A stretch of DNA of 64,000 nt. It comes from Plantactinospora endophytica (GTDB taxonomy: Bacteria > Actinomycetota > Actinomycetes > Mycobacteriales > Micromonosporaceae). Each line of letters begins with the position of its first letter. The first letter of the stretch is position 1. The position numbers and the translations under genes were made by a program. Location of the stretch: positions 1-64,000 of the forward strand of contig NZ_BONW01000038.1 of NCBI RefSeq assembly GCF_016862915.1, given 5' to 3'. Under the pieces are notes generated by a model. The model was not told where the DNA came from. It saw only the letters and a program-made list of their open reading frames with translations, and made no database searches. This document shows, piece by piece, positions 1-64,000 of this stretch.

Positions 1-180
1 AGGTCGGCACGGGCCGAGCCAGGTCGGCACGGGCCGAGCCAGGTCGGCACGGGCCGAGCCAGGTCGGCACGGGCCGAGCCAGGTCGGACCGGATCAAGCC
101 AGGTCAGGAGAGGGGTCAAGCCAGGTTAGACCAGGTCAGGAGAGGTCAAGCCAGGCTGGACCAGGTCAGGACAGGCCGGC
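1..180. repeat. 20-bp tandem repeat array, decaying into variants
   Basis: Four perfect copies of AGGTCGGCACGGGCCGAGCC fill positions 1-80. A degenerate copy follows at 81-100, and shorter AGGTCAGGAG / AGGTTAGACC / AGGCTGGACC variants continue to about 180, running into the 3' end of the glycerophosphodiesterase gene (stop codon at 166-168). The array starts at the window edge, so its full length is unknown. It lies downstream of the gene and may be a slippage-prone intergenic minisatellite. No function can be assigned. Confidence 0.9.
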
Positions 181-1278
181 CCGGGCCGCCACGGCGGTGT
201 CCGGGTGGTCGCTGAACACCCCGTCCAGGCCGAGTCCGTAGAAGAGCTGGTACTCGGCGATGATGTCGCCCCGGGCGTTCGGGTCGGTACCGATCCGGAA
301 GTCGACCGGCAGGAACTGGTTCTCCGCCCGGAAGGTCCAGGCGTGCACCACCAGACCGGTCCGGTGCGCGTCCCGCACCACGGCGGTCGGGGCGAGCAGT
401 TTCCCGCTCGCGTCCCGGGGCACCAGCAGGTTCTTGTTCACCCCGATGCCGTCGGCGTAGCTGTCGATCCAGCGCAGGTTCTCCGGCTTGACCAGGTCGA
501 CGTAGGTACGCGGGTCGCCGGCCACGGCGAAGTCGTACGGCCGACCGGCGGCGTCCAGCAGTTGCGCCAGCCGTACGTCGGTCATCCGGTTCAGCTTGCG
601 GAGGTTGGCGGTCTCGAAGGACTGGATGATCACCGGGTCCTTCTTGTCGGTCATGCCGTTCTTCTTCAGTACCCGGACCAGCGGCTCCTCGAGCGGCAGC
701 CCGATCGACCGGAAGTAGGTCGGGTGCTTCGTCTCCGGGTAGATGCCGATGGTCCGGCCCAGCCGCCGGCTCTCGCTACGGGCCAGGTCGATGACCTCCT
801 GGAGGGTCGGCACCGGGAGCTGTCCGTCGAACGCGGTGTTGGTCACCCGTACCTGTGGCAGCCGCTCCTTGGCCCGCAGCGTCTTCAGCTCGGCCAGGGT
901 GAAGTCCTCGGTGAACCAGCCGGTCACCGCGGTACCGTCGATGGTCTTGGTGGTCCGGCGGGCGGCGAACTCGGGGTGGACGGCAACGTCGGTGGTACCG
1001 GATATCTCGTTCTCGTGCCGGGCCACCAGCACCCCGTCCCTGGTGGAGACCAGGTCGGGCTCGATGAAGTCGACGCCCATCCGGATCGCCAGCCGGTAGG
1101 CCTCCAGGGTGTGCTCCGGACGGTAGCCGCTGGCGCCGCGGTGGGCGATCACCAGCGGCCGGTCACCGGCCACCGGGCGGGACCGGTCGTCGTGTGCCGC
1201 AGCCTGGCTGGTCGGCACCGCCACGGCGGTCGCCAGCAACGCGCCGGCGAGGCCGAGCGCGGAAAGGGTACGTGCCAA
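166..1278 (-). CDS. Secreted glycerophosphodiester phosphodiesterase (GDPD family)
   Basis: A 370-residue protein that probably hydrolyses glycerophosphodiesters to glycerol-3-phosphate and an alcohol outside the cytoplasm. The first about 28 residues form a Sec signal peptide (hydrophobic core, SQAAA cleavage region). The GDPD core opens with HRGASGYRPEHT, where the first His is catalytic, followed by the EPDLVSTRDG segment with the metal-binding Glu and Asp, and then a conserved ARHE. Length fits the secreted GlpQ-like group. The start is TTG at 1276-1278, with GGGAG six bases upstream on the minus strand. It is transcribed alone and away from the PadR gene. Family assignment is firm; the physiological substrate (phospholipid head groups or teichoic-acid glycerol phosphate) is inferred. 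Confidence 0.92.
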   Translation of the reverse strand: MARTLSALGLAGALLATAVAVPTSQAAAHDDRSRPVAGDRPLVIAHRGASGYRPEHTLEAYRLAIRMGVDFIEPDLVSTRDGVLVARHENEISGTTDVAVHPEFAARRTTKTIDGTAVTGWFTEDFTLAELKTLRAKERLPQVRVTNTAFDGQLPVPTLQEVIDLARSESRRLGRTIGIYPETKHPTYFRSIGLPLEEPLVRVLKKNGMTDKKDPVIIQSFETANLRKLNRMTDVRLAQLLDAAGRPYDFAVAGDPRTYVDLVKPENLRWIDSYADGIGVNKNLLVPRDASGKLLAPTAVVRDAHRTGLVVHAWTFRAENQFLPVDFRIGTDPNARGDIIAEYQLFYGLGLDGVFSDHPDTAVAARAGLS

Positions 1279-1589
1279 GGTCGTCTCCCGTCGGTCGAAG
1301 CGGGGTCGCGCTGCCGCGCGCGGTCCCGCTCGTGGATCGACCTGGAATCCAACCGCGCCATGGCGACCGGCAGTCGGGCACCGGTTGGCCGGACGATGAA
1401 CCTCCGGGGTGTCGATGCTGCCTGGACGTCCTGGTCATCCGCCCTCCTTCCGCCGTGCCCGCCCGGTGGACGGAATTATCGTCGACCGTCCACTGCGGTA
1501 CGGCGCGATCCCGGCCCGCCGCTCGCCCGTGGCGCTGCCGCACGGCGACTCGGTGGCACCGGCCCGCCGGTCACCACTGGCGGAGACTC
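1279..1589. other. Intergenic region between divergent GDPD and PadR genes
   Basis: This non-coding stretch separates the divergent GDPD and PadR genes. The promoter and operator of the PadR side lie just beyond it at 1590-1632. I see no convincing small gene, RNA or hairpin in the rest. Confidence 0.5.
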
Positions 1590-1617
1590 TTGACGGGACA
1601 TGCCTAACGGTTAGACT
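1590..1617 (+). promoter_or_regulatory. Predicted promoter of the padR-ABC operon
   Basis: TTGACG at 1590-1595 and TAGACT at 1612-1617 are separated by 16 bases and resemble a housekeeping -35/-10 pair. The -10 lies inside the palindrome at 1600-1632, so a bound regulator would block RNA polymerase. The PadR start codon is about 28 bases further on. Confidence 0.65.
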
Positions 1618-1632
1618 CTAACCGTTAGGCAT
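1600..1632. promoter_or_regulatory. Perfect 16-bp palindrome, probable PadR operator
   Basis: The left arm ATGCCTAACGGTTAGA (1600-1615) and right arm TCTAACCGTTAGGCAT (1617-1632) are exact reverse complements around a single C. The site overlaps the predicted -10 and ends 13 bases before the PadR start codon. That placement is typical of autoregulated PadR repressors. It is much more A/T-rich than its surroundings. Confidence 0.85.
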
Positions 1633-1645
1633 AGGGGGTCGGTGG

Positions 1646-2203
1646 ATGAAACACGTTGTGCTCGGCCTGCTCGCCGCCGGCCCGGCCCACGGCTACGAGC
1701 TGCGTCGACGCTACGACGAGCTGTTCGCCGACGCCGGCGGCGAGGTCAACATCGGCCAGATCTACGTGACGCTCGGCCGGCTCGAACGGGACGGGCTGGT
1801 CGCACACACCGCCGAGTCCGGCGGCGACCGGCGGGACCGCAAGGTCTACCGGCTCACCGAGTCCGGCACGGCGACGCTGCACGAGTGGCTCTCCGCCCCC
1901 TCCGATCCCCCACTGGTGAAACCGGACGTGCTGCTCCGGCTGGTCGCCGCCCGGTTGGCCGCGCCCCTCCTACCGGACGTGAACCCACGGACCGTGATCA
2001 CCCACCACCGGCAGCGCTGCCTGGAGGCGCTGCGGGAACTCGACCGGCAGGCGGCGCGCACCACCGCCGGAAGCGTCAGCGGCCTGCTCGTGCAGGCGAG
2101 CGCACTGCACCTGCAAGCCGAGCTGCGCTGGCTGGAGGCGTGCCAGCAGCAACTCGCGCAGATCGAACTCAAGACCTCCTGGAAGGAAAACGGGGATGAG
2201 TGA
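1646..2203 (+). CDS. PadR-family transcriptional regulator
   Basis: A 185-residue regulator with an N-terminal winged helix (about residues 1-80: LGLLAAGPAHGYEL, then GQIYVTLGRLERDGLV) and the PadR wing containing DRKVYRLTESG. A C-terminal helical dimerisation region makes up the rest, as in the two-domain PadR/Vir group. The start at 1646 has AGGGGG at 1633-1638. Its stop overlaps the start of the ABC ATPase gene by eight bases, so the regulator and exporter are translationally coupled. Known relatives repress drug or antimicrobial-peptide exporters and release DNA when they bind the exported compound. Regulation of this operon through the palindrome at 1600-1632 is inferred from position. 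Confidence 0.93.
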   Translation: MKHVVLGLLAAGPAHGYELRRRYDELFADAGGEVNIGQIYVTLGRLERDGLVAHTAESGGDRRDRKVYRLTESGTATLHEWLSAPSDPPLVKPDVLLRLVAARLAAPLLPDVNPRTVITHHRQRCLEALRELDRQAARTTAGSVSGLLVQASALHLQAELRWLEACQQQLAQIELKTSWKENGDE

Positions 2204-2933
2204 ACCGCTGCTCCGCGCCCGCGACCTGTCCCGCACCTACCACGGCGGCGTACGGGACTTCGCCGCCCTGCGAGACGTCTCGATCGAGGTGGCCGCAGGC
2301 GACTGGGTCGCCGTGACCGGGCCGAGCGGCTGTGGCAAGTCCACCCTGCTGCACCTGCTCGGCGGGCTGGACCGCCCCGACCGGGGCGAGGTGTGGCTGG
2401 CCGGCCAGCGGCTGGACACCCGCTCGGAGAGCGAACGGGCACTGCTCCGCCGCCGGCACCTGGGCTTCGTCTTCCAGTTCCTCAACCTCGTGCCGACGAT
2501 GACGGTGGCCGGCAACGTCGAGCTTCCGCTCGTGTTGCAGGGCATCGGCCGCCGCGACGCCCGGCGCCGGGCCCTGGAGACCCTCGACGAACTGGGGGTG
2601 GCCGACACCGCCGACGCCGCCCCGGCCGAACTCTCCGGCGGGCAGCAGCAACGGGTGGCCCTGGCCCGCGCCGTGGTGCACCGGCCCGACGTGCTGCTCG
2701 CCGACGAGCCGACCGGGGCGCTGGACTCGGCCGCCGCCGAGACCGTGCTCGACCTGCTGCGCAGACGCCACGAGGACGGCCAGAGCATCGTGCTCGTCAC
2801 CCACGACCACCGGGTCGCGGCAGCCGCCGACCGGGTGGTGACGATGCTCGACGGGCAGATCGCCGACGAACGGGACCTGTCCGGCCCGACCGGCCGGCCG
2901 ACGCTGCGCAACCTGATCAACCTGGAGGGCTGA
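2196..2933 (+). CDS. ABC exporter ATP-binding protein, MacB/LolD type
   Basis: A 245-residue nucleotide-binding subunit. Walker A is GPSGCGKST, the signature is LSGGQQQR, Walker B is VLLADEPTGALD, and the switch His is in VTHDH. The ADEPTGALD form and the short length are characteristic of ATPases that pair with FtsX-like permeases (MacB, LolCDE, BceAB types) rather than importers. It overlaps the PadR gene and is followed three bases later by the permease. The subunit should sit on the cytoplasmic face and power the permease at 2937-5231. The substrate is unknown; lipids, peptides or antimicrobials are all possible. Confidence 0.95.
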   Translation: MSEPLLRARDLSRTYHGGVRDFAALRDVSIEVAAGDWVAVTGPSGCGKSTLLHLLGGLDRPDRGEVWLAGQRLDTRSESERALLRRRHLGFVFQFLNLVPTMTVAGNVELPLVLQGIGRRDARRRALETLDELGVADTADAAPAELSGGQQQRVALARAVVHRPDVLLADEPTGALDSAAAETVLDLLRRRHEDGQSIVLVTHDHRVAAAADRVVTMLDGQIADERDLSGPTGRPTLRNLINLEG

Positions 2934-2936
2934 GCC

Positions 2937-5231
2937 GTGTCCGCCATCCTCCGGCTCGCCCGGTCCGGCCTGCGCGGCGGCAACCGGGCCACGGCGATCG
3001 CCACCGTACTGGTCGCCGCGCTGGCCACCACCGGCGTCGTCGCCGGATTGTCGGTGCAGGGCCAGGGCGGCGCCGAGGTCGACCGGATCTACTCCGACGC
3101 CGGCCGACCCGACCTGGTCGTCTACGGCACCCCCGAGGCGCTGGCGGAGGTACGCCAGGACCCGGCGTTCGCGGCGACCGCCCCGATCACGCCGTACCTC
3201 GCCGGGGCGGTGACCCTCGACGGGGAGCCGGTCGACGCCCGGATCGCGGCCCCGTCCACCGGTACTCCCCCGGTGGGCCGGCCACTGCTGCGCAGCGGTG
3301 TCTGGCCGGCGGCCGGCGTACCCGGGGAGGTGGTCTTCGACCAGGCCGCCGCGACCAGGGCCGGCATCCGCACCGGCGACCAGGTCCGGCTGACCGTCGG
3401 CGGCCGGCCGGCGACACTGACCGTGGTCGGCACCGCGGTCGACCTGACCGACTGCTTCTATCCCGACTGCGATCCGATCCGGCTCTTCGTCGACCCGGCG
3501 ACGTTGGACACGCTCGCCCCACCGGCCGGGACGGGTGAGCCGGTGCCGGACACGCGGGCGGCGCTGCTCGTCGGCCGGCTGGTCGACCCCGGGCAGGCCG
3601 ACGCGGTGGCCGCCCGCCTCGGCATCCGCGCGGGCGTCGAGGGGGTCCAGCCGTGGCCGGACACCCGGGACGACATCCTCATCCGGGACCGGATCTTCGG
3701 CGCCTCGCTGGCCGGCTTCGGGATCTTCGTACTGCTCGCCGCCGCGTTCGTGGTCGCCGGCACCGCCACCGCCCGACTGCTGGCCCGGCGGCGGGAGGTC
3801 GCCCTGCTCCAGGCGGTCGGCTACACCACCCGACAGGTCATCACCGGACTGGTCGCCGAGGCGCTGCTGCTCGGTGCGGCCGGCGTACTCGCCGGATGGG
3901 TGGCCGGCACCCTGCTCGCCCCGTTCCTCCAGGTCGGTCTCGGCGGGGCGGTCGGCCGGCCGGAGCTGCGCATCGCCCCGCTGTCGCTGCTCGGCTCCGC
4001 CCTGCTGGTCGGAACCGTGCTCGCCACGGCCACCGTACTGCCAGCCTGGCAGGCCGCCCGACAGCCGGTCTCCGACGTGCTGCGCAACGCCCCGCCGCGC
4101 GGTACGGCACCGGCCCGGGTCACCCGACTGCTGGACCGGCTCCGGCTCGGCCCCGCCTACCGGTACGGCCTCGGTGCCGTACTCACCCGGCCGGGGCGGT
4201 CGGCGCTGACCGCCGCCGCGTTGGCGGTCGCCGTGGCGGCGGTCGTCGTCGGGGTCGGCTTCACCGCCACCATGGACCGGATGATCGCCGAGCCGGGCCG
4301 GGCCGGCGACCCCTACGACGCGGTCGTCGTGGCCGACGGCACCGACCCGGCCACCCTGACCGCCGCGCTGGCCGGCACACCCGGCGCCGCCGGCTGGTAC
4401 AGCCAGCTCGACCGGCGGACCACCCTCGGCGACCAGACGTTCCTGTCCCGCGCGATCGGTGGGGACCCCGCCGCCGCACGGTTCCTGGTGCGCGAGGGCC
4501 GGCCGCTACGGGCACCCGGCGAGGCGATCGCCGGCTACGGCCTGCTGCGCCGCTTCGGACTCCAGGTCGGCGACACGGTCGAGGTCCGGGCCGGGGAGAC
4601 GCCGCTGACGCTGACCATCGTCGGCTGGTACAGCGAGACCGAGGACACCGGTGAGATCCTGATGTACCGGGCGGAGATGCTGCCGGGCGTCGCGCCGGAC
4701 GCGTACCTGGTCTCGGCCGGTCCGACCGGTACGCCGGAGACACTGGCCGGCGCCCTCCGCGACCGGCTCGGACCGGAAGTCGCGGTGCACGCCCGGGAGT
4801 CCGACCCCGCCGACCTCGGCATGTTCACCGTGGCGATGCGCCTGCTGGCCGCGCTCGTCCTGGTGGTCAGCCTGGCGAACCTGGCCGCCGCGCTGCTGAC
4901 CGGTGCCCGGGAACGGTCCCGGACCCTCGGGGTGCTCCGCACGGTCGGGTTCACCGTCCGGCAGACCCTCGCCCAGTCCGCGACCGGCGGTGCCGCCCTC
5001 GGCCTGGCCGCCGCGCTCGTCGGGCTCCCGATCGGCCTGCTGGCGTTCCACCTGCTCACCGACCAGGTGATGACCGGCATCGGCGCCGGTCCCGGGCTCG
5101 CCGAAGCCCCGGCCGGCGCGCTGCTCGCCGGCACCGTTCCGGCGACCGCCCTGGCCGGAGCGCTCGCGGGCGTACTGGCCGCGCACCGGCTGGCCCGGAC
5201 CCCGGCGACCGACCTCGTTCGGTACGAGTGA
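2937..5231 (+). CDS. FtsX-like ABC transporter permease (two FtsX domains)
   Basis: A 764-residue membrane protein starting at GTG three bases after the ATPase stop. An N-terminal transmembrane helix (about 15-35) is followed by a large extracytoplasmic region, then three helices of a first FtsX domain (about 255-380, containing RRREVALLQAVGYT). A second helix near 425, another extracytoplasmic region and a second FtsX domain near the C-terminus (RSRTLGVLRTVGFT) follow. This duplicated architecture is typical of actinobacterial exporters and of lipoprotein- or peptide-handling mechanotransmission systems. With the upstream ATPase it forms a complete transporter under PadR control. No substrate can be read from the sequence. 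Confidence 0.92.
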   Translation: MSAILRLARSGLRGGNRATAIATVLVAALATTGVVAGLSVQGQGGAEVDRIYSDAGRPDLVVYGTPEALAEVRQDPAFAATAPITPYLAGAVTLDGEPVDARIAAPSTGTPPVGRPLLRSGVWPAAGVPGEVVFDQAAATRAGIRTGDQVRLTVGGRPATLTVVGTAVDLTDCFYPDCDPIRLFVDPATLDTLAPPAGTGEPVPDTRAALLVGRLVDPGQADAVAARLGIRAGVEGVQPWPDTRDDILIRDRIFGASLAGFGIFVLLAAAFVVAGTATARLLARRREVALLQAVGYTTRQVITGLVAEALLLGAAGVLAGWVAGTLLAPFLQVGLGGAVGRPELRIAPLSLLGSALLVGTVLATATVLPAWQAARQPVSDVLRNAPPRGTAPARVTRLLDRLRLGPAYRYGLGAVLTRPGRSALTAAALAVAVAAVVVGVGFTATMDRMIAEPGRAGDPYDAVVVADGTDPATLTAALAGTPGAAGWYSQLDRRTTLGDQTFLSRAIGGDPAAARFLVREGRPLRAPGEAIAGYGLLRRFGLQVGDTVEVRAGETPLTLTIVGWYSETEDTGEILMYRAEMLPGVAPDAYLVSAGPTGTPETLAGALRDRLGPEVAVHARESDPADLGMFTVAMRLLAALVLVVSLANLAAALLTGARERSRTLGVLRTVGFTVRQTLAQSATGGAALGLAAALVGLPIGLLAFHLLTDQVMTGIGAGPGLAEAPAGALLAGTVPATALAGALAGVLAAHRLARTPATDLVRYE

Positions 5232-5241
5232 CGGCACCGAG

Positions 5242-5317
5242 GGGTTCGATCAACCAGACGGGTCCGAAGCCAGGCGGGTTCGAAGCCGGACGGGTTCGAT
5301 CGGCAACACGGTCTCGA
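5242..5317. repeat. Iterated GGGTTCGA-type motif
   Basis: GGGTTCGA or a one-base variant occurs at 5242, 5260, 5276, 5292 and (GGTCTCGA) 5310, spaced 16-18 bases apart. The array sits in the gap between the convergent ABC permease and P450 genes. It may be a decayed tandem repeat; no function is supported. Confidence 0.6.
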
Positions 5318-5380
5318 ATCAGCCGGACGGGTCGGGGGGCCGAAGGTGACCGGCGGGCTACTCAGGCCACGAGCTCTGGA

Positions 5381-6763
5381 TCAGAAGGTGACGGGCAGGC
5401 TGGTCAGGCCACGGGTCCGGAACGACGGCCGCCAGGCCAGTTCGGCCGGGTCGACCGCCAGGGCCAGCTTCGGGAACCGGCGCAGCACCGCCCCGATCGC
5501 GATCTGCGCCTCGAGCCGGGCCAGCGGCGCGCCGACGCAGTAGTGGATGCCGTGTCCGAGGGTCAGGTGCCCGTTGTCCGGCCGGGTCAGGTCGAGCGCG
5601 TCCGGGTCGGCGAACCGCTCGGGGTCCCGGTTGGCGGCGGCGACGCAGAGCAGCACCGTCGCCCCGGCCGGAACGGTGACCCCGCCGATCGTGATGTCGG
5701 TGAGCGCGAACCGGCGCAGCGCGACGGTGGCCGGCGGCTCGTACCGGAGCAGTTCCTCGACGGCGGCCGTCGACGGCTCGACGCCAGCCCGTACCAGCGC
5801 GAGTTGTTCCGGGTTGCGCAGCAGGGCGAGCAGCCCGGAACCGACCACGTGCACGGTGTTCTCGTAGCCGGCGAAGAGTACGAGGAAGGCGAGCGAGGTC
5901 AGCTCGTCCTCGCTGAGCCGGTCGCCGCCGTCCTGCCTGGGCGGTGCGCTCCCGTCGGCGCCGGGCACGCCGACCCGGGACGGTGAGCCGTTGCCGCCGG
6001 CCTCGGCGGTGGTCGGCGTCGGCGAGGTGGTCGGTGCGGCGGTCGAGAATCTCGGCGAAGAAAGGGCTGCGGAGGTTGCGTCGTCCTCGTCGGTGTCCCG
6101 GGCGGCGATCATCGCGGTGAGCAGGTCGTCGCCCGGGTCGCGCCGCTTGTCGGCGATGAGCCGGACCAGGAAGTCCTGGATCGCCATGACCGCCCGGCCG
6201 GCCGCGCGCGGATCGTCGGCCGGCGGGGCGAGCATCGTGTCGGTCCAGCCGCGCAGTGCGGGCCGATCCTCCTCCGGCACCCCGAGCAGGTCGGAGATGA
6301 CGGTGACCGGCAGCGGCCCGGCGTACTCGGCGACCAGGTCCGCCCGGCCGGCCGGGGCCATCCGGTCCAGCAGCGCCTCGGCCGCCGCCTCGATCTTCGG
6401 TCGCAGCCGGGCGATCCGCTGCGGCCCGAAGGCGTGCCGGACCAGCCGGCGGATCCGGGTGTGGTCCGGCGGGTCCATGTTCAGCAGGTTGGCGTCCAGC
6501 GCCGGAGGCAGCGAGAAGCCCTTCCAGCCGTCGGTGGAGTTCGCCTTGTCCAACGACAGCCGGGGATCCGCGAACCCGGCCCGTACGTCGGCGTAGCGGG
6601 TGACCAGCCAGACGTTCGCACCGTCCGGCAGGGTCAGCCGGTGCACCGGGGCAGCCGTGCGCAGGGCCGCCAGCCCCGGATAGGGGTCGGCGAGGAACCG
6701 TGCGTCGAACAGCGCCGCGGTGGGGATGGGGGCTCGGTCTTCCGTCTGCGGCGCTCCGGTCAC
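5381..6763 (-). CDS. Cytochrome P450 with an extra low-complexity insertion
   Basis: A 460-residue soluble bacterial class I monooxygenase. The I-helix oxygen-binding region is FAGYENT (297-303), the K-helix ExxR is EELLR (336-340), and the heme loop is LGHGIHYCVG with the thiolate Cys at 409. Related actinobacterial P450s run directly from a DDLLTAMIAARD-type helix into RLSEDELTSLAFL. Here about 50 Pro/Ala/Ser/Gly-rich residues (about 225-280) are inserted between them without a frame change. The start is GTG at 6763. No ferredoxin or ferredoxin reductase gene is adjacent, so redox partners must be shared. It diverges from the reductase-like gene at 6907. The substrate is unknown. Confidence 0.93.
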   Translation of the reverse strand: MTGAPQTEDRAPIPTAALFDARFLADPYPGLAALRTAAPVHRLTLPDGANVWLVTRYADVRAGFADPRLSLDKANSTDGWKGFSLPPALDANLLNMDPPDHTRIRRLVRHAFGPQRIARLRPKIEAAAEALLDRMAPAGRADLVAEYAGPLPVTVISDLLGVPEEDRPALRGWTDTMLAPPADDPRAAGRAVMAIQDFLVRLIADKRRDPGDDLLTAMIAARDTDEDDATSAALSSPRFSTAAPTTSPTPTTAEAGGNGSPSRVGVPGADGSAPPRQDGGDRLSEDELTSLAFLVLFAGYENTVHVVGSGLLALLRNPEQLALVRAGVEPSTAAVEELLRYEPPATVALRRFALTDITIGGVTVPAGATVLLCVAAANRDPERFADPDALDLTRPDNGHLTLGHGIHYCVGAPLARLEAQIAIGAVLRRFPKLALAVDPAELAWRPSFRTRGLTSLPVTF

Positions 6764-6906
6764 CCGGACAGGCTACGCGCTGGCCGCGCGCCCGTCCGGC
6801 CCGCCGGTCACAACGGTCGGCGCTCCCCCGTCCCTTCCGCGACGGATTCCGTGACCGGCCGCCGACGCGCCGGTCCGGACCGATCTGACGACAGGCGGAG
6901 ACTGCG

Positions 6907-7725
6907 ATGAACATCCTGATCACCGGGGCCACCGGCCGACTGGGCCGGGTACTCACCCCGGAGCTGGCCCGGGCCGGGCACACCGTACGGGCCGCGAGCC
7001 GGGCCCCGGCCGGGGAACCCGCCTCGGCGGGTCCGTCGGGCGTCGGTGGCGACGTCCACCGGATCCGGCTCGACCTCGCGACCGGAGACGGCCTGCCGGA
7101 CGCGGTCGACGGCGTCGACACCATCGTCCACCTGGCGTCCGCGCCGTACCAACGGGGCTACACCCGGCAGGTCGACGTGGTCGGCACCCGCCGGCTGGTC
7201 GAGGCCGCCGGCCGGGCCGGGGTACGGCACCTGGTGTACCTGTCGATCGTCGGCGCCGACCGCGTGCCGTGGCCGTACTTCCGGATGAAGATCGAGGCCG
7301 AGTCGCTGGTGGCGGCCGGGCCGGTGCCCTGGACGGTGCTCCGGGTCACCCAGTTCCACGAGTTCCTGGCCGGGGCGATGGCCCGGCTGCCCCGGCTGCC
7401 GGTGCTACCCGTCGATCCGGAGATCACCGTCCAGCCGGTCGATGTCGCCGACGTCGCCGCGCACCTCCGGCGTCGGGTTACCGCCCCGCCCGGCCGTACC
7501 ACCGAGGAGTTCGGCGGGCCGGTGGTGCTGGGCGCGGGCGTACTGTTCCGGGACTGGCTCGCCGCCCGGCGGATCCGGCGGCCACTGCTCCGGGTACCCG
7601 TGCCGGGCCGGCTCGGCCGATCGTTCCGCGCGGGAGCGCTCGTCCCGTCGACCGGCGACCGGGGACGGATCACCTGGCGCCAGTACCTCGCCGGCACGTC
7701 GGACACGTCGGAGCAGCCGGAGTAG
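6907..7725 (+). CDS. NAD(P)-binding (NmrA/atypical SDR) protein
   Basis: A 272-residue Rossmann-fold protein. The dinucleotide-binding loop GATGRLG (residues 7-13) follows the first beta strand. The conserved acidic strand end (RLDLATGDGLPDAVDGVD) and a VHLASAP segment follow. The usual SDR YxxxK pair is weak (YFRMKIEAE), and a C-terminal TPTEEFGG-like region is typical of NmrA/atypical epimerase-type proteins. It could be a quinone or NADPH sensor, or a reductase. It diverges from the P450 gene with about 140 bases between starts, so shared regulation is possible. Function beyond cofactor binding is not supported. Confidence 0.85.
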   Translation: MNILITGATGRLGRVLTPELARAGHTVRAASRAPAGEPASAGPSGVGGDVHRIRLDLATGDGLPDAVDGVDTIVHLASAPYQRGYTRQVDVVGTRRLVEAAGRAGVRHLVYLSIVGADRVPWPYFRMKIEAESLVAAGPVPWTVLRVTQFHEFLAGAMARLPRLPVLPVDPEITVQPVDVADVAAHLRRRVTAPPGRTTEEFGGPVVLGAGVLFRDWLAARRIRRPLLRVPVPGRLGRSFRAGALVPSTGDRGRITWRQYLAGTSDTSEQPE

Positions 7726-8171
7726 CGCACCCGTGCGGATCGCGCGGCAGGCGGCGCCGAGCAGGGCGGCGGACCCGATCGCCAGCGGTACCACCCGACG
7801 TCGCCGTGCCTCGACGCCTCGACGGCTGGGTGACTGGGTGACTGGAACATGATCCACAGGCGCGTTTATTCTGGAGGCCAGAACGCGCGACGCCGGCAAT
7901 TCCGACGAAAACCGAGCGAACCCAACTGGGCGCGCGGCGGGGAGACAGCGCCGCGCCACCCCTGGTAACGTCGGCGACACTCGGCGTCGAATCATGGATC
8001 TCCATGTCTGTGCGTGACGTCGTCCCCCAACCGGCAGTTGCTCAGACAGGGAGTTGTCACTGCCCACATGAGCCGCTCAGTTCTCTTCGCATCGCGGGTG
8101 CGGACGGTCCCGGGCCCGGCGGTCGCCGCCGAGTTCCCGGACCCGGCCACCCGCCCCCTGGAGGTGACGGG
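7726..8171. other. Intergenic region upstream of the condensation gene, with an inverted repeat
   Basis: About 450 bases without a convincing gene. TTCTGG (7869-7874) and CCAGAA (7878-7883) form an inverted repeat around AGG, flanked by CGCGTT to the left and CGCG to the right. It sits in a locally A/T-richer patch and could be an operator for the downstream gene. An open frame extends upstream of 8172, but its composition is not protein-like and the good ribosome site is at 8160-8164. Confidence 0.45.
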
Positions 8172-9539
8172 ATGACCAGCCCGGTGGACGTACGGGACAG
8201 TTATCCACTCTCGCCGGTCCAGCGCGGCATCCTCCGTCGGGCGGCCGGCGAGACGGATCCGGCGACCGACCTCGAACAGGTCCGGCTCGTCATCCGTGGC
8301 CGGCTGCGGGTCGCCGAGTTCCAGCAGTCCTGGCACCGGGTGATCGCCCGGCACGAGGTGCTGCGCAGCGGGTTCGTCCGCGACGATGCCGACGCCGCCG
8401 CCCAGGTGGCCACGGTGGAGACGCCGCCGCCCAGGTGGCACCTTGACGACCTGCGGACGATCCGGGCCTGCCAGCGTCGCCGGGGCCTCGCCGAGTTCCT
8501 CGTCGCCGACCGGTCCCAGGGTTTCACTCTGGACGCTCCGCCGCTGTCCCGGTTCGCCCTGCTGCGGGTCTCCGAGACCGAACACCTGCTGGTGTGGACG
8601 GCGCACCACCTGGTCGTCGACGGCTGGAGCCTGCCGATCCTGCTCCGCGAGGTGTTGGCGGAATACCGGGCGGCGCTCGAAGGCCGGGATGCCGCACTGC
8701 CGACGCCGATGCCGTTCCGCGACCACGTCGCCTGGTCCGCCGCGCACGACCTCGCCGAGGCGGAGGAGTTCTGGCGTGCCGAGCTGTCCGGTCGACCGGT
8801 GCCGAGGCCGTTGCAGAGCGACCCGCCGGACTGGAGCGGCGACCCAGCCGACGCGTACGGCGAGGACTCGCTCGAACTGACCAGCGACGACACCTACCTG
8901 CTGCAGGAGACCGCCGGCCAGCAGCGGATCACGCTCAACACCGCGATCCAGGGCTGCTGGGCCCGGCTGCTCTCGGTCCGGGACGGCGTCGACGACGTCG
9001 TCATCGGCTCGACCGTCGCCGGCCGGGGAGCCGGCCCGGCGGCGACCGAGACCCTGGTCGGGCCGCTGGTCAACACCCTGCCGCTTCGGGTACGCATCCG
9101 TCCCGACCAGCCGGTCGGGGTGTGGTTACGGGGGTTGCAGGCCCGGCAGTCGCTGACCCGCCCGTTCGACCACGTGCCGCCGGCACTGCTCCGGAGCTGG
9201 GCCGGGCCACCCGCCGGGGTGCCGCTGTACGAGAGCGTGCTCGACTTCGAGACCTATCCGATGGACAACGACCTGTTCACCGGCACGGCCGACGCGTCGA
9301 CCCTCTCGGTACGCTTCGACGGTCGGTGGGCAGCGTCGCGGCACCCGTTCACCCTGCTCGTCGTACCGGGCGACCGGCTCGGGTTGCATGCCAGGTACGA
9401 CCGCCGCCGGCTCGGACCGGAGACCGTCGTACACCTGCTCGGTGACCTCGCGCTCCTGTTGAGCCTGGTCGCCACGGATCCGGACCGCCCGGTCTCGGCC
9501 CTCGTCCCGCCCGACGACGAGCCGTACCCGGCCGGCTGA
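8172..9539 (+). CDS. Free-standing NRPS condensation-domain protein
   Basis: A 455-residue protein consisting of one complete condensation domain. The motifs occur in order: YPLSPVQRGIL (C1), RHEVLRSGF (C2), the catalytic HHLVVDG at 145-151 (C3), FRDHVAWS (C4), VGPLVNTLPLR (C5), PFDHVP (C6) and PLYESVLDFE (C7). The acceptor His and the structural Asp are intact, so activity is expected. No adenylation or carrier domain is fused, and no other NRPS gene lies in the window. The start is ATG 8172, with GGAGG at 8160-8164. Stand-alone C proteins are known to form amide or ester bonds between carrier-bound acyl or aminoacyl groups and free acceptors. Its partners must be encoded elsewhere. Confidence 0.92.
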   Translation: MTSPVDVRDSYPLSPVQRGILRRAAGETDPATDLEQVRLVIRGRLRVAEFQQSWHRVIARHEVLRSGFVRDDADAAAQVATVETPPPRWHLDDLRTIRACQRRRGLAEFLVADRSQGFTLDAPPLSRFALLRVSETEHLLVWTAHHLVVDGWSLPILLREVLAEYRAALEGRDAALPTPMPFRDHVAWSAAHDLAEAEEFWRAELSGRPVPRPLQSDPPDWSGDPADAYGEDSLELTSDDTYLLQETAGQQRITLNTAIQGCWARLLSVRDGVDDVVIGSTVAGRGAGPAATETLVGPLVNTLPLRVRIRPDQPVGVWLRGLQARQSLTRPFDHVPPALLRSWAGPPAGVPLYESVLDFETYPMDNDLFTGTADASTLSVRFDGRWAASRHPFTLLVVPGDRLGLHARYDRRRLGPETVVHLLGDLALLLSLVATDPDRPVSALVPPDDEPYPAG

Positions 9540-9628
9540 CAGCCACCGATCCCGCCCCCGGCCGCAACCGCGCGACGCCCGGCACACCGCTCGGTCGACC
9601 GCTGTCCCGGGCAATCCGGCAGGTCGGC

Positions 9629-9690
9629 GCGTCCGGGTCCAGCACGAAGCGTCCGGGGGTCCAGCACGAACCGGCCGGGTCGAGCACGAA
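9629..9690. repeat. Three-copy 20-22 bp tandem repeat
   Basis: Copies at 9629-9648, 9649-9670 and 9671-9690 all end in CCAGCACGAA or CGAGCACGAA and share a CCGGG core. The repeat lies between the convergent condensation gene and DJ-1 family gene. No function is evident. Confidence 0.75.
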
Positions 9691-9734
9691 CCGGCCGTCC
9701 CCGGTCTCGACCGGGGGACAGTCCGCCGCCGGAC

Positions 9735-10355
9735 TCAGCGCAGTCCGGCGGCGAATCGGGCCCGGACCGCCGGGGACGCCTTCGCCGGGGAGCCGGCGTC
9801 GAACGGCGGCTGCGGGTCGTACTCGATGGCGAGCTGGATCGCCTCGGCGGTGGTCGGGTCGGCGACCTGGGCGGCGAGGGTGAGCGCCATGTCGATCCCG
9901 GCCGAGACTCCGGCGGCGGTGACCAGTTTTCCGTCGGTGACCACCCGGTGTGCGGTGTAGGTGGCGCCGAAGGACTCCAGCATCTCGGTGCGCCGCCAGT
10001 GCGTGGTGGCGGTCCGCCCGTGCAGCAGTCCGGCGGCGCCGAGCAGCAGGGATCCGGTGCAGACCGAGGTGGTCCACCGGGTGTGCTGGTGCATCCGGCG
10101 GATCCAGTCCAGCAGCGGCCCGCCCGCCAGGTAGGCGTCGACGGCGCCACCGGGCACCATCAGCACGTCACAGGAGTCGATCTCGTCCAAGGCGGCGTCG
10201 GCGGTGAGGGCCAGGCTGCCGACGTTGTTGCGGACCGGACCGGTACGGGTCGCCGCGAACACCACCTCGGCACCGGGCAGCAGTTTCAGGACGTCGTACG
10301 GGCCGACCGCGTCGAGCGCGGTGAACCGGTCGAAGAGCGGGATGACGATCCGCAT
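9735..10355 (-). CDS. DJ-1/PfpI family protein (isonitrile hydratase-like)
   Basis: A 206-residue single-domain glutamine-amidotransferase-fold protein. It has the DVLMVPGG strand, the nucleophile elbow SVCTGS with the conserved Cys, and the AATTHW-like segment TATTHWRRTE that is usual in the InhA/GlxA subgroup. No AraC domain is attached. It follows the GlxA-type regulator with a 10-base gap on the same strand, so they are probably co-transcribed. Relatives include isonitrile hydratase and other small-molecule hydratases or glyoxalase-like proteins. The exact reaction is not resolved by sequence. Confidence 0.88.
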   Translation of the reverse strand: MRIVIPLFDRFTALDAVGPYDVLKLLPGAEVVFAATRTGPVRNNVGSLALTADAALDEIDSCDVLMVPGGAVDAYLAGGPLLDWIRRMHQHTRWTTSVCTGSLLLGAAGLLHGRTATTHWRRTEMLESFGATYTAHRVVTDGKLVTAAGVSAGIDMALTLAAQVADPTTAEAIQLAIEYDPQPPFDAGSPAKASPAVRARFAAGLR

Positions 10356-10365
10356 GGTGTTCCTC

Positions 10366-11316
10366 TCAGCCGAAGTGGTGGCGGTACTGGCCGGGGGTGA
10401 CCCCGATCGTGCGTCGGAAGCAGCGGTGCATCGTCTCGACCGTGCCGAATCCGCAGTTCCGGGCGACGGGGCCGAGTGGGGTGTCGGTGGTCTCCAGCAG
10501 CCGTCGGGCGGCTTCGATCCGGACCGACTCGACGTACGCGGCGGGGGTCTGTCCGGTCTGCGCGTGGAAGACCCGGGCGAAGTGCCGCTCGCTCATTCCG
10601 ACCCGGGCGGCGAGGGCCGGCACGCTCAGGTCGTCGGCGAGGTGCTCGGCCAGCCACGCCTGGAGCTGGCGCAGCCCGGGTCGAGCCGGCCGCTGCGCGG
10701 CGAGTTGGGTGCTGAACTGGGCCTGGCCGCCGGGCCGCTGGACGAACATGACGAGTTGTCGGGCGATGGTCCGGGACAGTTCGCCGCCCTGGTCCTGTTC
10801 CACCAGGGCGAGTGCGAGATCCATCCCGGCGGTGACTCCGGCCGAGGTCCAGACGTCGCCGTCGCGGACGAAGATCGGATCCGGTTCGACCGTCACCGTC
10901 GGATACCGGCGGGCGAGTTCGGCGCAGCTCCCCCAGTGCGTGACCGCCCGCCGGCCGTCGAGTAGTCCCGCCTCGGCCAGCAGGAACGCTCCGCCGCACA
11001 CCCCGGCGACCCGCCGCGCCCGGCTGGCGGCGCCGGCCAGCCAGCCGATCAGCCGCCGGTCGTCGCACGCCTCGGCGCGGCCCCGGCCGCCGGCCACCAC
11101 CAGGGTGTCGATCGGTCCGACGCAGTCGTCGACGCCGAGGTCGGCGGTGACGGTCAGGCCGCCGCTGGCGGTGACCGGTCCGGGCAGTGGTGCGACCGTC
11201 TCCAGCCGGTAGCCCGCCGCCAGCCGCTCGGCCTGCGCGAACACCTCGTGCGGGCCGGTCAGGTCGAGCACCTGGAACCTCGGGAAGATCACGAAAACGA
11301 TCCGGCGTACGTCCAC
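10366..11316 (-). CDS. GlxA-type transcriptional regulator (DJ-1 domain plus AraC HTH)
   Basis: A 316-residue regulator. Residues about 5-185 form a DJ-1/PfpI-like sensor domain (VVAGGRG strand, VCGGAFLLAEAG elbow with Cys). Residues about 215-310 form two AraC/XylS helix-turn-helices (VPALAARVGMSERHFARVF and a second around GPVARNCGFGTVETMHRCF). The start is GTG at 11316. The downstream DJ-1 gene appears to be its operon partner. GlxA-like regulators in actinomycetes control catabolic and developmental genes in response to small ligands. The ligand here is unknown. Confidence 0.93.
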   Translation of the reverse strand: MDVRRIVFVIFPRFQVLDLTGPHEVFAQAERLAAGYRLETVAPLPGPVTASGGLTVTADLGVDDCVGPIDTLVVAGGRGRAEACDDRRLIGWLAGAASRARRVAGVCGGAFLLAEAGLLDGRRAVTHWGSCAELARRYPTVTVEPDPIFVRDGDVWTSAGVTAGMDLALALVEQDQGGELSRTIARQLVMFVQRPGGQAQFSTQLAAQRPARPGLRQLQAWLAEHLADDLSVPALAARVGMSERHFARVFHAQTGQTPAAYVESVRIEAARRLLETTDTPLGPVARNCGFGTVETMHRCFRRTIGVTPGQYRHHFG

Positions 11317-11568
11317 CCGGCCATCGTTTCCGGCACCGGAGCTGGCAGCAATGACAGGTCACTGACGATTTCCGCCATCGCCGCAGTCGACCGGGCGGGC
11401 CGCAGGCACCGGTGGACGACGCCGACGCCGAGTTCGAGTGCGGGACCAGTCCGGTCGGACCCGCCCTCCGGACCCGCCGACCTCGGTCCCGCACCGGTCC
11501 CATCATGTGGCGCCGAGCCGAGGCAGGGGCTGGACGAACGGCTTTGCCCGACACCCCTTTCCGGCAGT

Positions 11569-11580
11569 GGTCAGACCTCC
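11569..11580. promoter_or_regulatory. Upstream copy of the GGTCAGACC motif
   Basis: GGTCAGACCTCC here repeats exactly at 11776-11787. Its core GGTC-A-GACC is a short inverted repeat. GntR regulators of the HutC/DasR group bind GGTC/GACC-type palindromes, and a GntR/UTRA gene ends the operon downstream. Assignment as an auxiliary operator is inferred. Confidence 0.45.
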
Positions 11581-11772
11581 GGACAGTTGATCTCCACGAT
11601 CCACGCCCACCCCGAACCCGGTCGACCGAGCCTCCGATCCCGCGTGGAACCGGCCTTCCCAACGCCGCTACCAGCAGATTCCGTCGCCAACAACCGCCGA
11701 CAGAAGAGATAACGGTCGGATCACGAGATCTTCCCAATGCGCAAGGTTCTCGCGTACGGTCCCGGAAAGGCA

Positions 11773-11787
11773 GGAGGTCAGACCTCC
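11773..11787. promoter_or_regulatory. GGAGGTCAGACCTCC palindrome, candidate GntR operator
   Basis: Seven-base arms GGAGGTC and GACCTCC surround a central A, 38 bases before the first start codon of the peptide operon. The position suits a repressor site downstream of or overlapping the promoter. The regulator is proposed to be the GntR protein at 22010-22738. Confidence 0.6.
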
Positions 11788-11825
11788 ATCCTCATGCCTC
11801 TGAGTGTTCCGAGGTGAGCTGACTA

Positions 11826-13028
11826 GTGCAGGAACGTGCTTCCCGCTATGCGGGATACCGGTCGTTCGACTATCTGACCCCGCAGGTCGACTTCAAGGTG
11901 TTCGACCTGGCCCCACAACTCGGTCGGGTGCCCGCCCACGATCTCGGCCTGACCGACGACCAATCCGACCGGGTCTCCCGGCTGCTGCGCGAGCACACCG
12001 CGATCTCGCTGCACGAACACCCCAAGATCCTGCCGGCCGACGTGACCCAGCTACGGGACTACAACCGGACCGGACGCAACTCCTTCGGGTTCGAGGGCCT
12101 GGCCCGGTCCGGGATGACCGCGGTGTTCGACAACTTCATGAACGGCACCGGCTGCGTGACCAGCGAGCACGCCTGGAAGTGGGACGACGTCATCTACGAC
12201 ATCGGCCTGCGCTTCGCCGACATCGCCAAGCAGGACTACGTGGTCGTGGCGACCACCCTGGAAGAAATCTTCACCGCCAAGCGCAACGGCCAGCTCGCCC
12301 TGGTGGCCGGGCTGGAGGCGGCCACGATGATCGAGAACGAGCTGGACCGGATCGACATCCTGTACGGCTTCGGCGTACGCCAGATGGGCATCGCGTACAG
12401 CCAGGCGAACATGCTCGGCTCGGGGCTCTCCGAGGACCGGGACGGCGGGCTGACCCACTTCGGTCGGCGCGCGGTCGACCGGATGAACAGGCTCGGCATC
12501 GCCATCGACGTGTCGCACTCCGGCGACCAGACCTCGCTGGACGTGATCGAGGCGAGCCGAGTGCCGGTCTTCGTCACCCACGCCGGAGCCCGCGCGGTCT
12601 GGAACACCCCCCGAATGAAGCCGGACGACGTGATCCGGGCCTGCGCCGAGCGGGGCGGGGTGATCGGCATCGAGGCCGCCCCGCACACCACGCTCTCGCA
12701 GGCGCACCCGCACCACTCGATCGAGTCGGTGATGGACCACTTCGTCTACTGCGTCGACCTGGTCGGCATCGACCACGTGGCGTTCGGCCCGGACACCAAC
12801 TTCGGTGACCACGTCGGACTGCACGACAGTTTCACCGGCCACCTGGCGATCGGCAAGGCGCACGGCGCCGTCGACCACCCCCGGGTGCCGTACGTCTCCG
12901 GCCTGGAGAACCCGGCGGAGTGCTTCAGCAACATCGTCGGCTGGCTGGTCACGCACGGCTACTCCGACGACGAGATCGCCAAGGTCATCGGCGGCAACAT
13001 CATTCGCGTTCTTCGGGAGGTTTGGTGA
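11826..13028 (+). CDS. M19-family (renal-type) dipeptidase, copy 1
   Basis: A 400-residue cytoplasmic TIM-barrel metallohydrolase of the membrane dipeptidase family; no signal peptide is seen. Metal-ligand regions: HEH at 63-65, Glu164 (VAGLEA), His231 (DVSHSG), His252 (VTHAGAR) and Asp323 (FGPD). Classical members have HxD at the first site, and here it is HxH. M19 enzymes cleave dipeptides, often with a D-residue at the C-terminus. The start is GTG 11826 with GAGGTGA eight bases upstream. Its stop overlaps the lipoprotein start (GTGA), so it is the first gene of the transporter operon. A close paralogue lies at 20666-21868. The physiological substrate is not known. Confidence 0.92.
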   Translation: MQERASRYAGYRSFDYLTPQVDFKVFDLAPQLGRVPAHDLGLTDDQSDRVSRLLREHTAISLHEHPKILPADVTQLRDYNRTGRNSFGFEGLARSGMTAVFDNFMNGTGCVTSEHAWKWDDVIYDIGLRFADIAKQDYVVVATTLEEIFTAKRNGQLALVAGLEAATMIENELDRIDILYGFGVRQMGIAYSQANMLGSGLSEDRDGGLTHFGRRAVDRMNRLGIAIDVSHSGDQTSLDVIEASRVPVFVTHAGARAVWNTPRMKPDDVIRACAERGGVIGIEAAPHTTLSQAHPHHSIESVMDHFVYCVDLVGIDHVAFGPDTNFGDHVGLHDSFTGHLAIGKAHGAVDHPRVPYVSGLENPAECFSNIVGWLVTHGYSDDEIAKVIGGNIIRVLREVW

Positions 13029-14662
13029 GCAGGACATTTTCCGGCCGTACCCGCCGGTGGCGGGTTGCCGTCGCGCTCGGCGCGGCAGCCGCGCTCGGCC
13101 TGTCCGGGTGCGGACTCAACGAGGGGAACTCGTCGTCCGGTGAGGGTTCCGGCGGCGACGCGGTGCTGCGGGTCGGCACCACCACCGACGTGTCGAACTT
13201 CAACCCGCTCCAGTCGCTGAGCAAGACCGACTCCTGGATCCTCAACGCGATGTACCCGCACCTGCTGCGGATCGACGAGAACGCCAAGAAGGCGCCGGAG
13301 CTGGCGAAGGAATACACCTACACCGACGGCGGCAAGACGGCGGTCTTCACGCTGCGCGACGACTTCACCTGGACCGACGGCAAGCCGGTGGTGGCCGAGG
13401 ACGTCAAGTTCAGCGCCGAGTCGATCATGAAGTACAAGCTGGGCAACGTGGCGGCCAAGCTGACCTGGGTCACCTCGATCGAGGCACCGGACGCGACCAC
13501 CGTGAAGTTCCACCTCTCCCAGCCGTACGCACCGTTCGCCGAGGGCGTCGGGTTCTGGATGTCGATCGTGCCGAAGCACATCTTCGAGGGCGCCGGTGAC
13601 CTGTCGAAGTTCGCCAACGACTCGAACTGGGTCGGCGCCGGGCCGTTCGTGCTGGAGAGCGCGACCAAGGGCCAGCGGTACGTGATGAAGCGCAACGACA
13701 GGTACCCGCTGGCGCCCGGCGGCAAGCCGGCGGTCGGCAAGGTCGAGTTCCGGCTCTACCCGGACGTCAACACGATGATGCTGGCGCTGCGCAACGGCGA
13801 CATCGACCTGATGGGCACCCCGGTACCGGCGTCGGCGGCGAAGACCTTCGCGAACGACTCGAAGATCAAGCTGGCCAAGGTCGGCGCGCTCGGCTTCGCC
13901 CACCTGACCTACAACATGAACAACAAGGACCTGGCCAGGCAGGAGGTCCGGCAGGCGCTGTCGATGGCGGTGGACACCAAGTCGATCATCTCGTCGGTAC
14001 TCCAGGGCGACGCCCGGGAGATGTCCGGGCCGATCTCGCCGATCTTCGCCGACTACGACAACACCGAGATCCAGCCGTACCCGTTCGACCCGGCCGGGGC
14101 GAAGGCCAAGCTGGCGGCGGCGGGCTACAAGGACGGAGACGGTGACGGCCTCTTCGACGGCCTCGACCTCGGCGTCGCCTGCGACCAGTCGAACGCCAAC
14201 ATCACCCGGGTGGTGCAGCTCTTCCGGGAGAGCGCCGCGAAGGCCGGCATCAAGCTGACCAACGAGTGCGTGGAGCGGAACACCTTCCTGTCCCGCACCA
14301 AGGACGGCGAGTACGACATCGACGCGTCGCAGTGGGGCGTCTTCGACAACCCGATGGACCAGCTCCGCAGCACCTACCTCTCCAGCAACCCGGGCGGGAT
14401 CAACTACAACCTGCTCAAGTCGCCGGAGATCGACCGGTTGATCGACGATGCGGCCGGCACCACCGACCCGGCGGCGTTCGCCACGAAGATCAAGAACATC
14501 GACAAGGTGGTGCACGAGCAGGCGTACCTGACGCCGCTCTACGTGGAGAACTTCCAGTTCGCCTACAACGCCAGCAAGTTCACCGGCTTCGTGGCCTCGC
14601 CGTCCGACCTGCTCGGCATGGTCACCGCGTACTCGCTGGCCCAGGTCAAGCCGGTCGGCTGA
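13025..14662 (+). CDS. Peptide/opine-type ABC transporter substrate-binding lipoprotein
   Basis: A 545-residue SBP_bac_5 (OppA/DppA-like) protein. The n-region is Arg-rich, and the lipobox LSGC places the lipidated Cys at residue 29, so it is anchored outside the membrane. Family signatures include LAKEYTYTDGGKTAVFTLRD, FHLSQPYAPF and the QEVRQALSMAVD block. The start at GTG 13025 overlaps the dipeptidase stop and has GGGAGG at 13015-13020. A longer upstream reading of the same frame would run through the dipeptidase gene and is not needed. It should capture the compound that the M19, M24 and S33 enzymes process. Confidence 0.94.
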   Translation: MSRTFSGRTRRWRVAVALGAAAALGLSGCGLNEGNSSSGEGSGGDAVLRVGTTTDVSNFNPLQSLSKTDSWILNAMYPHLLRIDENAKKAPELAKEYTYTDGGKTAVFTLRDDFTWTDGKPVVAEDVKFSAESIMKYKLGNVAAKLTWVTSIEAPDATTVKFHLSQPYAPFAEGVGFWMSIVPKHIFEGAGDLSKFANDSNWVGAGPFVLESATKGQRYVMKRNDRYPLAPGGKPAVGKVEFRLYPDVNTMMLALRNGDIDLMGTPVPASAAKTFANDSKIKLAKVGALGFAHLTYNMNNKDLARQEVRQALSMAVDTKSIISSVLQGDAREMSGPISPIFADYDNTEIQPYPFDPAGAKAKLAAAGYKDGDGDGLFDGLDLGVACDQSNANITRVVQLFRESAAKAGIKLTNECVERNTFLSRTKDGEYDIDASQWGVFDNPMDQLRSTYLSSNPGGINYNLLKSPEIDRLIDDAAGTTDPAAFATKIKNIDKVVHEQAYLTPLYVENFQFAYNASKFTGFVASPSDLLGMVTAYSLAQVKPVG

Positions 14663-14697
14663 CCGGCGCGACGACGTAGAAGGGAGGGGTCCCCCAC

Positions 14698-15651
14698 GTG
14701 GCACGCTTCGTGCTCAACCGGGCGCTGAAGGCCGTACTGACCGTCTGGATAGCGATCACCGCGACGTTCTTCCTGCTCCGGTTGCTGCCGGGGGACCCCA
14801 CGACCCTGATGGTCGAGGGGGACATGACGCCGGAGATGCGGGCGGCGCTGCTCAAGACGTACGGGCTGGACCGGCCGCTGCTGGAACAGTACGTGTCGTA
14901 CCTGCGCGAACTGCTGCACGGCAACTTCGGCATCTCGTTCCGGCAGATCCAGCCGGTCAGCGACATCCTGCTCGACCGGCTGCCCTGGACCCTGCTGCTG
15001 GCCGGGGTGGCGTTCCTGCTCACCATCGCCGTCGGCATCCCGATCGGGGTGTACGCGGCGGCACACCGGGGCCGCTGGCCCGACCGGCTGCTCCAGGGCT
15101 TCGGCATCGCCGGGCACGCGCTCTTCGTGCCCAGCGTGGCGATGCTGCTGCTGGTCTGGCTCGGCGCCCGGCTCGGCTGGTTCCCGATCGGCGGGGCGAT
15201 CGACCCGGACACCCGGGGCCTCGCCGCCTACCTGAGCCTGGCACACCACCTGGTGCTGCCGGTCGCCTCGCTGGTGCTGGTGCAACTCGGCCCGTACGCG
15301 CTGACCCTGCGGACCAACCTGATCGACGTCCTCGGCGAGGACTACATCCGGGCGGCCCGGGCGCGGGGCCTGTCCGGGCGGCGTCGACTGTGGAAACACG
15401 GCCTGCGCAACGCCATCCTGCCGGCGCTGACCCTGATGGGGCTGCAACTCGGCACCCTGGTCGGCGGCGCCGTACTCACCGAGACCGTCTTCGCCTATCC
15501 CGGCGTCGGCCGGCTGATCTACGAGGCGGTCGGGCAACGCGACTATCCCGTCCTGCAAGGAGCGTTCATCATGCTCGCCATCACCGTGGTGGTCGCCAAC
15601 GCGCTTACCGACCTGCTCTACGCGGTCCTCAACCCGAGGATCCGACTGTGA
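14698..15651 (+). CDS. Dpp/Opp-type ABC permease, DppB subunit
   Basis: A 317-residue inner-membrane permease with six predicted helices, the N-terminal conserved RLLPGDPTTLMVEGDMT region and the EAA loop (DYIRAARARGLSGRRRLWKH) that docks the ATPase. The start is GTG 14698, 35 bases after the lipoprotein, with GGGAGG upstream. It pairs with the permease at 15710. Length and motif order match DppB/OppB. Confidence 0.95.
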   Translation: MARFVLNRALKAVLTVWIAITATFFLLRLLPGDPTTLMVEGDMTPEMRAALLKTYGLDRPLLEQYVSYLRELLHGNFGISFRQIQPVSDILLDRLPWTLLLAGVAFLLTIAVGIPIGVYAAAHRGRWPDRLLQGFGIAGHALFVPSVAMLLLVWLGARLGWFPIGGAIDPDTRGLAAYLSLAHHLVLPVASLVLVQLGPYALTLRTNLIDVLGEDYIRAARARGLSGRRRLWKHGLRNAILPALTLMGLQLGTLVGGAVLTETVFAYPGVGRLIYEAVGQRDYPVLQGAFIMLAITVVVANALTDLLYAVLNPRIRL

Positions 15652-15709
15652 GCGCGGGCAGCGGGCCGGGCCGCCGTGCTCCGTCGTCGCGCCCGGAAGG
15701 GCAACCGCG

Positions 15710-16606
15710 ATGAGCGCGCCGCTGGTGACCGAGGCGGAGGCGGCGGCGACCGCTCCGGCGACGGAGCCGGCCGTCGGCACCCGGTCGGCGTGGCGGACGT
15801 TCTTCCGGCAGCCGTCCGGGCTGCTCGCGGCGGCGGTGCTGGTGGTGATGGTACTGCTGGCGGTCTTCGCGCCGCTGATCGCCGACGAGCCGGGCGGTAC
15901 CAGCCCGGACGTGCTCCGGTCCCCGTCCGGCGGGCATCTGTTCGGCACCGACGACCTCGGACAGGACATCTTCGCCCAGGTGGTCTGGGGGACCAGGACC
16001 AGCCTGCTGATCGGGGTGGCGGCCTCGCTGATCGCCATCGTGCTGGGTACGGCGATCGGGCTCGCGTCGGCGTACTTCCGCCGGGTGGACGCGGTCGGCA
16101 CGGTGGTCACCGACGTGATGCTGGCGCTGCCCACCCTGCCCCTGATGATCATGCTGGCCGCGATCGTGAACCCGAGCGTCTGGACGCTGACCGTGATCAT
16201 CGGCGTCTTCGCCTGGCCCGAGGTGGCCCGGCTGATCCGGTCGCAGGGGCTGGTGGTCAGCGCGATGCCGTACATCGACGGGGCCCGGGTGCTCGGCGCC
16301 AGCGGATGGCGGATCGTCACCCGGGAGATCCTGCCGGCGGTGGTACCGCTGATCGTGGTCAGCGTGCTGCTCACCGCGTCCCGGGCGGTCATCTCCGAGG
16401 CCGGGCTGAGCTTCCTCGGCCTCGGTGACCCGGACGCCTGGTCGTGGGGGCGGATCCTGCTCAACGCCCAGCGCAGCGGGGTGGTCGCCATCGCCTGGTG
16501 GCAGACCCTCTTCCCGTCGCTGGCCATCCTGCTGCTGGTGCTCGCCGCGACGGTCGCCGGTATGCGGTTCAACGACATCCGAGACCCCCGCCGGAACGGA
16601 GGCTGA
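15710..16606 (+). CDS. Dpp/Opp-type ABC permease, DppC subunit
   Basis: A 298-residue permease with an N-terminal cytoplasmic tail, a first helix at about 40-60, a GTDDLGQDIF motif and an EAA loop (YIDGARVLGASGWRIVTREI). These features identify the DppC/OppC partner. It lies 58 bases after DppB, with its stop three bases before the M24 gene. Together with DppB it forms the channel of the importer. Confidence 0.95.
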   Translation: MSAPLVTEAEAAATAPATEPAVGTRSAWRTFFRQPSGLLAAAVLVVMVLLAVFAPLIADEPGGTSPDVLRSPSGGHLFGTDDLGQDIFAQVVWGTRTSLLIGVAASLIAIVLGTAIGLASAYFRRVDAVGTVVTDVMLALPTLPLMIMLAAIVNPSVWTLTVIIGVFAWPEVARLIRSQGLVVSAMPYIDGARVLGASGWRIVTREILPAVVPLIVVSVLLTASRAVISEAGLSFLGLGDPDAWSWGRILLNAQRSGVVAIAWWQTLFPSLAILLLVLAATVAGMRFNDIRDPRRNGG

Positions 16607-16609
16607 CCC

Positions 16610-17785
16610 ATGCGTCTGCCCGACAGTTTCTACTCGTCCGTCCGGGCCCGGCTGGCCGACGCGCTCGACGTACGCGGCCTCGACGGGTTCCTGGCCACCT
16701 CCCCCGCCGACGTGGCGTTCCTGAGCGGGTTCTTCTACATCGCCACCGAGCGGCCGGTCTATCTCTGGATGCCCCGGGAGGGCGATCCGCTGCTGGTCAT
16801 CCCCCGCCTCGACGAGGAGTACGCCGCCCAGCAGGGCATCACCGTCGAGACGGTCAGCTACTTCGAGTTCCCCGGCGTGGTCAGCGCCGAGCAGACCCTC
16901 GGCGCGGCGCTGGCCGGCCGGAAGGCGAAGCAGATCGGGGTGGGCGCGGGGTTGTCGATCGGGGCGTACCGGGCGCTGTCCCGGGCGCTCGGCGGCAGCA
17001 CCCTGGTCACCACCGACGCGGTGGCGAAGCTGCGGCTGCGCAAGTTTCCCGAGGAGATCCCGTGCCACGAGGCGGCGGCGCGGATCTGCGACGAGATGCT
17101 CGGCGCCGGCCGGGAACTGATCGCCGAGGCGCTGCGCCGGGGCACCGAACTCCCCCGCGAGGACGAGATCGCCCGGCACGTCATCGGGTACGGCACCGAC
17201 CGGATGTACGCCGACTACGACCTGGTCGTCTACACCACCAAACTGGCCGGCGGGCTGGTCTACGCCGGCCCGAACTCGGCGCTGCCGCACGGCCTGCCGA
17301 CCCGGCGCCGGATCCAGCCCGGCGACACCCTGATCCTCTCCCTCGGCGCGGCGGTGGCCAGCCGGTTCGTGGAGAGCGAACGCACCTTCGTGGTCGGCGA
17401 GCCGACACGTGAGCAGCGGCGCTACTACGAGGCGGACCGGGAGGCGCAGGAGGTCGGTACCCAGGCGATGCGGGCCGGCCGGACCTGCGCCGAGGTGAAC
17501 CGGATCTGCCTCGACGTGCTGCGCGGGCACGGCCTGGGTGACTACATCCGGCACCGGCAGGGGCACGGCATCGGGTTGCAGAACCACGAGGCGCCCTGGG
17601 TCGAGGACGGCGACGACACCGTGCTGGAGCCCGGAATGCTGCTCTCCAGCGAGCCCGGCGTCTACGTACCCGGGCACGCCGGCTACCGGATCTCCGACAC
17701 CGTACTGGTCGAGGAGGCCGGGCCGCGCCGGCTGACCGGCTATCCGCGCGATCTCGCGTCCAACATCATCGAGGAGGTCAGATGA
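16610..17785 (+). CDS. M24 pita-bread-fold hydrolase lacking canonical metal ligands
   Basis: A 391-residue protein with the N-terminal creatinase domain (about 10-150) and the C-terminal pita-bread domain (about 155-390) of Xaa-Pro peptidases. Of the five usual dimetal ligands, only His319 (RQGHGIG) and Glu348 (SSEPGVY) are as expected. The first Asp is Ser244 (LSLGA), the second is Glu255 (VESERT) and the final Glu is Ser362 (RISD). Creatinase and ectoine hydrolase are known metal-free M24 members that cleave C-N bonds using the conserved His. This protein may therefore be an amidohydrolase rather than an aminopeptidase. It overlaps the next gene by four bases (ATGA). Confidence 0.88.
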   Translation: MRLPDSFYSSVRARLADALDVRGLDGFLATSPADVAFLSGFFYIATERPVYLWMPREGDPLLVIPRLDEEYAAQQGITVETVSYFEFPGVVSAEQTLGAALAGRKAKQIGVGAGLSIGAYRALSRALGGSTLVTTDAVAKLRLRKFPEEIPCHEAAARICDEMLGAGRELIAEALRRGTELPREDEIARHVIGYGTDRMYADYDLVVYTTKLAGGLVYAGPNSALPHGLPTRRRIQPGDTLILSLGAAVASRFVESERTFVVGEPTREQRRYYEADREAQEVGTQAMRAGRTCAEVNRICLDVLRGHGLGDYIRHRQGHGIGLQNHEAPWVEDGDDTVLEPGMLLSSEPGVYVPGHAGYRISDTVLVEEAGPRRLTGYPRDLASNIIEEVR

Positions 17786-18651
17786 CCGTCGACAGTTCGC
17801 CCGGTTTCGCGGGCCGGCTGACGATCAACGGCGCCGAGCTGGTCGTCGAGGCGTACGGCCCCGAGGACGCACCGGCCGTGATCGTGCACCACGGCGCACC
17901 GGGGCTGGGCTCCCGCGCCGAGCCGAAGAGGTCGTTCGGGCCGTTCGCCGACCAGTACCGGGTGATCGTCTTCGACGCCCGGGGCTCCGGCGAGTCCAGT
18001 GACGACGAGCCGTTCACCCACGAGCAGTGGGTCGCCGACGTCGACGCGATCCGGGAGTACTTCGGCTACGAGAAGATCGTGATGGCCGGCGGCTCGTACG
18101 GCGGCTTCATCTCGCTGGAATACGCCGTCGCGCATCCGGACCGGGTCGCCGCACTGGTGCTGCGGGACACCGCCGCCGACAACGGGCACAACGAACTCGC
18201 GGTCGAGAAGGCGAAGAACACCGACCGGACCATGATCCCGCAGTGGGCGATCGACCGGATCGGCACCGGACACTTCGAGAGCAACGAGCAGCTCCGGGAG
18301 TACTGGAAGGCGATCCTGCCGCTCTACGACCACCAGCACGACCCGGCGAAGGACGCCGCGAAGCTGGCCGCCACCCGGTTCCACTACCGGACCCACAACG
18401 CCGCCTTCGGGCAGAACATGCCGCGCTACGACCTGAAGCCGCAGCTTCCCTCGATCACCTGCCCGACCCTGGTCACCGTCGGCCGGCACGACTGGCGTAC
18501 CCCGGTCGCCGCCTCACAGGTGATCGCCGACCTGATCCCGGACGCCCGGCTGGTGGTCTTCGAGCACTCCGGGCACTCGCCGCAACTGGAGGAGCCGGAG
18601 CTGTTCCAGCGCACGGTGCGGGACTTCCTCGACTCGGCCGGGATCCGGTAA
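17782..18651 (+). CDS. Alpha/beta hydrolase, proline iminopeptidase-like (S33)
   Basis: A 289-residue hydrolase. The oxyanion motif is HHGAPG, the nucleophile elbow GGSYGG has Ser105, and the acid and base are Asp237 (GRHDW) and His265 (HSGHS). The cap region between about 135 and 215 is helical, as in proline iminopeptidases. There is no signal peptide. The start overlaps the M24 stop and the stop shares one base with the ATPase start, so expression is tightly coupled. It probably removes an N-terminal residue from, or opens an amide in, the imported compound. A lactonase or esterase cannot be excluded. Confidence 0.88.
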   Translation: MTVDSSPGFAGRLTINGAELVVEAYGPEDAPAVIVHHGAPGLGSRAEPKRSFGPFADQYRVIVFDARGSGESSDDEPFTHEQWVADVDAIREYFGYEKIVMAGGSYGGFISLEYAVAHPDRVAALVLRDTAADNGHNELAVEKAKNTDRTMIPQWAIDRIGTGHFESNEQLREYWKAILPLYDHQHDPAKDAAKLAATRFHYRTHNAAFGQNMPRYDLKPQLPSITCPTLVTVGRHDWRTPVAASQVIADLIPDARLVVFEHSGHSPQLEEPELFQRTVRDFLDSAGIR

Positions 18652-19649
18652 TGGCCCTGCTGGAGGTCGAGGACCTGCGGGTCAGCTTCCCCGTTCCCGG
18701 GTCCGGTGGCGACGCGACCAGCTCGGTGCACGCGGTCAACGGGGTGTCACTGGCGCTGGAGTCCGGCCGGACGCTGGCGATCCTCGGCGAATCCGGCTCC
18801 GGCAAGAGCGTCACCGCGCAGGCGGTGATGGGAATTCTCGACGAGCCACCGGCCCGGGTCGCCGGCTCTGTCCGGCTGCGCGGCCGGGAGCTGCTGACCC
18901 TGACCCCGAAACAGCGGGACCGGGTCAGCGGCGAGGAGATCGGCATGGTCTTCCAGGACGCGATGGCCGCGCTCAACCCGGTCTACACGGTCGGCGAGCA
19001 GCTCGGCGAGCTGCTCCGGGTCCGCCGGGGACTGTCCCGGTCCGCCGCCCGGCGCCGGGCCGTCGAGCTGGTCGACCGGGTGCACATCCCGGCCGCGAAG
19101 GACCGGGTACGCGACTATCCGCACCAGTTCTCCGGCGGAATGCGGCAGCGCATCATGATCGCGCTGGCGATCGCGCTGGAGCCGGACGTGCTGATCGCCG
19201 ACGAGCCGACCACGGCGCTGGACGTGACCGTGCAGGCGCAGGTGATGGAGCTGATCGCGGAGATCCAGCGGGACAGCGGGATGGCACTGCTGCTGATCAC
19301 CCACGACCTGGGCGTGGTCGCCGAGGTCGCCGACGACGTGGCGGTGATGTACGCCGGCCGGATCGTCGAGCGGGCCACCGTGCAGCAGGTCTTCGCCGGC
19401 CCGGCGCATCCGTACACCGAGGGGCTGCTCGCCTCGATGCCCCGGATCGACCGCCGCGACGAGGAGCTGTACGCCATCCCCGGTGCCCCGCCGAACCCGG
19501 CCCGGCTGCCCGCCGGCTGCCCGTTCCACCTGCGCTGCCCGCGCGCCGACGACGTCTGCCGGGCCACGCTGCCGGTGCTGGAGCCGCTGCCCGACGGCCG
19601 CGCCAGCGCCTGCCACCACCGGAAGGAGTTGCTGCATGTCGGTGGATGA
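18651..19649 (+). CDS. Dpp/Opp-type ABC ATPase, DppD subunit
   Basis: A 332-residue ATPase. Walker A is GESGSGKS, the signature is FSGGMRQR, Walker B is [12 protein letters not shown] and the switch is ITHDLGVV. The C-terminal oligopeptide-transporter extension has the Cys cluster ([14 protein letters not shown]) that often binds an iron-sulfur cluster in this family. The start ATG shares a base with the previous stop (TAATG). A longer reading upstream in the same frame overlaps the hydrolase gene and is rejected. Confidence 0.95.
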
Positions 19650-20628
19650 CGAACTCGTGCTGCGGGTCGACGACCTGGTCCGGCACTTTCCGGTGAAGGG
19701 GCGGCTGCCGTTCACCTCCGGCGGAGTGGTCAAGGCCGTCGACGGGGTCTCCTTCGACCTGCGCCGGGGCGAGACGCTCGGCATCGTCGGCGAGTCCGGC
19801 TGTGGCAAGAGCACCCTGGCCCGGATGCTGGTCGGGCTGGAACGGCCGACATCCGGTGAGGTGCGGTTCGGCGATGCCGTGGTGCACGCCGCCCGGGGAC
19901 GGAACCTGCGGGCGCTGCGCCGACGGATCCAGATCGTGCTCCAGGACCCGTACACCTCGCTGAACCCGCGCCGGACGGTACGGGAGATCCTGCTCCAGCC
20001 GTTCGAGATCCATCCCGACGTGCTGGACCGGGGACGGCGACTGGACCGGGTGAAGGAGCTGCTCGACCTGGTCGGGTTGGACGGCAGCCTGCACCTGGAC
20101 CGCTATCCGCACCAGTTCTCCGGCGGGCAGCGGCAGCGGATCGGCATCGCCCGGGCGCTGGCCCTGCAACCCGACGTGATCGTCTGCGACGAGCCGGTCT
20201 CCGCGCTCGACGTCTCCGTCCAGGCCCAGGTCGTCAACCTGCTGGAACGGCTCCAGCGGGAACTCGGGGTGGCGTACGTCTTCATCGCCCACGACCTGTC
20301 GGTGGTCCGGCACATCTCGGACCGGGTCGCGGTGATGTACCTCGGCAAGCTGGTGGAGCGCGGCCCCGAACGGCTGCTGTACGACGCGCCGGCCCACCCG
20401 TACACCAAGGCGCTGCTGTCGGCGGTGCCGGTCCCCGAACCGGTCGGCCGGGCGCAGCGGAAGCGAATCCTCCTCGCCGGTGATCCGCCCAGCCCGGTCG
20501 ACCCACCCTCCGGCTGCCGGTTCCGGACCCGCTGCTGGCAGGCGACCGAAACCTGTGCCATCACCGAACCCGTACTGGCCGGCGGCGACCGCGCGGTCGC
20601 CTGCCACTACCCGCTGGCCGCCGCCTAG
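19636..20628 (+). CDS. Dpp/Opp-type ABC ATPase, DppF subunit
   Basis: A 330-residue ATPase. Walker A is GESGCGKST, the signature is FSGGQRQR, Walker B is [12 protein letters not shown] and the switch is IAHDLSVV. The C-terminal DppF tail contains Cys residues ([14 protein letters not shown]). The start at ATG 19636 has GGAAGGAG eight bases upstream and lies 14 bases inside the DppD gene. With DppD it forms the heterodimeric motor of the importer. Confidence 0.95.
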
Positions 20629-20665
20629 CCGCTCGCGCGACCCGTCCCGTCGTAAGGAGAAAGTC

Positions 20666-21868
20666 TTGCTGCAAGAACCCGCTTCCCGGTACCAGGGCCA
20701 CAAGTCCTACTCGTACCTGGAGCCACACGCCGACTACCGGGTCTTCGAGCTGGCCCCGGAGATCGGTCGGGTACCCGAGCACGACCTCGGGCTCTCCGAC
20801 CCGCAGCGGCAGCGGGTGACCCGCCTGCTGGCCGAGCACATCGCGATCTCCCTGCACGAGCACCCGGTGATCCTGCCGGCGGACGTCACCGAGCTGCGTG
20901 CCTACAACCGGACCGCCCGGCAGCGGACCGGCTTCGAAGGGCTGGCCCGGTCCGGCCTGACCGCCGTCTTCGACAACTTCATGGCCGGCGCCTCCTGCGT
21001 CACCAGCGAGAACGGCTGGAAGTGGAACGACCTCGTCTACGCCCTCGGGATGCGGATGAGCGACATCTACCAACAGGACTACGTCACGCTGGCGACCTCG
21101 CTCGACGACATCCGGGCGGCGAAGCGGGACGGCCGGCTGGCCCTGGTCGCCGGGCTGGAGTGCAGCAGCCCGATCGAGAACGAACTCGACCGGATCGACA
21201 TCCTGTACGGCTTCGGCGTACGCCAGCTCGGCATCGCGTACAGCCAGGCGAACATGCTCGGCGGTGGGCTGTCGGAGGCCCGGGACGGTGGGTTGACGCA
21301 CTTCGGCCGGCGCGCGGTCGACCGGATGAACAAGCTCGGCATCGCCATCGACATCTCGCACTCCGGCGACCAGACCTGCCTGGACACCATCGAGGCGAGC
21401 CGGGTACCGGTCTTCGTCACCCACGCCGGGGCGCGCTCGGTCTGGAACACCTCGCGGATGAAGCCGGACGAGGTGATCCGGGCCTGCGCCGAGCGGGGTG
21501 GGGTGATCGGCATCGAGGCGGCTCCGCACACCACCCTCTCCGAGGCGCATCCGGAGCACTCGCTGGACTCGGTGATGGACCACTTCACCTACTGCGTCGA
21601 CCTGGTCGGGATCGACCACGTGACGTTCGGCCCGGACACGATGTTCGGCGACCACGTCGGGGTGCACAAGACGTACGCCGGCAACTACGGGCACGACTCG
21701 GGCAACAAGCCGGCGCACCCCCGGGTCGAGTACGTCTCCGGGGTGGAGAATCCCGGCGAGGCGTTCGGCAACATCGTCGGCTGGCTGGTCAAGCACGACT
21801 ACTCGGACGACGAGATCGCCAAGGTGATCGGCGGCAACACCATCCGGGTACTCGAACAGGTCTGGTGA
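20666..21868 (+). CDS. M19-family (renal-type) dipeptidase, copy 2
   Basis: A 400-residue paralogue of the protein at 11826-13028, nearly collinear and mostly identical. It has the same HEH first metal site, VAGLE, DISHSG, VTHAGAR and FGPD motifs. The copies differ most near the C-terminal third (NYGHDSGNKPAHP here) and around the first 40 residues, which could tune specificity. The start is taken as TTG 20666 because AGGAGA lies at 20655-20660 and the N-terminus then aligns with copy 1. Two enzymes of this type in one operon suggest either two substrates or two steps on related dipeptides. Confidence 0.92.
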   Translation: MLQEPASRYQGHKSYSYLEPHADYRVFELAPEIGRVPEHDLGLSDPQRQRVTRLLAEHIAISLHEHPVILPADVTELRAYNRTARQRTGFEGLARSGLTAVFDNFMAGASCVTSENGWKWNDLVYALGMRMSDIYQQDYVTLATSLDDIRAAKRDGRLALVAGLECSSPIENELDRIDILYGFGVRQLGIAYSQANMLGGGLSEARDGGLTHFGRRAVDRMNKLGIAIDISHSGDQTCLDTIEASRVPVFVTHAGARSVWNTSRMKPDEVIRACAERGGVIGIEAAPHTTLSEAHPEHSLDSVMDHFTYCVDLVGIDHVTFGPDTMFGDHVGVHKTYAGNYGHDSGNKPAHPRVEYVSGVENPGEAFGNIVGWLVKHDYSDDEIAKVIGGNTIRVLEQVW

Positions 21869-21951
21869 CGACGTGCGGTGGTCGGGCATCGGGGTGCGCG
21901 GCGGCGGGTGGTGCAGCGGCGCACCCACGCGGACGTCGATCGGCCGGGTGC

Positions 21952-21982
21952 CCAGCTACTACACTCCGTACGCCGTAGCTGG
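21952..21982. promoter_or_regulatory. Inverted repeat before the GntR gene
   Basis: CCAGCTAC (21952-21959) and GTAGCTGG (21975-21982) are exact reverse complements separated by 15 bases. The site lies 28 bases before the GntR start. It may be the regulator's own operator or an RNA hairpin between the operon and the regulator. It does not resemble the GGTCAGACC motif upstream of the operon. Confidence 0.55.
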
Positions 21983-22009
21983 CGCGGCGGAGCGAAGAGG
22001 TGAGGGTTG

Positions 22010-22738
22010 ATGGCTCGGCGCGAGACCGCGCTTCAGACCGCGCAGGGTCAACTGCGCGATCTGATCGGCAGCGAGTTCCGGACCGGTGACAAGCTGCCCA
22101 ACGAGCGCGAGTTGGCCGACCGGCTGGCGGTCAGCCGCGCCACCGTACGGGAGGTGCTGGGGCAGCTCGCCGCCGAAGGCGTACTGACCCGGACCTGGGG
22201 GGTGGGCACGTTCGTCAGCGAGCCGGCCGAGCGGGTACCGGTGTCGATCGGCGACGTCACCGCGCTGCGGGACCGGATCACCGCCTCCGGGCACCGGCCG
22301 GCGCTCCAGGACGCGTCGGTGAGCCGGGCCGAGTGCCCGGACGACTGCGCCAAGATCCTCGGACTGGACGTGGGTTCGCCCGTCTGGCGGGTCGACCGGC
22401 TCTTCGCCGTCGACGGCGTGGCGGCGGCCTGGATCCGGGACCACCTGCCGCTGCGGGTCGGCGAGCGTGAACTCGACCCGTCCGGCCTGGTCAGCATCGA
22501 CCTCGACATGTTCGAGTTCCTGGCCGGCGCCACCGGGATGCCGGTACGCCGGGCCGAGATCGAGTTCGCGGCGGTACTCGCCGACGAGGCGGCGGTCGAC
22601 CGGCTCGCGGTGCCGCTCGGGCATCCACTGGTCAGCGCGACCCAGATCGGCTACAACGCCGAGGGGCTGGCCCTGTTCCACGGGCACATCACGGTCCGGA
22701 CCGACGTGTTGACCCTGCGGATCACCCGGGGCGCCTGA
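22010..22738 (+). CDS. GntR-family regulator with UTRA ligand domain
   Basis: A 242-residue regulator. The N-terminal winged helix spans about 5-75 (LPNERELADRLAVSRATVREVLGQLA in pieces, then GVGTFVSEP). The C-terminal UTRA domain (about 85-240) contains VWRVDRLFAVDG and ends in ITVRTDVLTLRITRG. This is the HutC/DasR subgroup, whose members usually repress catabolic operons until they bind a substrate-derived ligand. It lies 141 bases after the second dipeptidase on the same strand. ATG 22010 is chosen over the adjacent TTG 22007; GAGGTGAGG lies just upstream. The peptide operon is the most likely target. Confidence 0.93.
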   Translation: MARRETALQTAQGQLRDLIGSEFRTGDKLPNERELADRLAVSRATVREVLGQLAAEGVLTRTWGVGTFVSEPAERVPVSIGDVTALRDRITASGHRPALQDASVSRAECPDDCAKILGLDVGSPVWRVDRLFAVDGVAAAWIRDHLPLRVGERELDPSGLVSIDLDMFEFLAGATGMPVRRAEIEFAAVLADEAAVDRLAVPLGHPLVSATQIGYNAEGLALFHGHITVRTDVLTLRITRGA

Positions 22739-22759
22739 GCCGGCTCCAGACCTGCCCCG

Positions 22760-22850
22760 CCGCACGCGGTGGGCTCTTTTGCCGCACAGCGATGGGCTCC
22801 CCCGCCACACCGCAGTGGGCTCCCCCGCCGCACAGGCGTGGGCTCCGGCG
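22760..22850. repeat. Four-copy 22-23 bp imperfect tandem repeat
   Basis: Units at 22760-22781, 22782-22804, 22805-22827 and 22828-22850 follow the pattern CCGCACAGCG-TGGGCTCCCCCG with small differences. They fill the gap after the GntR gene. No dyad or protein-like frame is evident. Confidence 0.75.
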
Positions 22851-22957
22851 CCGGGTCCGGGTCGGATGGCTCCTGGCCGGGATGGCGGGATTTGGTCTAC
22901 GGTCGACGGCCTGACCTGCTGCCCCGAGGGGACAGCGTCCCTACCCGGGGAGTTCTC

Positions 22958-23944
22958 ATGGCGACCGCGTTGCGTGACCTGCTGGACGAGACGATCCAGG
23001 CGGGAAAGCTGGACGGCCTGCACGCGGCGGTGGCGGTCCGGGCCGGCGAGACGATCCTGGAGTACTACGGCACGGGCGAGGACGCGAGCTGGGGCACCTC
23101 GCTGGGCGTCGTCGAGTTCGGTCCCGGGACGCTGCACGACCTTCGCTCGGTCAGCAAGAGCGTGACCGCGCTGGTCTACGGGATCGCCCTCGGCGAGGGT
23201 CTGGTTCCCGGCCCCGACGCGCCGCTGCTGCGGCAGTTCCCGGAGTACCCCGACCTGGCGGCCGATCCCGGGCGGGCCCGGCTCACCGTCGAGCACGTAC
23301 TGACGATGTCGCTCGGCCTGGAATGGCGCGAGGACGTCCCGTACGACAGTCCGGCCAACGACGAGATCGCCATGGAGTTGGCCCCGGACCGGTACCGCTA
23401 CGTGCTGGAGCGCCCGACCGTCGAGCCTCCCGGCACCCGCTGGACGTACTGCGGCGGCGCCTCGGCGCTGCTCGGTCGGCTGATCGCCGACGGCACCGGA
23501 AAACCCCTTCCGGAGTACGCCCGAACGGCGCTCTTCGCACCGCTGGACATCGACCACTTTGGGTGGATGGCCGGCTCGGACGGGGTGGCGTCACCCGCGT
23601 CCGGCCTGCGACTCACGCCACGCGACCTGGCCAGGATCGGCGAGCTGGTGCTCGGTGAGGGCGCGTGGAACGGCGGTCAGGTCGTCCCCGCCGACTGGAT
23701 CCGGACGATGCTCCGGCCCCGCCTCCGGACGACCTGGGGTGCCGAGTACGGCTACCACTGGTACCTCGACACCGTCGGCGGGCGTCGACTGGTGAGCGCG
23801 ATCGGCAACGGCGGCCAACGCCTGGTCGTCGTACCCGAACTGGACCTCGCCGTGGCGATCGCCGCCGGCAACTACGACGACCCGGAGCAGTGGCGGACAC
23901 CGGTCACGCTGCTGGAGCGGGTCGTCCTGCCCGGCGTGGGGTGA
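22958..23944 (+). CDS. Serine hydrolase of the beta-lactamase (class C-like) family
   Basis: A 328-residue protein with the SxxK motif SVSK (Ser64, Lys67) in DLRSVSKSVTAL, and the ELD/Y region WTYCGGASALLGRLI in place of the usual YxN. A GNGGQ segment stands where KTG/HxG is expected. There is no signal peptide when the start is ATG 22958; an upstream in-frame reading is compositionally unlike protein. Such proteins include esterases, D-amino-acid peptidases and cephalosporinases. It stands alone after the GntR gene and is not clearly part of the peptide operon. Confidence 0.88.
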   Translation: MATALRDLLDETIQAGKLDGLHAAVAVRAGETILEYYGTGEDASWGTSLGVVEFGPGTLHDLRSVSKSVTALVYGIALGEGLVPGPDAPLLRQFPEYPDLAADPGRARLTVEHVLTMSLGLEWREDVPYDSPANDEIAMELAPDRYRYVLERPTVEPPGTRWTYCGGASALLGRLIADGTGKPLPEYARTALFAPLDIDHFGWMAGSDGVASPASGLRLTPRDLARIGELVLGEGAWNGGQVVPADWIRTMLRPRLRTTWGAEYGYHWYLDTVGGRRLVSAIGNGGQRLVVVPELDLAVAIAAGNYDDPEQWRTPVTLLERVVLPGVG

Positions 23945-24090
23945 ACCGCCGCGTTCGGGTCGGTGGAGGTAGAACCTCGCAACGGAAGGTGGAACCTCGC
24001 GACGGGTCGTATTCCGCGCCGGTGACCCGGCGGGCCACCCGATCGCCGGGTTCGCCCTGTCGTCGTTGGTTCGTGGCATCATGCTGGGCC

Positions 24091-24966
24091 ATGGATCATC
24101 AGGGGCGACTTCGTCGTACCGCGCTCGCGAAGGGCCTTCCGGACGACGAGATCAGCAGGTTCGTCACGCACCTCCGGCTGTCGATCCGGTTGAGCGGAGG
24201 CTCCGGTGGTGTTCCGGTCGGACAGTTCGGTGGGCTGCCTCGGCTGCCGGTGGACGAGGACTGGCCGTCCGATCAGGTCGGTCAGTTGCCGTTCGTCTTT
24301 TCCGTCGACTGTGCGGCGCTGCCGAGGATCGACGGCTCCGGCCTGCCGGCGGACGGCTCGCTGCTGTTCTTCCTGGACCACGAGAACGACCACCTGGCCA
24401 GCGCCAGCGCGGAGCAGCGGTACGCGCAAGTCGTCTACGTACCGGCCGGCGCCGATACCGTGGTCGCGGAACCCACCAACCCCGAGTTCGTCGGCAAGCA
24501 GTACGACGTCAGCGCCACACTCCTCGCGGAGCTGCCCGACTGGTTCACGACGCAGGACGACGAGGACGAGGACGACCTGTCGCCCTTCCAGCAGCGGTTG
24601 GCCCGTAACCTGGAGCGCGACCTGCCGCACCTGGACGAACTCCGCGCACTGGCGTACGACCTCTGGCCGCCCGACGAAGCGCTCGCCAGCGCCTACCTCG
24701 GCGGCTATGTCGACGATGAGGTGATCACGAGTGTTGCCGAGCAGACCCTCGCGGGGCGCGAGAAGGCCGGCGAGATCGTCATCCCGGTGGCGAAATGGTA
24801 TTCCCATGTGGAAGAGGAAAAGCACCGACTGGCGAGCGAGTGGATGTCGCTCGCCCGCTTTTCCGTGGCCGACGAGTTCTACCACGGAAGTTTTGTGATC
24901 CACCACGGCGACCTGGCCGCCGGCCGACTGGACAGGGCGTTTTCCGTGACCGAGTTCAGCGAGTAG
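24091..24966 (+). CDS. DUF1963 domain protein
   Basis: A 291-residue cytoplasmic protein with a DUF1963/YwqG-like beta-rich fold. GQFGGLPRLPVDEDWP and QLPFVFSVDCAALP match the family's opening, and SLLFFLDHEND follows. An acidic stretch (QDDEDEDDLSP, about 150-160) lies mid-protein. The start ATG 24091 follows the strong stop-rich leader. It is followed six bases later by an unrecognised gene with which it probably forms an operon. The biochemical role of DUF1963 proteins is unknown. Confidence 0.8.
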   Translation: MDHQGRLRRTALAKGLPDDEISRFVTHLRLSIRLSGGSGGVPVGQFGGLPRLPVDEDWPSDQVGQLPFVFSVDCAALPRIDGSGLPADGSLLFFLDHENDHLASASAEQRYAQVVYVPAGADTVVAEPTNPEFVGKQYDVSATLLAELPDWFTTQDDEDEDDLSPFQQRLARNLERDLPHLDELRALAYDLWPPDEALASAYLGGYVDDEVITSVAEQTLAGREKAGEIVIPVAKWYSHVEEEKHRLASEWMSLARFSVADEFYHGSFVIHHGDLAAGRLDRAFSVTEFSE

Positions 24967-24972
24967 GACCCG

Positions 24973-26091
24973 GTGGCGCTCACCACGGCTTACACCGACG
25001 CCTGGTATCGGCAGCCCGATCCGATGGAGCGGGTGGGCGACCGCCGTCCGACGAACGAGCAGTGGGTACTGGTCGCGACGGTGTGGCTGCTGGCGATGTG
25101 GTCACCGGACCATGCTTCCGGCTGGGCGTCCACGCTGGTGTCCGGGAGGTCCAAGTCGCGCCGGGACCAGCAGTGGCCGGAACCGCCGCCCCTGCCGGAG
25201 ATCGCGGACGCCGGTGACCTTCCGACCCTCACCGGTGCGACGGTGCTGACCAGTCGGGTGTCGCCCGGCCCCAACCGACCGTACGAGTCGGTCCGGGCCG
25301 ACGGGGAGGTGTCGGCGGAACTCGTCACCCTGATCTCGGCCGTGGTGCCGGTACGCGACCGGCGCGGAGAAGTGTTGGTGGGGTTCCTCGCCAACCTGCT
25401 GGCCGGCCCGTACTCCGACCTGCTCCGGCTGACCACCGCTGCCGAATGGCCGAGTGGGCCGGGACTGCCGGCGCCGCTGCACCTGCTGCACCGCGACACC
25501 TACGGCGGCACACTGCGGGTCTCCCTGAACCCGGCGCCGGAGGTGCGGCAGCCGCCGGTCTTCGCCTCCGACGGTGCCGATGCCGCGCTGCGTACCCGGA
25601 TCGCCTGCGTCCTGACGTTGCTGAGCGACCTGCTTTGGGTGAACAACAACACGCCGGTCACGTTCCGGTGCCGGATCGGCCGGCTCGACCAGGGCGACGG
25701 TGACCCGTTGGCCGCCGCAGCCCGCTGGTGGACGGACAACCGCGAGGACGCGGACGAGTACGACGAGGAGGAGTTCCGTCCCATCTCGGCGACCGACCTG
25801 CGCGCCGGCCTCCAGAACGAGGCGCGGCTGCACCTGAACGAGTTGCTGTTCGACGGCGAGTGGAGCGGCATCGACGAGTTCCCGGACGTGCCGGCCGACC
25901 ACCTCGTGACGTTTCTCGTCGACGACCTGGTCGACCTCGTCCTGGCCCGGATGGGTGACGACGCGCGGATTGCCTGTGCCGGTTTCCTGCCGGTGACATG
26001 GCCGCCCGACGGAGAGGACGACATGCACACCACCGTGCTGCTGGTCGCCGGTAACGACGTCGCGGTCCTGGAGGTCGACCTGTCCGACTGA
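24973..26091 (+). CDS. Hypothetical protein, partner of the DUF1963 gene
   Basis: A 372-residue protein I do not recognise. The start is GTG 24973, six bases after the DUF1963 stop. One hydrophobic segment (VLVATVWLLAMW, about 32-43) is present but too short for a confident membrane helix. The C-terminal half is acidic (EDADEYDEEEF near 260). Codon usage is like its neighbours, so it is a real gene. The tight spacing suggests joint function with the DUF1963 protein. Confidence 0.75.
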   Translation: MALTTAYTDAWYRQPDPMERVGDRRPTNEQWVLVATVWLLAMWSPDHASGWASTLVSGRSKSRRDQQWPEPPPLPEIADAGDLPTLTGATVLTSRVSPGPNRPYESVRADGEVSAELVTLISAVVPVRDRRGEVLVGFLANLLAGPYSDLLRLTTAAEWPSGPGLPAPLHLLHRDTYGGTLRVSLNPAPEVRQPPVFASDGADAALRTRIACVLTLLSDLLWVNNNTPVTFRCRIGRLDQGDGDPLAAAARWWTDNREDADEYDEEEFRPISATDLRAGLQNEARLHLNELLFDGEWSGIDEFPDVPADHLVTFLVDDLVDLVLARMGDDARIACAGFLPVTWPPDGEDDMHTTVLLVAGNDVAVLEVDLSD

Positions 26092-26276
26092 CCTCGGCCG
26101 CACATCATCCGGGTATGCCGCATCCCGATCGACACGCGCCGCCGCCACGCGGGCCGCACCCTGTCGGTGCCGATTGAGGGGCATGCGCGGTGTACCGGGT
26201 CGGCGTTCTCACGCTGCGGGGACTTCACCTGAGCGGCCGGCGTCGGGACATCGCCGATCAGCGGTACGGTTCGGGC

Positions 26277-26786
26277 GTGTCACGACCGCTGATCCTTCTC
26301 GACATCGACGGCGTGCTCATCCCGTTCCGAAACCGGCCAGCCGCCAGTCGCCGTTCCAGCGGCGGTACGCCACTCGCGCCCGACCCTTCCGGTAACCCGC
26401 TGTTGGATCGTCTCGACATCGAGGATGGCCGCCGTCTGCTTGCCCTACCAGGGGAGTTGGCTTGGGCGAGCACCTGGATGGCCGAGGCGAACGAGGTCGT
26501 CGCGCCCCTCCTCGGCCTCCCGGTGCTGCCGGTGGTCGACTTTCTCGACGCCGACGAGGAACCACCGCGTGGCGTGCACTGGAAGACCGCACCCTTGGCA
26601 CGGTGGGCGGCCGGACGTCCCTTCGTCTGGCTCGATGACGAGATCACCGACGCCGACCGACTCTGGGTCAGCGCACACCACCCACAGCCGGCACTGCTGC
26701 ACCGCGTCGATCCACATCTCGGACTGACCGGCGACGACCTCGCGACAGCCCGACAATGGATCGAGGAGTTGAACGAGACCGCCTGA
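26277..26786 (+). CDS. Small HAD-fold protein
   Basis: A 169-residue protein opening with LILLDIDGVLIPF, the HAD motif I with the nucleophile Asp at 9. A WASTWMAEAN segment stands at motif II and WLDDEITDAD supplies the acidic motif IV. Relatives are annotated as HAD-domain hypothetical proteins of actinomycetes; phosphatase activity is plausible but unproven. The start GTG 26277 was chosen because it begins directly at the conserved fold, though an earlier in-frame start cannot be excluded. Confidence 0.8.
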   Translation: MSRPLILLDIDGVLIPFRNRPAASRRSSGGTPLAPDPSGNPLLDRLDIEDGRRLLALPGELAWASTWMAEANEVVAPLLGLPVLPVVDFLDADEEPPRGVHWKTAPLARWAAGRPFVWLDDEITDADRLWVSAHHPQPALLHRVDPHLGLTGDDLATARQWIEELNETA

Positions 26787-27100
26787 TCGGGCTGCGCGCA
26801 CTGCCGCGCGGTGGGCCTTGCTGTCCGCGCTGGCTGATGACGCACCGTATCGAGCGACACGTGCGGTAGCTACAGGCGGTACGCCGTCACCCGCCCGCGA
26901 CCCGATCGGGCCGCATGGATGCGTGGACAGCGGCGCTGTACGGCCTGATGAGTGCACCGGGTTGGGAAACGGCACGTCGTGCCGGATCTGCCGCCCATGC
27001 AGGTGCGCAACCGCTTCGCCGAGCCGCGACGGTCGGTGTGGGCGGCAAATCCAACCCATAGGGTTCAGGATTCCGTGGGTGGGACATCGAATGCCGTGGT
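26787..27100. other. Convergent intergenic region, no gene seen
   Basis: About 310 bases between the convergent HAD and beta-propeller genes. A small inverted repeat, AACCC-ATA-GGGTT, lies near 27053-27065 and may help terminate transcription. Nothing else is supported. Confidence 0.4.
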
Positions 27101-28399
27101 TCAGCGAACCCGTCGGCGGCGCAGCGCCATGAGTACGGCGCCGCCGGCGAGGAGGAGCAGCCCGAGGGTGAGCACCCGCAGCCACCACGGCCACGGGCCG
27201 CGATCGACGCCGGCGTCGCGTACTTGAAAATTCTCGGTACGGGCGGTCGCCAACTGCACCGTGTCGATCCAGTGGTCGTTGCCGGGCTGGAGCCGGGCGA
27301 GGACCCGGGCCGACCCGGTCGGCGGCACCGAGACGATCGTGTCGCGGTTGGTTGCCAACAGGTCGGCGCCCCGCCAACCGAGGATCGTAGTGGCGTCGGT
27401 GTCGAGCGGCGTCGACACCCCGGTGGGCAGGTCGAGGACGGCCAATCCATCCGGCGACCAGTACCCGGTGGCCCAGGACGGGCTGCCGGCGGCCACCCGG
27501 ACAAGCGCGAGCCGGCGGCCGTCGGGTGACCAGGCGGCTGGCCCGCCGAGCCGGTGCCCGTCCGGCAGCGGGACGATCGTGCTCCCGCCACTGGCGAGAA
27601 GTAGACGCAGCTCGGTGCCGACCTGGACGGCCAGCGTTCTGCCGTCGGGCGAGAACGCCGCGTCGAGTACCCCGCGCTGCCCGGCGACGGTGGACGTGAC
27701 GCCGGTGGCCAGGTCGAGCAGGGTCAGTTCGCCGTCGGCGGCGAGCGCAACCCGGGGGTCGCCATGGCTGTCCGCCCGATACGGCGCGACGGCGTACGCG
27801 AGCCGCGTCGAGTCCGGCGACCAGGCGAGAAGCTGTACCGCCGAGCCGGCAGGCACCGGGTGGTTACGGGTACGGCCGGTGGTCAGGTCCACAATCGCCA
27901 CATCGTGGACCGGGCCACGCGCGTCCGCGACGGCGACCCTGCCGCCGTCGGGAGACAGCAGGGCGGGTGCCGCCGGTGACTTCAGCAGAGGTGCGTCGAC
28001 GGGCCGACCCCGCTTACTGGCGATGTCGATCTCGCGGTAGGTGCGCCCGTCCGCCCCGACGGCGATGAGCTGCGGGGTCTGGAAAGGCAGGTCGCCTTGC
28101 CCGTACCCGTAGATGGCGATTGCGGGCCCGGCGGGCGCGTCGGAGGCGGTGGCGGTGAGGTAGGAATGGCCGGCGAAGACGCGCGGTAGCGTGGCGGGAC
28201 CGGCGGCAGGTGCGGTCGGCGCCGCCGGCAGGCGCACCAGCCCCGCCGCGAGCAGCAGCACCACGACGGCGGCGGCCACGAGCACGGGCCGCCATGACCG
28301 GCGAGGGGTCGGCAGCATGACGGGCGGCGCAGCCATGGGCACGGGGATCGCCTCGACGAGTTCGTGGACGGCGGCGCGCAGTCGGTGGTCAGTGGTCAT
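27101..28399 (-). CDS. Membrane-anchored TolB/WD40-like beta-propeller, probable sigma-factor partner
   Basis: A 432-residue protein. The cytoplasmic N-terminus (about 1-35) is followed by one transmembrane helix (about 37-57, SWRPVLVAAAVVVLLLAAG) and an extracytoplasmic region with repeated SPDGxRLA-type blades (LSPDGGRVAV, WSPDSTRLAY, FSPDGRTLAV, WSPDGRRLAL). A second helix lies at the C-terminus (WWLRVLTLGLLLLAGG) before an RRRR tail. The start overlaps the ECF sigma gene by 11 bases. Placement suggests it controls or senses for that sigma factor, but it lacks the Cys/His zinc motif of classical anti-sigma factors. Confidence 0.85.
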   Translation of the reverse strand: MTTDHRLRAAVHELVEAIPVPMAAPPVMLPTPRRSWRPVLVAAAVVVLLLAAGLVRLPAAPTAPAAGPATLPRVFAGHSYLTATASDAPAGPAIAIYGYGQGDLPFQTPQLIAVGADGRTYREIDIASKRGRPVDAPLLKSPAAPALLSPDGGRVAVADARGPVHDVAIVDLTTGRTRNHPVPAGSAVQLLAWSPDSTRLAYAVAPYRADSHGDPRVALAADGELTLLDLATGVTSTVAGQRGVLDAAFSPDGRTLAVQVGTELRLLLASGGSTIVPLPDGHRLGGPAAWSPDGRRLALVRVAAGSPSWATGYWSPDGLAVLDLPTGVSTPLDTDATTILGWRGADLLATNRDTIVSVPPTGSARVLARLQPGNDHWIDTVQLATARTENFQVRDAGVDRGPWPWWLRVLTLGLLLLAGGAVLMALRRRRVR

Positions 28400-28904
28400 C
28401 GAGGTGCTCCCGCAGTGCGGAGTGGGCCCGGTGTAGCAGGGACTTGACGGTGCCCGGCCGGCAGTTCAGCGCGTCGGCGATGTCGGCCTCGGACAGGTCG
28501 AGGTAGTAGCGCAGAAAGATGGCGGCCCGGTGCCGTGGGCGCAGCCGGGCGAGGCCGGCGCGGACGGCGATGGCGTCGGGCCCCAGCGGCACGAGCGGTT
28601 CAGGCTCGGGCTGGCCGGCATGGCGGCGTTCCAGCCGACGACGACGTACCCAGGAGGTGCACCTGGACACGACGGCGCGGCGCAGCCATGCGGTCGGTTC
28701 GCGGACGTCCGGACGGTGCAGCAACGCCAGGAACACCTCCTGCACGACGTCCTCCGCCGCCGGTACGCTGCCGGTCGTTACGCAGGCCAGCCGCACCATG
28801 GGGGCGAACTGCGCCGCGTAGAGCGCGTCGAAGTCGCCCCGAACGGCCGGTTCGGAGAGCACTGTCACTTCCTGCAGGCGCACGGCAGCCGCGATCGGTT
28901 CCAC
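28389..28904 (-). CDS. ECF sigma factor
   Basis: A 171-residue sigma-70 family protein with region 2 (DFDALYAAQFAPMVRLA ... AEDVVQEVFLALL, about 22-70) and region 4 (LARLRPRHRAAIFLRYYLDL ... GTVKSLLHRAHSAL, about 115-165). It resembles the SigE/SigM-like group used with a membrane regulator. It is translationally coupled to the propeller protein. On the minus strand a GGGAAC element typical of ECF -35 sequences lies at 28971-28976, 66 bases upstream, but I could not match a -10, so autoregulation is only suggested. Confidence 0.92.
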   Translation of the reverse strand: MEPIAAAVRLQEVTVLSEPAVRGDFDALYAAQFAPMVRLACVTTGSVPAAEDVVQEVFLALLHRPDVREPTAWLRRAVVSRCTSWVRRRRLERRHAGQPEPEPLVPLGPDAIAVRAGLARLRPRHRAAIFLRYYLDLSEADIADALNCRPGTVKSLLHRAHSALREHLDDH

Positions 28905-29023
28905 CCGGCCCCAGAATCATCTACCCGAGCCCGCGACCACAACGCTCCCGAGCGCGGGCGTCTGTCGGAGGTTCCCGGATATTCTCGGATGCCTCCGCCC
29001 GGCCCGTGCGCCACACTGCCGAG

Positions 29024-29590
29024 GTGGAAAGCTTCCGGTGTGCGACGTGCGGGAACGCTCTGAGCGTTCCGGTCCGGCTGGTGGAGCTGCCAGCGGGACT
29101 GCACTGGTCGCTGCTGGACTGTCACCAGGTGAACCCTCCCCTGCTCGCCCCGGGCAGCTACGCGATCGACGAGGCCGCGTACGGCCGTGACCAGGTTGTG
29201 GGCACCTTCGTGCTCTCACCCGGCGACGTACGCGGTACACGATTCGTCCACGACCTCGTGCTCACCGGCTGTTGGTCCCTGGTGGGCTGGAGCCCTTGTG
29301 TCGCCTGTGAACGGTGCGGTGCCCTGGTCGCTTCCCGGACCGACGACTGCAGAGTGGCCCAGGAGACGCGCTTCTACCCGTCCATGGTGGTCCGCGAGAC
29401 CTGCGAGGTCGAGGCAGATCCCGCCACCGATCCGTTCCCGTGGTTCGCCGACTGGGACAGCACCCCGCCGGACAGCAGACGACACGGCTGGGTGCCCAGA
29501 CCCACCCGACCACGGCCGGAACTCACTGCGACACGCTGGGGCGGCCGAGGGGTGAAGGCGCATCTCTATCGAGACGATCCACCAGCCTGA
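29024..29590 (+). CDS. Hypothetical Cys-rich protein
   Basis: A 188-residue protein of unknown function. It begins ESFRCATCGNAL, a zinc-ribbon-like CxxC, and has a second CVACERCG pair near residue 90, so it may bind zinc. The rest is not recognised. The start is GTG 29024; in-frame sequence upstream runs antisense to the sigma factor and is unlikely to be translated. It is divergent from the sigma gene. Confidence 0.7.
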   Translation: MESFRCATCGNALSVPVRLVELPAGLHWSLLDCHQVNPPLLAPGSYAIDEAAYGRDQVVGTFVLSPGDVRGTRFVHDLVLTGCWSLVGWSPCVACERCGALVASRTDDCRVAQETRFYPSMVVRETCEVEADPATDPFPWFADWDSTPPDSRRHGWVPRPTRPRPELTATRWGGRGVKAHLYRDDPPA

Positions 29591-29934
29591 CCGCACAAGC
29601 CAATAGCAGGCCGCGCTCCAGACACCGGCGTCCGCCTGGCCGATCGGACAGCCGACGTCCGTGGAGCCCGACGTGCGCTGGTCTCGCCGCCGGGCGCGGG
29701 CGGCACAGGGGGGTAGGCCCTACCTCCGGTCCGGGACTTAGGGCCAGTGACATCGCGCCCGAACCCGACGAGCGTGAATGGCATGACCAAATCCAATGAC
29801 CGGACTGCTCGACGGAGCATCCGACATCCATGGCGGGCGATGGATCTGCGGCTCGCCTTCGTCGTCACGGCCGTAGTGCCGGCGAATGTCCTGCAACCAG
29901 GAACGGTGATGACAGCTACCCAGAGGAGGAGTTA
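29591..29934. other. Intergenic region upstream of the amidohydrolase
   Basis: About 340 bases without a supported gene. It holds the ribosome site GAGGAGG at 29923-29929. No clear promoter elements or hairpins were identified. Confidence 0.4.
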
Positions 29935-31464
29935 GTGCCGCACAGCATCTCTCGTCGGAATGTCTTCCGGGCCGGGTTGGCCGCAGGCGCCGGCGCAGTG
30001 ATAGGACTGACTCAATCGGTGCCCGCAGGTGCGGCGAGGCGAGGCGTGATCGCGTTCGTCGGGGTCACGGTTGTCGACACCACAGGTGGGCCGTCAAGGC
30101 CGGACCAAACCGTGGTCGTCGAAGGGGATCGGATCATCGGGCTGGGTCGGCGGCGGGATATAAGCGTCCCGCGTGGTGCGACGGTCGTCGACGGCACGGG
30201 AAAATTCCTGATCCCGGGTCTGTGCGATATGCACGTCCACAGTGACGTACACGAGGCGATCATTCCACCGCTGTATATCGCGAACGGAATCACAACAGTG
30301 CGCGAGATGTCGGGAGCTGACCATCTCCACCGGTGGCGGGATCAGGTCGAGGCCGGCAGCCTGCTGGGCCCACGCTCGATCATCGCGAGCCCTCTGATCG
30401 ACGGCGCTCCGAGTCTCTGGGCGGACCTGAACGCCGTCTCGTACATCGAGGTGACCAACGAATCGGAGGCGCGAGCGGCGGTCCGCCAGGTCGTGCGGGA
30501 CGGTGCGGACTTCGTCAAGGTCTACTCACGGCTGTCGCCCGAGGCATACTTCGCCGTCGTCGACGAGGCTCGACGCCTACAGATCCCGTTCGCCGGACAC
30601 TGCCCCGACAACGTGCCGATCACCGAGGCCAGTCGAGCCGGGCAGCGCAGCCTCGAGCACATGTGGGGGACCTGGTATTCGACCTCCAGCCGGGAAGCGG
30701 AGATCCGCCGGGCGATCGCCGAGATCCGGATCGAGCCCGGAAACTACAACAGCTGGTTCAACCAGATGCATCCGTTGAACTGGCTGGCCGCGCAGAGCTA
30801 CGACCCCGGCAAGGCGGCTGCGGTCTTCGCCGGATTCGTCGCCAACCAGTCAAGGCAGGTCCCGACCCTCATCGCGATGCGGGCAATCGCCATGCCCGAC
30901 GAGGTGTCACGAACCGACGGGCGGCTGAAATATCTGCCGGCCGCCACGGCCGAGGAATGGTGGTGGGCGCTGGACGAGTTGTTCGCGGCCGGCCGGGGTC
31001 CCACCGAGGTTGCCCAGCACCGGGAGCTCTTCGACCGCCAACTCCGGCTGGTTGACGAGATGCGCCGGGCCGGGGTGCCGATGCTGGCGGGCACCGACAG
31101 CGCGACGCCGGGATGCTTTCCCGGGTTCGCCCTGCACGACGAGCTGGCGCTGCTCGTGCAGGCGGGTCTCACCCCCATGCAGGCGCTCCAAGCGGCGACC
31201 CTCGAACCGGCCCGGTTCCTCGGCCGGCAGGACCACGAGGGGACGATCCGCCGTGGCAACCTGGCCAACCTGGTGCTGCTGGACGCCAACCCGCTCGACG
31301 ACATCCGCAACACCCAGCGGATCCGGGCGGTGGTGGTGCGCGGCCGATACATCTCCGCCGAGGAGCGGGAGCGCATGCTCGCCGAGGTCGAGGCCGCAGC
31401 GAGGGAGGTCCCCGCCGACGCCCGCGTCACGGTGGGCTGTCCCTGCATGGGCCGACCGAGCTGA
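29935..31464 (+). CDS. Tat-exported amidohydrolase (imidazolonepropionase-like)
   Basis: A 509-residue metal-dependent hydrolase. The twin-arginine motif SRRNVF (6-11) precedes a hydrophobic stretch ending at AGAA, so it should be exported folded. The barrel has HVHS (His100, His102), the KVYSRLSPE lysine likely to be carbamylated, AGHCPD, SLEHMWG and the catalytic GTDSATPG. The C-terminal beta sandwich (GTIRRGNLANLVLLDANPLDDIRNT) is typical of prolidase/imidazolonepropionase-like enzymes. GTG 29935 has GAGGAGG five bases upstream; longer frames upstream lack support. It may cleave an amide or cyclic imide outside the cell. The substrate is unknown. Confidence 0.92.
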   Translation: MPHSISRRNVFRAGLAAGAGAVIGLTQSVPAGAARRGVIAFVGVTVVDTTGGPSRPDQTVVVEGDRIIGLGRRRDISVPRGATVVDGTGKFLIPGLCDMHVHSDVHEAIIPPLYIANGITTVREMSGADHLHRWRDQVEAGSLLGPRSIIASPLIDGAPSLWADLNAVSYIEVTNESEARAAVRQVVRDGADFVKVYSRLSPEAYFAVVDEARRLQIPFAGHCPDNVPITEASRAGQRSLEHMWGTWYSTSSREAEIRRAIAEIRIEPGNYNSWFNQMHPLNWLAAQSYDPGKAAAVFAGFVANQSRQVPTLIAMRAIAMPDEVSRTDGRLKYLPAATAEEWWWALDELFAAGRGPTEVAQHRELFDRQLRLVDEMRRAGVPMLAGTDSATPGCFPGFALHDELALLVQAGLTPMQALQAATLEPARFLGRQDHEGTIRRGNLANLVLLDANPLDDIRNTQRIRAVVVRGRYISAEERERMLAEVEAAAREVPADARVTVGCPCMGRPS

Positions 31465-31664
31465 CCACCGCCACTTGACTGGTCACTTCCCTGCGGTACA
31501 CGCGTATCGCGGGGTAGTGACCGGCTACCGCACACTCCCCGCGCACCGGCAATGTCCCGGGCGGCGGCGAGCGGCTGTCCCACCCCCGCCGTCGCGGCAG
31601 GACCGGGTTCCGAAGTCCGGCTGAAGCTGCACGCGGGGTCCAGCCGGGTTGCGGCGATCGGCTG

Positions 31665-31883
31665 TCACGTGGGCTGCCATCGCAGTGGCGCGAGGGGATA
31701 CGCCCACGGGGCTCCGAGATCGTCCTCCCAGTGCGTGCTGACGAATGGTCGTCCTCCGGCTCCGGCAGGTAGCTGGCCGGCCCGCCGCGACCGGATCGCC
31801 TCGACGGTTTGCTCCGGCCTGTCCGGCAAGACGTAGTGGGTGCGACGGAGGGCGACGGCGTCCTCAAGCACGTCGGTCGACAC
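31665..31883 (-). CDS. Possible small gene after the SARP regulator
   Basis: A 72-residue frame with high GC at third positions and protein-like composition (for example HTHYVLPDRPEQTVEAIRS-like and HWEDDLGAPWAYPL segments). It overlaps the 3' end of the SARP gene by 20 bases from GTG 31883. No good ribosome site is seen. It could be a small protein, or the shifted remnant of a longer C-terminus of the SARP gene. I do not recognise a family. Confidence 0.35.
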   Translation of the reverse strand: MSTDVLEDAVALRRTHYVLPDRPEQTVEAIRSRRAGQLPAGAGGRPFVSTHWEDDLGAPWAYPLAPLRWQPT

Positions 31884-34389
31884 CGCCGGGAACGTGCGAT
31901 CGGGAAGCGACCGCCCGGTCCGCAGGTAGGGTGTTGTCGCGGTTGCGGACCACCGTGCCGGCGGCGGCACCATCGCGCAGCACCGCCAGTTCGGCGAGGG
32001 TCTGCGCAATATCCTGCCGGTCCCGGCCGGGCCGGTGGGCGCCGACCGGCTCCCGCAGCACCAGCTCGGCGAGGTCGAGGTCGAGGTCGACCGAACGTCG
32101 CTTCGGCGCCGCCGGCCCGTGCAGCGTCTGCCCGGTCAGCAGGTGGGCACCGGCCAGGCCGGTCCGGGAGTACACCGTCGCGCCGCGCTCGCCGCTCTCC
32201 TCGGCAGCGGCGAGTACCTCATCCGCCAACCTCTGCCATCCCCGCCAGGCGCCAGCGATCTTGACGTAAGCGCCGAGCCGGACGACCAGTACCGCCAGGT
32301 CCGGCAGCGGCGCCCGCGCGGCGCGTACTGCCTCCATCGCGACCATGGCCACCGCCGCGTGCTCGGCGTGCAACCAGGCCAGCGCGGCCGTGTGGTCGGC
32401 GAACTGCGGCAGCACCGCCGGCGGTGCGACGGAGGGTGGATCCAGCCGTACGCCCGGGACCAGCAACGCCACCGCCCGGTAGACGGCATGCAGGTGGTAG
32501 CCGACGAGGCGGGCGAGGGCGGACGAACGCTCCTCCGCCTCCGGCGAACGCTCCTCCGCCTCCCGCGACGGCTCCTCCGTCTCCGGGTCCAGTTGACGGG
32601 CGAAGGAGCCGATCAGGTCGTGGTAGGCGTACCGGCCCGGCGCCGGTTGGCGGAGCAGGTGGATGTCGAGCAGCTCCTCCAGCAGTAACTCGGCCTGCCG
32701 GGGTTGCCGGCCCAGCAGTGCGGCGGCCGACAGCGGGCTGAAGTCGGCCCAGTCCGGCACGGCGAGCAGCCGTACCGCTCTGGCCTGCTCGGCGTCGAGC
32801 CGCGCGAAGCTGAGTTCGAACGTGGCCCGTATCCCCAGGTCCCCCACCCGTAGCTCGTCCAGCACGCCCCGATGGGCCAACCGCTCGGCGAAGTGACGCA
32901 GGCTCCAGGCCGGCCGGGACGCCAGCCGCGCACCCGCGATACGCAGGCCCAGCGGCAGGTTTCCGCACATCGCGGTAATCCGGCGTACGCGCTGCGGCTC
33001 TCCGGCCGTCCGCTCGACCCCGACGAGCGAGCGCAGCAGTTCGACGGATGCCTCGTCGGTGAGCACGTCGAGCCGGACGATCCGGGCTCCTTCCAGGTCC
33101 GCAAGGGTCCGACGGCTGGTCACCACGACGGCACTTCCGGCGCGTCCCGGCAGCAACGGGCGCACCTGGGCGGCGTCCGCGGCGTCGTCGAGGACCATCA
33201 GCACCCGACGGCCGGCCAGTGCGCTGCGCAGCATCGCCGTCCGCTCGGCGAGCGAACCAGGTGCCGGTGCCGGAACGCCGAGCGCACGCAGCATGGCCGC
33301 GGCTGTCTCGGCCGGGTCGGCCGGTACCGGACGGGCACCGCCGAGGTCGGCGAAGAGCTGGCCGTCGGGAAAGTCGGCCCGCATCCGGTGACCGAGGCGC
33401 ACCGCGAGGGCCGTCTTGCCCACCCCGGGCTGGCCGGCCAGCACCACGATCGGCACGTGCTCGTACCCGTCCCGGAGGATGCGTTCGGCGCCGGCCAGCT
33501 CGTCGGTGCGGCCGACGAAGTCGACGACGTCGTACGGCAGTTGTGCCGGCGGGACGGGTGGATCGAACGTCGCCACCGTCTCGGGCGGCTGGGCATCCTC
33601 CGCCGGTTCCGGGTCCGGTTGCGGTTCCGGTTGCGGGTCCGGTGAGGGCGGGGGCGGGCGGGTCTCCGAGCGCAGGATCCGCAGGTGCAGGTCGGCGGCC
33701 TTCGGGCCGGGCTCGATGCCCAACTCCTCGGCGAGCACCGCTCTGAGATCGCCGTACGCGGCGAGCGCCTCGCCGGCCCGGCCGGTCCGCAGCAGCGCCA
33801 GCATCAGCAGGACGTGCAGCGGCTCACGCAAGGGGTGCGCGACGACCAGGGCACGCAACCGGGCGACCGCCTCGGCGGCCGACCCCTGGTCGATCTCGAG
33901 GCCCAGGCGCCACTCGGTGACCGACAGCCGCTCCTCCAGCAGTCCCGCCGCCAGGTTGGCCAACGCCGGTACGTCGCCGAGGCCGTCGAACGGCTCGCCC
34001 CGCCACAACTGTTCGGCCGACGCCAGCAGCGAGCGGGTCTGCCCGGCGTCGACATCGCGGGCCTTTGCCACCAGTGCCCGGAACCTGTGCAGGTCGACCG
34101 CCTCCGGCGGCACGTCCAGCAGGTAACCCGGCTTGCGGCTGACCAGCCGGCCGGCGGGCAGAATGCGTCGCAGGTGCGACACGTAGACCTGGACGGCCTT
34201 GCGCGCGGCGGACGGTGCGGCGTCACCCCAGACCATCTCGATCAACCGCTCGGTCGAGACCAGGGAGCCCGGTTCGAGCGCGAGGGCCGCCAGTACCGCC
34301 CGCTGCTTCGCCGGCCCCAGGTCCACCGTCCCTCCGGAGTGGACGAGCGTGACCGGGCCCAACAGCCGCAGCGTCGCTTCGCCTACCAT
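31864..34389 (-). CDS. AfsR-like SARP regulator (Trans_reg_C, BTAD, NB-ARC)
   Basis: An 841-residue regulator. An OmpR-type DNA-binding domain (about 1-90, with LAALALEPGSLVSTERLI), a bacterial activation domain (about 95-240) and a Pro/Glu/Asp-rich linker (about 245-285) come first. An NB-ARC ATPase follows, with P-loop GQPGVGKTA and MVLDDA Walker B. The end has a helical region but only a trace of TPR-like sequence, so it is shorter than AfsR. A three-copy 21-base repeat (32525-32587) encodes an acidic AEERSPE-type heptad. ATG 34389 was chosen because SARP homology starts there. SARPs activate secondary-metabolite clusters. Its target is unknown; the molybdenum hydroxylase operon is divergent from it. 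Confidence 0.9.
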   Translation of the reverse strand: MVGEATLRLLGPVTLVHSGGTVDLGPAKQRAVLAALALEPGSLVSTERLIEMVWGDAAPSAARKAVQVYVSHLRRILPAGRLVSRKPGYLLDVPPEAVDLHRFRALVAKARDVDAGQTRSLLASAEQLWRGEPFDGLGDVPALANLAAGLLEERLSVTEWRLGLEIDQGSAAEAVARLRALVVAHPLREPLHVLLMLALLRTGRAGEALAAYGDLRAVLAEELGIEPGPKAADLHLRILRSETRPPPPSPDPQPEPQPDPEPAEDAQPPETVATFDPPVPPAQLPYDVVDFVGRTDELAGAERILRDGYEHVPIVVLAGQPGVGKTALAVRLGHRMRADFPDGQLFADLGGARPVPADPAETAAAMLRALGVPAPAPGSLAERTAMLRSALAGRRVLMVLDDAADAAQVRPLLPGRAGSAVVVTSRRTLADLEGARIVRLDVLTDEASVELLRSLVGVERTAGEPQRVRRITAMCGNLPLGLRIAGARLASRPAWSLRHFAERLAHRGVLDELRVGDLGIRATFELSFARLDAEQARAVRLLAVPDWADFSPLSAAALLGRQPRQAELLLEELLDIHLLRQPAPGRYAYHDLIGSFARQLDPETEEPSREAEERSPEAEERSSALARLVGYHLHAVYRAVALLVPGVRLDPPSVAPPAVLPQFADHTAALAWLHAEHAAVAMVAMEAVRAARAPLPDLAVLVVRLGAYVKIAGAWRGWQRLADEVLAAAEESGERGATVYSRTGLAGAHLLTGQTLHGPAAPKRRSVDLDLDLAELVLREPVGAHRPGRDRQDIAQTLAELAVLRDGAAAGTVVRNRDNTLPADRAVASRSHVPGGVDRRA
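32525..32587. repeat. Three-copy 21-bp in-gene repeat
   Basis: Units at 32525-32545, 32546-32566 and 32567-32587 share GAACGCTCCTCCGCCTCC. Inside the SARP gene they encode an acidic seven-residue repeat (AEERSPE type). The unit length keeps the frame, so copy number could vary without killing the gene. Confidence 0.8.
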
Positions 34390-34904
34390 CTGATCCCCCG
34401 TCCGGCCGTGGGCGCCCGAGTTCGCCTGCGGGCGGTACCGCAGGGAGCCGGCGGCCGACCCGCCCCTGCCATTAGGCCGTTGGTCACCCCGGGCCGGCAA
34501 GGACCGGCAAGGACCAGCGGTATACCCCACGGGTATGCCGGCTGTTCGATGCGCTGCGGCGGCCTCCACCGGCGCGGTCTGCTCAGTCCGGCGGACGCGG
34601 CACAGCGCCGGGCCTCCGCCCTGCCCCTGTCGCGGTGGCCGCCCGCCACGAGCCGCCATCGCCGTCATCGGCGTCGGCGTCGGCGTCGGCGTCGGCCGGA
34701 GCATTAGCCGCTTCTTAACCACCACTCCGTACCTTCGGCGGGTCGGTCCCGGTCGCACCCACGCAGCTACCGCGACGGCGGCGTACGGCGGGACCGCCAA
34801 GCCGCACTGTCCTGCGGTACGGGAGCGCCACCTTCCCCGGGCCCCCGTCGCATCGATCGGCGACCACGGCACGGCCACGGTCGCGTTAGGAAAGGGAGGG
34901 TGCT
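34390..34904. other. Divergent region between SARP and molybdenum hydroxylase genes
   Basis: About 515 bases with no supported gene. A TCGGCG hexamer repeats almost five times at 34668-34696. A less GC-rich patch (about 34703-34725, ending in TTCTTAACCACC) may hold promoter elements. AGGGAGGG at 34893-34900 is the ribosome site of the downstream gene. Confidence 0.5.
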
Positions 34905-35576
34905 GTGCCGGATGGACCGGATGGTCACCTGAGCCGGCGTCGGGTACTGGCCGGTGGTGGCGGGGCGGCGTTCGGCGTCGCCGTCGGAGGAACTCTCGAC
35001 GGAACGGACGCCGCCGCGACGGCCGCGACGTCGGTCGAGGCCGACCGGCCGGCGGTCGTCGGGCCCGGGCCGGTCGAGATCACGTTGCGGGTCAACGGTG
35101 CCGACCACCGCCTCGCGGTGGAGCCCCGGGTGAGCCTGCTCGACGCGCTCCGCGAGCGGCTGCACCTCACCGGCACCAAGAAGGGCTGCGACCACGGCGA
35201 GTGTGGCGCCTGCACCGTGCTGCTCGACGGCCAGCGCGCCAAGTCGTGCCTCACCCTGGCGGTGATGCAGGACGAAGCCGAGATCACCACGGTCGAAGGG
35301 CTGGCGGACGGCGACCGCCCACATCCCATGCAGGCCGCCTTCGTCCGGCGGGACGCGTTCCAGTGCGGGTTCTGCACGCCGGGCCAGATCATGTCGGCCA
35401 TCGGCATGCTGCGGGAACAGAACCGTCCCAGCGACGCCGAGATCCGGGAGGGCATGAGCGGCAACCTGTGCCGGTGCAGCGCGTACCCGAACATCGTCGC
35501 CGCGATCCGGGACGTGGCGCACGGACGCGGCGAACCGGTCGACGGAACCGCCGAGCGGGACGGGGAAGGACGATGA
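34905..35576 (+). CDS. Molybdenum hydroxylase, 2Fe-2S subunit with Tat signal (PaoA-like)
   Basis: A 223-residue small subunit. SRRRVLAGG (10-18) is a twin-arginine motif, so the assembled complex is probably exported. Ferredoxin-type Cys residues are C95, C100, C103 and C115, and the second cluster uses C154, C157, C189 and C191 (QCGFCTPG, NLCRC). GTG 34905 has AGGGAGGG just upstream. It passes electrons from the molybdenum subunit to FAD. Gene order small-medium-large and the Tat signal match periplasmic aldehyde oxidoreductases. The four-base ATGA overlap links it to the FAD subunit. Confidence 0.93.
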   Translation: MPDGPDGHLSRRRVLAGGGGAAFGVAVGGTLDGTDAAATAATSVEADRPAVVGPGPVEITLRVNGADHRLAVEPRVSLLDALRERLHLTGTKKGCDHGECGACTVLLDGQRAKSCLTLAVMQDEAEITTVEGLADGDRPHPMQAAFVRRDAFQCGFCTPGQIMSAIGMLREQNRPSDAEIREGMSGNLCRCSAYPNIVAAIRDVAHGRGEPVDGTAERDGEGR

Positions 35577-36556
35577 ACGAGATCCGGTACGTCCGAGCCA
35601 GCACTCCGGCCCAGGCTGTCGCGCTGGCCAGCGCCGAGCCGGACACCGCGTTCGTGGCCGGTGGCACCGAGCTGACCAACCTGATGCGCGACGGTGTGCA
35701 GGTACCCGGGTTGGTGGTGGACGTGAACCGGGTCGCGGAGCGCGGCATCGAGTGGCAGCCGGGGCGGGTCCGGATCGGCGCCCTGGCCCGGATGGCCGAG
35801 GTGGCCCGGGACACCGGGGTCCGGCACCGGCTGCCGGTCGTCTCGACGGCGCTGCTCGCCTCCGCGTCCGGGCAGGTGCGCAACATGGCCAGCATCGGCG
35901 GCAACCTGCTGCAACGCACCCGCTGCTGGTACTACCGGGACACCGCGCTGCCCTGCAACGCCCGGGTGCCCGGCAGCGGCTGCCCCGCGCTGGCCGGCGA
36001 GAACCGCTGGCACGCCATCTTCGGCGGAAGCGAGAGCTGCATCCGGGTACACCCCTCCGACCTGGCGGTGGCGCTCACCGCGCTGGACGCCACGGTGCTG
36101 ACCCAGGGCCCGGGTGGTGCGCGCCGGCTGCCGATCGAGACGTTGCACCGGCTGCCGGGCGACGCGCCGCACCGGGAGACGGTGCTGGAGCACGGCGAGC
36201 TGGTGGTGGCGGTGGAGGTGCCGGCCACGGCGATGGCCGCCCGCTCGCGCTACCGGAAGGTGCGCGACCGGGCGTCGTTCGAGTTCGCCCTGGTCTCGGT
36301 GGCGGTCGCGCTGGAACTGCGCGGCCGGACGGTCCGGGACGTACGGATCGCGCTGGGCGGGGTCGCTCCCCGGCCGTGGCGGGCCAGGGAGGCCGAGGAC
36401 GTGCTGCGCGGCGAACGGCTGACCGACGCGGCGGTCGCGGCGGCCGGGGCGGTCGCGGTCCGGGGCGCGGTCCCCCGGGAACACAACGCGTTCAAGCTCG
36501 ACCTGGTGTCCCGCACGCTGGCCGGCGTGCTCGGCGAACTCGGAGGCGGCAGATGA
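35573..36556 (+). CDS. Molybdenum hydroxylase, FAD subunit (PaoB-like)
   Basis: A 327-residue FAD-binding subunit. AGGTELTNLMRDG (29-41) and SIGGNLLQRTRC (107-118) are the two flavin-binding segments, and a CO-dehydrogenase-like C-terminal domain follows from about 215. Cys118, Cys128 and Cys137, with Cys156, lie in an insertion after the second motif. E. coli PaoB carries a [4Fe-4S] cluster in an insertion at this place, so an extra cluster is likely here. It overlaps the large subunit gene by four bases. Confidence 0.92.
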   Translation: MNEIRYVRASTPAQAVALASAEPDTAFVAGGTELTNLMRDGVQVPGLVVDVNRVAERGIEWQPGRVRIGALARMAEVARDTGVRHRLPVVSTALLASASGQVRNMASIGGNLLQRTRCWYYRDTALPCNARVPGSGCPALAGENRWHAIFGGSESCIRVHPSDLAVALTALDATVLTQGPGGARRLPIETLHRLPGDAPHRETVLEHGELVVAVEVPATAMAARSRYRKVRDRASFEFALVSVAVALELRGRTVRDVRIALGGVAPRPWRAREAEDVLRGERLTDAAVAAAGAVAVRGAVPREHNAFKLDLVSRTLAGVLGELGGGR

Positions 36557-38751
36557 GCCGGTACGTCGGGAAGCCGCTGCACCGGGTCGACGGCTGGGCC
36601 AAGGTCACCGGGCAGGCCCGGTACGCCGCCGACCAGCCGATCCCCGACCTCGCGTACGGAGTGCTGGTGACCAGCACGATCGCCCGAGGTCGGATCCGCC
36701 GGATCGACAGTGCCGCCGCCCTGGCCACGCCCGGCGTACTCGGCGTATACACGCACGAGAACCTGCCCCGGTTCGCGGAGCAGTCGCCGAGCTGGGTGCC
36801 GTACGCGCAGACCCTGGTGCCGATGCAGGGCACCGAGATCAGGCACGGCGGCCAGCAGGTCGCCATCGTGGTGGCCGAGTCGTTCGAACAGGCCACCCGG
36901 GCCGCCGGGCTGGTACGCGTCGACTACGACGCCGAGCAGCCGACGATCGGCCTGGTGGAGAACCTGTCCCGGGCGTACACGCCACCGGACGGCACCCCCG
37001 GTGCGCTACAGCTACGCCGGGGCGACCCAGCGGCCGGGCTGGCCGGAGCGGCGGTCCGGGTCGAGGTCGAATATCGCACCTCGATCAACCACCACAACCC
37101 GATCGAGCCGTCCGCGACCCTGGCCGTCTGGAAGGGCGACGACCTGACCCTCTACGAGTCGACCCAGTCGATCACGTTCACCCAGGACGCCGTCGCACGG
37201 ATGCTCGGCCTGCCGCAGGAGCGGGTACGGGTGGTCACGCCGTACCTCGGTGGCGGGTTCGGGTGCAAGGGATTCGTCTGGCCGCACACCTACCTGACCG
37301 CCGCCGTCGCCAGGCTGGTCGGGCGCCCGGTGAAGCTCGTGCTCACCCGCGCCCAGCAGTACACGAGCTGCGGGCATCGGCCGGCGTCCGTGCAACGGCT
37401 CCGGGTCGGCGCCGCCCGGGACGGCCGGCTGACCGCGATCACCCACGCGGTCACCTCGCACACCTCGCGGTCGGACATCATCCAGTTCAACCCGATCGCC
37501 GCGACCCAGTCCGTCTACGCGGTCCCCCACCTGGAGATCGCGAGCCAGGTCGTCGAGGTGGACCTGGGTACGACCATCGCCACCCGGCCGCCCTCCGGGC
37601 CCAGCAACGAGGCGTTGGAGATGGCGCTCGACGAGTTGAGCTGGGCGCTGGAGATGGATCCGGTGGCGCTGCGGCTGCGCAACTACACCGACGTCGACCC
37701 GAGCGCCCCGGACCGACCGCAGAGCCGGTTCCTCCGCGAGTGCTACACGCTCGGTGCCGAACGGTTCGGCTGGCCCCGCCGCCGGCCGGCTCCAGGGAGC
37801 ATGCGCCGGGGTGAACTGCTGGTCGGCTGGGGGATGGCCGGGGCGCAGCACAACTGGCATCCGGGGGTGGCACAGGCGACGGTGCGGATCAGCACCGACG
37901 GCCGGGCCCGGGTGACCTGCGGTACCCAGGACATCGGCACCGGGACATACACGATCATGGTGCAGGTCGCGGCGGACGGACTGGGCGTGCGGCCGGAGGA
38001 CGTCCGAGCCGTACTCGGCGACACCCGGTTTCCGCCCGCACCGTCGTCGAGTGGTTCGGCGACCGCGACCACGGTCGGGATGGCGGTCCGCGCCGCCGCC
38101 CGGGCCACCCGGGAGAAGGTGGTCGGGCTCGCCGTCGCCGACCCGCGGTCACCGCTGTACGGCGCCGCCCCGGACGAGGTGGCCACGGTGGACGGACGGC
38201 TGTTCCTGCGTGCGGACCCGGGCCGCGGCGAGAGCTACCGGCAGGTGCTGGGTCGGCACGGCGCCTCCGTCGAGGCGTCCGGCGGCGCCGACCTCAGCGC
38301 CAACGCCGGTCCGTCCTACGGCGCCGCCTTCGCCGAGGTGCAGGTCAGCGGCGTTACCGGCGAGGTACGGGTGACCAGGCTGGTCTGTGCCGTCGACGCG
38401 GGGCGGGTGCTGAACCCGGCGACCGCCCGCAGCCAGGCGCTCGGTGGAGCGGTCTGGGCGATCGGCGCGGCACTGACCGAGCACACGCTCGTCGACCGCA
38501 GGTACGGCCGGATCGTCACCGCGAACCTGGCCGGCTACCTGGTGCCGGTGGAGGCCGACGTGCCCGACATCGACGTGATCTTCGTGGACAAGCCGGCGCC
38601 GGAGGCGAACGAGCTGGGCGCGCGGGGCCTGGGCGAGGTGACCGCGACCGGCGCCGGTGCGGCGATCGCCAACGCCGTCTACCACGCCACCGGGCAGCGG
38701 GTACGGGAGTTCCCGATCACCCCGGACAAGGTACTGGCCGGATGGCGCTGA
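36553..38751 (+). CDS. Molybdenum hydroxylase, molybdopterin-binding subunit (PaoC-like)
   Basis: A 732-residue catalytic subunit. It has the N-terminal hammerhead domain (about 15-125), then the two molybdopterin-binding domains. Conserved GGGFGCKG and, near the end, GARGLGEVT with the base Glu at 695 are present. ATG 36553 overlaps the previous gene (ATGA); a longer in-frame reading upstream is shadow. The enzyme oxidises an aldehyde or N-heterocycle using water and passes electrons to the FeS and FAD subunits. Substrate cannot be told from sequence. No XdhC-like cofactor maturase is adjacent. Confidence 0.93.
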   Translation: MSRYVGKPLHRVDGWAKVTGQARYAADQPIPDLAYGVLVTSTIARGRIRRIDSAAALATPGVLGVYTHENLPRFAEQSPSWVPYAQTLVPMQGTEIRHGGQQVAIVVAESFEQATRAAGLVRVDYDAEQPTIGLVENLSRAYTPPDGTPGALQLRRGDPAAGLAGAAVRVEVEYRTSINHHNPIEPSATLAVWKGDDLTLYESTQSITFTQDAVARMLGLPQERVRVVTPYLGGGFGCKGFVWPHTYLTAAVARLVGRPVKLVLTRAQQYTSCGHRPASVQRLRVGAARDGRLTAITHAVTSHTSRSDIIQFNPIAATQSVYAVPHLEIASQVVEVDLGTTIATRPPSGPSNEALEMALDELSWALEMDPVALRLRNYTDVDPSAPDRPQSRFLRECYTLGAERFGWPRRRPAPGSMRRGELLVGWGMAGAQHNWHPGVAQATVRISTDGRARVTCGTQDIGTGTYTIMVQVAADGLGVRPEDVRAVLGDTRFPPAPSSSGSATATTVGMAVRAAARATREKVVGLAVADPRSPLYGAAPDEVATVDGRLFLRADPGRGESYRQVLGRHGASVEASGGADLSANAGPSYGAAFAEVQVSGVTGEVRVTRLVCAVDAGRVLNPATARSQALGGAVWAIGAALTEHTLVDRRYGRIVTANLAGYLVPVEADVPDIDVIFVDKPAPEANELGARGLGEVTATGAGAAIANAVYHATGQRVREFPITPDKVLAGWR

Positions 38752-38755
38752 GCCG

Positions 38756-38775
38756 ACGGGCGGTCGGGCCCGTTT
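38756..38775 (+). terminator. Probable terminator of the molybdenum hydroxylase operon
   Basis: ACGGGC (38756-38761) and GCCCGT (38768-38773) form a six-base stem with a six-base loop, followed by TTT. It lies five bases after the large subunit stop and before the convergent LysR gene. Confidence 0.6.
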
Positions 38776-38781
38776 GATCGG

Positions 38782-39678
38782 TCAGGACGTCCAGCGTTCC
38801 CGTCGGGCGACTTGGCGGGCGGTGTCGACCAGTGCGCGCACCGGCGGTGACGGGTGCCGCCGCCAGGCGATCTCGAGGTCGATCGTCGGCAGTTCGTCGG
38901 TGGTGGCGAGGCAGGCGACCCCGTTGGGCAGTTGCCGCCCGAGCGACCCGGGCAGGAACATGAACCCCTGGTCGTGCAGGTTGAGGTGCAGGTTGCGCAG
39001 TCCCGGAAGCGGGTTCTCCCAGACGTGGAAGGTCTCGCCGCTGCTGCCAAGCGCGGAGAGCACGGTGTCGTGGTAGTGCGGCGCGAGCCGGCGAGGAAAG
39101 AAGAGCAGGGTCTCTCCCCGGAGATCGCTGAGCGCGACCGTACCCCGCTGGGCCAGTCGATGCCCGGCGCCGACCATGACGGCGTACGGATCACGGCGCA
39201 GTCGGATCCGCTGGTATGTGGTCGGCACGGGCAGGTGCCGGCCCAGCACGACGTCGAGTTCGCCCTCGTGCAGCGCGGTACCGAGATCGACGTCCCAGGC
39301 CTCCCGCGCGTCGAGCCGGATGCCCGGGTACCGGTCGCGCATCGCGGCGAACAACTTCGGCATCTCTTCGAAGGCGGTGGTCACGGTGTAGCCGACGCGT
39401 ACCTGCCCACCCTCGGCCCGGCCGGCGTGACGGGTCCGCTCCACGGTCCGCTCGGCCTCGACCAGGACGCCACGGGCGGACTCGACGAAGACCCGGCCCG
39501 CCTCGGTGAGCCGGGTCGGCCGGCGGTGGAACAGTTCGACGCCGAGCTGCCGTTCCAGCTCGCGGATCTGGCGGCTCAGCGGCGGCTGGGTCATGTGCAG
39601 CCGCGCGGCGGCAGCCTCGAAACCGCCCGCCTCGGCAACCGCGATCACGTACCGGATGAGGCGCAGTTCGATCGGCAT
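38782..39678 (-). CDS. LysR-family transcriptional regulator
   Basis: A 298-residue regulator from ATG 39678. The N-terminal winged helix ([35 protein letters not shown] in pieces, about 2-60) is typical, and the effector domain covers about 85-290. An in-frame ATG at 39711 would add 11 residues; neither start has a strong ribosome site. It faces the molybdenum hydroxylase operon convergently and is divergent from the protease gene. Its effector and targets are not known. Confidence 0.9.
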
Positions 39679-39841
39679 TTCCGAAAGGTATCTCGCTTCC
39701 GTGGTCCTCATCGGACGTGCTCACGCCGCCCGGCCCGCCGTGGCTGTTCTGGACGGCTCCGAGCCGGACGATCATTGCGCAGGCCGGCCGGGCCGGGCGT
39801 CGTCCGGCATCCGTCCGCACCGTCGGCGGCCGGATCCTCTG

Positions 39842-39858
39842 CCGGGGCTTGAACCCGG
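39842..39858 (-). other. tRNA T-arm-like hairpin
   Basis: Read on the minus strand, CCGGG-TTCAAGC-CCCGG matches a canonical tRNA T-stem and T-loop. No matching D-arm, anticodon arm or acceptor strand was found around it, so no tRNA is called. It may be chance, a hairpin, or the remnant of a tRNA 3' end. Confidence 0.3.
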
Positions 39859-39914
39859 GACGACGAGGACGGATCCTGGCAGTACATCGACAGCCGACAG
39901 TCGGAGGTGGCGTG

Positions 39915-40757
39915 GTGCGCCTCGTACCGGTCCTCGTGTTCACGCTCGCCGTACTCCTGCCCGCCGCACCGGCCGCCGCACAGCAGCGCGGCGGCGCCCC
40001 GCCCGGCCCGGCCACGGTGGCCGAGGTGCGTACCGCCGGGACCGCCTGGGGCGTCGATCCGGCGACCGGCCGGACCACGCTCACCGTCGACGAGTCCGTC
40101 GGCGACGCCGACGCCCGGGTACTCCGCGCCGTCGCCGACCGCTCCGGAGCGGTGTTCCGCCGCGAACCCGGGCGGCTGCGCCCGCTCATCGCCGGTGGGC
40201 AGGCCATCTACGGCGGCGCCGCCCGATGCTCCCTGGGCGCGAACGTACGCGCCGGTAGCACGTACTACTTCGTCACCGCCGGGCACTGCACCCGCGCCGC
40301 CTCGACCTGGTACGCCGACAGCGGCCGGACGATCCCGCTCGGTCCCAACACCGGCAGCAGCTTCCCCGGCAACGACTACGGCATCGTGCGCTACACCGGT
40401 ACGATCAGCCATCCCAGCGCGGTCTACACCTATCCGCAACTGCTCCCGATCACCGGTGCCGGCAACGCGTACGTCGGTCAGGCCGTCTGCCGCAGCGGGG
40501 CCACCACCGGGGTGCGCTGCGGCACGGTGACCGGCCTGAACCAGACCGTGAACTATGCCGAGGGCACGATCTTCGGGCTCATCCGCACCAACATCTGCGC
40601 CGAGCCGGGCGACAGTGGTGGTCCGCTCTACTCGGCGTCGACCGGAACCGTCCTCGGCGTCCTCTCCGGCGGCAGCGGCAACTGCACAAGCGGTGGGACT
40701 ACCTACTACCAGCCGATCATGGAGATCCTGGCCGCGTACCGCGTCACCATCCCGTAG
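39915..40757 (+). CDS. Secreted S1-family (streptogrisin-like) serine protease
   Basis: A 280-residue pre-pro-protease. A Sec signal (about 1-22, [17 protein letters not shown]) is followed by a propeptide (about 25-100) and a chymotrypsin-fold domain. The catalytic triad is His in FVTAGHC, Asp in GNDYGIV and Ser in PGDSGGPL. Paired Cys residues (ARCS...[15 protein letters not shown]...GNC) should form disulfides. GTG 39915 is chosen because GGAGGT lies six bases upstream; GTG 39912 is possible. It probably acts as an extracellular protease. It is transcribed away from LysR. Confidence 0.93.
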
Positions 40758-40784
40758 TGCGCGAGTACGCCGTCCCGGGGCGGC

Positions 40785-40844
40785 GGCGGGAGACCTCCGG
40801 TCCGTGGTCGGCGTCATGCCGTACTCCTCGCCGGAGGTCCCGCC
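40785..40844. terminator. Long stem-loop between convergent genes
   Basis: GGCGGGAGACCTCCGG (40785-40800) pairs with CCGGAGGTCCCGCC (40831-40844) apart from a two-base bulge, with a 30-base loop. It sits between the protease stop (40757) and the aldo-keto reductase stop (40891), so it can terminate transcription in both directions. Confidence 0.65.
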
Positions 40845-40890
40845 ACGGGTCAGGCCGACCTCCCGTCGAACGGTGCCGTGGCCAGCACAA

Positions 40891-41979
40891 CTAGAGCTTG
40901 ACGTACCCGTCGAACGTCTTGCCGGGATACCACGCCATGCTCTCCAGGTCGGCGAAGCCGGGAATCTCGCCGACCATGTGCCGCACCATCCTCGCCCGGG
41001 TCTCCGCGTCCGGCAGCGGGCCGCGCAGCACGGTCATGTTCTCGTCGAGGTGGTCCGGGTTGCTGGTGGACTGGAGCACCACGGTGACCGCAGGATGCGA
41101 CAGGACGTACTTCAGGAAGAACTTCGCCCAGGTGTCGGCGCCGAAACTCCTCGCCCAGCCCGGCACCCGGTGTCCCTCGACCAGCTTGTGCAGCCGGCCC
41201 TTCTCCATCGACATGTTGACCATCACCCCGATCCCCCGGTCGGCGGCGAGCGGCAGGATCCGCTCCTCGGCGTGCCGGGTGAAGATGGAGTAGCGGATCT
41301 GCACGAAGTCGACGTCGAAGTTCCGCATCAGGACTTCGACCGCCGGATAGTACTGCGTCGCGTGGTGGCTGACACCGACGTACCGGATCCTCCCCTCGCC
41401 CTTCCACCGCCGCAGGACGGGCACGGCGGCCTCGGCGTTGACGAGGTTGTGCACCTGCAACACGTCCATCCTGTCGCGCCACAGTCGGGTCTTCGACGTC
41501 TCCAACTGCCGCACCATGTGGCTCTCGTCGCTGAGGTACTCGCCGGTGGACCAGCTCTTGTTGGTCAGGAACAGGTCGTCGGTGATGCCCAGGTCGGTGG
41601 CGAAGTCACCGACCGACAGCTCGGCACCGCCGTAGAGCGGGGAGGTGTCGACCACCCGGCCGCCCGCCTCCCAGTACCGCTTCAGGACCTCCCGCAGGTG
41701 GCCCCGCTGGGCGCCGGGTCGCTTGTCGAACGTCATGAAGGTGCCGAGGCCGACCGCGCGGAGCCGCTCGCCGGTCCGCCCGACGACACGGGTGATCTCA
41801 CCGCCACTGCGGCGATCGGCCGCGAGGCCGGCCGGCGCGATGCCGACGGCCTCGGCCCGGCCGGCGGCGCCGACGGCGAGCAGGGCCCCGGCTCCGGCCG
41901 CTCCGGCGGCGGTCAGCAGGTTGCGCCTGGTCGGGTGGCCGCCCGGGCGGGCAGCCGGTGTGTCGTTGGGGAACACCAT
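40891..41979 (-). CDS. Aldo/keto reductase with twin-arginine leader
   Basis: A 362-residue protein. TRRNLL (17-22) and a hydrophobic stretch to about 45 form a Tat-type leader. The AKR barrel follows, with catalytic tetrad Asp111, Tyr116, Lys141 and His177 (VVDTSPLYGG, LTNKSW, LQVHNL). A secreted AKR is unusual because the family uses NAD(P)H; exported members may carry the cofactor or have another role. The gene is downstream of the response regulator on the same strand, with 253 bases between. Confidence 0.88.
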   Translation of the reverse strand: MVFPNDTPAARPGGHPTRRNLLTAAGAAGAGALLAVGAAGRAEAVGIAPAGLAADRRSGGEITRVVGRTGERLRAVGLGTFMTFDKRPGAQRGHLREVLKRYWEAGGRVVDTSPLYGGAELSVGDFATDLGITDDLFLTNKSWSTGEYLSDESHMVRQLETSKTRLWRDRMDVLQVHNLVNAEAAVPVLRRWKGEGRIRYVGVSHHATQYYPAVEVLMRNFDVDFVQIRYSIFTRHAEERILPLAADRGIGVMVNMSMEKGRLHKLVEGHRVPGWARSFGADTWAKFFLKYVLSHPAVTVVLQSTSNPDHLDENMTVLRGPLPDAETRARMVRHMVGEIPGFADLESMAWYPGKTFDGYVKL

Positions 41980-42232
41980 GGAACTCCTCCGTGTGTCATG
42001 TGCATCGCCGACGGAGTACGGGCGGCCGGGTTGGCCGATGCCGTTGGCGCGTTACACGGACCATGTTCGATTCCCGTCCGCACCGGCACCTCCTGCTGCC
42101 GGCGACCCGTGCCGGGTCGTCCGGTCGGCCGGCCGGCCGACCGGAACCGGCCAGGTGGAGGAGGCGCGCGGACAGCGCGGTACCACGGTCGGGGGTAGGC
42201 GGAAGCGAGGGTGCCGCGCTCGGTGGCGGTGC

Positions 42233-42886
42233 TCAGTTCGGGTCGATGCCGGCCCGGACCGCCAGTACGGCCAGCCGGACCCGGTTCGAGGCGCCGGTCT
42301 TGGCCAGCAGGCTGGTGACGTACGTCTTGACCGTGGTCACCCCGAGACCCAGCCGCTGCGCGATCTCGCCGTTGGACAGCCCCGCGCTGACCAGCGCGAG
42401 GACCTCCCGTTCGCGACCGGTGAAGTCGAACCGGGCCATCGGGTCCGGCGCACGGTCCCCGACGTACGTGTCGACGGCGGACGCCACCAGCCGGTCCAGA
42501 ACCCTGGTACTGAACGGACTCTCGCCGTTGGCTGCCCTGCGGACCCCTTCGAGGAGTTCCGCCGGGGCGGCGTCCTTGACGAGGAACCCGCACGCGCCCG
42601 CCCGCAGCGCGGCGTACAGGTGGTCGTCGTCGTCGAACGTGGTCAGCACCACCACCCGGACGCTCGGCCGGGCCGCCAGGATCCGTTCGGTGGCCACGCT
42701 GCCGTTCATCCCCGGCATGTGGAGATCCATCAGTACGACGTCGGGCAGCACCTGTTCGGCGTACCGGACCGCCGCACCACCGTTCTCCGCCTCGCCGACC
42801 ACCTCGACGTCCGGTGCCGCCTCGCAGAGCATCCGCAGCCCGGCCCGGACCAGGTGTTGGTCGTCGACGAGCAGCAGCCGGATCAC
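42233..42886 (-). CDS. NarL/LuxR-type response regulator
   Basis: A 217-residue regulator. The receiver domain (about 2-118) has phosphoacceptor Asp54 in VVLMDLHMPG, and the LuxR HTH (about 150-212) contains TGREREVLALVSAGLSNGEIA. GTG 42886 overlaps the kinase stop by four bases. It is the output partner of the adjacent kinase. An upstream in-frame ATG at 42940 would lie inside the kinase gene and is less likely. Confidence 0.94.
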   Translation of the reverse strand: MIRLLLVDDQHLVRAGLRMLCEAAPDVEVVGEAENGGAAVRYAEQVLPDVVLMDLHMPGMNGSVATERILAARPSVRVVVLTTFDDDDHLYAALRAGACGFLVKDAAPAELLEGVRRAANGESPFSTRVLDRLVASAVDTYVGDRAPDPMARFDFTGREREVLALVSAGLSNGEIAQRLGLGVTTVKTYVTSLLAKTGASNRVRLAVLAVRAGIDPN

Positions 42887-44184
42887 GAGACCGCCCGGCT
42901 CGACCGGACCGACGCGGGCAGCAACGCGCTGAGCCGCCAACCCCGGTCGACCGGACCGGCGTCGAGTCGCCCGCCGAGGATCTCCATCCGCTCACGCAGT
43001 CCGGCCAGTCCCAGACCGAGGCCGTACGAGGCCGCCTCCGTCAGCTCCTCGCCGCCGTCGTCACAGACCACGACCCGGACGTCGCCGTCGAGGGCCGTCC
43101 GTACCGTCACCGAGGCCCGGGCTCCGGCACCGGCGTGCTTGGCGACGTTGGTCAGACCCTCCTGTACGAGCCGGAGCACGGCCAGGCCGCGTACCGCGTC
43201 CACGCCGGTGATCCGGGAATCGACGTACGCGTCGACCCGCAGTCCGACCTTCCGGCTTCGCCGCACCACCTCGGCCAGGGCGTCCGGCAGCTCCGACGGG
43301 TCCAACAGCGGCTGGTCGAGGCCCGTCCCGGTCGACGGCTGGCGCAGCAGTCCCACCAGCCGTCGCAGGTCGGCCAGCGCGCTCGTACCGCTGGCGTGTA
43401 CGTCGTCGAGCACCTCCCGCACCTTCGGGTCGGTCTCCGGCAGCACGTGCCGGGCCACACCGATCCGCAGCACCATCGAGGCTATGTGATGGGCGACCAT
43501 GTCGTGCAGGTCCCGGGCGATCGCGGTGCGTTCGGTGACCCGGGCGAGCGCCAACTCGGAGAGTCGACGCTGGTGCTCCTCGGCAAGCCACCGCTCGGCC
43601 TGCCGGGCCTTCTGCCGGACCGACCGGAGGTACGCGCCGAGCAGCAACGGCAGGCCGATCAGTACGGTCACCCGGTACAGCATCGGGGCCAGGTCGGCTG
43701 GCATGTCGCCGACGACCCGGGTCGCGTAGACCCCGGCCAACACGCTCCAGCCGACGAGCAACTGCCACCCCGTGCGGTACATCGCCAGTTCGAAGACCGC
43801 CAGACTCGCACCGACCTTGATCGGGACCAGCAGGCTCGCGCCGAGCGGTTCGGCCGTACCGAGCAGTGTCGACTGGAGCAGCACCACCGCCAGCGGCCAC
43901 CGGCTACCGCCGGCGCTGACCAGTACCGCCGTCAGCGCCAGGACCCAGTCGACCGGCCGTACGGGTGACGCCGGGTCTCGCAACTGCACCAGATAGCCCA
44001 CGGCGCAGGCGAGCAGGATCAACAACCGCAGCGGCAGCATCCGCCGGTCGAACAACCGGTCGACCCAGGACGTGAACACCCCGGGTGCCGGCCCGGAACC
44101 ATCGGCCGGCCGGCGTGCCCGGTCGACGCCCGGGACCGCCGAACTGCATCGCGAACCAACCTCCGCGATTCCGTTGGGTGACAT
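42883..44184 (-). CDS. Sensor histidine kinase (HisKA_3 type)
   Basis: A 433-residue membrane kinase. About five hydrophobic segments (near 50-67, 80-105, 118-135, 140-155, 168-187) form the sensor. The dimerisation/phosphoacceptor domain has His227 in ARDLHDMVAHH, and the HATPase domain follows (VQEGLTNVAKHAGAG, then GLGLAGLRERM). It has no large extracytoplasmic domain, so it may sense membrane state or a lipophilic signal. It lies 30 bases downstream of the YbaB-like gene, so the whole 46.1-42.2 kb series may be one transcript. Confidence 0.93.
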   Translation of the reverse strand: MSPNGIAEVGSRCSSAVPGVDRARRPADGSGPAPGVFTSWVDRLFDRRMLPLRLLILLACAVGYLVQLRDPASPVRPVDWVLALTAVLVSAGGSRWPLAVVLLQSTLLGTAEPLGASLLVPIKVGASLAVFELAMYRTGWQLLVGWSVLAGVYATRVVGDMPADLAPMLYRVTVLIGLPLLLGAYLRSVRQKARQAERWLAEEHQRRLSELALARVTERTAIARDLHDMVAHHIASMVLRIGVARHVLPETDPKVREVLDDVHASGTSALADLRRLVGLLRQPSTGTGLDQPLLDPSELPDALAEVVRRSRKVGLRVDAYVDSRITGVDAVRGLAVLRLVQEGLTNVAKHAGAGARASVTVRTALDGDVRVVVCDDGGEELTEAASYGLGLGLAGLRERMEILGGRLDAGPVDRGWRLSALLPASVRSSRAVS

Positions 44185-44214
44185 TGCCGGTACGCCAAAC
44201 GTCGCTGCGGTTCG

Positions 44215-44718
44215 TCAACCGTAGACGCGGTGCTTCAGCACCCGGATCTTCGCGAACTGGTCGCGGATCAACTCGCCGGCCGCCTCGCTCACCCGGGCCG
44301 CGAACTCCTCCTCGGTCAGGCTGCGGACGGTGCCGTCCGCGACCCGTACCGTCCAGATCCGCATCCCTCGCACCGCGAGGTGGATCCGGCCGTCCGAGGA
44401 ACGCCCCTGCGCGACAAGCTCATCCCGCGCCGAACAGAAATCCTGGTCACGAAGACTCACCGCCGGCGGCTCTCCGGTGATCGTCGCACCGAACGCCTCG
44501 CTCGCCGCCGCGTAGTACTCCCTCGTCCGACCCGCCCAGAGCAGCTTGCCGAGACCCTCGAGTTGCCGCTCGAGTTCCCGCTCGTCGCAGTAGCGGTAGC
44601 TCTCCGGGGTGAACGACAGGCGTACGTCCGCACGGCCACGCAGTTCGGCGACGATCCGACCGCCCGGCGCGGATACCCGGACCCGCATGTCGTCCAGTCG
44701 CTCGGCGAGTACTCCCAC
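44215..44718 (-). CDS. YbaB/EbfC-like protein of a type VII-like module
   Basis: A 167-residue protein. The first about 100 residues (ELRGRADVRLSF, ERELERQLEGLGKLLWAGRTREYYAAASEA) resemble YbaB/EbfC-family proteins often encoded with WXG100 proteins in actinomycetes. The C-terminal half is less clear. It is 18 bases downstream of the WXG-like gene and upstream of the kinase. DNA binding is possible but unproven. Confidence 0.65.
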   Translation of the reverse strand: MGVLAERLDDMRVRVSAPGGRIVAELRGRADVRLSFTPESYRYCDERELERQLEGLGKLLWAGRTREYYAAASEAFGATITGEPPAVSLRDQDFCSARDELVAQGRSSDGRIHLAVRGMRIWTVRVADGTVRSLTEEEFAARVSEAAGELIRDQFAKIRVLKHRVYG

Positions 44719-44736
44719 GGTCTGGTCCCTCCCGGA

Positions 44737-45678
44737 TCAGCTCGAGTAACCCATGTAGTCCGGGCCGGTGATATCGCCGCCGTCGGCACCGGCCAGAGCC
44801 GGACGGGGCGACACGTACGACCCACGGTTCCCGCTGACCAGGCCGAGGTTGCCGCTCATCGCGTTGGCGACCTCGCTTTCCTGGACATGGATTTCCTGGA
44901 TCAGCATGGAAATGGCCTCGCGCATCTGTGAGATGACACTGCTCGGGCTCCCGGCACTGAACTGGATCGACGGTGCGGTGTCGCGCGGCACCGCACCCAC
45001 GATGGACACGGCTGATCCGACGGCGGTGAGCGCCGTGCCGGCGACGACACTGACGGCACCGACGGGTGCCGCCGTGGTCGCGACGATGGCGGCCACCACC
45101 GTGAACGTCATGGTCCAACCGCTCGGGCCGCACCCGTCGGAGTCGAGCGCCGCCAGGGCATCGTGCGCAATCTTGTCGATGTCGTTCCGCGCGGCGGCCC
45201 AGATGGCCTGCTCCGCCTCCAGCGCCACCTTGAGCACGGAGGTGAGCAGGAACTGGTTCTGCACGATCGCGGAAAACGGGTCGACGAAGTTCGTCTTGAA
45301 CTCCATCGCGGCAGCGCCCGTCCAGTCCTCGATATAGCTTGTCACACCCGGCAATCCGGCAAGCGCCACATTGGCGGGATAGATCGCACCGTCGAGCGGG
45401 CTCTCGTGACCCTCACCCGAGGAGAGCTTGTGCAGGGCTGCCGCCAACTGGGCGATCATCCCGTCGAACGACGAGGGGTCCGGCATCTCCGTGAAGGGCT
45501 CAAAGAGATCGGGCACGTCGGCGTACGCCTGTTCGATCTGTCGGCGCCGTTCGGCCAGGAGACTGCCGACGTTGGGCGTACCGTCATTTCGGATCTCCTG
45601 CTCCAGCGTCTCCACCTCCTCGTCGATCGCTTTCTGCCTGATCTCCTCAGCATGCTGCATAAGCTGCTCGAAACTCAT
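44737..45678 (-). CDS. Large WXG-like protein with membrane segment
   Basis: A 313-residue protein. A long helical N-terminal region contains WTG at about 146 (EDWTGAAAMEFK), placed between helices as in WXG proteins. A hydrophobic pair (about 205-250, FTVVAAIVATTAAPVGAVSVV) follows, then a helical tail. ATG 45678 is chosen because GGAGAG lies seven bases upstream; a frame extending to 45741 is possible. It may be a secreted or membrane-inserted type VII substrate. No specific function is known. Confidence 0.72.
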   Translation of the reverse strand: MSFEQLMQHAEEIRQKAIDEEVETLEQEIRNDGTPNVGSLLAERRRQIEQAYADVPDLFEPFTEMPDPSSFDGMIAQLAAALHKLSSGEGHESPLDGAIYPANVALAGLPGVTSYIEDWTGAAAMEFKTNFVDPFSAIVQNQFLLTSVLKVALEAEQAIWAAARNDIDKIAHDALAALDSDGCGPSGWTMTFTVVAAIVATTAAPVGAVSVVAGTALTAVGSAVSIVGAVPRDTAPSIQFSAGSPSSVISQMREAISMLIQEIHVQESEVANAMSGNLGLVSGNRGSYVSPRPALAGADGGDITGPDYMGYSS

Positions 45679-45744
45679 TCGTCGACTCTCCGTCACCAGC
45701 AACTCAGAGGGGCCGGACCGGCTTGTCCGCGAGCACGTCACGCA

Positions 45745-46095
45745 TCAGCCGTTGGCCTGGCGCAGCCGGTCGAATTCCGCGCCCGCGGCGCTGTCCGTCC
45801 TGGCGTACTCCGAGGCGGCCAGACGGAGCGCCTCGCCGACCAGTTCCAGGTTGACCGCCGTATCGCTCAGGATCGACTCCAGTTCGTCACGGAAGCTCCT
45901 CCACGGCCCGTGCGTGGGCCCGTACGGCCCGCCGAGCTGCGTTGGTCGCATGAAGGCGTTGGCCAGGCCGGAGTTCGTGTCGCCCACCAATCGAGCGGCA
46001 GCATCGTACTCCTCCGCCACGGCTGGCAGGTTGTCGCTGCCGGCCCTCCACAACCCGTACAGATCGGCCCCGAGGTCTGTCCCGGTGCTCGGCAT
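45745..46095 (-). CDS. WXG100/EspC-like small secreted protein
   Basis: A 116-residue helical protein with the C-terminal YARTD (YxxxD) type VII secretion signal in SEYARTDSAAG. The start at ATG 46095 is preceded by GGAGGGG. The longer frame upstream is not needed. It heads the module 46095-44215. No EccC/EccD secretion machinery is in the window, so export would rely on a system encoded elsewhere. Confidence 0.75.
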   Translation of the reverse strand: MPSTGTDLGADLYGLWRAGSDNLPAVAEEYDAAARLVGDTNSGLANAFMRPTQLGGPYGPTHGPWRSFRDELESILSDTAVNLELVGEALRLAASEYARTDSAAGAEFDRLRQANG

Positions 46096-46366
46096 CTCAC
46101 CCCTCCCGCTGGTCGTCCGGTGCCCGCCCGGACCGGACGAGCCCGCCCGTCCACCGCGACGGCCGGCCGGAACCGGAGCCCGCACGCCACGGTCTGGTAC
46201 CCGAATCCCGGGTCACCGGCTCCGGTCAGAACCATCGCAGGAGGTGGTAAAGATTTTGTTGGTATCCAGCTCAGGCCACCGGCCGACTCGACGGGGCGCA
46301 ACCCGACGAGGCTCACCTTGCCCGGGTAGCCGCTGCCCGGCCGGCCGCTACCTGCACAAACTGCCC

Positions 46367-46381
46367 GGTCACCGGGTGACC
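46367..46381. promoter_or_regulatory. Perfect GGTCACC-G-GGTGACC palindrome
   Basis: Seven-base arms at 46367-46373 and 46375-46381 flank a single G. The site is 12 bases after the serine hydrolase stop (minus strand) and about 275 bases upstream of the WXG-like gene. It may be a protein-binding site for the module or part of a terminator. Confidence 0.45.
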
Positions 46382-46393
46382 CTACTCAGCCGA

Positions 46394-47770
46394 TCACCCT
46401 GATCGGGGGTGTACCCGGCAGTTGATGTGGAGGTATCGGGCATTGTCGTCGGTGAGGTCGTAGATCGCGACCGTCTGCGTGTCCTCCAACGGATCCGTCG
46501 GTGGCATCAGGAATTGTGTCTCGTTCACCGGGAGTAGCTCGTATCGGGTGCGCTCTGGTTTCTGGAGGAACTCCGCCTGGGTCGTATCGAGGACCAGGGT
46601 CAGGTACAGCTTCCCACCGTCGGCGGAGACCTCGTACCGGGTGCCGGGGCGCTCGTAGACGCCTTCGTACCTCGACAGGTCGAGGTTCAGCGTCGGGTCC
46701 GGTGCCGGCAGTTCCGGGATGGTGACCGTGCCGAGGTCGGTCAGGATCTCGTTGAACACCCTCCGGTAGAAGCTTTCCCGTGGTCCACCGTTGGTGAGCA
46801 TCGCGATGGCCGTGTTCGAGTCGGGCAGGATCCGTAGCCGGGCGTTCTGGCCGATCGTGCTGCCGTCGGTGGCGTAGACGGTTTCGCCGCGCCAATCACA
46901 CACGATGAGACCGAGTGCCCATTCCGGCCCGAACATGTGGGAATCGGGTACGGACACGCGCGAGCGCATCATCTCCCGGATGCTTCCGGCCGAGACGATG
47001 AACTTTCCGTTCGGTGCCGTGCCTCCGTGCAGCAGCACGTGCGCCAGCGTGAGCACTTCCCGGATCGTCGAGGTGATGTTGCCGCCGGGGCCGAACGAGC
47101 GCGGCAGGTGGTCCACCGGTGTGACGACCGGACCCTCGGCCAGGGAGCGGATCAGGTGCCCGGTCGCGGCCCGGGTTTCGTCCACCTGCTCGCGCCGGCT
47201 GCTCGTGTCGGTCAGGGCCATGGGCTCGAAGAGACGATCTCGCATGACGTCGTCCCAGGGTTTGCCGTCGAGGACCTCCAGGATCCGCGCGAGAATCGCG
47301 TACCCCAGTGCCGCGCTGTAGCCGTGGGTGCTGGCCAGCGGGAAGACCTGGGGCGCGTCGACGATACTGTCGATCATGCGCTCGTAGACGTCGTCGTCTT
47401 CGCCTGGATCGCCGAAGGCTTCCTCGATGCCACTGGTGTGGTACAGCAGGTGACGCGGGGTGACCTTGGCGCTTGTCTCGGGATCCGCGACGGTGAAACC
47501 GGGCAGGTAGCTCCGCACCGGCTCGTCCAGGTCGACCTTTCCCTCGTCGACGAGTTGCATGAAGGCCAGTGCGGTCCATGTTTTGGTCATGGAGCCGCAC
47601 TGGTAGACGGTGTGGACCGTCGCGGGTTCCCGCGTTTCCACGTTCTTGACACCGACCGCGAGTTCGGTGAGCTCGCCGGCCTGGAGCACGCCGATCGCGG
47701 CGCTCGGGATGCCGTACTCCGCCAGGAGTACGGCGACCCGAGCCTGAATTCGTCGCACGTCGATCGTCAT
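46394..47770 (-). CDS. Beta-lactamase-family serine hydrolase with C-terminal domain
   Basis: A 458-residue protein. SxxK is SMTK (Ser60, Lys63) in YQCGSMTKTW, and the Tyr motif is HGYSAALGYAILARIL, with DGSTIGQ at the third site. The last about 110 residues (NLDLSRYEGVYERPG...) form a beta-rich domain of the kind seen after many such esterases. No signal peptide is predicted with ATG 47770. The start overlaps the stop of the 85-residue gene upstream, so the pair is co-translated. Relatives act as esterases or D-aminopeptidases. Its operon is divergent from the HTH_38 regulator. Confidence 0.9.
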   Translation of the reverse strand: MTIDVRRIQARVAVLLAEYGIPSAAIGVLQAGELTELAVGVKNVETREPATVHTVYQCGSMTKTWTALAFMQLVDEGKVDLDEPVRSYLPGFTVADPETSAKVTPRHLLYHTSGIEEAFGDPGEDDDVYERMIDSIVDAPQVFPLASTHGYSAALGYAILARILEVLDGKPWDDVMRDRLFEPMALTDTSSRREQVDETRAATGHLIRSLAEGPVVTPVDHLPRSFGPGGNITSTIREVLTLAHVLLHGGTAPNGKFIVSAGSIREMMRSRVSVPDSHMFGPEWALGLIVCDWRGETVYATDGSTIGQNARLRILPDSNTAIAMLTNGGPRESFYRRVFNEILTDLGTVTIPELPAPDPTLNLDLSRYEGVYERPGTRYEVSADGGKLYLTLVLDTTQAEFLQKPERTRYELLPVNETQFLMPPTDPLEDTQTVAIYDLTDDNARYLHINCRVHPRSG

Positions 47771-48024
47771 CTCGGGAGACCGACCGCGTTCGCGGCGTCC
47801 GCTTCGAAGTACTCCGTCGTGGCGTAGGCACCCGCGTGTGTTTCGAAGAAGTCCCGCACGCCGTCGACGGAGTCGTGAACGATGATGTTGACCGCCTTGG
47901 CCCCGTCCTGGCTCGCGACCGCCACCTTCCACCTGGCGCCCTTGGGGAGCATGGCGTGTGCCCTCTTCAGGCCACTCCAGAACTTGCTGTTGTCCGAGAC
48001 GGTCGATACGGCCATCACGTGCAT
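47767..48024 (-). CDS. Small protein coupled to the serine hydrolase
   Basis: An 85-residue protein, probably a small alpha/beta fold (HVMAVSTVSDNSKFWSGL, WKVAVASQDGAKAVNIIVH, DSVDGVRDFFETHAG). The start at ATG 48024 has GGAGG eight bases upstream, and its stop overlaps the serine hydrolase start. I do not recognise a family; a Dabb-like or monooxygenase-like fold is a guess. It could be an accessory protein to the hydrolase. Confidence 0.75.
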   Translation of the reverse strand: MHVMAVSTVSDNSKFWSGLKRAHAMLPKGARWKVAVASQDGAKAVNIIVHDSVDGVRDFFETHAGAYATTEYFEADAANAVGLPR

Positions 48025-48120
48025 ATCGTTGTCCTCCCCTTCAGCATGAAGAAAAGCTACGTTGCGTTTCAAGTCTCGTCAAACCAATGAGGCCGGAAAA
48101 CTCGAGCTGGCGGGGAATCG

Positions 48121-48170
48121 TTGCAACAGAAGTGCAGATGAATGCAACTACCTCAACCGAGCCGTTGCAA
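48121..48170. promoter_or_regulatory. Three phased TGCAA repeats between divergent genes
   Basis: TGCAA occurs at 48122-48126, 48143-48147 and 48166-48170, with two copies inside TTGCAA. Spacings of 21 and 23 bases are close to two helical turns. They lie between the small protein (start 48024) and the regulator (start 48205). They are candidate operators for the regulator. Confidence 0.5.
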
Positions 48171-48204
48171 TGTACTGTTGATGAACGCAAGAGAGGAGGC
48201 GCCG

Positions 48205-49263
48205 GTGCCAGGAGGCAGGCTGACCCACGAGGACCGCAGCCGGATCGCGACCTGGCTGGCCGACGGGCTCGGGTACGCCGAGATCGGCCGCCGGCTCGGC
48301 CGGCCGACGTCCACGATCAGCCGCGAGGTCGCACGCAACGGCGCATCCGGCGCCTACCTGGCCGACCACGCCCAGCAGTCCGCCGGCCACCGCGCTCGCC
48401 GACGCCGGCCCCGGCCGTCCGAGACGACGAGCGACGAGCAGTCGACCGAGATGGTGCGCGACTTCGTGGACGAGTTCGCGACCCTGCTGGCCGCGACCGG
48501 ACTGCCCAGGATGACCGCTCGGGTGTTCGTCTGCCTGCTCACCGCGGACGCCAGCGGCCTGACGGCAGCCGAACTGGTGCGTCGGTTGCAGGTCAGTCCC
48601 GCGTCGGTGTCCAAGTCCATCGGCTACCTGGAGGCCATGGAACTGGTGCTGCGCCGACCGGACCCCGGTGGGCGCCGGCAGCGGTACGTCATCGACGACG
48701 ACGTCTGGCTCCGGGCATGGCAGGCCGACACCGGCGCGCACAGTGAGATCGCTGGGGCAGCGCAGCGAGGCATCACGATCTTCGGCGCCGACACGACCGC
48801 CGGAGCCCGCCTGTGCAGGATGGGCCAGTTCTTCGCCAGGCTCAGCGAGCAGATGAGCGGCAGCACCCTCGCCGAGCCCGTCTTGTACGACGCGCTGACC
48901 GTGCTCGCCGCACTCGTGCACGCCGGTCGACCGCTCACCCTCGACACACTGGCCACCGCGCTCGACTGGCCCCGGAGCCGCCTAACCTCCGCCCTGGACG
49001 CGATCCAGCTACAACCCGCCATCGCCGATCCGCTCGCCCTGCGAACCATCGGACCCGACACCTACACCATCACCATCAGACCGGACCGCCTCAGCCCCGC
49101 ACAGAGCCGAGCCGTCGACGACGAGAGCCGCGACCCACCCCTGGCGGAACGGCGGCACGGAAGGCGTCGACACCAAGAGCAGACTGATCAAGCGTCAGCG
49201 GTACGGACGCGCGACGCGACCCAGTGCTCGACCAGCGCTACTGCCGGTCGCGTAGGCCGGTGA
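48205..49263 (+). CDS. Regulator combining an HTH_38 domain and a MarR-like domain
   Basis: A 352-residue DNA-binding protein. Residues about 5-45 (LTHEDRSRIATWLADGLG, YAEIGRRLGRPTSTISREV in pieces) form an IS30-like HTH_38 helix-turn-helix. A second winged helix (about 95-170, TAAELVRRLQVSPASVSKSI, GYLEAMEL) is of GbsR/MarR type. GTG 48205 has GAGGAGG five bases upstream; ATG 48181 lacks one. It is divergent from the serine hydrolase operon and is its likely regulator. It overlaps the convergent DUF1232 gene by 26 bases. Confidence 0.85.
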   Translation: MPGGRLTHEDRSRIATWLADGLGYAEIGRRLGRPTSTISREVARNGASGAYLADHAQQSAGHRARRRRPRPSETTSDEQSTEMVRDFVDEFATLLAATGLPRMTARVFVCLLTADASGLTAAELVRRLQVSPASVSKSIGYLEAMELVLRRPDPGGRRQRYVIDDDVWLRAWQADTGAHSEIAGAAQRGITIFGADTTAGARLCRMGQFFARLSEQMSGSTLAEPVLYDALTVLAALVHAGRPLTLDTLATALDWPRSRLTSALDAIQLQPAIADPLALRTIGPDTYTITIRPDRLSPAQSRAVDDESRDPPLAERRHGRRRHQEQTDQASAVRTRDATQCSTSATAGRVGR

Positions 49264-49651
49264 GGCGGCATACGGCGGCGAAGCCGTCATCGGTGCCGGG
49301 CCAGTGGGCGCGAACGGCGTCGAGGCCGGCGCGGCGGACCGTGGAGCGCAGTACGGCGGTGACGATGATGGCGTCGTCGGCGTAGCCCAGGACGGGGATG
49401 AAGTCGGGGATCAGGTCGATCGGGATGGCCAGGTAGCACAGGAGCAGGCCGAGCCTGACCCGTACGCCGGGCGGCATGGTCGGGTCGGCAGCCATCCGGC
49501 GTAACAGTCGGAGCAGGTCGGGGAGCAGACGCAACGCTTCACGTAGCTGGACCCGGTCGGGCTTGGTGACGAGCAGCGTGCCGACGAGCGCGAGCCAGAC
49601 GACGGTCAGGGCGATCGCGAGACCGATCAGGGATTGCAGCCACCACGGCAT
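49238..49651 (-). CDS. DUF1232 (YkvA-like) membrane protein
   Basis: A 137-residue protein. It has an N-terminal transmembrane helix (about 5-28) and the DUF1232 signature YLAIPIDLIPDFIPVLGYADD (about 82-102; two amphipathic helices). Function in the envelope is unknown. It is convergent with, and overlaps, the HTH_38 regulator gene. Confidence 0.9.
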   Translation of the reverse strand: MPWWLQSLIGLAIALTVVWLALVGTLLVTKPDRVQLREALRLLPDLLRLLRRMAADPTMPPGVRVRLGLLLCYLAIPIDLIPDFIPVLGYADDAIIVTAVLRSTVRRAGLDAVRAHWPGTDDGFAAVCRLTGLRDRQ

Positions 49652-49770
49652 GCCGGCGTCTCCTTCGGGTGCTGTCGCACGGTCCGTACGGTGTGCTGTC
49701 GCAGTCGGCGCCGCTCTGGGCGGCCCGGGCGGTGGCTTCGAAGCCTAGGCCGGGCAACGGTACGTCGGCT

Positions 49771-50778
49771 TCACGTGCGCTCGGGCACGTCCCGGTCGTA
49801 CGCGGCGAGCATCTGCTCCGCTGCCCCGGCCGGGGTGAGGGAGCCGTCCAGGACCCGCTGTTCGAGGTCGTCGGCGGTGGCGCGTACCCGCGGATGCGCG
49901 TGGAAGCGGCTCAGCACGGAGTCCCGAACCATCGACCACATCCAGGCGACCTGCTGCCGCCGTCGGCGTTCGACCAGCTCGCCACTTGCCGCCAGGCGCT
50001 CGCGATGCGCGACCAGCCGGGACCAGACGTCCGCCACGCCGGTCCCCTCCTGCGCGCTACAGGTGACGACAGGCGCCACCACGGACGGCTGTTCGCCGCG
50101 GTGCAGCAGTCGGAGCGCATCGGTCAGCTCCCGCGCCGCGCGCCGCGCCTCGGCGGCGTGCGGGCCGTCGGCCTTGTTGATCGCGATCACGTCGGCGAGT
50201 TCGAGGATGCCCTTCTTGATGCCCTGTAGCCGGTCGCCGGTGCGGGCCAGGGCCAGCAGCAGGAACGAGTCCACCATCTCTGCGACCGTGGCCTCCGACT
50301 GGCCCACGCCGACCGTCTCCACCACGACGACGTCGTAGCGGGCGGCCTCCACCACCACTATCGCCTCCCGGGTGGCTTTCGTGACGCCGCCCAGGGTGCC
50401 GGCGGTGGGCGACGGCCGGACGTACGCGCCGGGCGCGGCGGCCAGCCGGGCCATCCGGGTCTTGTCGCCGAGGATGCTGCCCCGCCCCCGGGTCGAGGAC
50501 GGGTCCACGGCGAGCACCGCGACCCGGTGGCCGGCGGCGATCAGCTCGCAGCCCAGTGCGTCGATGAAGGTGGACTTGCCGGCGCCGGGAATCCCACTGA
50601 CGCCGACCCGGTGTGCCCCGCCGGTGTGCGGGGTGAGCGTTGCCAGAAGCTGCTGCGCCGCGGCCCGATGGTCGCCTCGGGTGGACTCGACGAGCGTGAT
50701 GGCGCGGCCCACCCATGCCGGAGTGCCGGCGAGCACCCCGGCCGCCATCGCCGCGACGTCGACGCCCGCCGGGGCCAC
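49771..50778 (-). CDS. meaB: MeaB-type GTPase chaperone of methylmalonyl-CoA mutase
   Basis: A 335-residue G3E GTPase. The P-loop GIPGAGKST is at 62-70, then AVDPSSTRGRGSILGDKTRM and the VVVETVGVGQSE switch-region motif, with NKAD as the guanine specificity motif. MeaB protects and reloads the B12 cofactor of the mutase. GTG 50778 overlaps the mutB stop by one base, so the subunits and chaperone form one operon (mutA-mutB-meaB). Confidence 0.96.
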   Translation of the reverse strand: MAPAGVDVAAMAAGVLAGTPAWVGRAITLVESTRGDHRAAAQQLLATLTPHTGGAHRVGVSGIPGAGKSTFIDALGCELIAAGHRVAVLAVDPSSTRGRGSILGDKTRMARLAAAPGAYVRPSPTAGTLGGVTKATREAIVVVEAARYDVVVVETVGVGQSEATVAEMVDSFLLLALARTGDRLQGIKKGILELADVIAINKADGPHAAEARRAARELTDALRLLHRGEQPSVVAPVVTCSAQEGTGVADVWSRLVAHRERLAASGELVERRRRQQVAWMWSMVRDSVLSRFHAHPRVRATADDLEQRVLDGSLTPAGAAEQMLAAYDRDVPERT

Positions 50779-53000
50779 TACGCGGGTACCGGATGGCCGA
50801 GCCGGCGGGACAGGTCGGCGAGCAGGTCCAGCGCCGCGTCGGCGAGGACGGTACCCGGCGAGAAGATCGCGGCGGCGCCCGCGGCGCGTAACGCCTCGTG
50901 GTCCTGTGGCGGGACGACACCACCCACGATGATCATCAGGTCCGGACGGCCCTGGGCGGCGAGTTCGTCCCGCAGCGCGGGCACGAGGGTGAGGTGGCCG
51001 GCGGCCAGCGAACTGATGCCGACGATGTGCACGTCGGCCTCGACCGCCTGCCGGGCGACCTCGGCCGGGGTGGCGAACAGCGGGCCCACGTCGACGTCGA
51101 AGCCGAGGTCGGCGAAGGCGGTGGCGACCACCTTCTGCCCCCGGTCGTGACCGTCCTGCCCCACCTTGGCGATCAGGATCCGCGGCTGGCGCCCCTCGGC
51201 CTCGGCGAAGCCCGCCGAGGCCGCCCGGGCGCGCTCGATGTTGCCCACCTGGCCGGCCTCCTGCCGGTACACCCCGGAGACGGTCTGGATCCGGGCGGTG
51301 TGGCGTCCGTACACCTTCTCCAGGGCTTCGGAGATCTCACCCACGGTGGCCCGGGCCCGGGCGGCGTCGACCGACAGGGCGAGCAGGTTCTGCGCAAGCC
51401 CGGGTGCCCGCGTTCCGTCGCGCTCGGCTTCGGCGGCGCGGGTCAGCGCGTCCAGCGCGCGACGGTACGCGACCGGGTCGCGTTCCTCCCGCAACCGACG
51501 CAGTTTGCGTACCTGGTTGGCCCGTACCTCGGCGTTGTCCACCCGGAGCACGTCGATCGCCTCGTCCGTGCCGAGCCGGTACTTGTTGACGCCGATCACC
51601 GGCTGGCGGCGCGAGTCGATCCGGGCCTGGGTACGGGTGGCCGATTCCTCGACCCGCAGTTTCGGGATCCCCTCGGCGATCGCCCGGGCCATCCCACCGA
51701 CCGCCTCCACCTCGGTAATGTGCTCCCAGGCACGGTCCGCCAGGTCACGGGTCAGCCGCTCGACGTAGCCGCTGCCACCCCACGGATCGATGGCCCGGGT
51801 GGTGCCGGACTCCTGCTGGATCAGTAGCTGGGTGTTGCGGGCGATCCGGGCGGAGAAGTCGGTGGGCAGCGCCAGCGCCTCGTCGAGGGCGTTGGTGTGC
51901 AGCGACTGGGTGTGCCCCTGGGTGGCCGCCATCGCCTCGACGCAGGTACGCATGACGTTGTTGAAGACGTCCCGGGCGGTCAGCGACCAGCCGGAGGTCT
52001 GGCTGTGCGCGCGCAGGCTCAGCGAACGCGGGTCCCTGGGCCCGAACTCGCCCACCAGCCTCGCCCAGAGCAGCCGGGCGGCGCGGAGCTTCGCCACCTC
52101 CATGAAGAAGTTCATGCCGATGCCCCAGAAGAACGACAGGCGGGGGGCGAACGCGTCGATGTCGAGCCCGGCGTCCCGGCCGGCACGGAGATACTCCACG
52201 CCGTCGGCGAGGGTGTAGGCGAGTTCCAGGTCGGCCGTCGCACCCGCCTCCTGGATGTGGTAGCCGGAGATGGAGATCGAGTTGAAGCGCGGCATCCGCT
52301 GCGAGGTGTACGCGAAGATGTCCGAGATGATCCGCATGGACGGCGCCGGCGGGTAGATGTAGGTGTTGCGCACCATGAATTCTTTGAGGATGTCGTTCTG
52401 GATCGTGCCGGACAGCCGTTCCGGCGCGACACCCTGCTCCTCCGCCGCGACGATGTAGAACGCCAGCACCGGCAGGACGGCGCCGTTCATCGTCATCGAC
52501 ACGCTCATCCGGTCCAGCGGGATGCCGGCGAACAGTTCCCGCATGTCGTCGACGGAGTCGATGGCGACACCGGCCATCCCCACGTCGCCCGTGACCCGTG
52601 GGTGGTCGGAGTCGTAGCCGCGATGCGTGGGCAGGTCGAAGGCGACCGACAGTCCTCGCTGGCCGGACGCCAGGTTGCGGCGGTAGAAGGCGTTGGACTC
52701 CTCGGCGGTGGAGAACCCCGCGTACTGGCGGATGGTCCAGGGTTGGTTGACGTACATGGTCGGATAGGGGCCGCGCAGGTAGGGGGCGACGCCCGGATAG
52801 CTGTCGAGGAAGTCGAGCCCGGACAGGTCGGCGTCGGTGAACAGCGGTGGGACGGGGATGCCCTCCGGCGTACGCCAGGTCAGCTCGTCGGCGGACATGC
52901 CGGTCTCGGCCAGCACCGCAGACCGCCAGGCGGCCTCGGCGTCCGGCATCGGTGCCGGCGTCGGCGCCGTCAGTTCCGCCGTCGTGAAGTCGGGAATCAA
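50778..53000 (-). CDS. mutB: Methylmalonyl-CoA mutase, large (alpha) subunit
   Basis: A 740-residue catalytic subunit that interconverts (R)-methylmalonyl-CoA and succinyl-CoA using adenosylcobalamin. The N-terminal TIM barrel has [23 protein letters not shown] with the substrate-contacting residues. The C-terminal B12-binding domain has the DGHDRG motif (616-621, His618 the cobalt ligand). TTG 53000 is chosen because it overlaps the mutA stop (TTGA); frames extending further upstream lie inside mutA. Domain order is typical. It supplies or drains methylmalonyl-CoA. Confidence 0.96.
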
Positions 53001-54823
53001 TCCGGCACCCCCAGGTCGGCCAGTGTGCTGGTGAGCACCGCGACGGCGTCGCACCGGGCGTGCAGGCAGTCGTCAGCGCCGGAGTGCTCGTCCCGGCCGG
53101 CCAGCCAGACGCGTCGCGCCCCGGCGGCCCGCAGCGACTTGACCACGTACTCGGCCTCCTCGGGGTACGCCCGGTCCGGACCGCACACGCAGGCGACCGG
53201 TGACCCGCCGACTGCGAGCGCCTCGGCCAGGGCCTCCGGCGGGTCGGCGGGAGCGGTGGTGACGGCGATGCCGCCGGCGGCGAACAGGTTGGTCGCGAAG
53301 GTCACCGTCGGGCCGTACTCGGCGGGTGAGCCGAGGGTGGCGAGCAGGACGGTGGGCCGGCGGCCGGTAGTGTCGCGATGGGCGTCGCTGCGGTCGCGCA
53401 GCCGCTCGTACGCCGCCGCGTAGCGCCGACGCGGCAGACCGCCGCCCACCGGCGTCGCCCCCGGCCGGCGCGGTGGGGACTCCTCGTCGAGGTCGGGGAA
53501 CTCGCTGACCCCGGTGATCGGGTCCCGGCGGTGCGCGATCGCGGACTCCCGCCGCCGCCACGTCCGTTCCAGCCGGTCGGCGACCAGGCCGCTGTCCAGG
53601 GCGGCGGCGAGACCGCCGGCCTTCTCGATGTCGGTGAACCACTGCCACGCGGCCTGCGCCAGGTCCTCGGTGTACCGCTCGACGTACCATGAGCCGCCGG
53701 CCGGATCGAGGACCCGGGCCACCTGGGCTTCGTCGATGAGCAGGGCCTGGGTGTTCCGGGCCAGCCGCCGGGAGAACGCGTCCGGCCGGCCGAGCGCGTG
53801 GTCGAAGGGCAGGACGGTCAACGCGTCCGCCCCGCCGATGCCGGCGGCGAAGGCGGCCACCGTGGTCCGGAGCAGGTTCACCCACGGGTCCCGGGCGGTC
53901 ATCATGGCCGCCGACGTCACCGCGTGCTGCCGCTGCGCACCGGCACCCGGCGCGCCGCACATCTCCGCGATCCGCGCCCAGATCCGGCGGGCGGCCCGCA
54001 GCTTGACGATGGTGGCGAACTGGGCGGCCGTGGCGGCGTAGCGGAACTCCAACTGGCCGAGGGCCGCCGGCACGGACAGGCCCGCGTCGGTCAGAACCCG
54101 CAGGTACCCGACTCCGGCGGCTGCCGCACAGCCCAGTTCCTCGGCGTCGGAGCCGCCGGCCTCGTGGTACACGGTCGCGTCCACGGTGATCGCCCGGAAT
54201 CCGGCCCCCTCGGTCACGCACCGGGTCGCCAGCGAGGCCGCGTCCCGCACGGCGCCGGCGAGGGCGGTCGCGTCACCGGTGCGGGCCCGCCACCCGAGCG
54301 GGTCGGCGCCGAGGTTGCCGACGGCCCGGGCCGGCTCGACGCCCCGGGCGGCGAGCAGGTCGAACCAGGCCCCGGCCGCCGCGACGACGTGTTCACCCGG
54401 ATCCAGTACGACCCCGGTGGTGTCCAGGTGGACCCCGTCGAGCGCGGCCGGCAGGGCGTCGACCGGCAGGGGCTCGCGGCCGATCGTCAGCCAGACCGAG
54501 GTCGCCCCGTTCGCCAGGTCGTCGAGGACCGCCGCCCGGACCTCGGCCGGCTCCGCCTCGCAGTGGCGCTGTCGTACGTCCCAGCCGGCGACCAGGCCGC
54601 CCGAGGCACGGGCGCCACGGACGTACGGCGGCTGTCCCGGCAGGCCGCGCGGCGGCGTACCGCTGCCCGGGGTGTGCAGGGCCGCAAGCCGCAACCCGTC
54701 GTAGGTCGAGGTGGCCAGCAGGTCCGCCACCACTTCCGGCGGCGTGTTCTCGTCGGCGTCACCCGATCTGCGGAGCGCGGCGAGAGCCAGGCCGCGCCAC
54801 TGCTCTGCGGTGGACGCTGTCAT
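52997..54823 (-). CDS. mutA: Methylmalonyl-CoA mutase, small (beta) subunit
   Basis: A 608-residue non-catalytic partner of MutB. It keeps the mutase barrel (for example [18 protein letters not shown]) but its cobalamin-domain loop lacks the DxHxxG ligand motif, which is normal for this subunit. ATG 54823 is preceded by GGAAGG; the frame to 54859 has weaker support. It is the first gene of the operon and is divergent from the metallophosphoesterase remnant. No cobalamin riboswitch was recognised upstream. Confidence 0.95.
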
Positions 54824-54961
54824 GGCCTTCCGTCCTTCCGGTCGCTCGTCCCGATGCACAACATGCCTGCGGCGACGAATGGCTGGCTACCCCAGTTCTT
54901 CGGTTACGGGCGCCGAAATAGGGGTGCCGGTACGACTTCGGTCCGTGACAGCATCGGGCCG

Positions 54962-55252
54962 ATGCCGGGATCCCTGTTCGCCGTCGGCGACCTGCACGTG
55001 TCGTACGCCGAGAATCGGGTGATCGCCGACGGCCTCGCGCCGGAGTCCGACGACGACTGGCCGATCGTCGCCGGCGACGTGGCTGAGATCCTCGCCGACG
55101 TCGCGCGCACCCGGCGCCGGCGGCGTGGCCGCTTCCGCGAGCTGGTCCGGTCGCCCGGCAACCACGAACGGGAGGTCTCGCTCGGCTGTCCCCGGGAATG
55201 GCGTCGTCGGGGCACGGCACCGGCTCCGCTGCGCCGGATCCTGCGGCCGTGA
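54962..55252 (+). pseudogene. Metallophosphoesterase with large internal deletion
   Basis: A 96-residue frame. It begins like actinomycete metallophosphoesterases next to PPTase genes: LFAVGDLHVSYAENRVI (GDLH at 9-12), then PIVAGDVAEI (GDV at 38-40) and PGNHE (65-69). It then goes directly to EVSLGCPREW and RRILRP, which resemble the C-terminal end of those enzymes. About 170-200 residues with the remaining metal ligands appear to be missing without a frame change. The stop overlaps the PPTase start (GTGA), so coupling is kept. It is probably inactive as a phosphoesterase. Confidence 0.75.
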
Positions 55253-55926
55253 TCGAGCGGCTGCTGCCCGCCACGGTGGTGTCGGCCGAGGCGTTCGGCG
55301 ACGTCGCCGGGGAGCGCTGTTTCCCCGGCGAGGAGCACCTGGTCGCCCAGGCCGTGCCGGAACGCCGTCGGGAGTTCGTCACCGCCCGCCGCTGCGCCCG
55401 GCAGGCGTTGCGCGAGCTCGGTTTCCCGCCCGCCGCGATCCTTCCCGGCCCGCGCCGTGCCCCCCGCTGGCCACCGGGTGTGGTCGGCAGCATCACGCAC
55501 TGCCGGGGCTACCGCGCCGCCGCGGTGGCGCGCACCGCGCACGCCGCCGGGCTCGGCATCGACGCGGAGCCGCATCGTCCGCTACCCGCCGGCGTGGTCG
55601 AGACGATCAGCACGGCCGGCGAACCGAAGATGTTGCGGCGGTTGCGGGACGTCGACCTGGCCACGCACTGGGACCGGCTGCTGTTCAGTGCCAAGGAGTC
55701 GATCTACAAGGCGTGGTACCCGTTGACCGGGCGCGAACTCGGATTCGAGGAGGCGCGGCTGTCGATCGAGCCGGTCACCCGGACGTTCACCGGGCAGCTC
55801 GTGGTGACCACTGGCGTTCCCGGGCCACGGGTCGTGCACGGCCGTTACCTGGTCGGCGACGGGCTGGTGGTGACTGCGGTCCTGGTGCCGTCCGGACACG
55901 GGAAGAAGACGCGGCCGGGCCGATAG
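55249..55926 (+). CDS. 4'-phosphopantetheinyl transferase (EntD/Sfp type)
   Basis: A 225-residue enzyme that loads phosphopantetheine from CoA onto carrier proteins. Motifs: GSITHC (80-85), GIDAEP (103-108, Mg-binding Asp105) and FSAKESIYKAW (146-156, Glu150). GTG 55249 is chosen over ATG 55198, because the family starts at IERLLP and GTG overlaps the preceding stop. It can activate the PKS ACP in this window. Confidence 0.95.
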   Translation: MIERLLPATVVSAEAFGDVAGERCFPGEEHLVAQAVPERRREFVTARRCARQALRELGFPPAAILPGPRRAPRWPPGVVGSITHCRGYRAAAVARTAHAAGLGIDAEPHRPLPAGVVETISTAGEPKMLRRLRDVDLATHWDRLLFSAKESIYKAWYPLTGRELGFEEARLSIEPVTRTFTGQLVVTTGVPGPRVVHGRYLVGDGLVVTAVLVPSGHGKKTRPGR

Positions 55927-55969
55927 GGGTTGATGTCCACCGTCACCGCCCCGGGCCGCGTGGCAGCGA

Positions 55970-56173
55970 CTACTCGGCGATCTTCGTACGCATGGTCCAG
56001 CGGTAGACCGGCGCGGTGGTGTCCGTGCCGGCCTCGCGTTCGAAGTGCTCGTACCCGCCCAAGTGGATGATCTTGATTCTGTCGATCTCGTCGTGCCGGC
56101 CGATCGTCGCCGTCGCCGGGGCATCCGAGGGGCCACCGACGAGCTGCGCCTCGACGTGTTCCGGTCGATCCAT
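55970..56173 (-). CDS. DUF5988 family small protein
   Basis: A 67-residue protein from ATG 56173 with GGGAGGTG upstream. AQLVGGPSDAP, the HLGGYEHFERE core and a MRTKIAE end fit DUF5988, a short family common near actinomycete biosynthetic loci. Its role is unknown. It is downstream of the KAS III gene on the same strand and convergent with the PPTase. Confidence 0.75.
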   Translation of the reverse strand: MDRPEHVEAQLVGGPSDAPATATIGRHDEIDRIKIIHLGGYEHFEREAGTDTTAPVYRWTMRTKIAE

Positions 56174-56361
56174 TGAATGCACCTCCCGTGCTGCCTGCCG
56201 ACAATGCTGGTGCCGTACGCCCGCCGTGGGCACCCGTATCCGACCCCCTACCGACCCCAGACCGGGCTGACGAGCTCGGCCGGTAGACCCCACGTCCTCA
56301 CCCGGACCGGTGGACGTGAGCGATACCGCTGGTGGTGGTGTCGCGATGGGCAGGGCCGGCG

Positions 56362-57357
56362 TCACTGCCCGGCACACCAGCGCAGCAGGCAGGCTCCCAG
56401 CGACATGCCGCCGCCGAACCCGGCCAGCAGCACCAGGTCGCCGCGCTTGAAACGACCGTCCCGGTTGGCCTGGTCGAGGGTCAGGGGTATCGACGCGCTA
56501 CCCGTGTTGCCGTACTGCTCGATCGTGCGATGGGTCTGCGCGCCGGCCAGTCCGACGGTCTTCGCCAGGTCGTCGAGCATGACCCCGTTGGCCTGGTGCG
56601 GAACGAAGTGATCGATCTCCGAGGTCATCGTGCCGTGCACGCGCAGCAGGTCCGACAGGATCGGCGGCACGTGGTCGGTGACGAACCGGCGCACGTCCCG
56701 GCCACGCATCCGGAAGTAGTGCAACCCGGCGTCCAGCGTGCCGACGCTCGCCGGTGCACGGCTGCCCCCGGCGTGCACCCCGACCAGATCGTGCTCCGAG
56801 CCGTTGCTCCGCAGTTCGGTTCCGATGATGCCCACGGCCTCCGGGCACGGCCCCACCACGACCGCGCCGGCGCCGTCACCGAACAGGACCACACTGGCCC
56901 GGTCGGCCGGGTCGACGATCCGCGAGTAGATGTCCGCCCCCACGACCAGTGCGTGGCCGCCCGGGCGCGTGGCCAGCAGACTCCGGGCGACCTCCAGCCC
57001 GTACACGAAGCCGCTACAGACGACGTTGATGTCCAGGCACACCGCCCCGGTGGCGCCGAGCGCGTGCTGGACCAGGTACGACGTCGGCGGCTGGGGATGG
57101 TCGGGCGTCGAGGTGGCCAGCACGAGGAAGTCCACCTCGTCCGCCGTGAGTCCCGCGTTCGCCAGTGCCTGCGCGGCGGCCCGCACGGCCAGGTCCGACG
57201 TCGCCTCGTCCGGCGCGGCATACCGCCGGGATCGAATCTGCGTACGGACGGTGATCCAGTCGGAGGTCACCCCGGCGGGGCCGGCGACCTCCGCGTTCGA
57301 TACCACGCGGGCGGGAGCATAAGAACCGGTGCCGAGCACCCCGACATGCTGTGCCAC
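56362..57357 (-). CDS. Beta-ketoacyl-ACP synthase III (KAS III, FabH-like)
   Basis: A 331-residue thiolase-fold enzyme. The triad is Cys114 (NVVCSGF), His254 (VPHQAN) and Asn284 (YGNTGS). It probably condenses an acyl-CoA with malonyl-ACP or transfers acyl groups to start a polyketide or fatty chain. GTG 57357 is chosen because homology starts there and a Shine-Dalgarno-like GGAG lies upstream. It follows the carboxylase beta gene by 114 bases. Confidence 0.94.
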   Translation of the reverse strand: MAQHVGVLGTGSYAPARVVSNAEVAGPAGVTSDWITVRTQIRSRRYAAPDEATSDLAVRAAAQALANAGLTADEVDFLVLATSTPDHPQPPTSYLVQHALGATGAVCLDINVVCSGFVYGLEVARSLLATRPGGHALVVGADIYSRIVDPADRASVVLFGDGAGAVVVGPCPEAVGIIGTELRSNGSEHDLVGVHAGGSRAPASVGTLDAGLHYFRMRGRDVRRFVTDHVPPILSDLLRVHGTMTSEIDHFVPHQANGVMLDDLAKTVGLAGAQTHRTIEQYGNTGSASIPLTLDQANRDGRFKRGDLVLLAGFGGGMSLGACLLRWCAGQ

Positions 57358-57471
57358 TGACCCACTCCAGACTGGAGGCCCATACTGCCTGTGCTCGCAA
57401 ACTAGGGCGCGGGTGCCCCCTAGCCTCAACCCCTAGCGCCACCGAACAGCACCGCCCGCCGGGGGCGGCGG

Positions 57472-58911
57472 TCACAGTGGGATGTTGCCGTGGTGGCCGC
57501 GCCCGGCGGGTGCGCCCGCGAGCGCCTCGGCCACCCGCCGCCGGCTGGTGGCCGGCTCGATGACCTCGTCGACCACGCCGAGGGCGAGACCGCGAGCCAC
57601 CCCACCGGACTCCCGTTCGTGCACGGCGACGAGTTCGGCCAGCAGCGTCTCCCGCGCGGCGGGCTCGGCTGCGGCGAGCCGCTTGCGGTGCAGGATGCCG
57701 ACCGCCGCCTGCGCGCCCATCACCGCCACCTCGGCCTCCGGCCAGGCGAACACGCGGGTGGCGCCCAACGCCCGGGAGTTCATCGCGATGTACGCCCCGC
57801 CGTACGACTTCCGGGTGACCAGGGTGACCCTCGGCACGACCGCCTCACCGAACGCGTAGAGCAGTTTCGCGCCCCGCCGTACGACGGCGTCCCACTCCTG
57901 CCCGACCCCCGGCAGATAACCGGGCACGTCCACGACGACGAGCAGCGGAACGCCGAACGAGTCACACATCCGCACGAACCGGGCCGCCTTCTCCGCGCTC
58001 AGCGTGTCGAGGCAGCCGCCACGGCGCAGCGGGTTGTTGGCGACCACCCCGATCGACCGGCCGGTGAGGCGGCCGAAACCCACCACCACGTTCGGGGCCC
58101 ACCGGGCCTGCAACTCGATGAACCGGTCGCCGACGGGCACCGGATCGAGCAGGCGGTGCACCAGCGGACGCACGTCGTACGCCCGGCGCGGCCGGTCCGG
58201 AAGCAACCCGCGCAGTCCCTCGTCGTCGGTCGCGGCCGCCGGGTCGAACCAGCCCGTCGCGGCGAAGACGCCGACGATCTGCCGGGCCCGTTGCAGGGCG
58301 TGTTCCTCCGAGTCGGCAAGGACATGGGCGACGCCGGAACGGCGGCCGTGCGCGTCCGCGCCGCCGAGTTCCTCCATGCTGATCTGTTCTCCGGTGACGG
58401 ACCTGACCACCTCCGGACCGGTCACGAAGAGCCGCCCGGCCGGCGCCAGGACCACCAGGTCGGTCAGCGCCGGACCGTAGGCAGCGGCTCCGGCGGCCGG
58501 GCCGAGCACTACCGAGATCTGCGGCACGCGACCGGACGCCCGGATCATGGCCGCGAACATCCGGCCCACGCCGTCCATCGACTCCACTCCCTCGGCGAGT
58601 TTCGCGCCGCCGGAATGCCAGAGTCCGAGGACGGGTACCCGATCCCGAACCGCCGCGTCGATCGCCTCCACGATGTGCCGGCTGCCGACACCGCCGATGG
58701 AACCGCCCATCCGGGTCGCGTCCGTGCAGTAGACGATCACCGGTGAGCCGTCGACCCGGCCCCGGGCCACGCACACGCCGCTGTCGTCACGTTCCCGGAG
58801 CAGTTCGAGGGTGCCGGGGTCGAGCGTCCGCTCCATCCGCAGCACAGGGTCACGGGGCTCGGTCGCCGGCTCCGACGGGGCCGGAACCGGGGGCACGCTG
58901 AGCACGGTCAT
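57472..58911 (-). CDS. Acyl-CoA carboxylase beta (carboxyltransferase) subunit
   Basis: A 479-residue PccB/AccB-like carboxyltransferase. The N-terminal half has the GGSIGGVGSRHIVEAID region, the C-terminal half the RKSYGGAYIAMNSR and FAWPEAEVAVMGAQ motifs that bind acyl-CoA and biotin. It is smaller than housekeeping PccB, as in cluster-associated carboxylases. It would make malonyl-CoA or methylmalonyl-CoA when paired with a biotin-carrying alpha subunit, which is not in the window. Confidence 0.94.
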   Translation of the reverse strand: MTVLSVPPVPAPSEPATEPRDPVLRMERTLDPGTLELLRERDDSGVCVARGRVDGSPVIVYCTDATRMGGSIGGVGSRHIVEAIDAAVRDRVPVLGLWHSGGAKLAEGVESMDGVGRMFAAMIRASGRVPQISVVLGPAAGAAAYGPALTDLVVLAPAGRLFVTGPEVVRSVTGEQISMEELGGADAHGRRSGVAHVLADSEEHALQRARQIVGVFAATGWFDPAAATDDEGLRGLLPDRPRRAYDVRPLVHRLLDPVPVGDRFIELQARWAPNVVVGFGRLTGRSIGVVANNPLRRGGCLDTLSAEKAARFVRMCDSFGVPLLVVVDVPGYLPGVGQEWDAVVRRGAKLLYAFGEAVVPRVTLVTRKSYGGAYIAMNSRALGATRVFAWPEAEVAVMGAQAAVGILHRKRLAAAEPAARETLLAELVAVHERESGGVARGLALGVVDEVIEPATSRRRVAEALAGAPAGRGHHGNIPL

Positions 58912-59273
58912 TCGTCTACCGCCTAGCTGTAGCAGGGCAACCAGCGAACAGGGAAGTAGGGAGTCCGGGCCGGGGCTCAGACGGCACGGGCGAGGTCCGG
59001 AGAATCGTGGGCGTGGCGGATCGAGCGGTGCGGTGACCGCTGTGTCGGGCTCGCTCCGGGACCGCGTTCCCGTTGGATCACGTGGCGGCCGGGTCGACCA
59101 GAACCCTCGACGTGGTGCTCGGGCGGTCGAGCCCGACGTTGAGGACGCTAGAGAGGCGCCGACCGGCGGACAACCCCAGAGCTACCCCTGTCGGGCCGAC
59201 ACACCCCAGCACAGCCCCGATCCTGTCGTCCGGGCCCTGGTACCGGTCCGGCGGCTGGGGCATCCTGGCACCC
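58912..59273. other. Divergent region between carboxylase and thioesterase genes
   Basis: About 360 bases with no supported gene; it must hold divergent promoters. No clear motif or hairpin was recognised. Confidence 0.4.
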
Positions 59274-60047
59274 GTGACCACGATCGCCACGGGTGCCTGG
59301 ATCCGCCGGTTCCATCCAGCGGCAGCGGACGCGCCACGCCTGGTCTGCGTACCGCACGCCGGCGGCAGCGCCAGCTTCTACTTTCCGCACTCCGCCGACC
59401 TGGCGCCCGCCGTCGCGGTCCTCGCCGTGCAGTACCCCGGTCGCCAGGACCGGCGCCACGAGCCGTTCGCCGGCTCCGTCGCCGAGCTCGCCGAGGGAGT
59501 CGTCGGGGCGCTCGCCGCCCTGCCCGACCTCGGCGACGACGTCTCGCTCTTCGGGCACAGCATGGGCGCGACGGTCGCCTTCGAGGTGGCGCGTCGGCTG
59601 GAGCACCGGCTGGGGCTCACTCCCCGCCGGCTCTTCGCCTCCGGCCGCCGCGCTCCGTCCCGGCAGCGCGACGAGCGCGTACACACGCTGAGCGACGACG
59701 GCGTCATCGCCGAACTGGCGGCGCTCAACGGCTCCGACAGCCGGATCTTCGCCGACCCCGAGATGCGGGCGCTGCTGCTCCCGGCGATCCGCAACGACTA
59801 CCGTGCCATCGAGACCTACCGGTGCGCTCCGGACGTCACGATCTCGGCTCCGGTGACGGTACTGACCGGCGCCGCGGACCCGAAGACCACCTCGGAAGAG
59901 GCCGACGCGTGGCGCCGGCACACCACGGCCGACGTCACCGTCCACACGATGACCGGCGGGCACTTCTTCCTCAACGAGCACCACACGGCTGTTCTCGACG
60001 TCGTCGTCCGGTCACTGACGACGCGCGACAACCCGTCCGGCCGGTGA
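59274..60047 (+). CDS. Type II thioesterase
   Basis: A 257-residue alpha/beta hydrolase. The nucleophile elbow is GHSMG with Ser96, the acid Asp lies in GAADPKTT, and the base His is in GGHFFL. Type II thioesterases remove wrong acyl groups from PKS/NRPS carrier proteins. GTG 59274 is chosen because homology starts there; upstream sequence of the same frame lacks it. It is convergent with HxlR, near the PKS gene. Confidence 0.93.
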   Translation: MTTIATGAWIRRFHPAAADAPRLVCVPHAGGSASFYFPHSADLAPAVAVLAVQYPGRQDRRHEPFAGSVAELAEGVVGALAALPDLGDDVSLFGHSMGATVAFEVARRLEHRLGLTPRRLFASGRRAPSRQRDERVHTLSDDGVIAELAALNGSDSRIFADPEMRALLLPAIRNDYRAIETYRCAPDVTISAPVTVLTGAADPKTTSEEADAWRRHTTADVTVHTMTGGHFFLNEHHTAVLDVVVRSLTTRDNPSGR

Positions 60048-60064
60048 GGCGAGGACGAGGCTTG

Positions 60065-60472
60065 TCAGCTCGTCGGCACGCGGTTGCGTGCGGCGGCGAT
60101 CTCGGGCCAGTTCCGCACCGCCCACTCGGCGAGTCCTGACAGCGGTTCGAGCAGGCTCTCCCCCAGCGGAGTGAGACCGTACTCGACGCTGGGCGGGACG
60201 GTCGGACGCACCTGACGCAGCACCAGACCGGACGACCCCAGACCGCGCAGGGTGCGGGTGAGCATGCGCTGGCTGATGCCGTCGATGCTGCGGTGCAGCT
60301 CGTTGAAGCGGTGCGACCGGCGGCCGAGCAGCACCAGGACCACCATCGACCACTTGTCGCTCATCAGCCGCACCACGTCCGTGACGGGACAGCTGTCGTA
60401 CTCCTCGGCGGGCACGGGCATCGGCAGAGCCGCGCTCGCCAGGGACGTGACGCCGGTGTTCGCTGCGGACAT
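60065..60472 (-). CDS. HxlR-family transcriptional regulator
   Basis: A 135-residue winged-helix protein. It has the characteristic CPVTDVVRLMSDKWSMVVL start (Cys28, often a redox sensor), then HRFNELHRSIDGISQRMLT and the wing. ATG 60472 has AGAAGG seven bases upstream. A much longer reading of the same frame runs antisense through the PKS gene and is rejected. It lies immediately after the PKS gene and may regulate the cluster. Confidence 0.92.
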   Translation of the reverse strand: MSAANTGVTSLASAALPMPVPAEEYDSCPVTDVVRLMSDKWSMVVLVLLGRRSHRFNELHRSIDGISQRMLTRTLRGLGSSGLVLRQVRPTVPPSVEYGLTPLGESLLEPLSGLAEWAVRNWPEIAAARNRVPTS

Positions 60473-60640
60473 GAGAAAGCCTTCTTCCCTCGAGCGCGAG
60501 ACACGAAGAGGACGGTTCTCTCCACTCTCGGTGACGTGCCTGCTGTGGCGCCATGTTAGCCGCCAATCGCTGTCGGCAAGGATCCGACGTGCGCCCAGAC
60601 GCCGGATCCCGCCCCTGCCCGGACCGGCCGACCGGCCCCG

Positions 60641-60738
60641 GCTTCCGGCCCCCGGCCCCCAGCTTCCGGCCTCCGGCGTCCGGCCCCCAGCTTCCGGCGT
60701 CCGGCGTCCGGCGTCCGGCTTCCGGCTTCCGGCTTCCG
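60641..60738. repeat. Heptamer TCCGGCN tandem repeat
   Basis: TCCGGCG or TCCGGCT is repeated head to tail six times from 60693 to 60734, with degenerate copies from about 60641. It lies between the HxlR and PKS genes, within the leader of HxlR. It is G/C-rich and prone to slippage. Confidence 0.75.
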
Positions 60739-60744
60739 CAGATC

Positions 60745-63700
60745 TCAACTGGAGTAACCGAACTCGTCGTTGATGAAGCCGAGCACCTCGTCCAGCGACG
60801 CCGACTCCAGGTCGATGGCGCCGTTCTCCGCCGCCTGCCGTGGGAACCGTCCCTCCCAGGCCCGCAGTAGCTGTTCGAGGCGCCGGGCGATCCCCGCCGC
60901 ATGCTCCGGATCGCCCGGCTCGGCCGCGCCCAGCGCCCCGGCGAGCCGGTCCAGCTCGGACGTCAGGTCCAGCGGGCCGGCCTCGGGCGTCGGCGCCGGC
61001 AACAGCTCCCGGAGCTGGGCCGCGAGTTCGGCCGGGGACGGATGGTCGAACACCACGGTCGCCGACAGCCGCTGCCCGGTCTCCACGGTCAGCCGGTTGC
61101 GCAGCTCCACCGCCGTCAACGAGTCGAGGCCCTGCTCCAGGAAGCCACGGTCCGGGTCGACCGCACCCGGGCCGGGGTGGCCCAGCACCGTGGCGGTGCA
61201 GGTCCGGACCAGGTCGAGAACCGCCCGGTCCCGGTCGGCGGCGGACAGCCCGGCCAGCCGGTCGGCGAAGGAGACGGCCGCCGTGGGTCGCGGGGTACCG
61301 TCCGCGCCGCCCTCGGCCGGGACGTACGGCGCCAGGCCGCGCAGCGGCGGGCTGACCGGCGCGGTCCGCGCGGCCACGCGCAGCGCCGCCACGTCGAGCC
61401 GGACCGGCACCAGGGCCGGTTCGCCGACGCGCAGGGCCAGGTCGAACAGGGCGAGGCCGTCGGCGGTGTCCAGTGGCGCGATGCCGCCCCGGCGCATCCG
61501 GCGCAGGTCCGCGTCGGTGAGCCTGCCCGCCATCCCGGCGCGTTCCCGCCACAGGCCCCAGGCCAGCGAGATCGCCGGCAGGCCCCGGGCGGCGCGGTGG
61601 TGGGCGAACGCGTCCAGGAACGCGTTCGCGGCCGCGTAGTTGCCCTGGCCCGGCCCGCCGAGGATGCCGGAGGCCGAGGAGAAGACGACGAACGCCCCGA
61701 GATCCGCATCCACCGTCGCCTCGTGCAGGTTGAGCACCGCGTCGACCTTGGCGCGGAACACCTCGTCGACCTGCTCGTCGGTCATCGCGGCGATGACGCT
61801 GTCCCGGTTGATCCCGGCGGCGTGCACGACCGCCGTCAGCGGATGCGCGGCCGGGATCGCGGCGACCAGTTCACGTACCCGGTCCGGGTCCGCGAGATCA
61901 CACGCGGCCACGGTCACCTCGGCGCCGAGGCCGCCCAGTTCGTCCCGCAGCTCGGCGGCGCCGGGCGCCGCCGCTCCCCGCCGGCCGACCAGGAGCAGGT
62001 GGCGCACGCCCGCCGAGACGACCAGGTGCCGGGCGAGTTCGCGGCCGAGGCCGCCGATGCCACCGCTGACCAGGACCGTCCCGGCCGGGTCGAAGGCATA
62101 CCCGGGTACCGCCGCCGGCACCACCGCCGGAGCGAGCCGGGGTACGAACGCCTGCCTGCCCCGCAGCACCAACTGCGGTTCGGGTCCGGCGAGCGCGGCC
62201 GCCAGATCGTGCGCGGCCACCGTGTCGTCGACGTCGACCAGCACGAAACGGTCGGGCTGCTCGGCCTGGGCCGCCCGGATCAGCCCCCAGACCGCGGCGT
62301 GTGTCGGGTCGACCGGGCCGCCGGGCACGTACGGCACGGCCTCGCGGGTGAGTACGACCAGCGTGGTGTTGGCGCGGGCGTCGTCGGCGAGCCACTGCCG
62401 GACCACGGACAGCACCCCGACGGTCGCCTCGCGCGCCGACACCGCGTCCGGCGTCCCCGCCCGCGTTCCCACCGGCAGGACGACCGGGCCGGGCAGATCC
62501 GGTTCGAGCGCCGAGAGCCCGGGTACGGCCACCGCCGCCAGCCCGCGCAGCGCCGGGAACGTCTCCGGGTCCCCCAGCACCGCGACCGGGAACGTTCCGG
62601 CAGGCTCCGGAAGCCGGTACGGAACCAGACTCATCCGGTACAGCCACTCCTGCCGGTCGTCGGCGTCGTCCACCGGCGGCCCCGGCTCCGCGAAGGTCAC
62701 CCGGGCCGCCCGCAACAGGAGCCGACCGGCGGCGTCCGACAGTTCCACGTCGGCGGCGTCGTCGCCGTCGAGCCGGAACCGCAGGCGCTCCGGTGAACCG
62801 GCGGAGAGGCGGTCCAGCCCGTGCCAGACTCCTACCGTGCCGTGGCCGGTCAACGGGGGCAGCGCGGCGAGGGCGGCTCCGGGGGCGCTGCCCGGTGTCG
62901 GGGTCAGCTCCGCGTACACCTGGTCGTCGGCGCGCCACAGTGCGGAGACCACCCGCTGTGCGGGACCGTACGCCACGCCCTGCTCCGCCAGCCGGTCGTA
63001 CTGGCCGTCCAGCGGCACCGGCTCGGCGTCGGCGGGCAGCCAGCCGGACGAGGTGGCGGCAGCCGGGTCACCGGTGCAGGCCCGGCCGTGGGCGTACTCG
63101 GTCCAGTCGTCCCGGCCGGTCCGGCGGGCGTGCAGCGTGACCGCGCGGCAGCCGTCCCCGTCCTGCTCCCCCACCCGGACCTGTAGGTCGACGCCGCCCC
63201 GGGCGGGCAGCACGAGCGGCCCGCCGAGTGTCAGCTCGGTGAAACCGGTGCAACCGCTGCCGGCGGCGGCGTACAGCAGCGCGTCGGTGATCGCGGTGCC
63301 CGGCAGCACCGGCCGGCCGGCGACGGTGTGGTCGGCGAGCCAGGTACCGTCCCGCGCGGTGACCCGGCCGGTGTGCACGGCACCGCCACCGGCCAGCGCG
63401 ACGGTCACGCCGAGCAGCGGATGTCCGGCCGGATCCGGCCCGTCGGCGCCCGGCAGCAGCCAAAAGTGCTCCCGGCGGAACGCGTACGTCGGCACCGGCA
63501 CGAGATCCGCGTCGGGCAGGACGGCGTCGGCGTCCACCGGCACACCGTGCGCCCACAACCGGCCGACCGCCTCGGCGACGGCGACACCGTCCGGCCGGTC
63601 CGCCCGCAGCATCGGCAGCACCAGCCGCTGCGGGCCGCCGGGCTCGTCGTCCAGGCATTCCGCTGCCATCGGGGTGAGCACCGCGCCGGGGCCGATCTCC

Positions 63701-64000
63701 AGGAAGACGTCCACCCCGTGGTCGCGCAGGGCGCTGACGCCGTCGGCGAAGCGGACCGCGTGCCGGATGTGCCGGACCCAGTAGTCGGCGGTGGTGAGGT
63801 CACCCGGACCCGCGATCGTACCGGTGAGGTTGGAGACGACCGGGATCTGCGGCTCGGCGTACGAGACGCTCTCGGCCACCCGACGGAACTCGTCGAGGAT
63901 CGGGTCCATCTGCGCCGAGTGGAACGCGTGGCTCACGGTGAGCCGCTTGGTCTTGTGCCCGGCTGCGGTCAGCCGCTCCGCGACCCGCAGCACCGCCTCC
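60745..64000 (-). CDS. Modular type I polyketide synthase, 3' part (AT-DH-KR-ACP-docking)
   Basis: At least 1,085 residues; the 5' end is outside the window. In order: the C-terminal part of an AT with SHAFH (a malonyl-type HAFH motif) and IGPGAVLTPM; a DH with DHTVAGRPVLPGT (HxxxGxxxxP intact) but without a recognisable DxxxQ/H; a KR with GGIGGLG and SSASG, GNYAAAN; an ACP with LDSL; and a C-terminal docking segment ending INDEFGYSS. There is no thioesterase, so the chain passes to another protein. The KR has no Trp of A-type enzymes and has NRD for LDD, so it is probably B-type. Confidence 0.94.
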   Translation of the reverse strand, partial: EAVLRVAERLTAAGHKTKRLTVSHAFHSAQMDPILDEFRRVAESVSYAEPQIPVVSNLTGTIAGPGDLTTADYWVRHIRHAVRFADGVSALRDHGVDVFLEIGPGAVLTPMAAECLDDEPGGPQRLVLPMLRADRPDGVAVAEAVGRLWAHGVPVDADAVLPDADLVPVPTYAFRREHFWLLPGADGPDPAGHPLLGVTVALAGGGAVHTGRVTARDGTWLADHTVAGRPVLPGTAITDALLYAAAGSGCTGFTELTLGGPLVLPARGGVDLQVRVGEQDGDGCRAVTLHARRTGRDDWTEYAHGRACTGDPAAATSSGWLPADAEPVPLDGQYDRLAEQGVAYGPAQRVVSALWRADDQVYAELTPTPGSAPGAALAALPPLTGHGTVGVWHGLDRLSAGSPERLRFRLDGDDAADVELSDAAGRLLLRAARVTFAEPGPPVDDADDRQEWLYRMSLVPYRLPEPAGTFPVAVLGDPETFPALRGLAAVAVPGLSALEPDLPGPVVLPVGTRAGTPDAVSAREATVGVLSVVRQWLADDARANTTLVVLTREAVPYVPGGPVDPTHAAVWGLIRAAQAEQPDRFVLVDVDDTVAAHDLAAALAGPEPQLVLRGRQAFVPRLAPAVVPAAVPGYAFDPAGTVLVSGGIGGLGRELARHLVVSAGVRHLLLVGRRGAAAPGAAELRDELGGLGAEVTVAACDLADPDRVRELVAAIPAAHPLTAVVHAAGINRDSVIAAMTDEQVDEVFRAKVDAVLNLHEATVDADLGAFVVFSSASGILGGPGQGNYAAANAFLDAFAHHRAARGLPAISLAWGLWRERAGMAGRLTDADLRRMRRGGIAPLDTADGLALFDLALRVGEPALVPVRLDVAALRVAARTAPVSPPLRGLAPYVPAEGGADGTPRPTAAVSFADRLAGLSAADRDRAVLDLVRTCTATVLGHPGPGAVDPDRGFLEQGLDSLTAVELRNRLTVETGQRLSATVVFDHPSPAELAAQLRELLPAPTPEAGPLDLTSELDRLAGALGAAEPGDPEHAAGIARRLEQLLRAWEGRFPRQAAENGAIDLESASLDEVLGFINDEFGYSS

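Follow-up and report, generated by a model that had tools for sequence, protein, structure and literature searches.

A putative GntR/UTRA-controlled uptake-and-hydrolysis unit in Plantactinospora endophytica combines twin HxH M19 hydrolases with a partly creatinase-like M24 protein

Introduction

Why should a bacterium place four different hydrolase genes among those of a complete peptide-type importer, and what compound might such an arrangement serve? The question is raised by a locus in Plantactinospora endophytica, within the first 64,000 nucleotides of contig NZ_BONW01000038.1 (this whole stretch is referred to as the window). A first-pass annotation had described a self-contained unit of nine coupled genes followed by a regulator gene, with an unusual combination of enzymes. 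Here we analyse the genes, their relatives in other genomes and a candidate operator.

Results

A coupled block of importer and hydrolase genes

All ten genes lie at the positions that the first-pass annotation had given (Table 1). The ORF coordinates define a plus-strand block, 11826-21868, of nine genes that overlap or are at most 58 bp apart (spacing from 5′ to 3′: -4, +35, +58, +3, -4, -1, -14 and +37 bp), with the GntR/UTRA gene 3′ of the block after a gap of +141 bp. Every gene family named earlier was recovered by Pfam: M19 (twice), SBP_bac_5, BPD_transp_1 (twice), M24 with Creatinase_N, Abhydrolase_1, ABC_tran with oligo_HPY (twice) and GntR with UTRA. M19b probably starts at the TTG codon at 20666, and a promoter consensus scan found no match. 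The coupling and the gene content, both taken from sequence, make it rather likely that the ten genes form one regulated uptake-and-hydrolysis unit.

Table 1. Features of the locus, in window coordinates
Position	Strand	Feature	Basis
11567..11579	.	Possible second operator copy GTGGTCAGACCTC, one mismatch	Motif scan
11774..11786	.	Predicted operator GAGGTCAGACCTC, 39 bp before M19a; core of an imperfect palindrome of 17 bp	Motif comparison across loci
11826..13028	+	M19a, first HxH M19 hydrolase (membrane-dipeptidase family), GTG start	Pfam, alignment, tree, fold
13025..14662	+	Family 5 substrate-binding lipoprotein (SBP; AppA/DppA class)	Pfam, PDB matches, lipobox
14698..15651	+	ABC importer permease B	Pfam, NCBIfam
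15710..16606	+	ABC importer permease C	Pfam, NCBIfam
16610..17785	+	M24-fold hydrolase, partly creatinase-like residues	Pfam, alignments, predicted fold
17782..18651	+	Alpha/beta hydrolase (ABH), S33/prolyl-iminopeptidase-like	Pfam, NCBIfam, alignment
18651..19649	+	ABC importer ATPase D	Pfam, NCBIfam
19636..20628	+	ABC importer ATPase F	Pfam, NCBIfam
20666..21868	+	M19b, second HxH M19 hydrolase, TTG start	Pfam, alignment, tree
22010..22738	+	GntR/UTRA transcriptional regulator, predicted binder of 11774-11786	Pfam, NCBIfam, tblastn
22756..22773	+	Terminator-like stem 3′ of GntR	2 such sites in the stretch versus 2.7 expected from shuffles

The importer and the S33-like hydrolase

The importer has the composition of the Dpp/Opp/App class, with one SBP_bac_5 lipoprotein (Pfam score 271; lipobox LSGC at residue 26), two permeases of the BC type and two DF ATPases carrying oligo_HPY. 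It differs from known members in that no subunit reached an NCBIfam cut-off among the models shown (ATPase F fell half a bit short of PRK11308), and in that its genes are interleaved with those of the four hydrolases. AppA was the lipoprotein’s best PDB match and DppA one of its six best; its relatives, which bind general peptides, nickel, heme or sugars and include an ‘AapF’, gave no hint of a substrate, and the literature on ‘AapF’ yielded nothing useful. Crude hydropathy over the first 50 residues was 0.02-1.20 for the four hydrolases versus 1.91 for the lipoprotein, which makes hydrolysis in the cytoplasm likely.

The alpha/beta hydrolase (Abhydrolase_1, 115.4 bits) carries a predicted Ser105-Asp237-His265 triad and an HGAPG motif. 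Among 70 aligned rows GGSYGG was conserved in at least 97%, D237 and H265 were present in all 70, and the A and P of HGAPG in 65 and 68, respectively, as expected of an S33 enzyme with an HGGPG-type motif. The protein scored 109.3 bits against a cut-off of 167.65 with the prolyl iminopeptidase model TIGR01250, and PcaD-type models gave about the same score, likewise below cut-off.

The M24-fold protein has lost canonical metal ligands

Pfam recognizes both M24 (152.7 bits) and Creatinase_N (51.3 bits) in the fifth gene product, and its top sequence scores are with prolidases and Xaa-Pro dipeptidases of the M24B type (1pv9, 7n02). Yet where prolidases have the signature H-D-D-T-R-H-E-E, this protein has H-S-E-E-R-H-E-S (H227, S244, E255, E257, R258, H319, E348, S362). 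The five metal ligands of M24B enzymes (D, D, H, E and E) were checked on canonical relatives: all 17 (L139-L155) carry D/D/H/E/E, with T (15) or S (2) at column 257, and three M24 proteins of the same genome (L036-L038) also carry all five. In the subfamily of the window’s protein the columns read S/E/H/E/S, with S at the first in 52 of 53 rows and the others in 53/53 (only matches covering at least 60% of the query were used, which removed the two L086 pieces). The protein had been called metal-ligand-poor; three of the five canonical ligands are indeed replaced throughout the subfamily, but by a conserved, partly creatinase-like set rather than by mere loss.

A creatinase whose gene neighbours that of a creatininase (its top PDB match is 1chm, 682.7 bits) likewise lacks the canonical ligands and reads N/A/H/E/H, with E at 257. 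H227, E257 and E348 align with His232, Glu262 and Glu358, the catalytic residues of creatinase; because H227 and E348 are common to prolidases, only E257 is diagnostic. The window’s protein differs from creatinase in having Glu rather than Ala at ligand 2 and Ser rather than His at ligand 5, and at 21-24% identity the two are not close kin. No counterpart of Arg335, the creatine-carboxylate residue of creatinase, was present in the alignment. None of the unit’s ten genes is a creatininase or sarcosine gene, and neither these nor 20 Pfam-searched neighbour proteins of related loci supply a creatine or creatinine context. Among the top 50 Foldseek matches listed, the predicted fold gave query-normalized TM-scores (TMq) of 0.87-0.90 with creatinases and at most 0.83 with prolidases; target-normalized scores were 0.85-0.87 for creatinases and up to 0.93 for prolidases, and both Foldseek E-values and sequence scores place prolidases above creatinase.

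On this evidence the odds that the M24 protein works by a creatinase-type, probably metal-independent mechanism are about even. E255, H319 and E348 could bind one metal, which leaves metal independence open to doubt, and a one-metal Xaa-Pro-type peptidase using these three residues is the most serious competing reading, albeit a tentative one, under which the rest of the proposed pathway would be unchanged. The three residues are present in 53/53 rows, and in creatinase the E255 column is occupied by Ala, both in keeping with a retained metal; the loss of two ligands, which should remove the second metal, and the extra Glu at 257 shared with creatinase point the other way.

Ectoine hydrolase (DoeA) was rejected as an identity for this protein: the DoeA model gave 49.2 bits, below its cut-off of 613, and the ligand columns of DoeA read E, P, Y, M and T. 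The ectoine utilization operon (DoeA/EutD) nevertheless resembles the window’s unit in joining an M24-fold non-peptidase hydrolase to a second hydrolase (doeA-doeB). Like this unit, it includes an importer.

The M19 twins belong to an HxH subfamily

Both M19 proteins score far above the Pfam cut-off of 26 (227.5 and 214.7 bits). They share the fold of the M19 dipeptidases (renal dipeptidase, Sco3058, GliJ; 2i5g), with 2i5g the best Foldseek match (TMq 0.70), and the E164, two His, Arg and Asp columns are invariant. In contrast to the HxD of those enzymes, the first metal motif near the N-terminus, preceded here by about 55 residues, is HxH in 30/30 aligned rows of the subfamily. A structure of a GliJ D38H mutant exists, judging from its title. 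Nineteen M19 loci of a phylum sample were read by motif pattern because alignment failed to line up their N-termini: 12 have HxD, the subfamily member L191 and also L198 have HxH, four yielded no motif, and L199 only repeats the shortened L182 gene.

In a tree of a chosen subset of 68 M19 rows, M19a and M19b formed two sister clades (support 100/98 and 100/99), which differ next to Glu164 and after Asp323 (comparison of 28, 27 and 12 rows). The tree thus indicates that the twins stem from one duplication and were kept as two clades within the HxH subfamily.

The gene order recurs in five families

Gene order was compared by tblastn, since a home-made gene caller misassigned several high-GC genes. 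Among 72 named loci found with M19a, 27 in five families keep the window’s order (layout A), 26 of them complete (L086 is counted here, although its M24 gave two separate matches, at 53 and 74% identity) and one cut by a contig end. Protein identity for the ten-gene order in other families was about 58-98% (GntR 38-98%). A sister layout, B, accounts for 16/72 and is also present in the window’s own genome; layout C (10/72, in Bacillota) lacks M24. The combination is unusual, as had been said, but recurrent in other genomes, and the duplicated M19s and altered M24 are conserved across the layout A loci. This recurrence answers the first-pass annotation’s own condition for refutation, a lack of synteny beyond this strain. 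The unit is not self-contained everywhere: in Rugosimonospora it is split, and of the two 21-kb stretches examined one has only M19a and ABH (L056) and the other only M19b and GntR (L062). Judged by these comparisons, the M19 duplication and the altered M24 predate the spread of layout A over the five families.

With an E-value limit of 1e-170, the M24 subfamily was detected in 3/396 genomes of the phylum sample, starting 4.7-4.9 kb after a subfamily M19 in all three; overall the unit’s distribution is 3-4/396 in this sample versus 32/200 within the family, and the phylum tallies, for which the four best candidates per genome were scored, may be low. One genome (G374) has an M24 of matching residue type, with G/E/H/E/S and E at 257, and no subfamily M19 match; another (G231) has the subfamily M19 and no subfamily M24. 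Outside Actinomycetota, a Deinococcus QL22 plasmid carries the module as IclR-SBP-B-C-BPL_N-M19-ABH-M24. Terrarubrum has DF/B-C-M24-ABH/ABH-SBP, with no M19 within the stretch seen.

A layout-specific palindrome precedes M19a

The regulator contains GntR and UTRA domains (66.9 and 58 bits) and scored 83.2 against the HutC equivalog cut-off of 220. The palindrome GAGGTCnGACCTC was located before the first M19 in 28/28 loci with a layout A M19a and in 0/40 other loci, counts in which related loci are not independent events and from which L081 and L062, having no M19a, were left out. It is exact in 18/18 Micromonosporaceae loci (the cut L046 and split L056 included) and within two mismatches in 10/10 of other families; since Micromonosporaceae loci served to define the palindrome, the independent test consists of these ten. 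The split Rugosimonospora unit has an exact site before both M19a and M19b, and L081 has none before its M19b. Within the whole 9.68-Mb genome the palindrome occurs at one place. Across whole genomes the pattern is not enriched over its reversed control, found in 16/20 genomes, and it is position, not frequency, that supports the palindrome as a candidate operator. The window holds five matches with up to two mismatches, compared with 7.85 expected by chance; with this number below chance, the second copy GTGGTCAGACCTC is not supported by itself. The GntR/UTRA protein is predicted to bind 11774-11786.

The neighbourhood and competing explanations

Flanking genes were tried as a guide to the substrate and abandoned. 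Pfam searches covered 20 neighbour proteins, and a minority of the neighbour clusters of related loci was identified; among the clusters common to many unrelated loci, regulators were the only ones that could be named. Loci with a different layout in some cases carry M20, M28, DUF885, amidohydrolase, zinc-dehydrogenase or MFS genes.

The general peptidases near M19 (M20, M28 and DUF885) suit ordinary scavenging, in which a Dpp/Opp-type importer and peptidases would handle common L-peptides, proline-containing ones included, as do the AppA and DppA matches and the fact that all families of the unit are peptidase or peptide-importer families. We nevertheless consider this unlikely, though a reading to be reckoned with: the layout-specific palindrome beside the regulator gene, the conservation of both M19 clades and the missing canonical ligands of M24 suggest a narrower substrate, the unit is rare across the phylum (if not within the family), and the genome already holds a prolidase-like M24 with canonical ligands (L036).

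Recycling of D-amino-acid dipeptides or peptidoglycan fragments, with the M19s cleaving L-Xaa-D-Xaa, draws on Sco3058, among the closest M19 structures in fold, whose structure title names the phosphinate pseudodipeptide L-Leu-D-Ala. Such pathways typically include an epimerase, racemase, LD-carboxypeptidase or D-amino acid oxidase; none was named among the 20 neighbours or in annotated M19/M24 plasmid stretches, and M24 and S33 families are not known to play a role in such recycling, which further makes it improbable. A role in detoxifying a peptide-like antibiotic or agrochemical, or in self-protection against one, is very improbable despite a condensation-domain ORF (8004-9539) and a PKS ORF (60748-63993) in the window and a subfamily M19 near hydantoinase and amidohydrolase genes on the Paenarthrobacter YJN-5 conjugative plasmid, since an importer fits resistance poorly and layout A spans five families while the flanking ORF clusters listed are mostly common to close relatives, so that the unit is not tied to the window’s biosynthetic genes.

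Discussion

The sequences show the gene content and its coupling, a conserved order, residue signatures, one M19 duplication and a layout-specific palindrome, and we favour, with a probability of roughly 0.55, a repressor-controlled pathway that would import and hydrolyse a defined peptide-like compound by the following steps. The lipoprotein and the BC/DF importer would bring a small compound of this kind into the cytoplasm, where the four hydrolases may take it apart. The S33-like serine hydrolase would release the N-terminal residue; the M24 protein would cleave, in creatinase fashion, a C-N bond beside an N-substituted (proline- or sarcosine-like) nitrogen; and the dipeptide-like products left over would be cut by M19a and M19b, whose specificities would differ. 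GntR/UTRA would repress the unit through the palindrome before M19a until the substrate or a breakdown product lifts repression. Loci that dispense with one of the enzymes weigh against this scheme: those of Bacillota lack M24, the Terrarubrum stretch has no M19, G374 gave no subfamily M19 match and G231 no subfamily M24.

As the first-pass annotation held, sequence does not allow the substrate to be inferred. No result establishes any substrate, the non-protein peptide or cyclic amide once suggested included, and a literature search on the unit and its likely substrate, covering few subscription journals, found no description of the unit among its top matches. A proline- or N-alkyl-type compound is a doubtful guess. 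More speculative still is an undescribed, phylum-crossing pathway that would degrade a natural pseudopeptide of the N-substituted or guanidino/amidine type, with a metal-independent creatinase-class enzyme beside peptidases, duplicated HxH M19s of two fixed specificities and its own GntR operator.

The locus offers a testable unit whose genes are named and whose operator is predicted, and which includes members of two enzyme subfamilies that depart from the usual catalytic residues. Were the M24 protein to act metal-free on a peptide-like substrate, it would link creatinase and the proline peptidases mechanistically. Relatives are annotated as ‘Xaa-Pro peptidase’ and ‘membrane dipeptidase’, names that the substrate, once found, would make more precise. 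It would also disclose a nutrient or signal on which Micromonosporaceae, Jiangella, Microbacterium and other bacteria draw.

The gene unit and its surroundings

The window, contig 38 in a genome of 9.68 Mb, carries nine consecutive genes for two M19 enzymes (M19a and M19b), a substrate-binding lipoprotein (SBP), an M24 protein, an alpha/beta hydrolase and the permeases and ATPases of an ABC importer. The intergenic gaps are, in order, -4, 35, 58, 3, -4, -1, -14 and 37 bp, and a further 141 bp separate M19b from a GntR/UTRA regulator gene. All families assigned to the ten genes were upheld by Pfam. The SBP contains a lipobox, and a crude hydropathy scan of the unit's hydrolases found no signal-like N-terminus. 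An inverted repeat between M19b and the GntR gene is possibly a regulatory element, and the polyketide synthase (PKS) and carboxyl transferase ORFs may represent biosynthetic genes clustered at the edge of the window.

Positions of features within the window
Feature	Position	Strand	Remarks
ORF with a single NRPS condensation domain	8004-9539		
Two adjoining DJ-1/PfpI genes	9738-11316	-	an AraC-type HTH is fused to one of them; orientation divergent relative to the operon
Predicted operator core GAGGTCnGACCTC	11774-11786		before M19a
Nine-gene unit	11826-21868	+	M19a, SBP, permease B, permease C, M24, alpha/beta hydrolase, ATPase D, ATPase F, M19b
Inverted repeat CCAGCTAC...GTAGCTGG	21952-21982		M19b/GntR intergenic; without a T run
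GntR/UTRA gene	22010-22738	+	
ORF with Pfam Beta-lactamase (serine) domain	22769-23944		directly after the GntR gene
ORF with Pfam Beta-lactamase (serine) domain	46397-47932		
Carboxyl transferase ORF	57475-58911		
Type I PKS ORF	60748-63993	-	AT, DH, KR and ACP domains

Distribution and gene order

A genome scan with M19a gave 100 confirmed stretches, and layouts were sorted by gene order after tblastn with the ten window proteins. Among the 72 named loci in the best 80 of these 100 stretches, 27 share the window's order (layout A), of which 26 are complete, counting L086, where M24 was matched in two pieces; the remaining locus, L046, is truncated by its contig. Another 16 have one M19 gene and two divergent ATPase genes (layout B), ten, from Bacillota, lack M24 (layout C), and 16 show other arrangements. 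The unit is split in the two loci of Rugosimonospora, with M19a and the alpha/beta hydrolase apart from M19b and GntR, and one locus of Compostimonas (L081) lacks M19a and M24. Layout A was found among named loci in Micromonosporaceae, Streptosporangiaceae, Cellulomonadaceae, Jiangellaceae and Microbacteriaceae; the nearest named relative of M19a among the matches listed is from Plantactinospora (97%). A Deinococcus plasmid carries a related unit in a different gene order, as does the alphaproteobacterium Terrarubrum, with no annotated M19 gene within the stretch.

The window's own genome also carries a layout B unit (L111, G000:C1:603000-622000), near C1:608-617 kb, with permeases, divergent ATPases and, by tblastn against the window proteins, one M19 (69%), an SBP (43%), an M24 (55%) and an alpha/beta hydrolase (58%).

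Within the window's family, 32 of 200 genomes had an M19 match at E <= 1e-40; both twins lay on one contig, 8.7-8.9 kb apart, in 12 (including the window's own) and on separate contigs in two. In a phylum sample of 396 genomes, with four candidates scored per genome and an M24 subfamily threshold of E below 1e-170, the M24 subfamily occurred in at least three genomes and full-length M19 subfamily genes in at least four. In each of the three genomes the M24 gene begins 4.7-4.9 kb downstream of an M19 gene. Among the candidates scored, G231 had a subfamily M19 without a subfamily M24, and G374 had an M24 (9e-73) that shares the residue type of the window's M24, and no subfamily M19 match. On a conjugative plasmid of Paenarthrobacter sp. 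YJN-5, a subfamily M19 gene is flanked by Lrp/AsnC and amidohydrolase genes, with a dihydropyrimidinase (hydA) gene close by.

A predicted operator specific to layout A

The type of regulator varies with the layout: GntR in A, Lrp/AsnC in 13 of the 16 named layout B loci (ORF clustering, with a Pfam check on one cluster member, L074) and IclR in all ten layout C loci (ORF clustering, with Pfam checks on L100 and, outside C, L089). A 17-bp imperfect palindrome precedes M19a. In the 150 bp upstream of M19a its core, GAGGTCnGACCTC, was exact in 18/18 Micromonosporaceae loci (L039-L056, counting the truncated L046 and L056, where the unit is split). Because the core was defined on this family, the real test is the ten layout A loci of other families, all of which carry it at <=2 mismatches (8/10 at <=1), a distance reached by about 2% of shuffled layout A regions. 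At <=2 mismatches it was not found in 25 layout B, 10 layout C and 5 other loci. Rugosimonospora has the exact core upstream of M19a and, separately, of M19b, and none precedes M19b in Compostimonas L081.

The core occurs at a single place in the window's entire genome, as does the reversed control pattern. Across 20 genomes it was present in 13/13 with layout A M19 genes versus 1/7 without, and two of the 13 had one extra site elsewhere. The reversed control was present in 16/20, so the evidence for the predicted operator lies in position rather than frequency.

The hydrolases

M24 peptidases carry D, D, H, E, E at five ligand columns, as did 17 prolidase-like relatives, in which column 257 holds T in 15 and S in 2. 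In the alignment of the window's M24 subfamily these columns read S (52/53 rows), E, H, E, S (53/53 each), with E at 257. A creatinase encoded next to a creatininase gene (best PDB match 1chm) has N, A, H, E, H at the ligand columns and the same E at 257. The residues of DoeA at the ligand columns are unlike those of the window's M24. H227, E257 and E348 align with creatinase residues that we take to be His232, Glu262 and Glu358, a numbering that matches the chain positions of the 1chm alignment at an offset of one. The AlphaFold model (pLDDT 91.4) gave a TMq of 0.87-0.90 with creatinases versus 0.83 at best for prolidases within the 50 top matches listed; E-values and target-normalised TM-scores favoured prolidases over creatinases. 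E255, H319 and E348 could possibly form a one-metal site; the two-metal centre of M24 peptidases is described in PMC4404410 and PMC4108388.

An M24 on an Agrobacterium pusense plasmid (L130, 3944-5104; N, E, H, E, S at the ligand columns and E at 257) adjoins a branched-chain-type ABC importer, so the residue type is wider than the window's unit. A haloarchaeal M24 on a Natronosalvus rutilus plasmid (L134, 4947-7001) is also of this residue type, with A, E, H, E, S at the ligand columns and E at 257; it has an alpha/beta hydrolase directly after it and ABC permeases further along.

Asp and His of the alpha/beta hydrolase triad are retained in 70/70 rows; at least 97% keep the Ser motif, and the HGAPG motif has A in 65/70 and P in 68/70. 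Proline iminopeptidase and PcaD models score alike, all under the cut-off.

The first metal motif is HxH in 30/30 rows of the M19 subfamily. By motif pattern, 12 of 19 M19 loci of the phylum sample have HxD; among the rest, one subfamily member and L198 have HxH, L199 is a repeat of the shortened L182 gene, and four yielded no motif. The other columns expected to bind metal and substrate, E164, H231, H252, R256 and D323, are invariant in subfamily rows. In a maximum-likelihood tree built from 68 selected rows, layout A first and second copies formed two sister clades, with support of 100/98 and 100/99 for the clades themselves and 100/99 for their pairing, so a single duplication came before the spread across the five families; both copies are retained in all sampled loci except L081. 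Clostridial units of Lutispora (L105) and Clostridium (L107) likewise have M19 genes of this subfamily in tandem, a duplication that the tree places apart from that of layout A; L105 additionally encodes an Amidohydro_3 protein, an M28 peptidase and a sigma-54 activator. Twelve positions separate the M19a and M19b sets at >=95% each, and because seven of them lie beside Glu164 or after Asp323, the sequences suggest that the twins have different pockets.

No description of the unit appeared among the matches listed in a literature search on the unit or its likely substrate, without most subscription journals. We take the ten-gene unit to be a pathway under repression that imports a defined peptide-like compound and hydrolyses it, with import, repression and the order of the cuts as we infer them.
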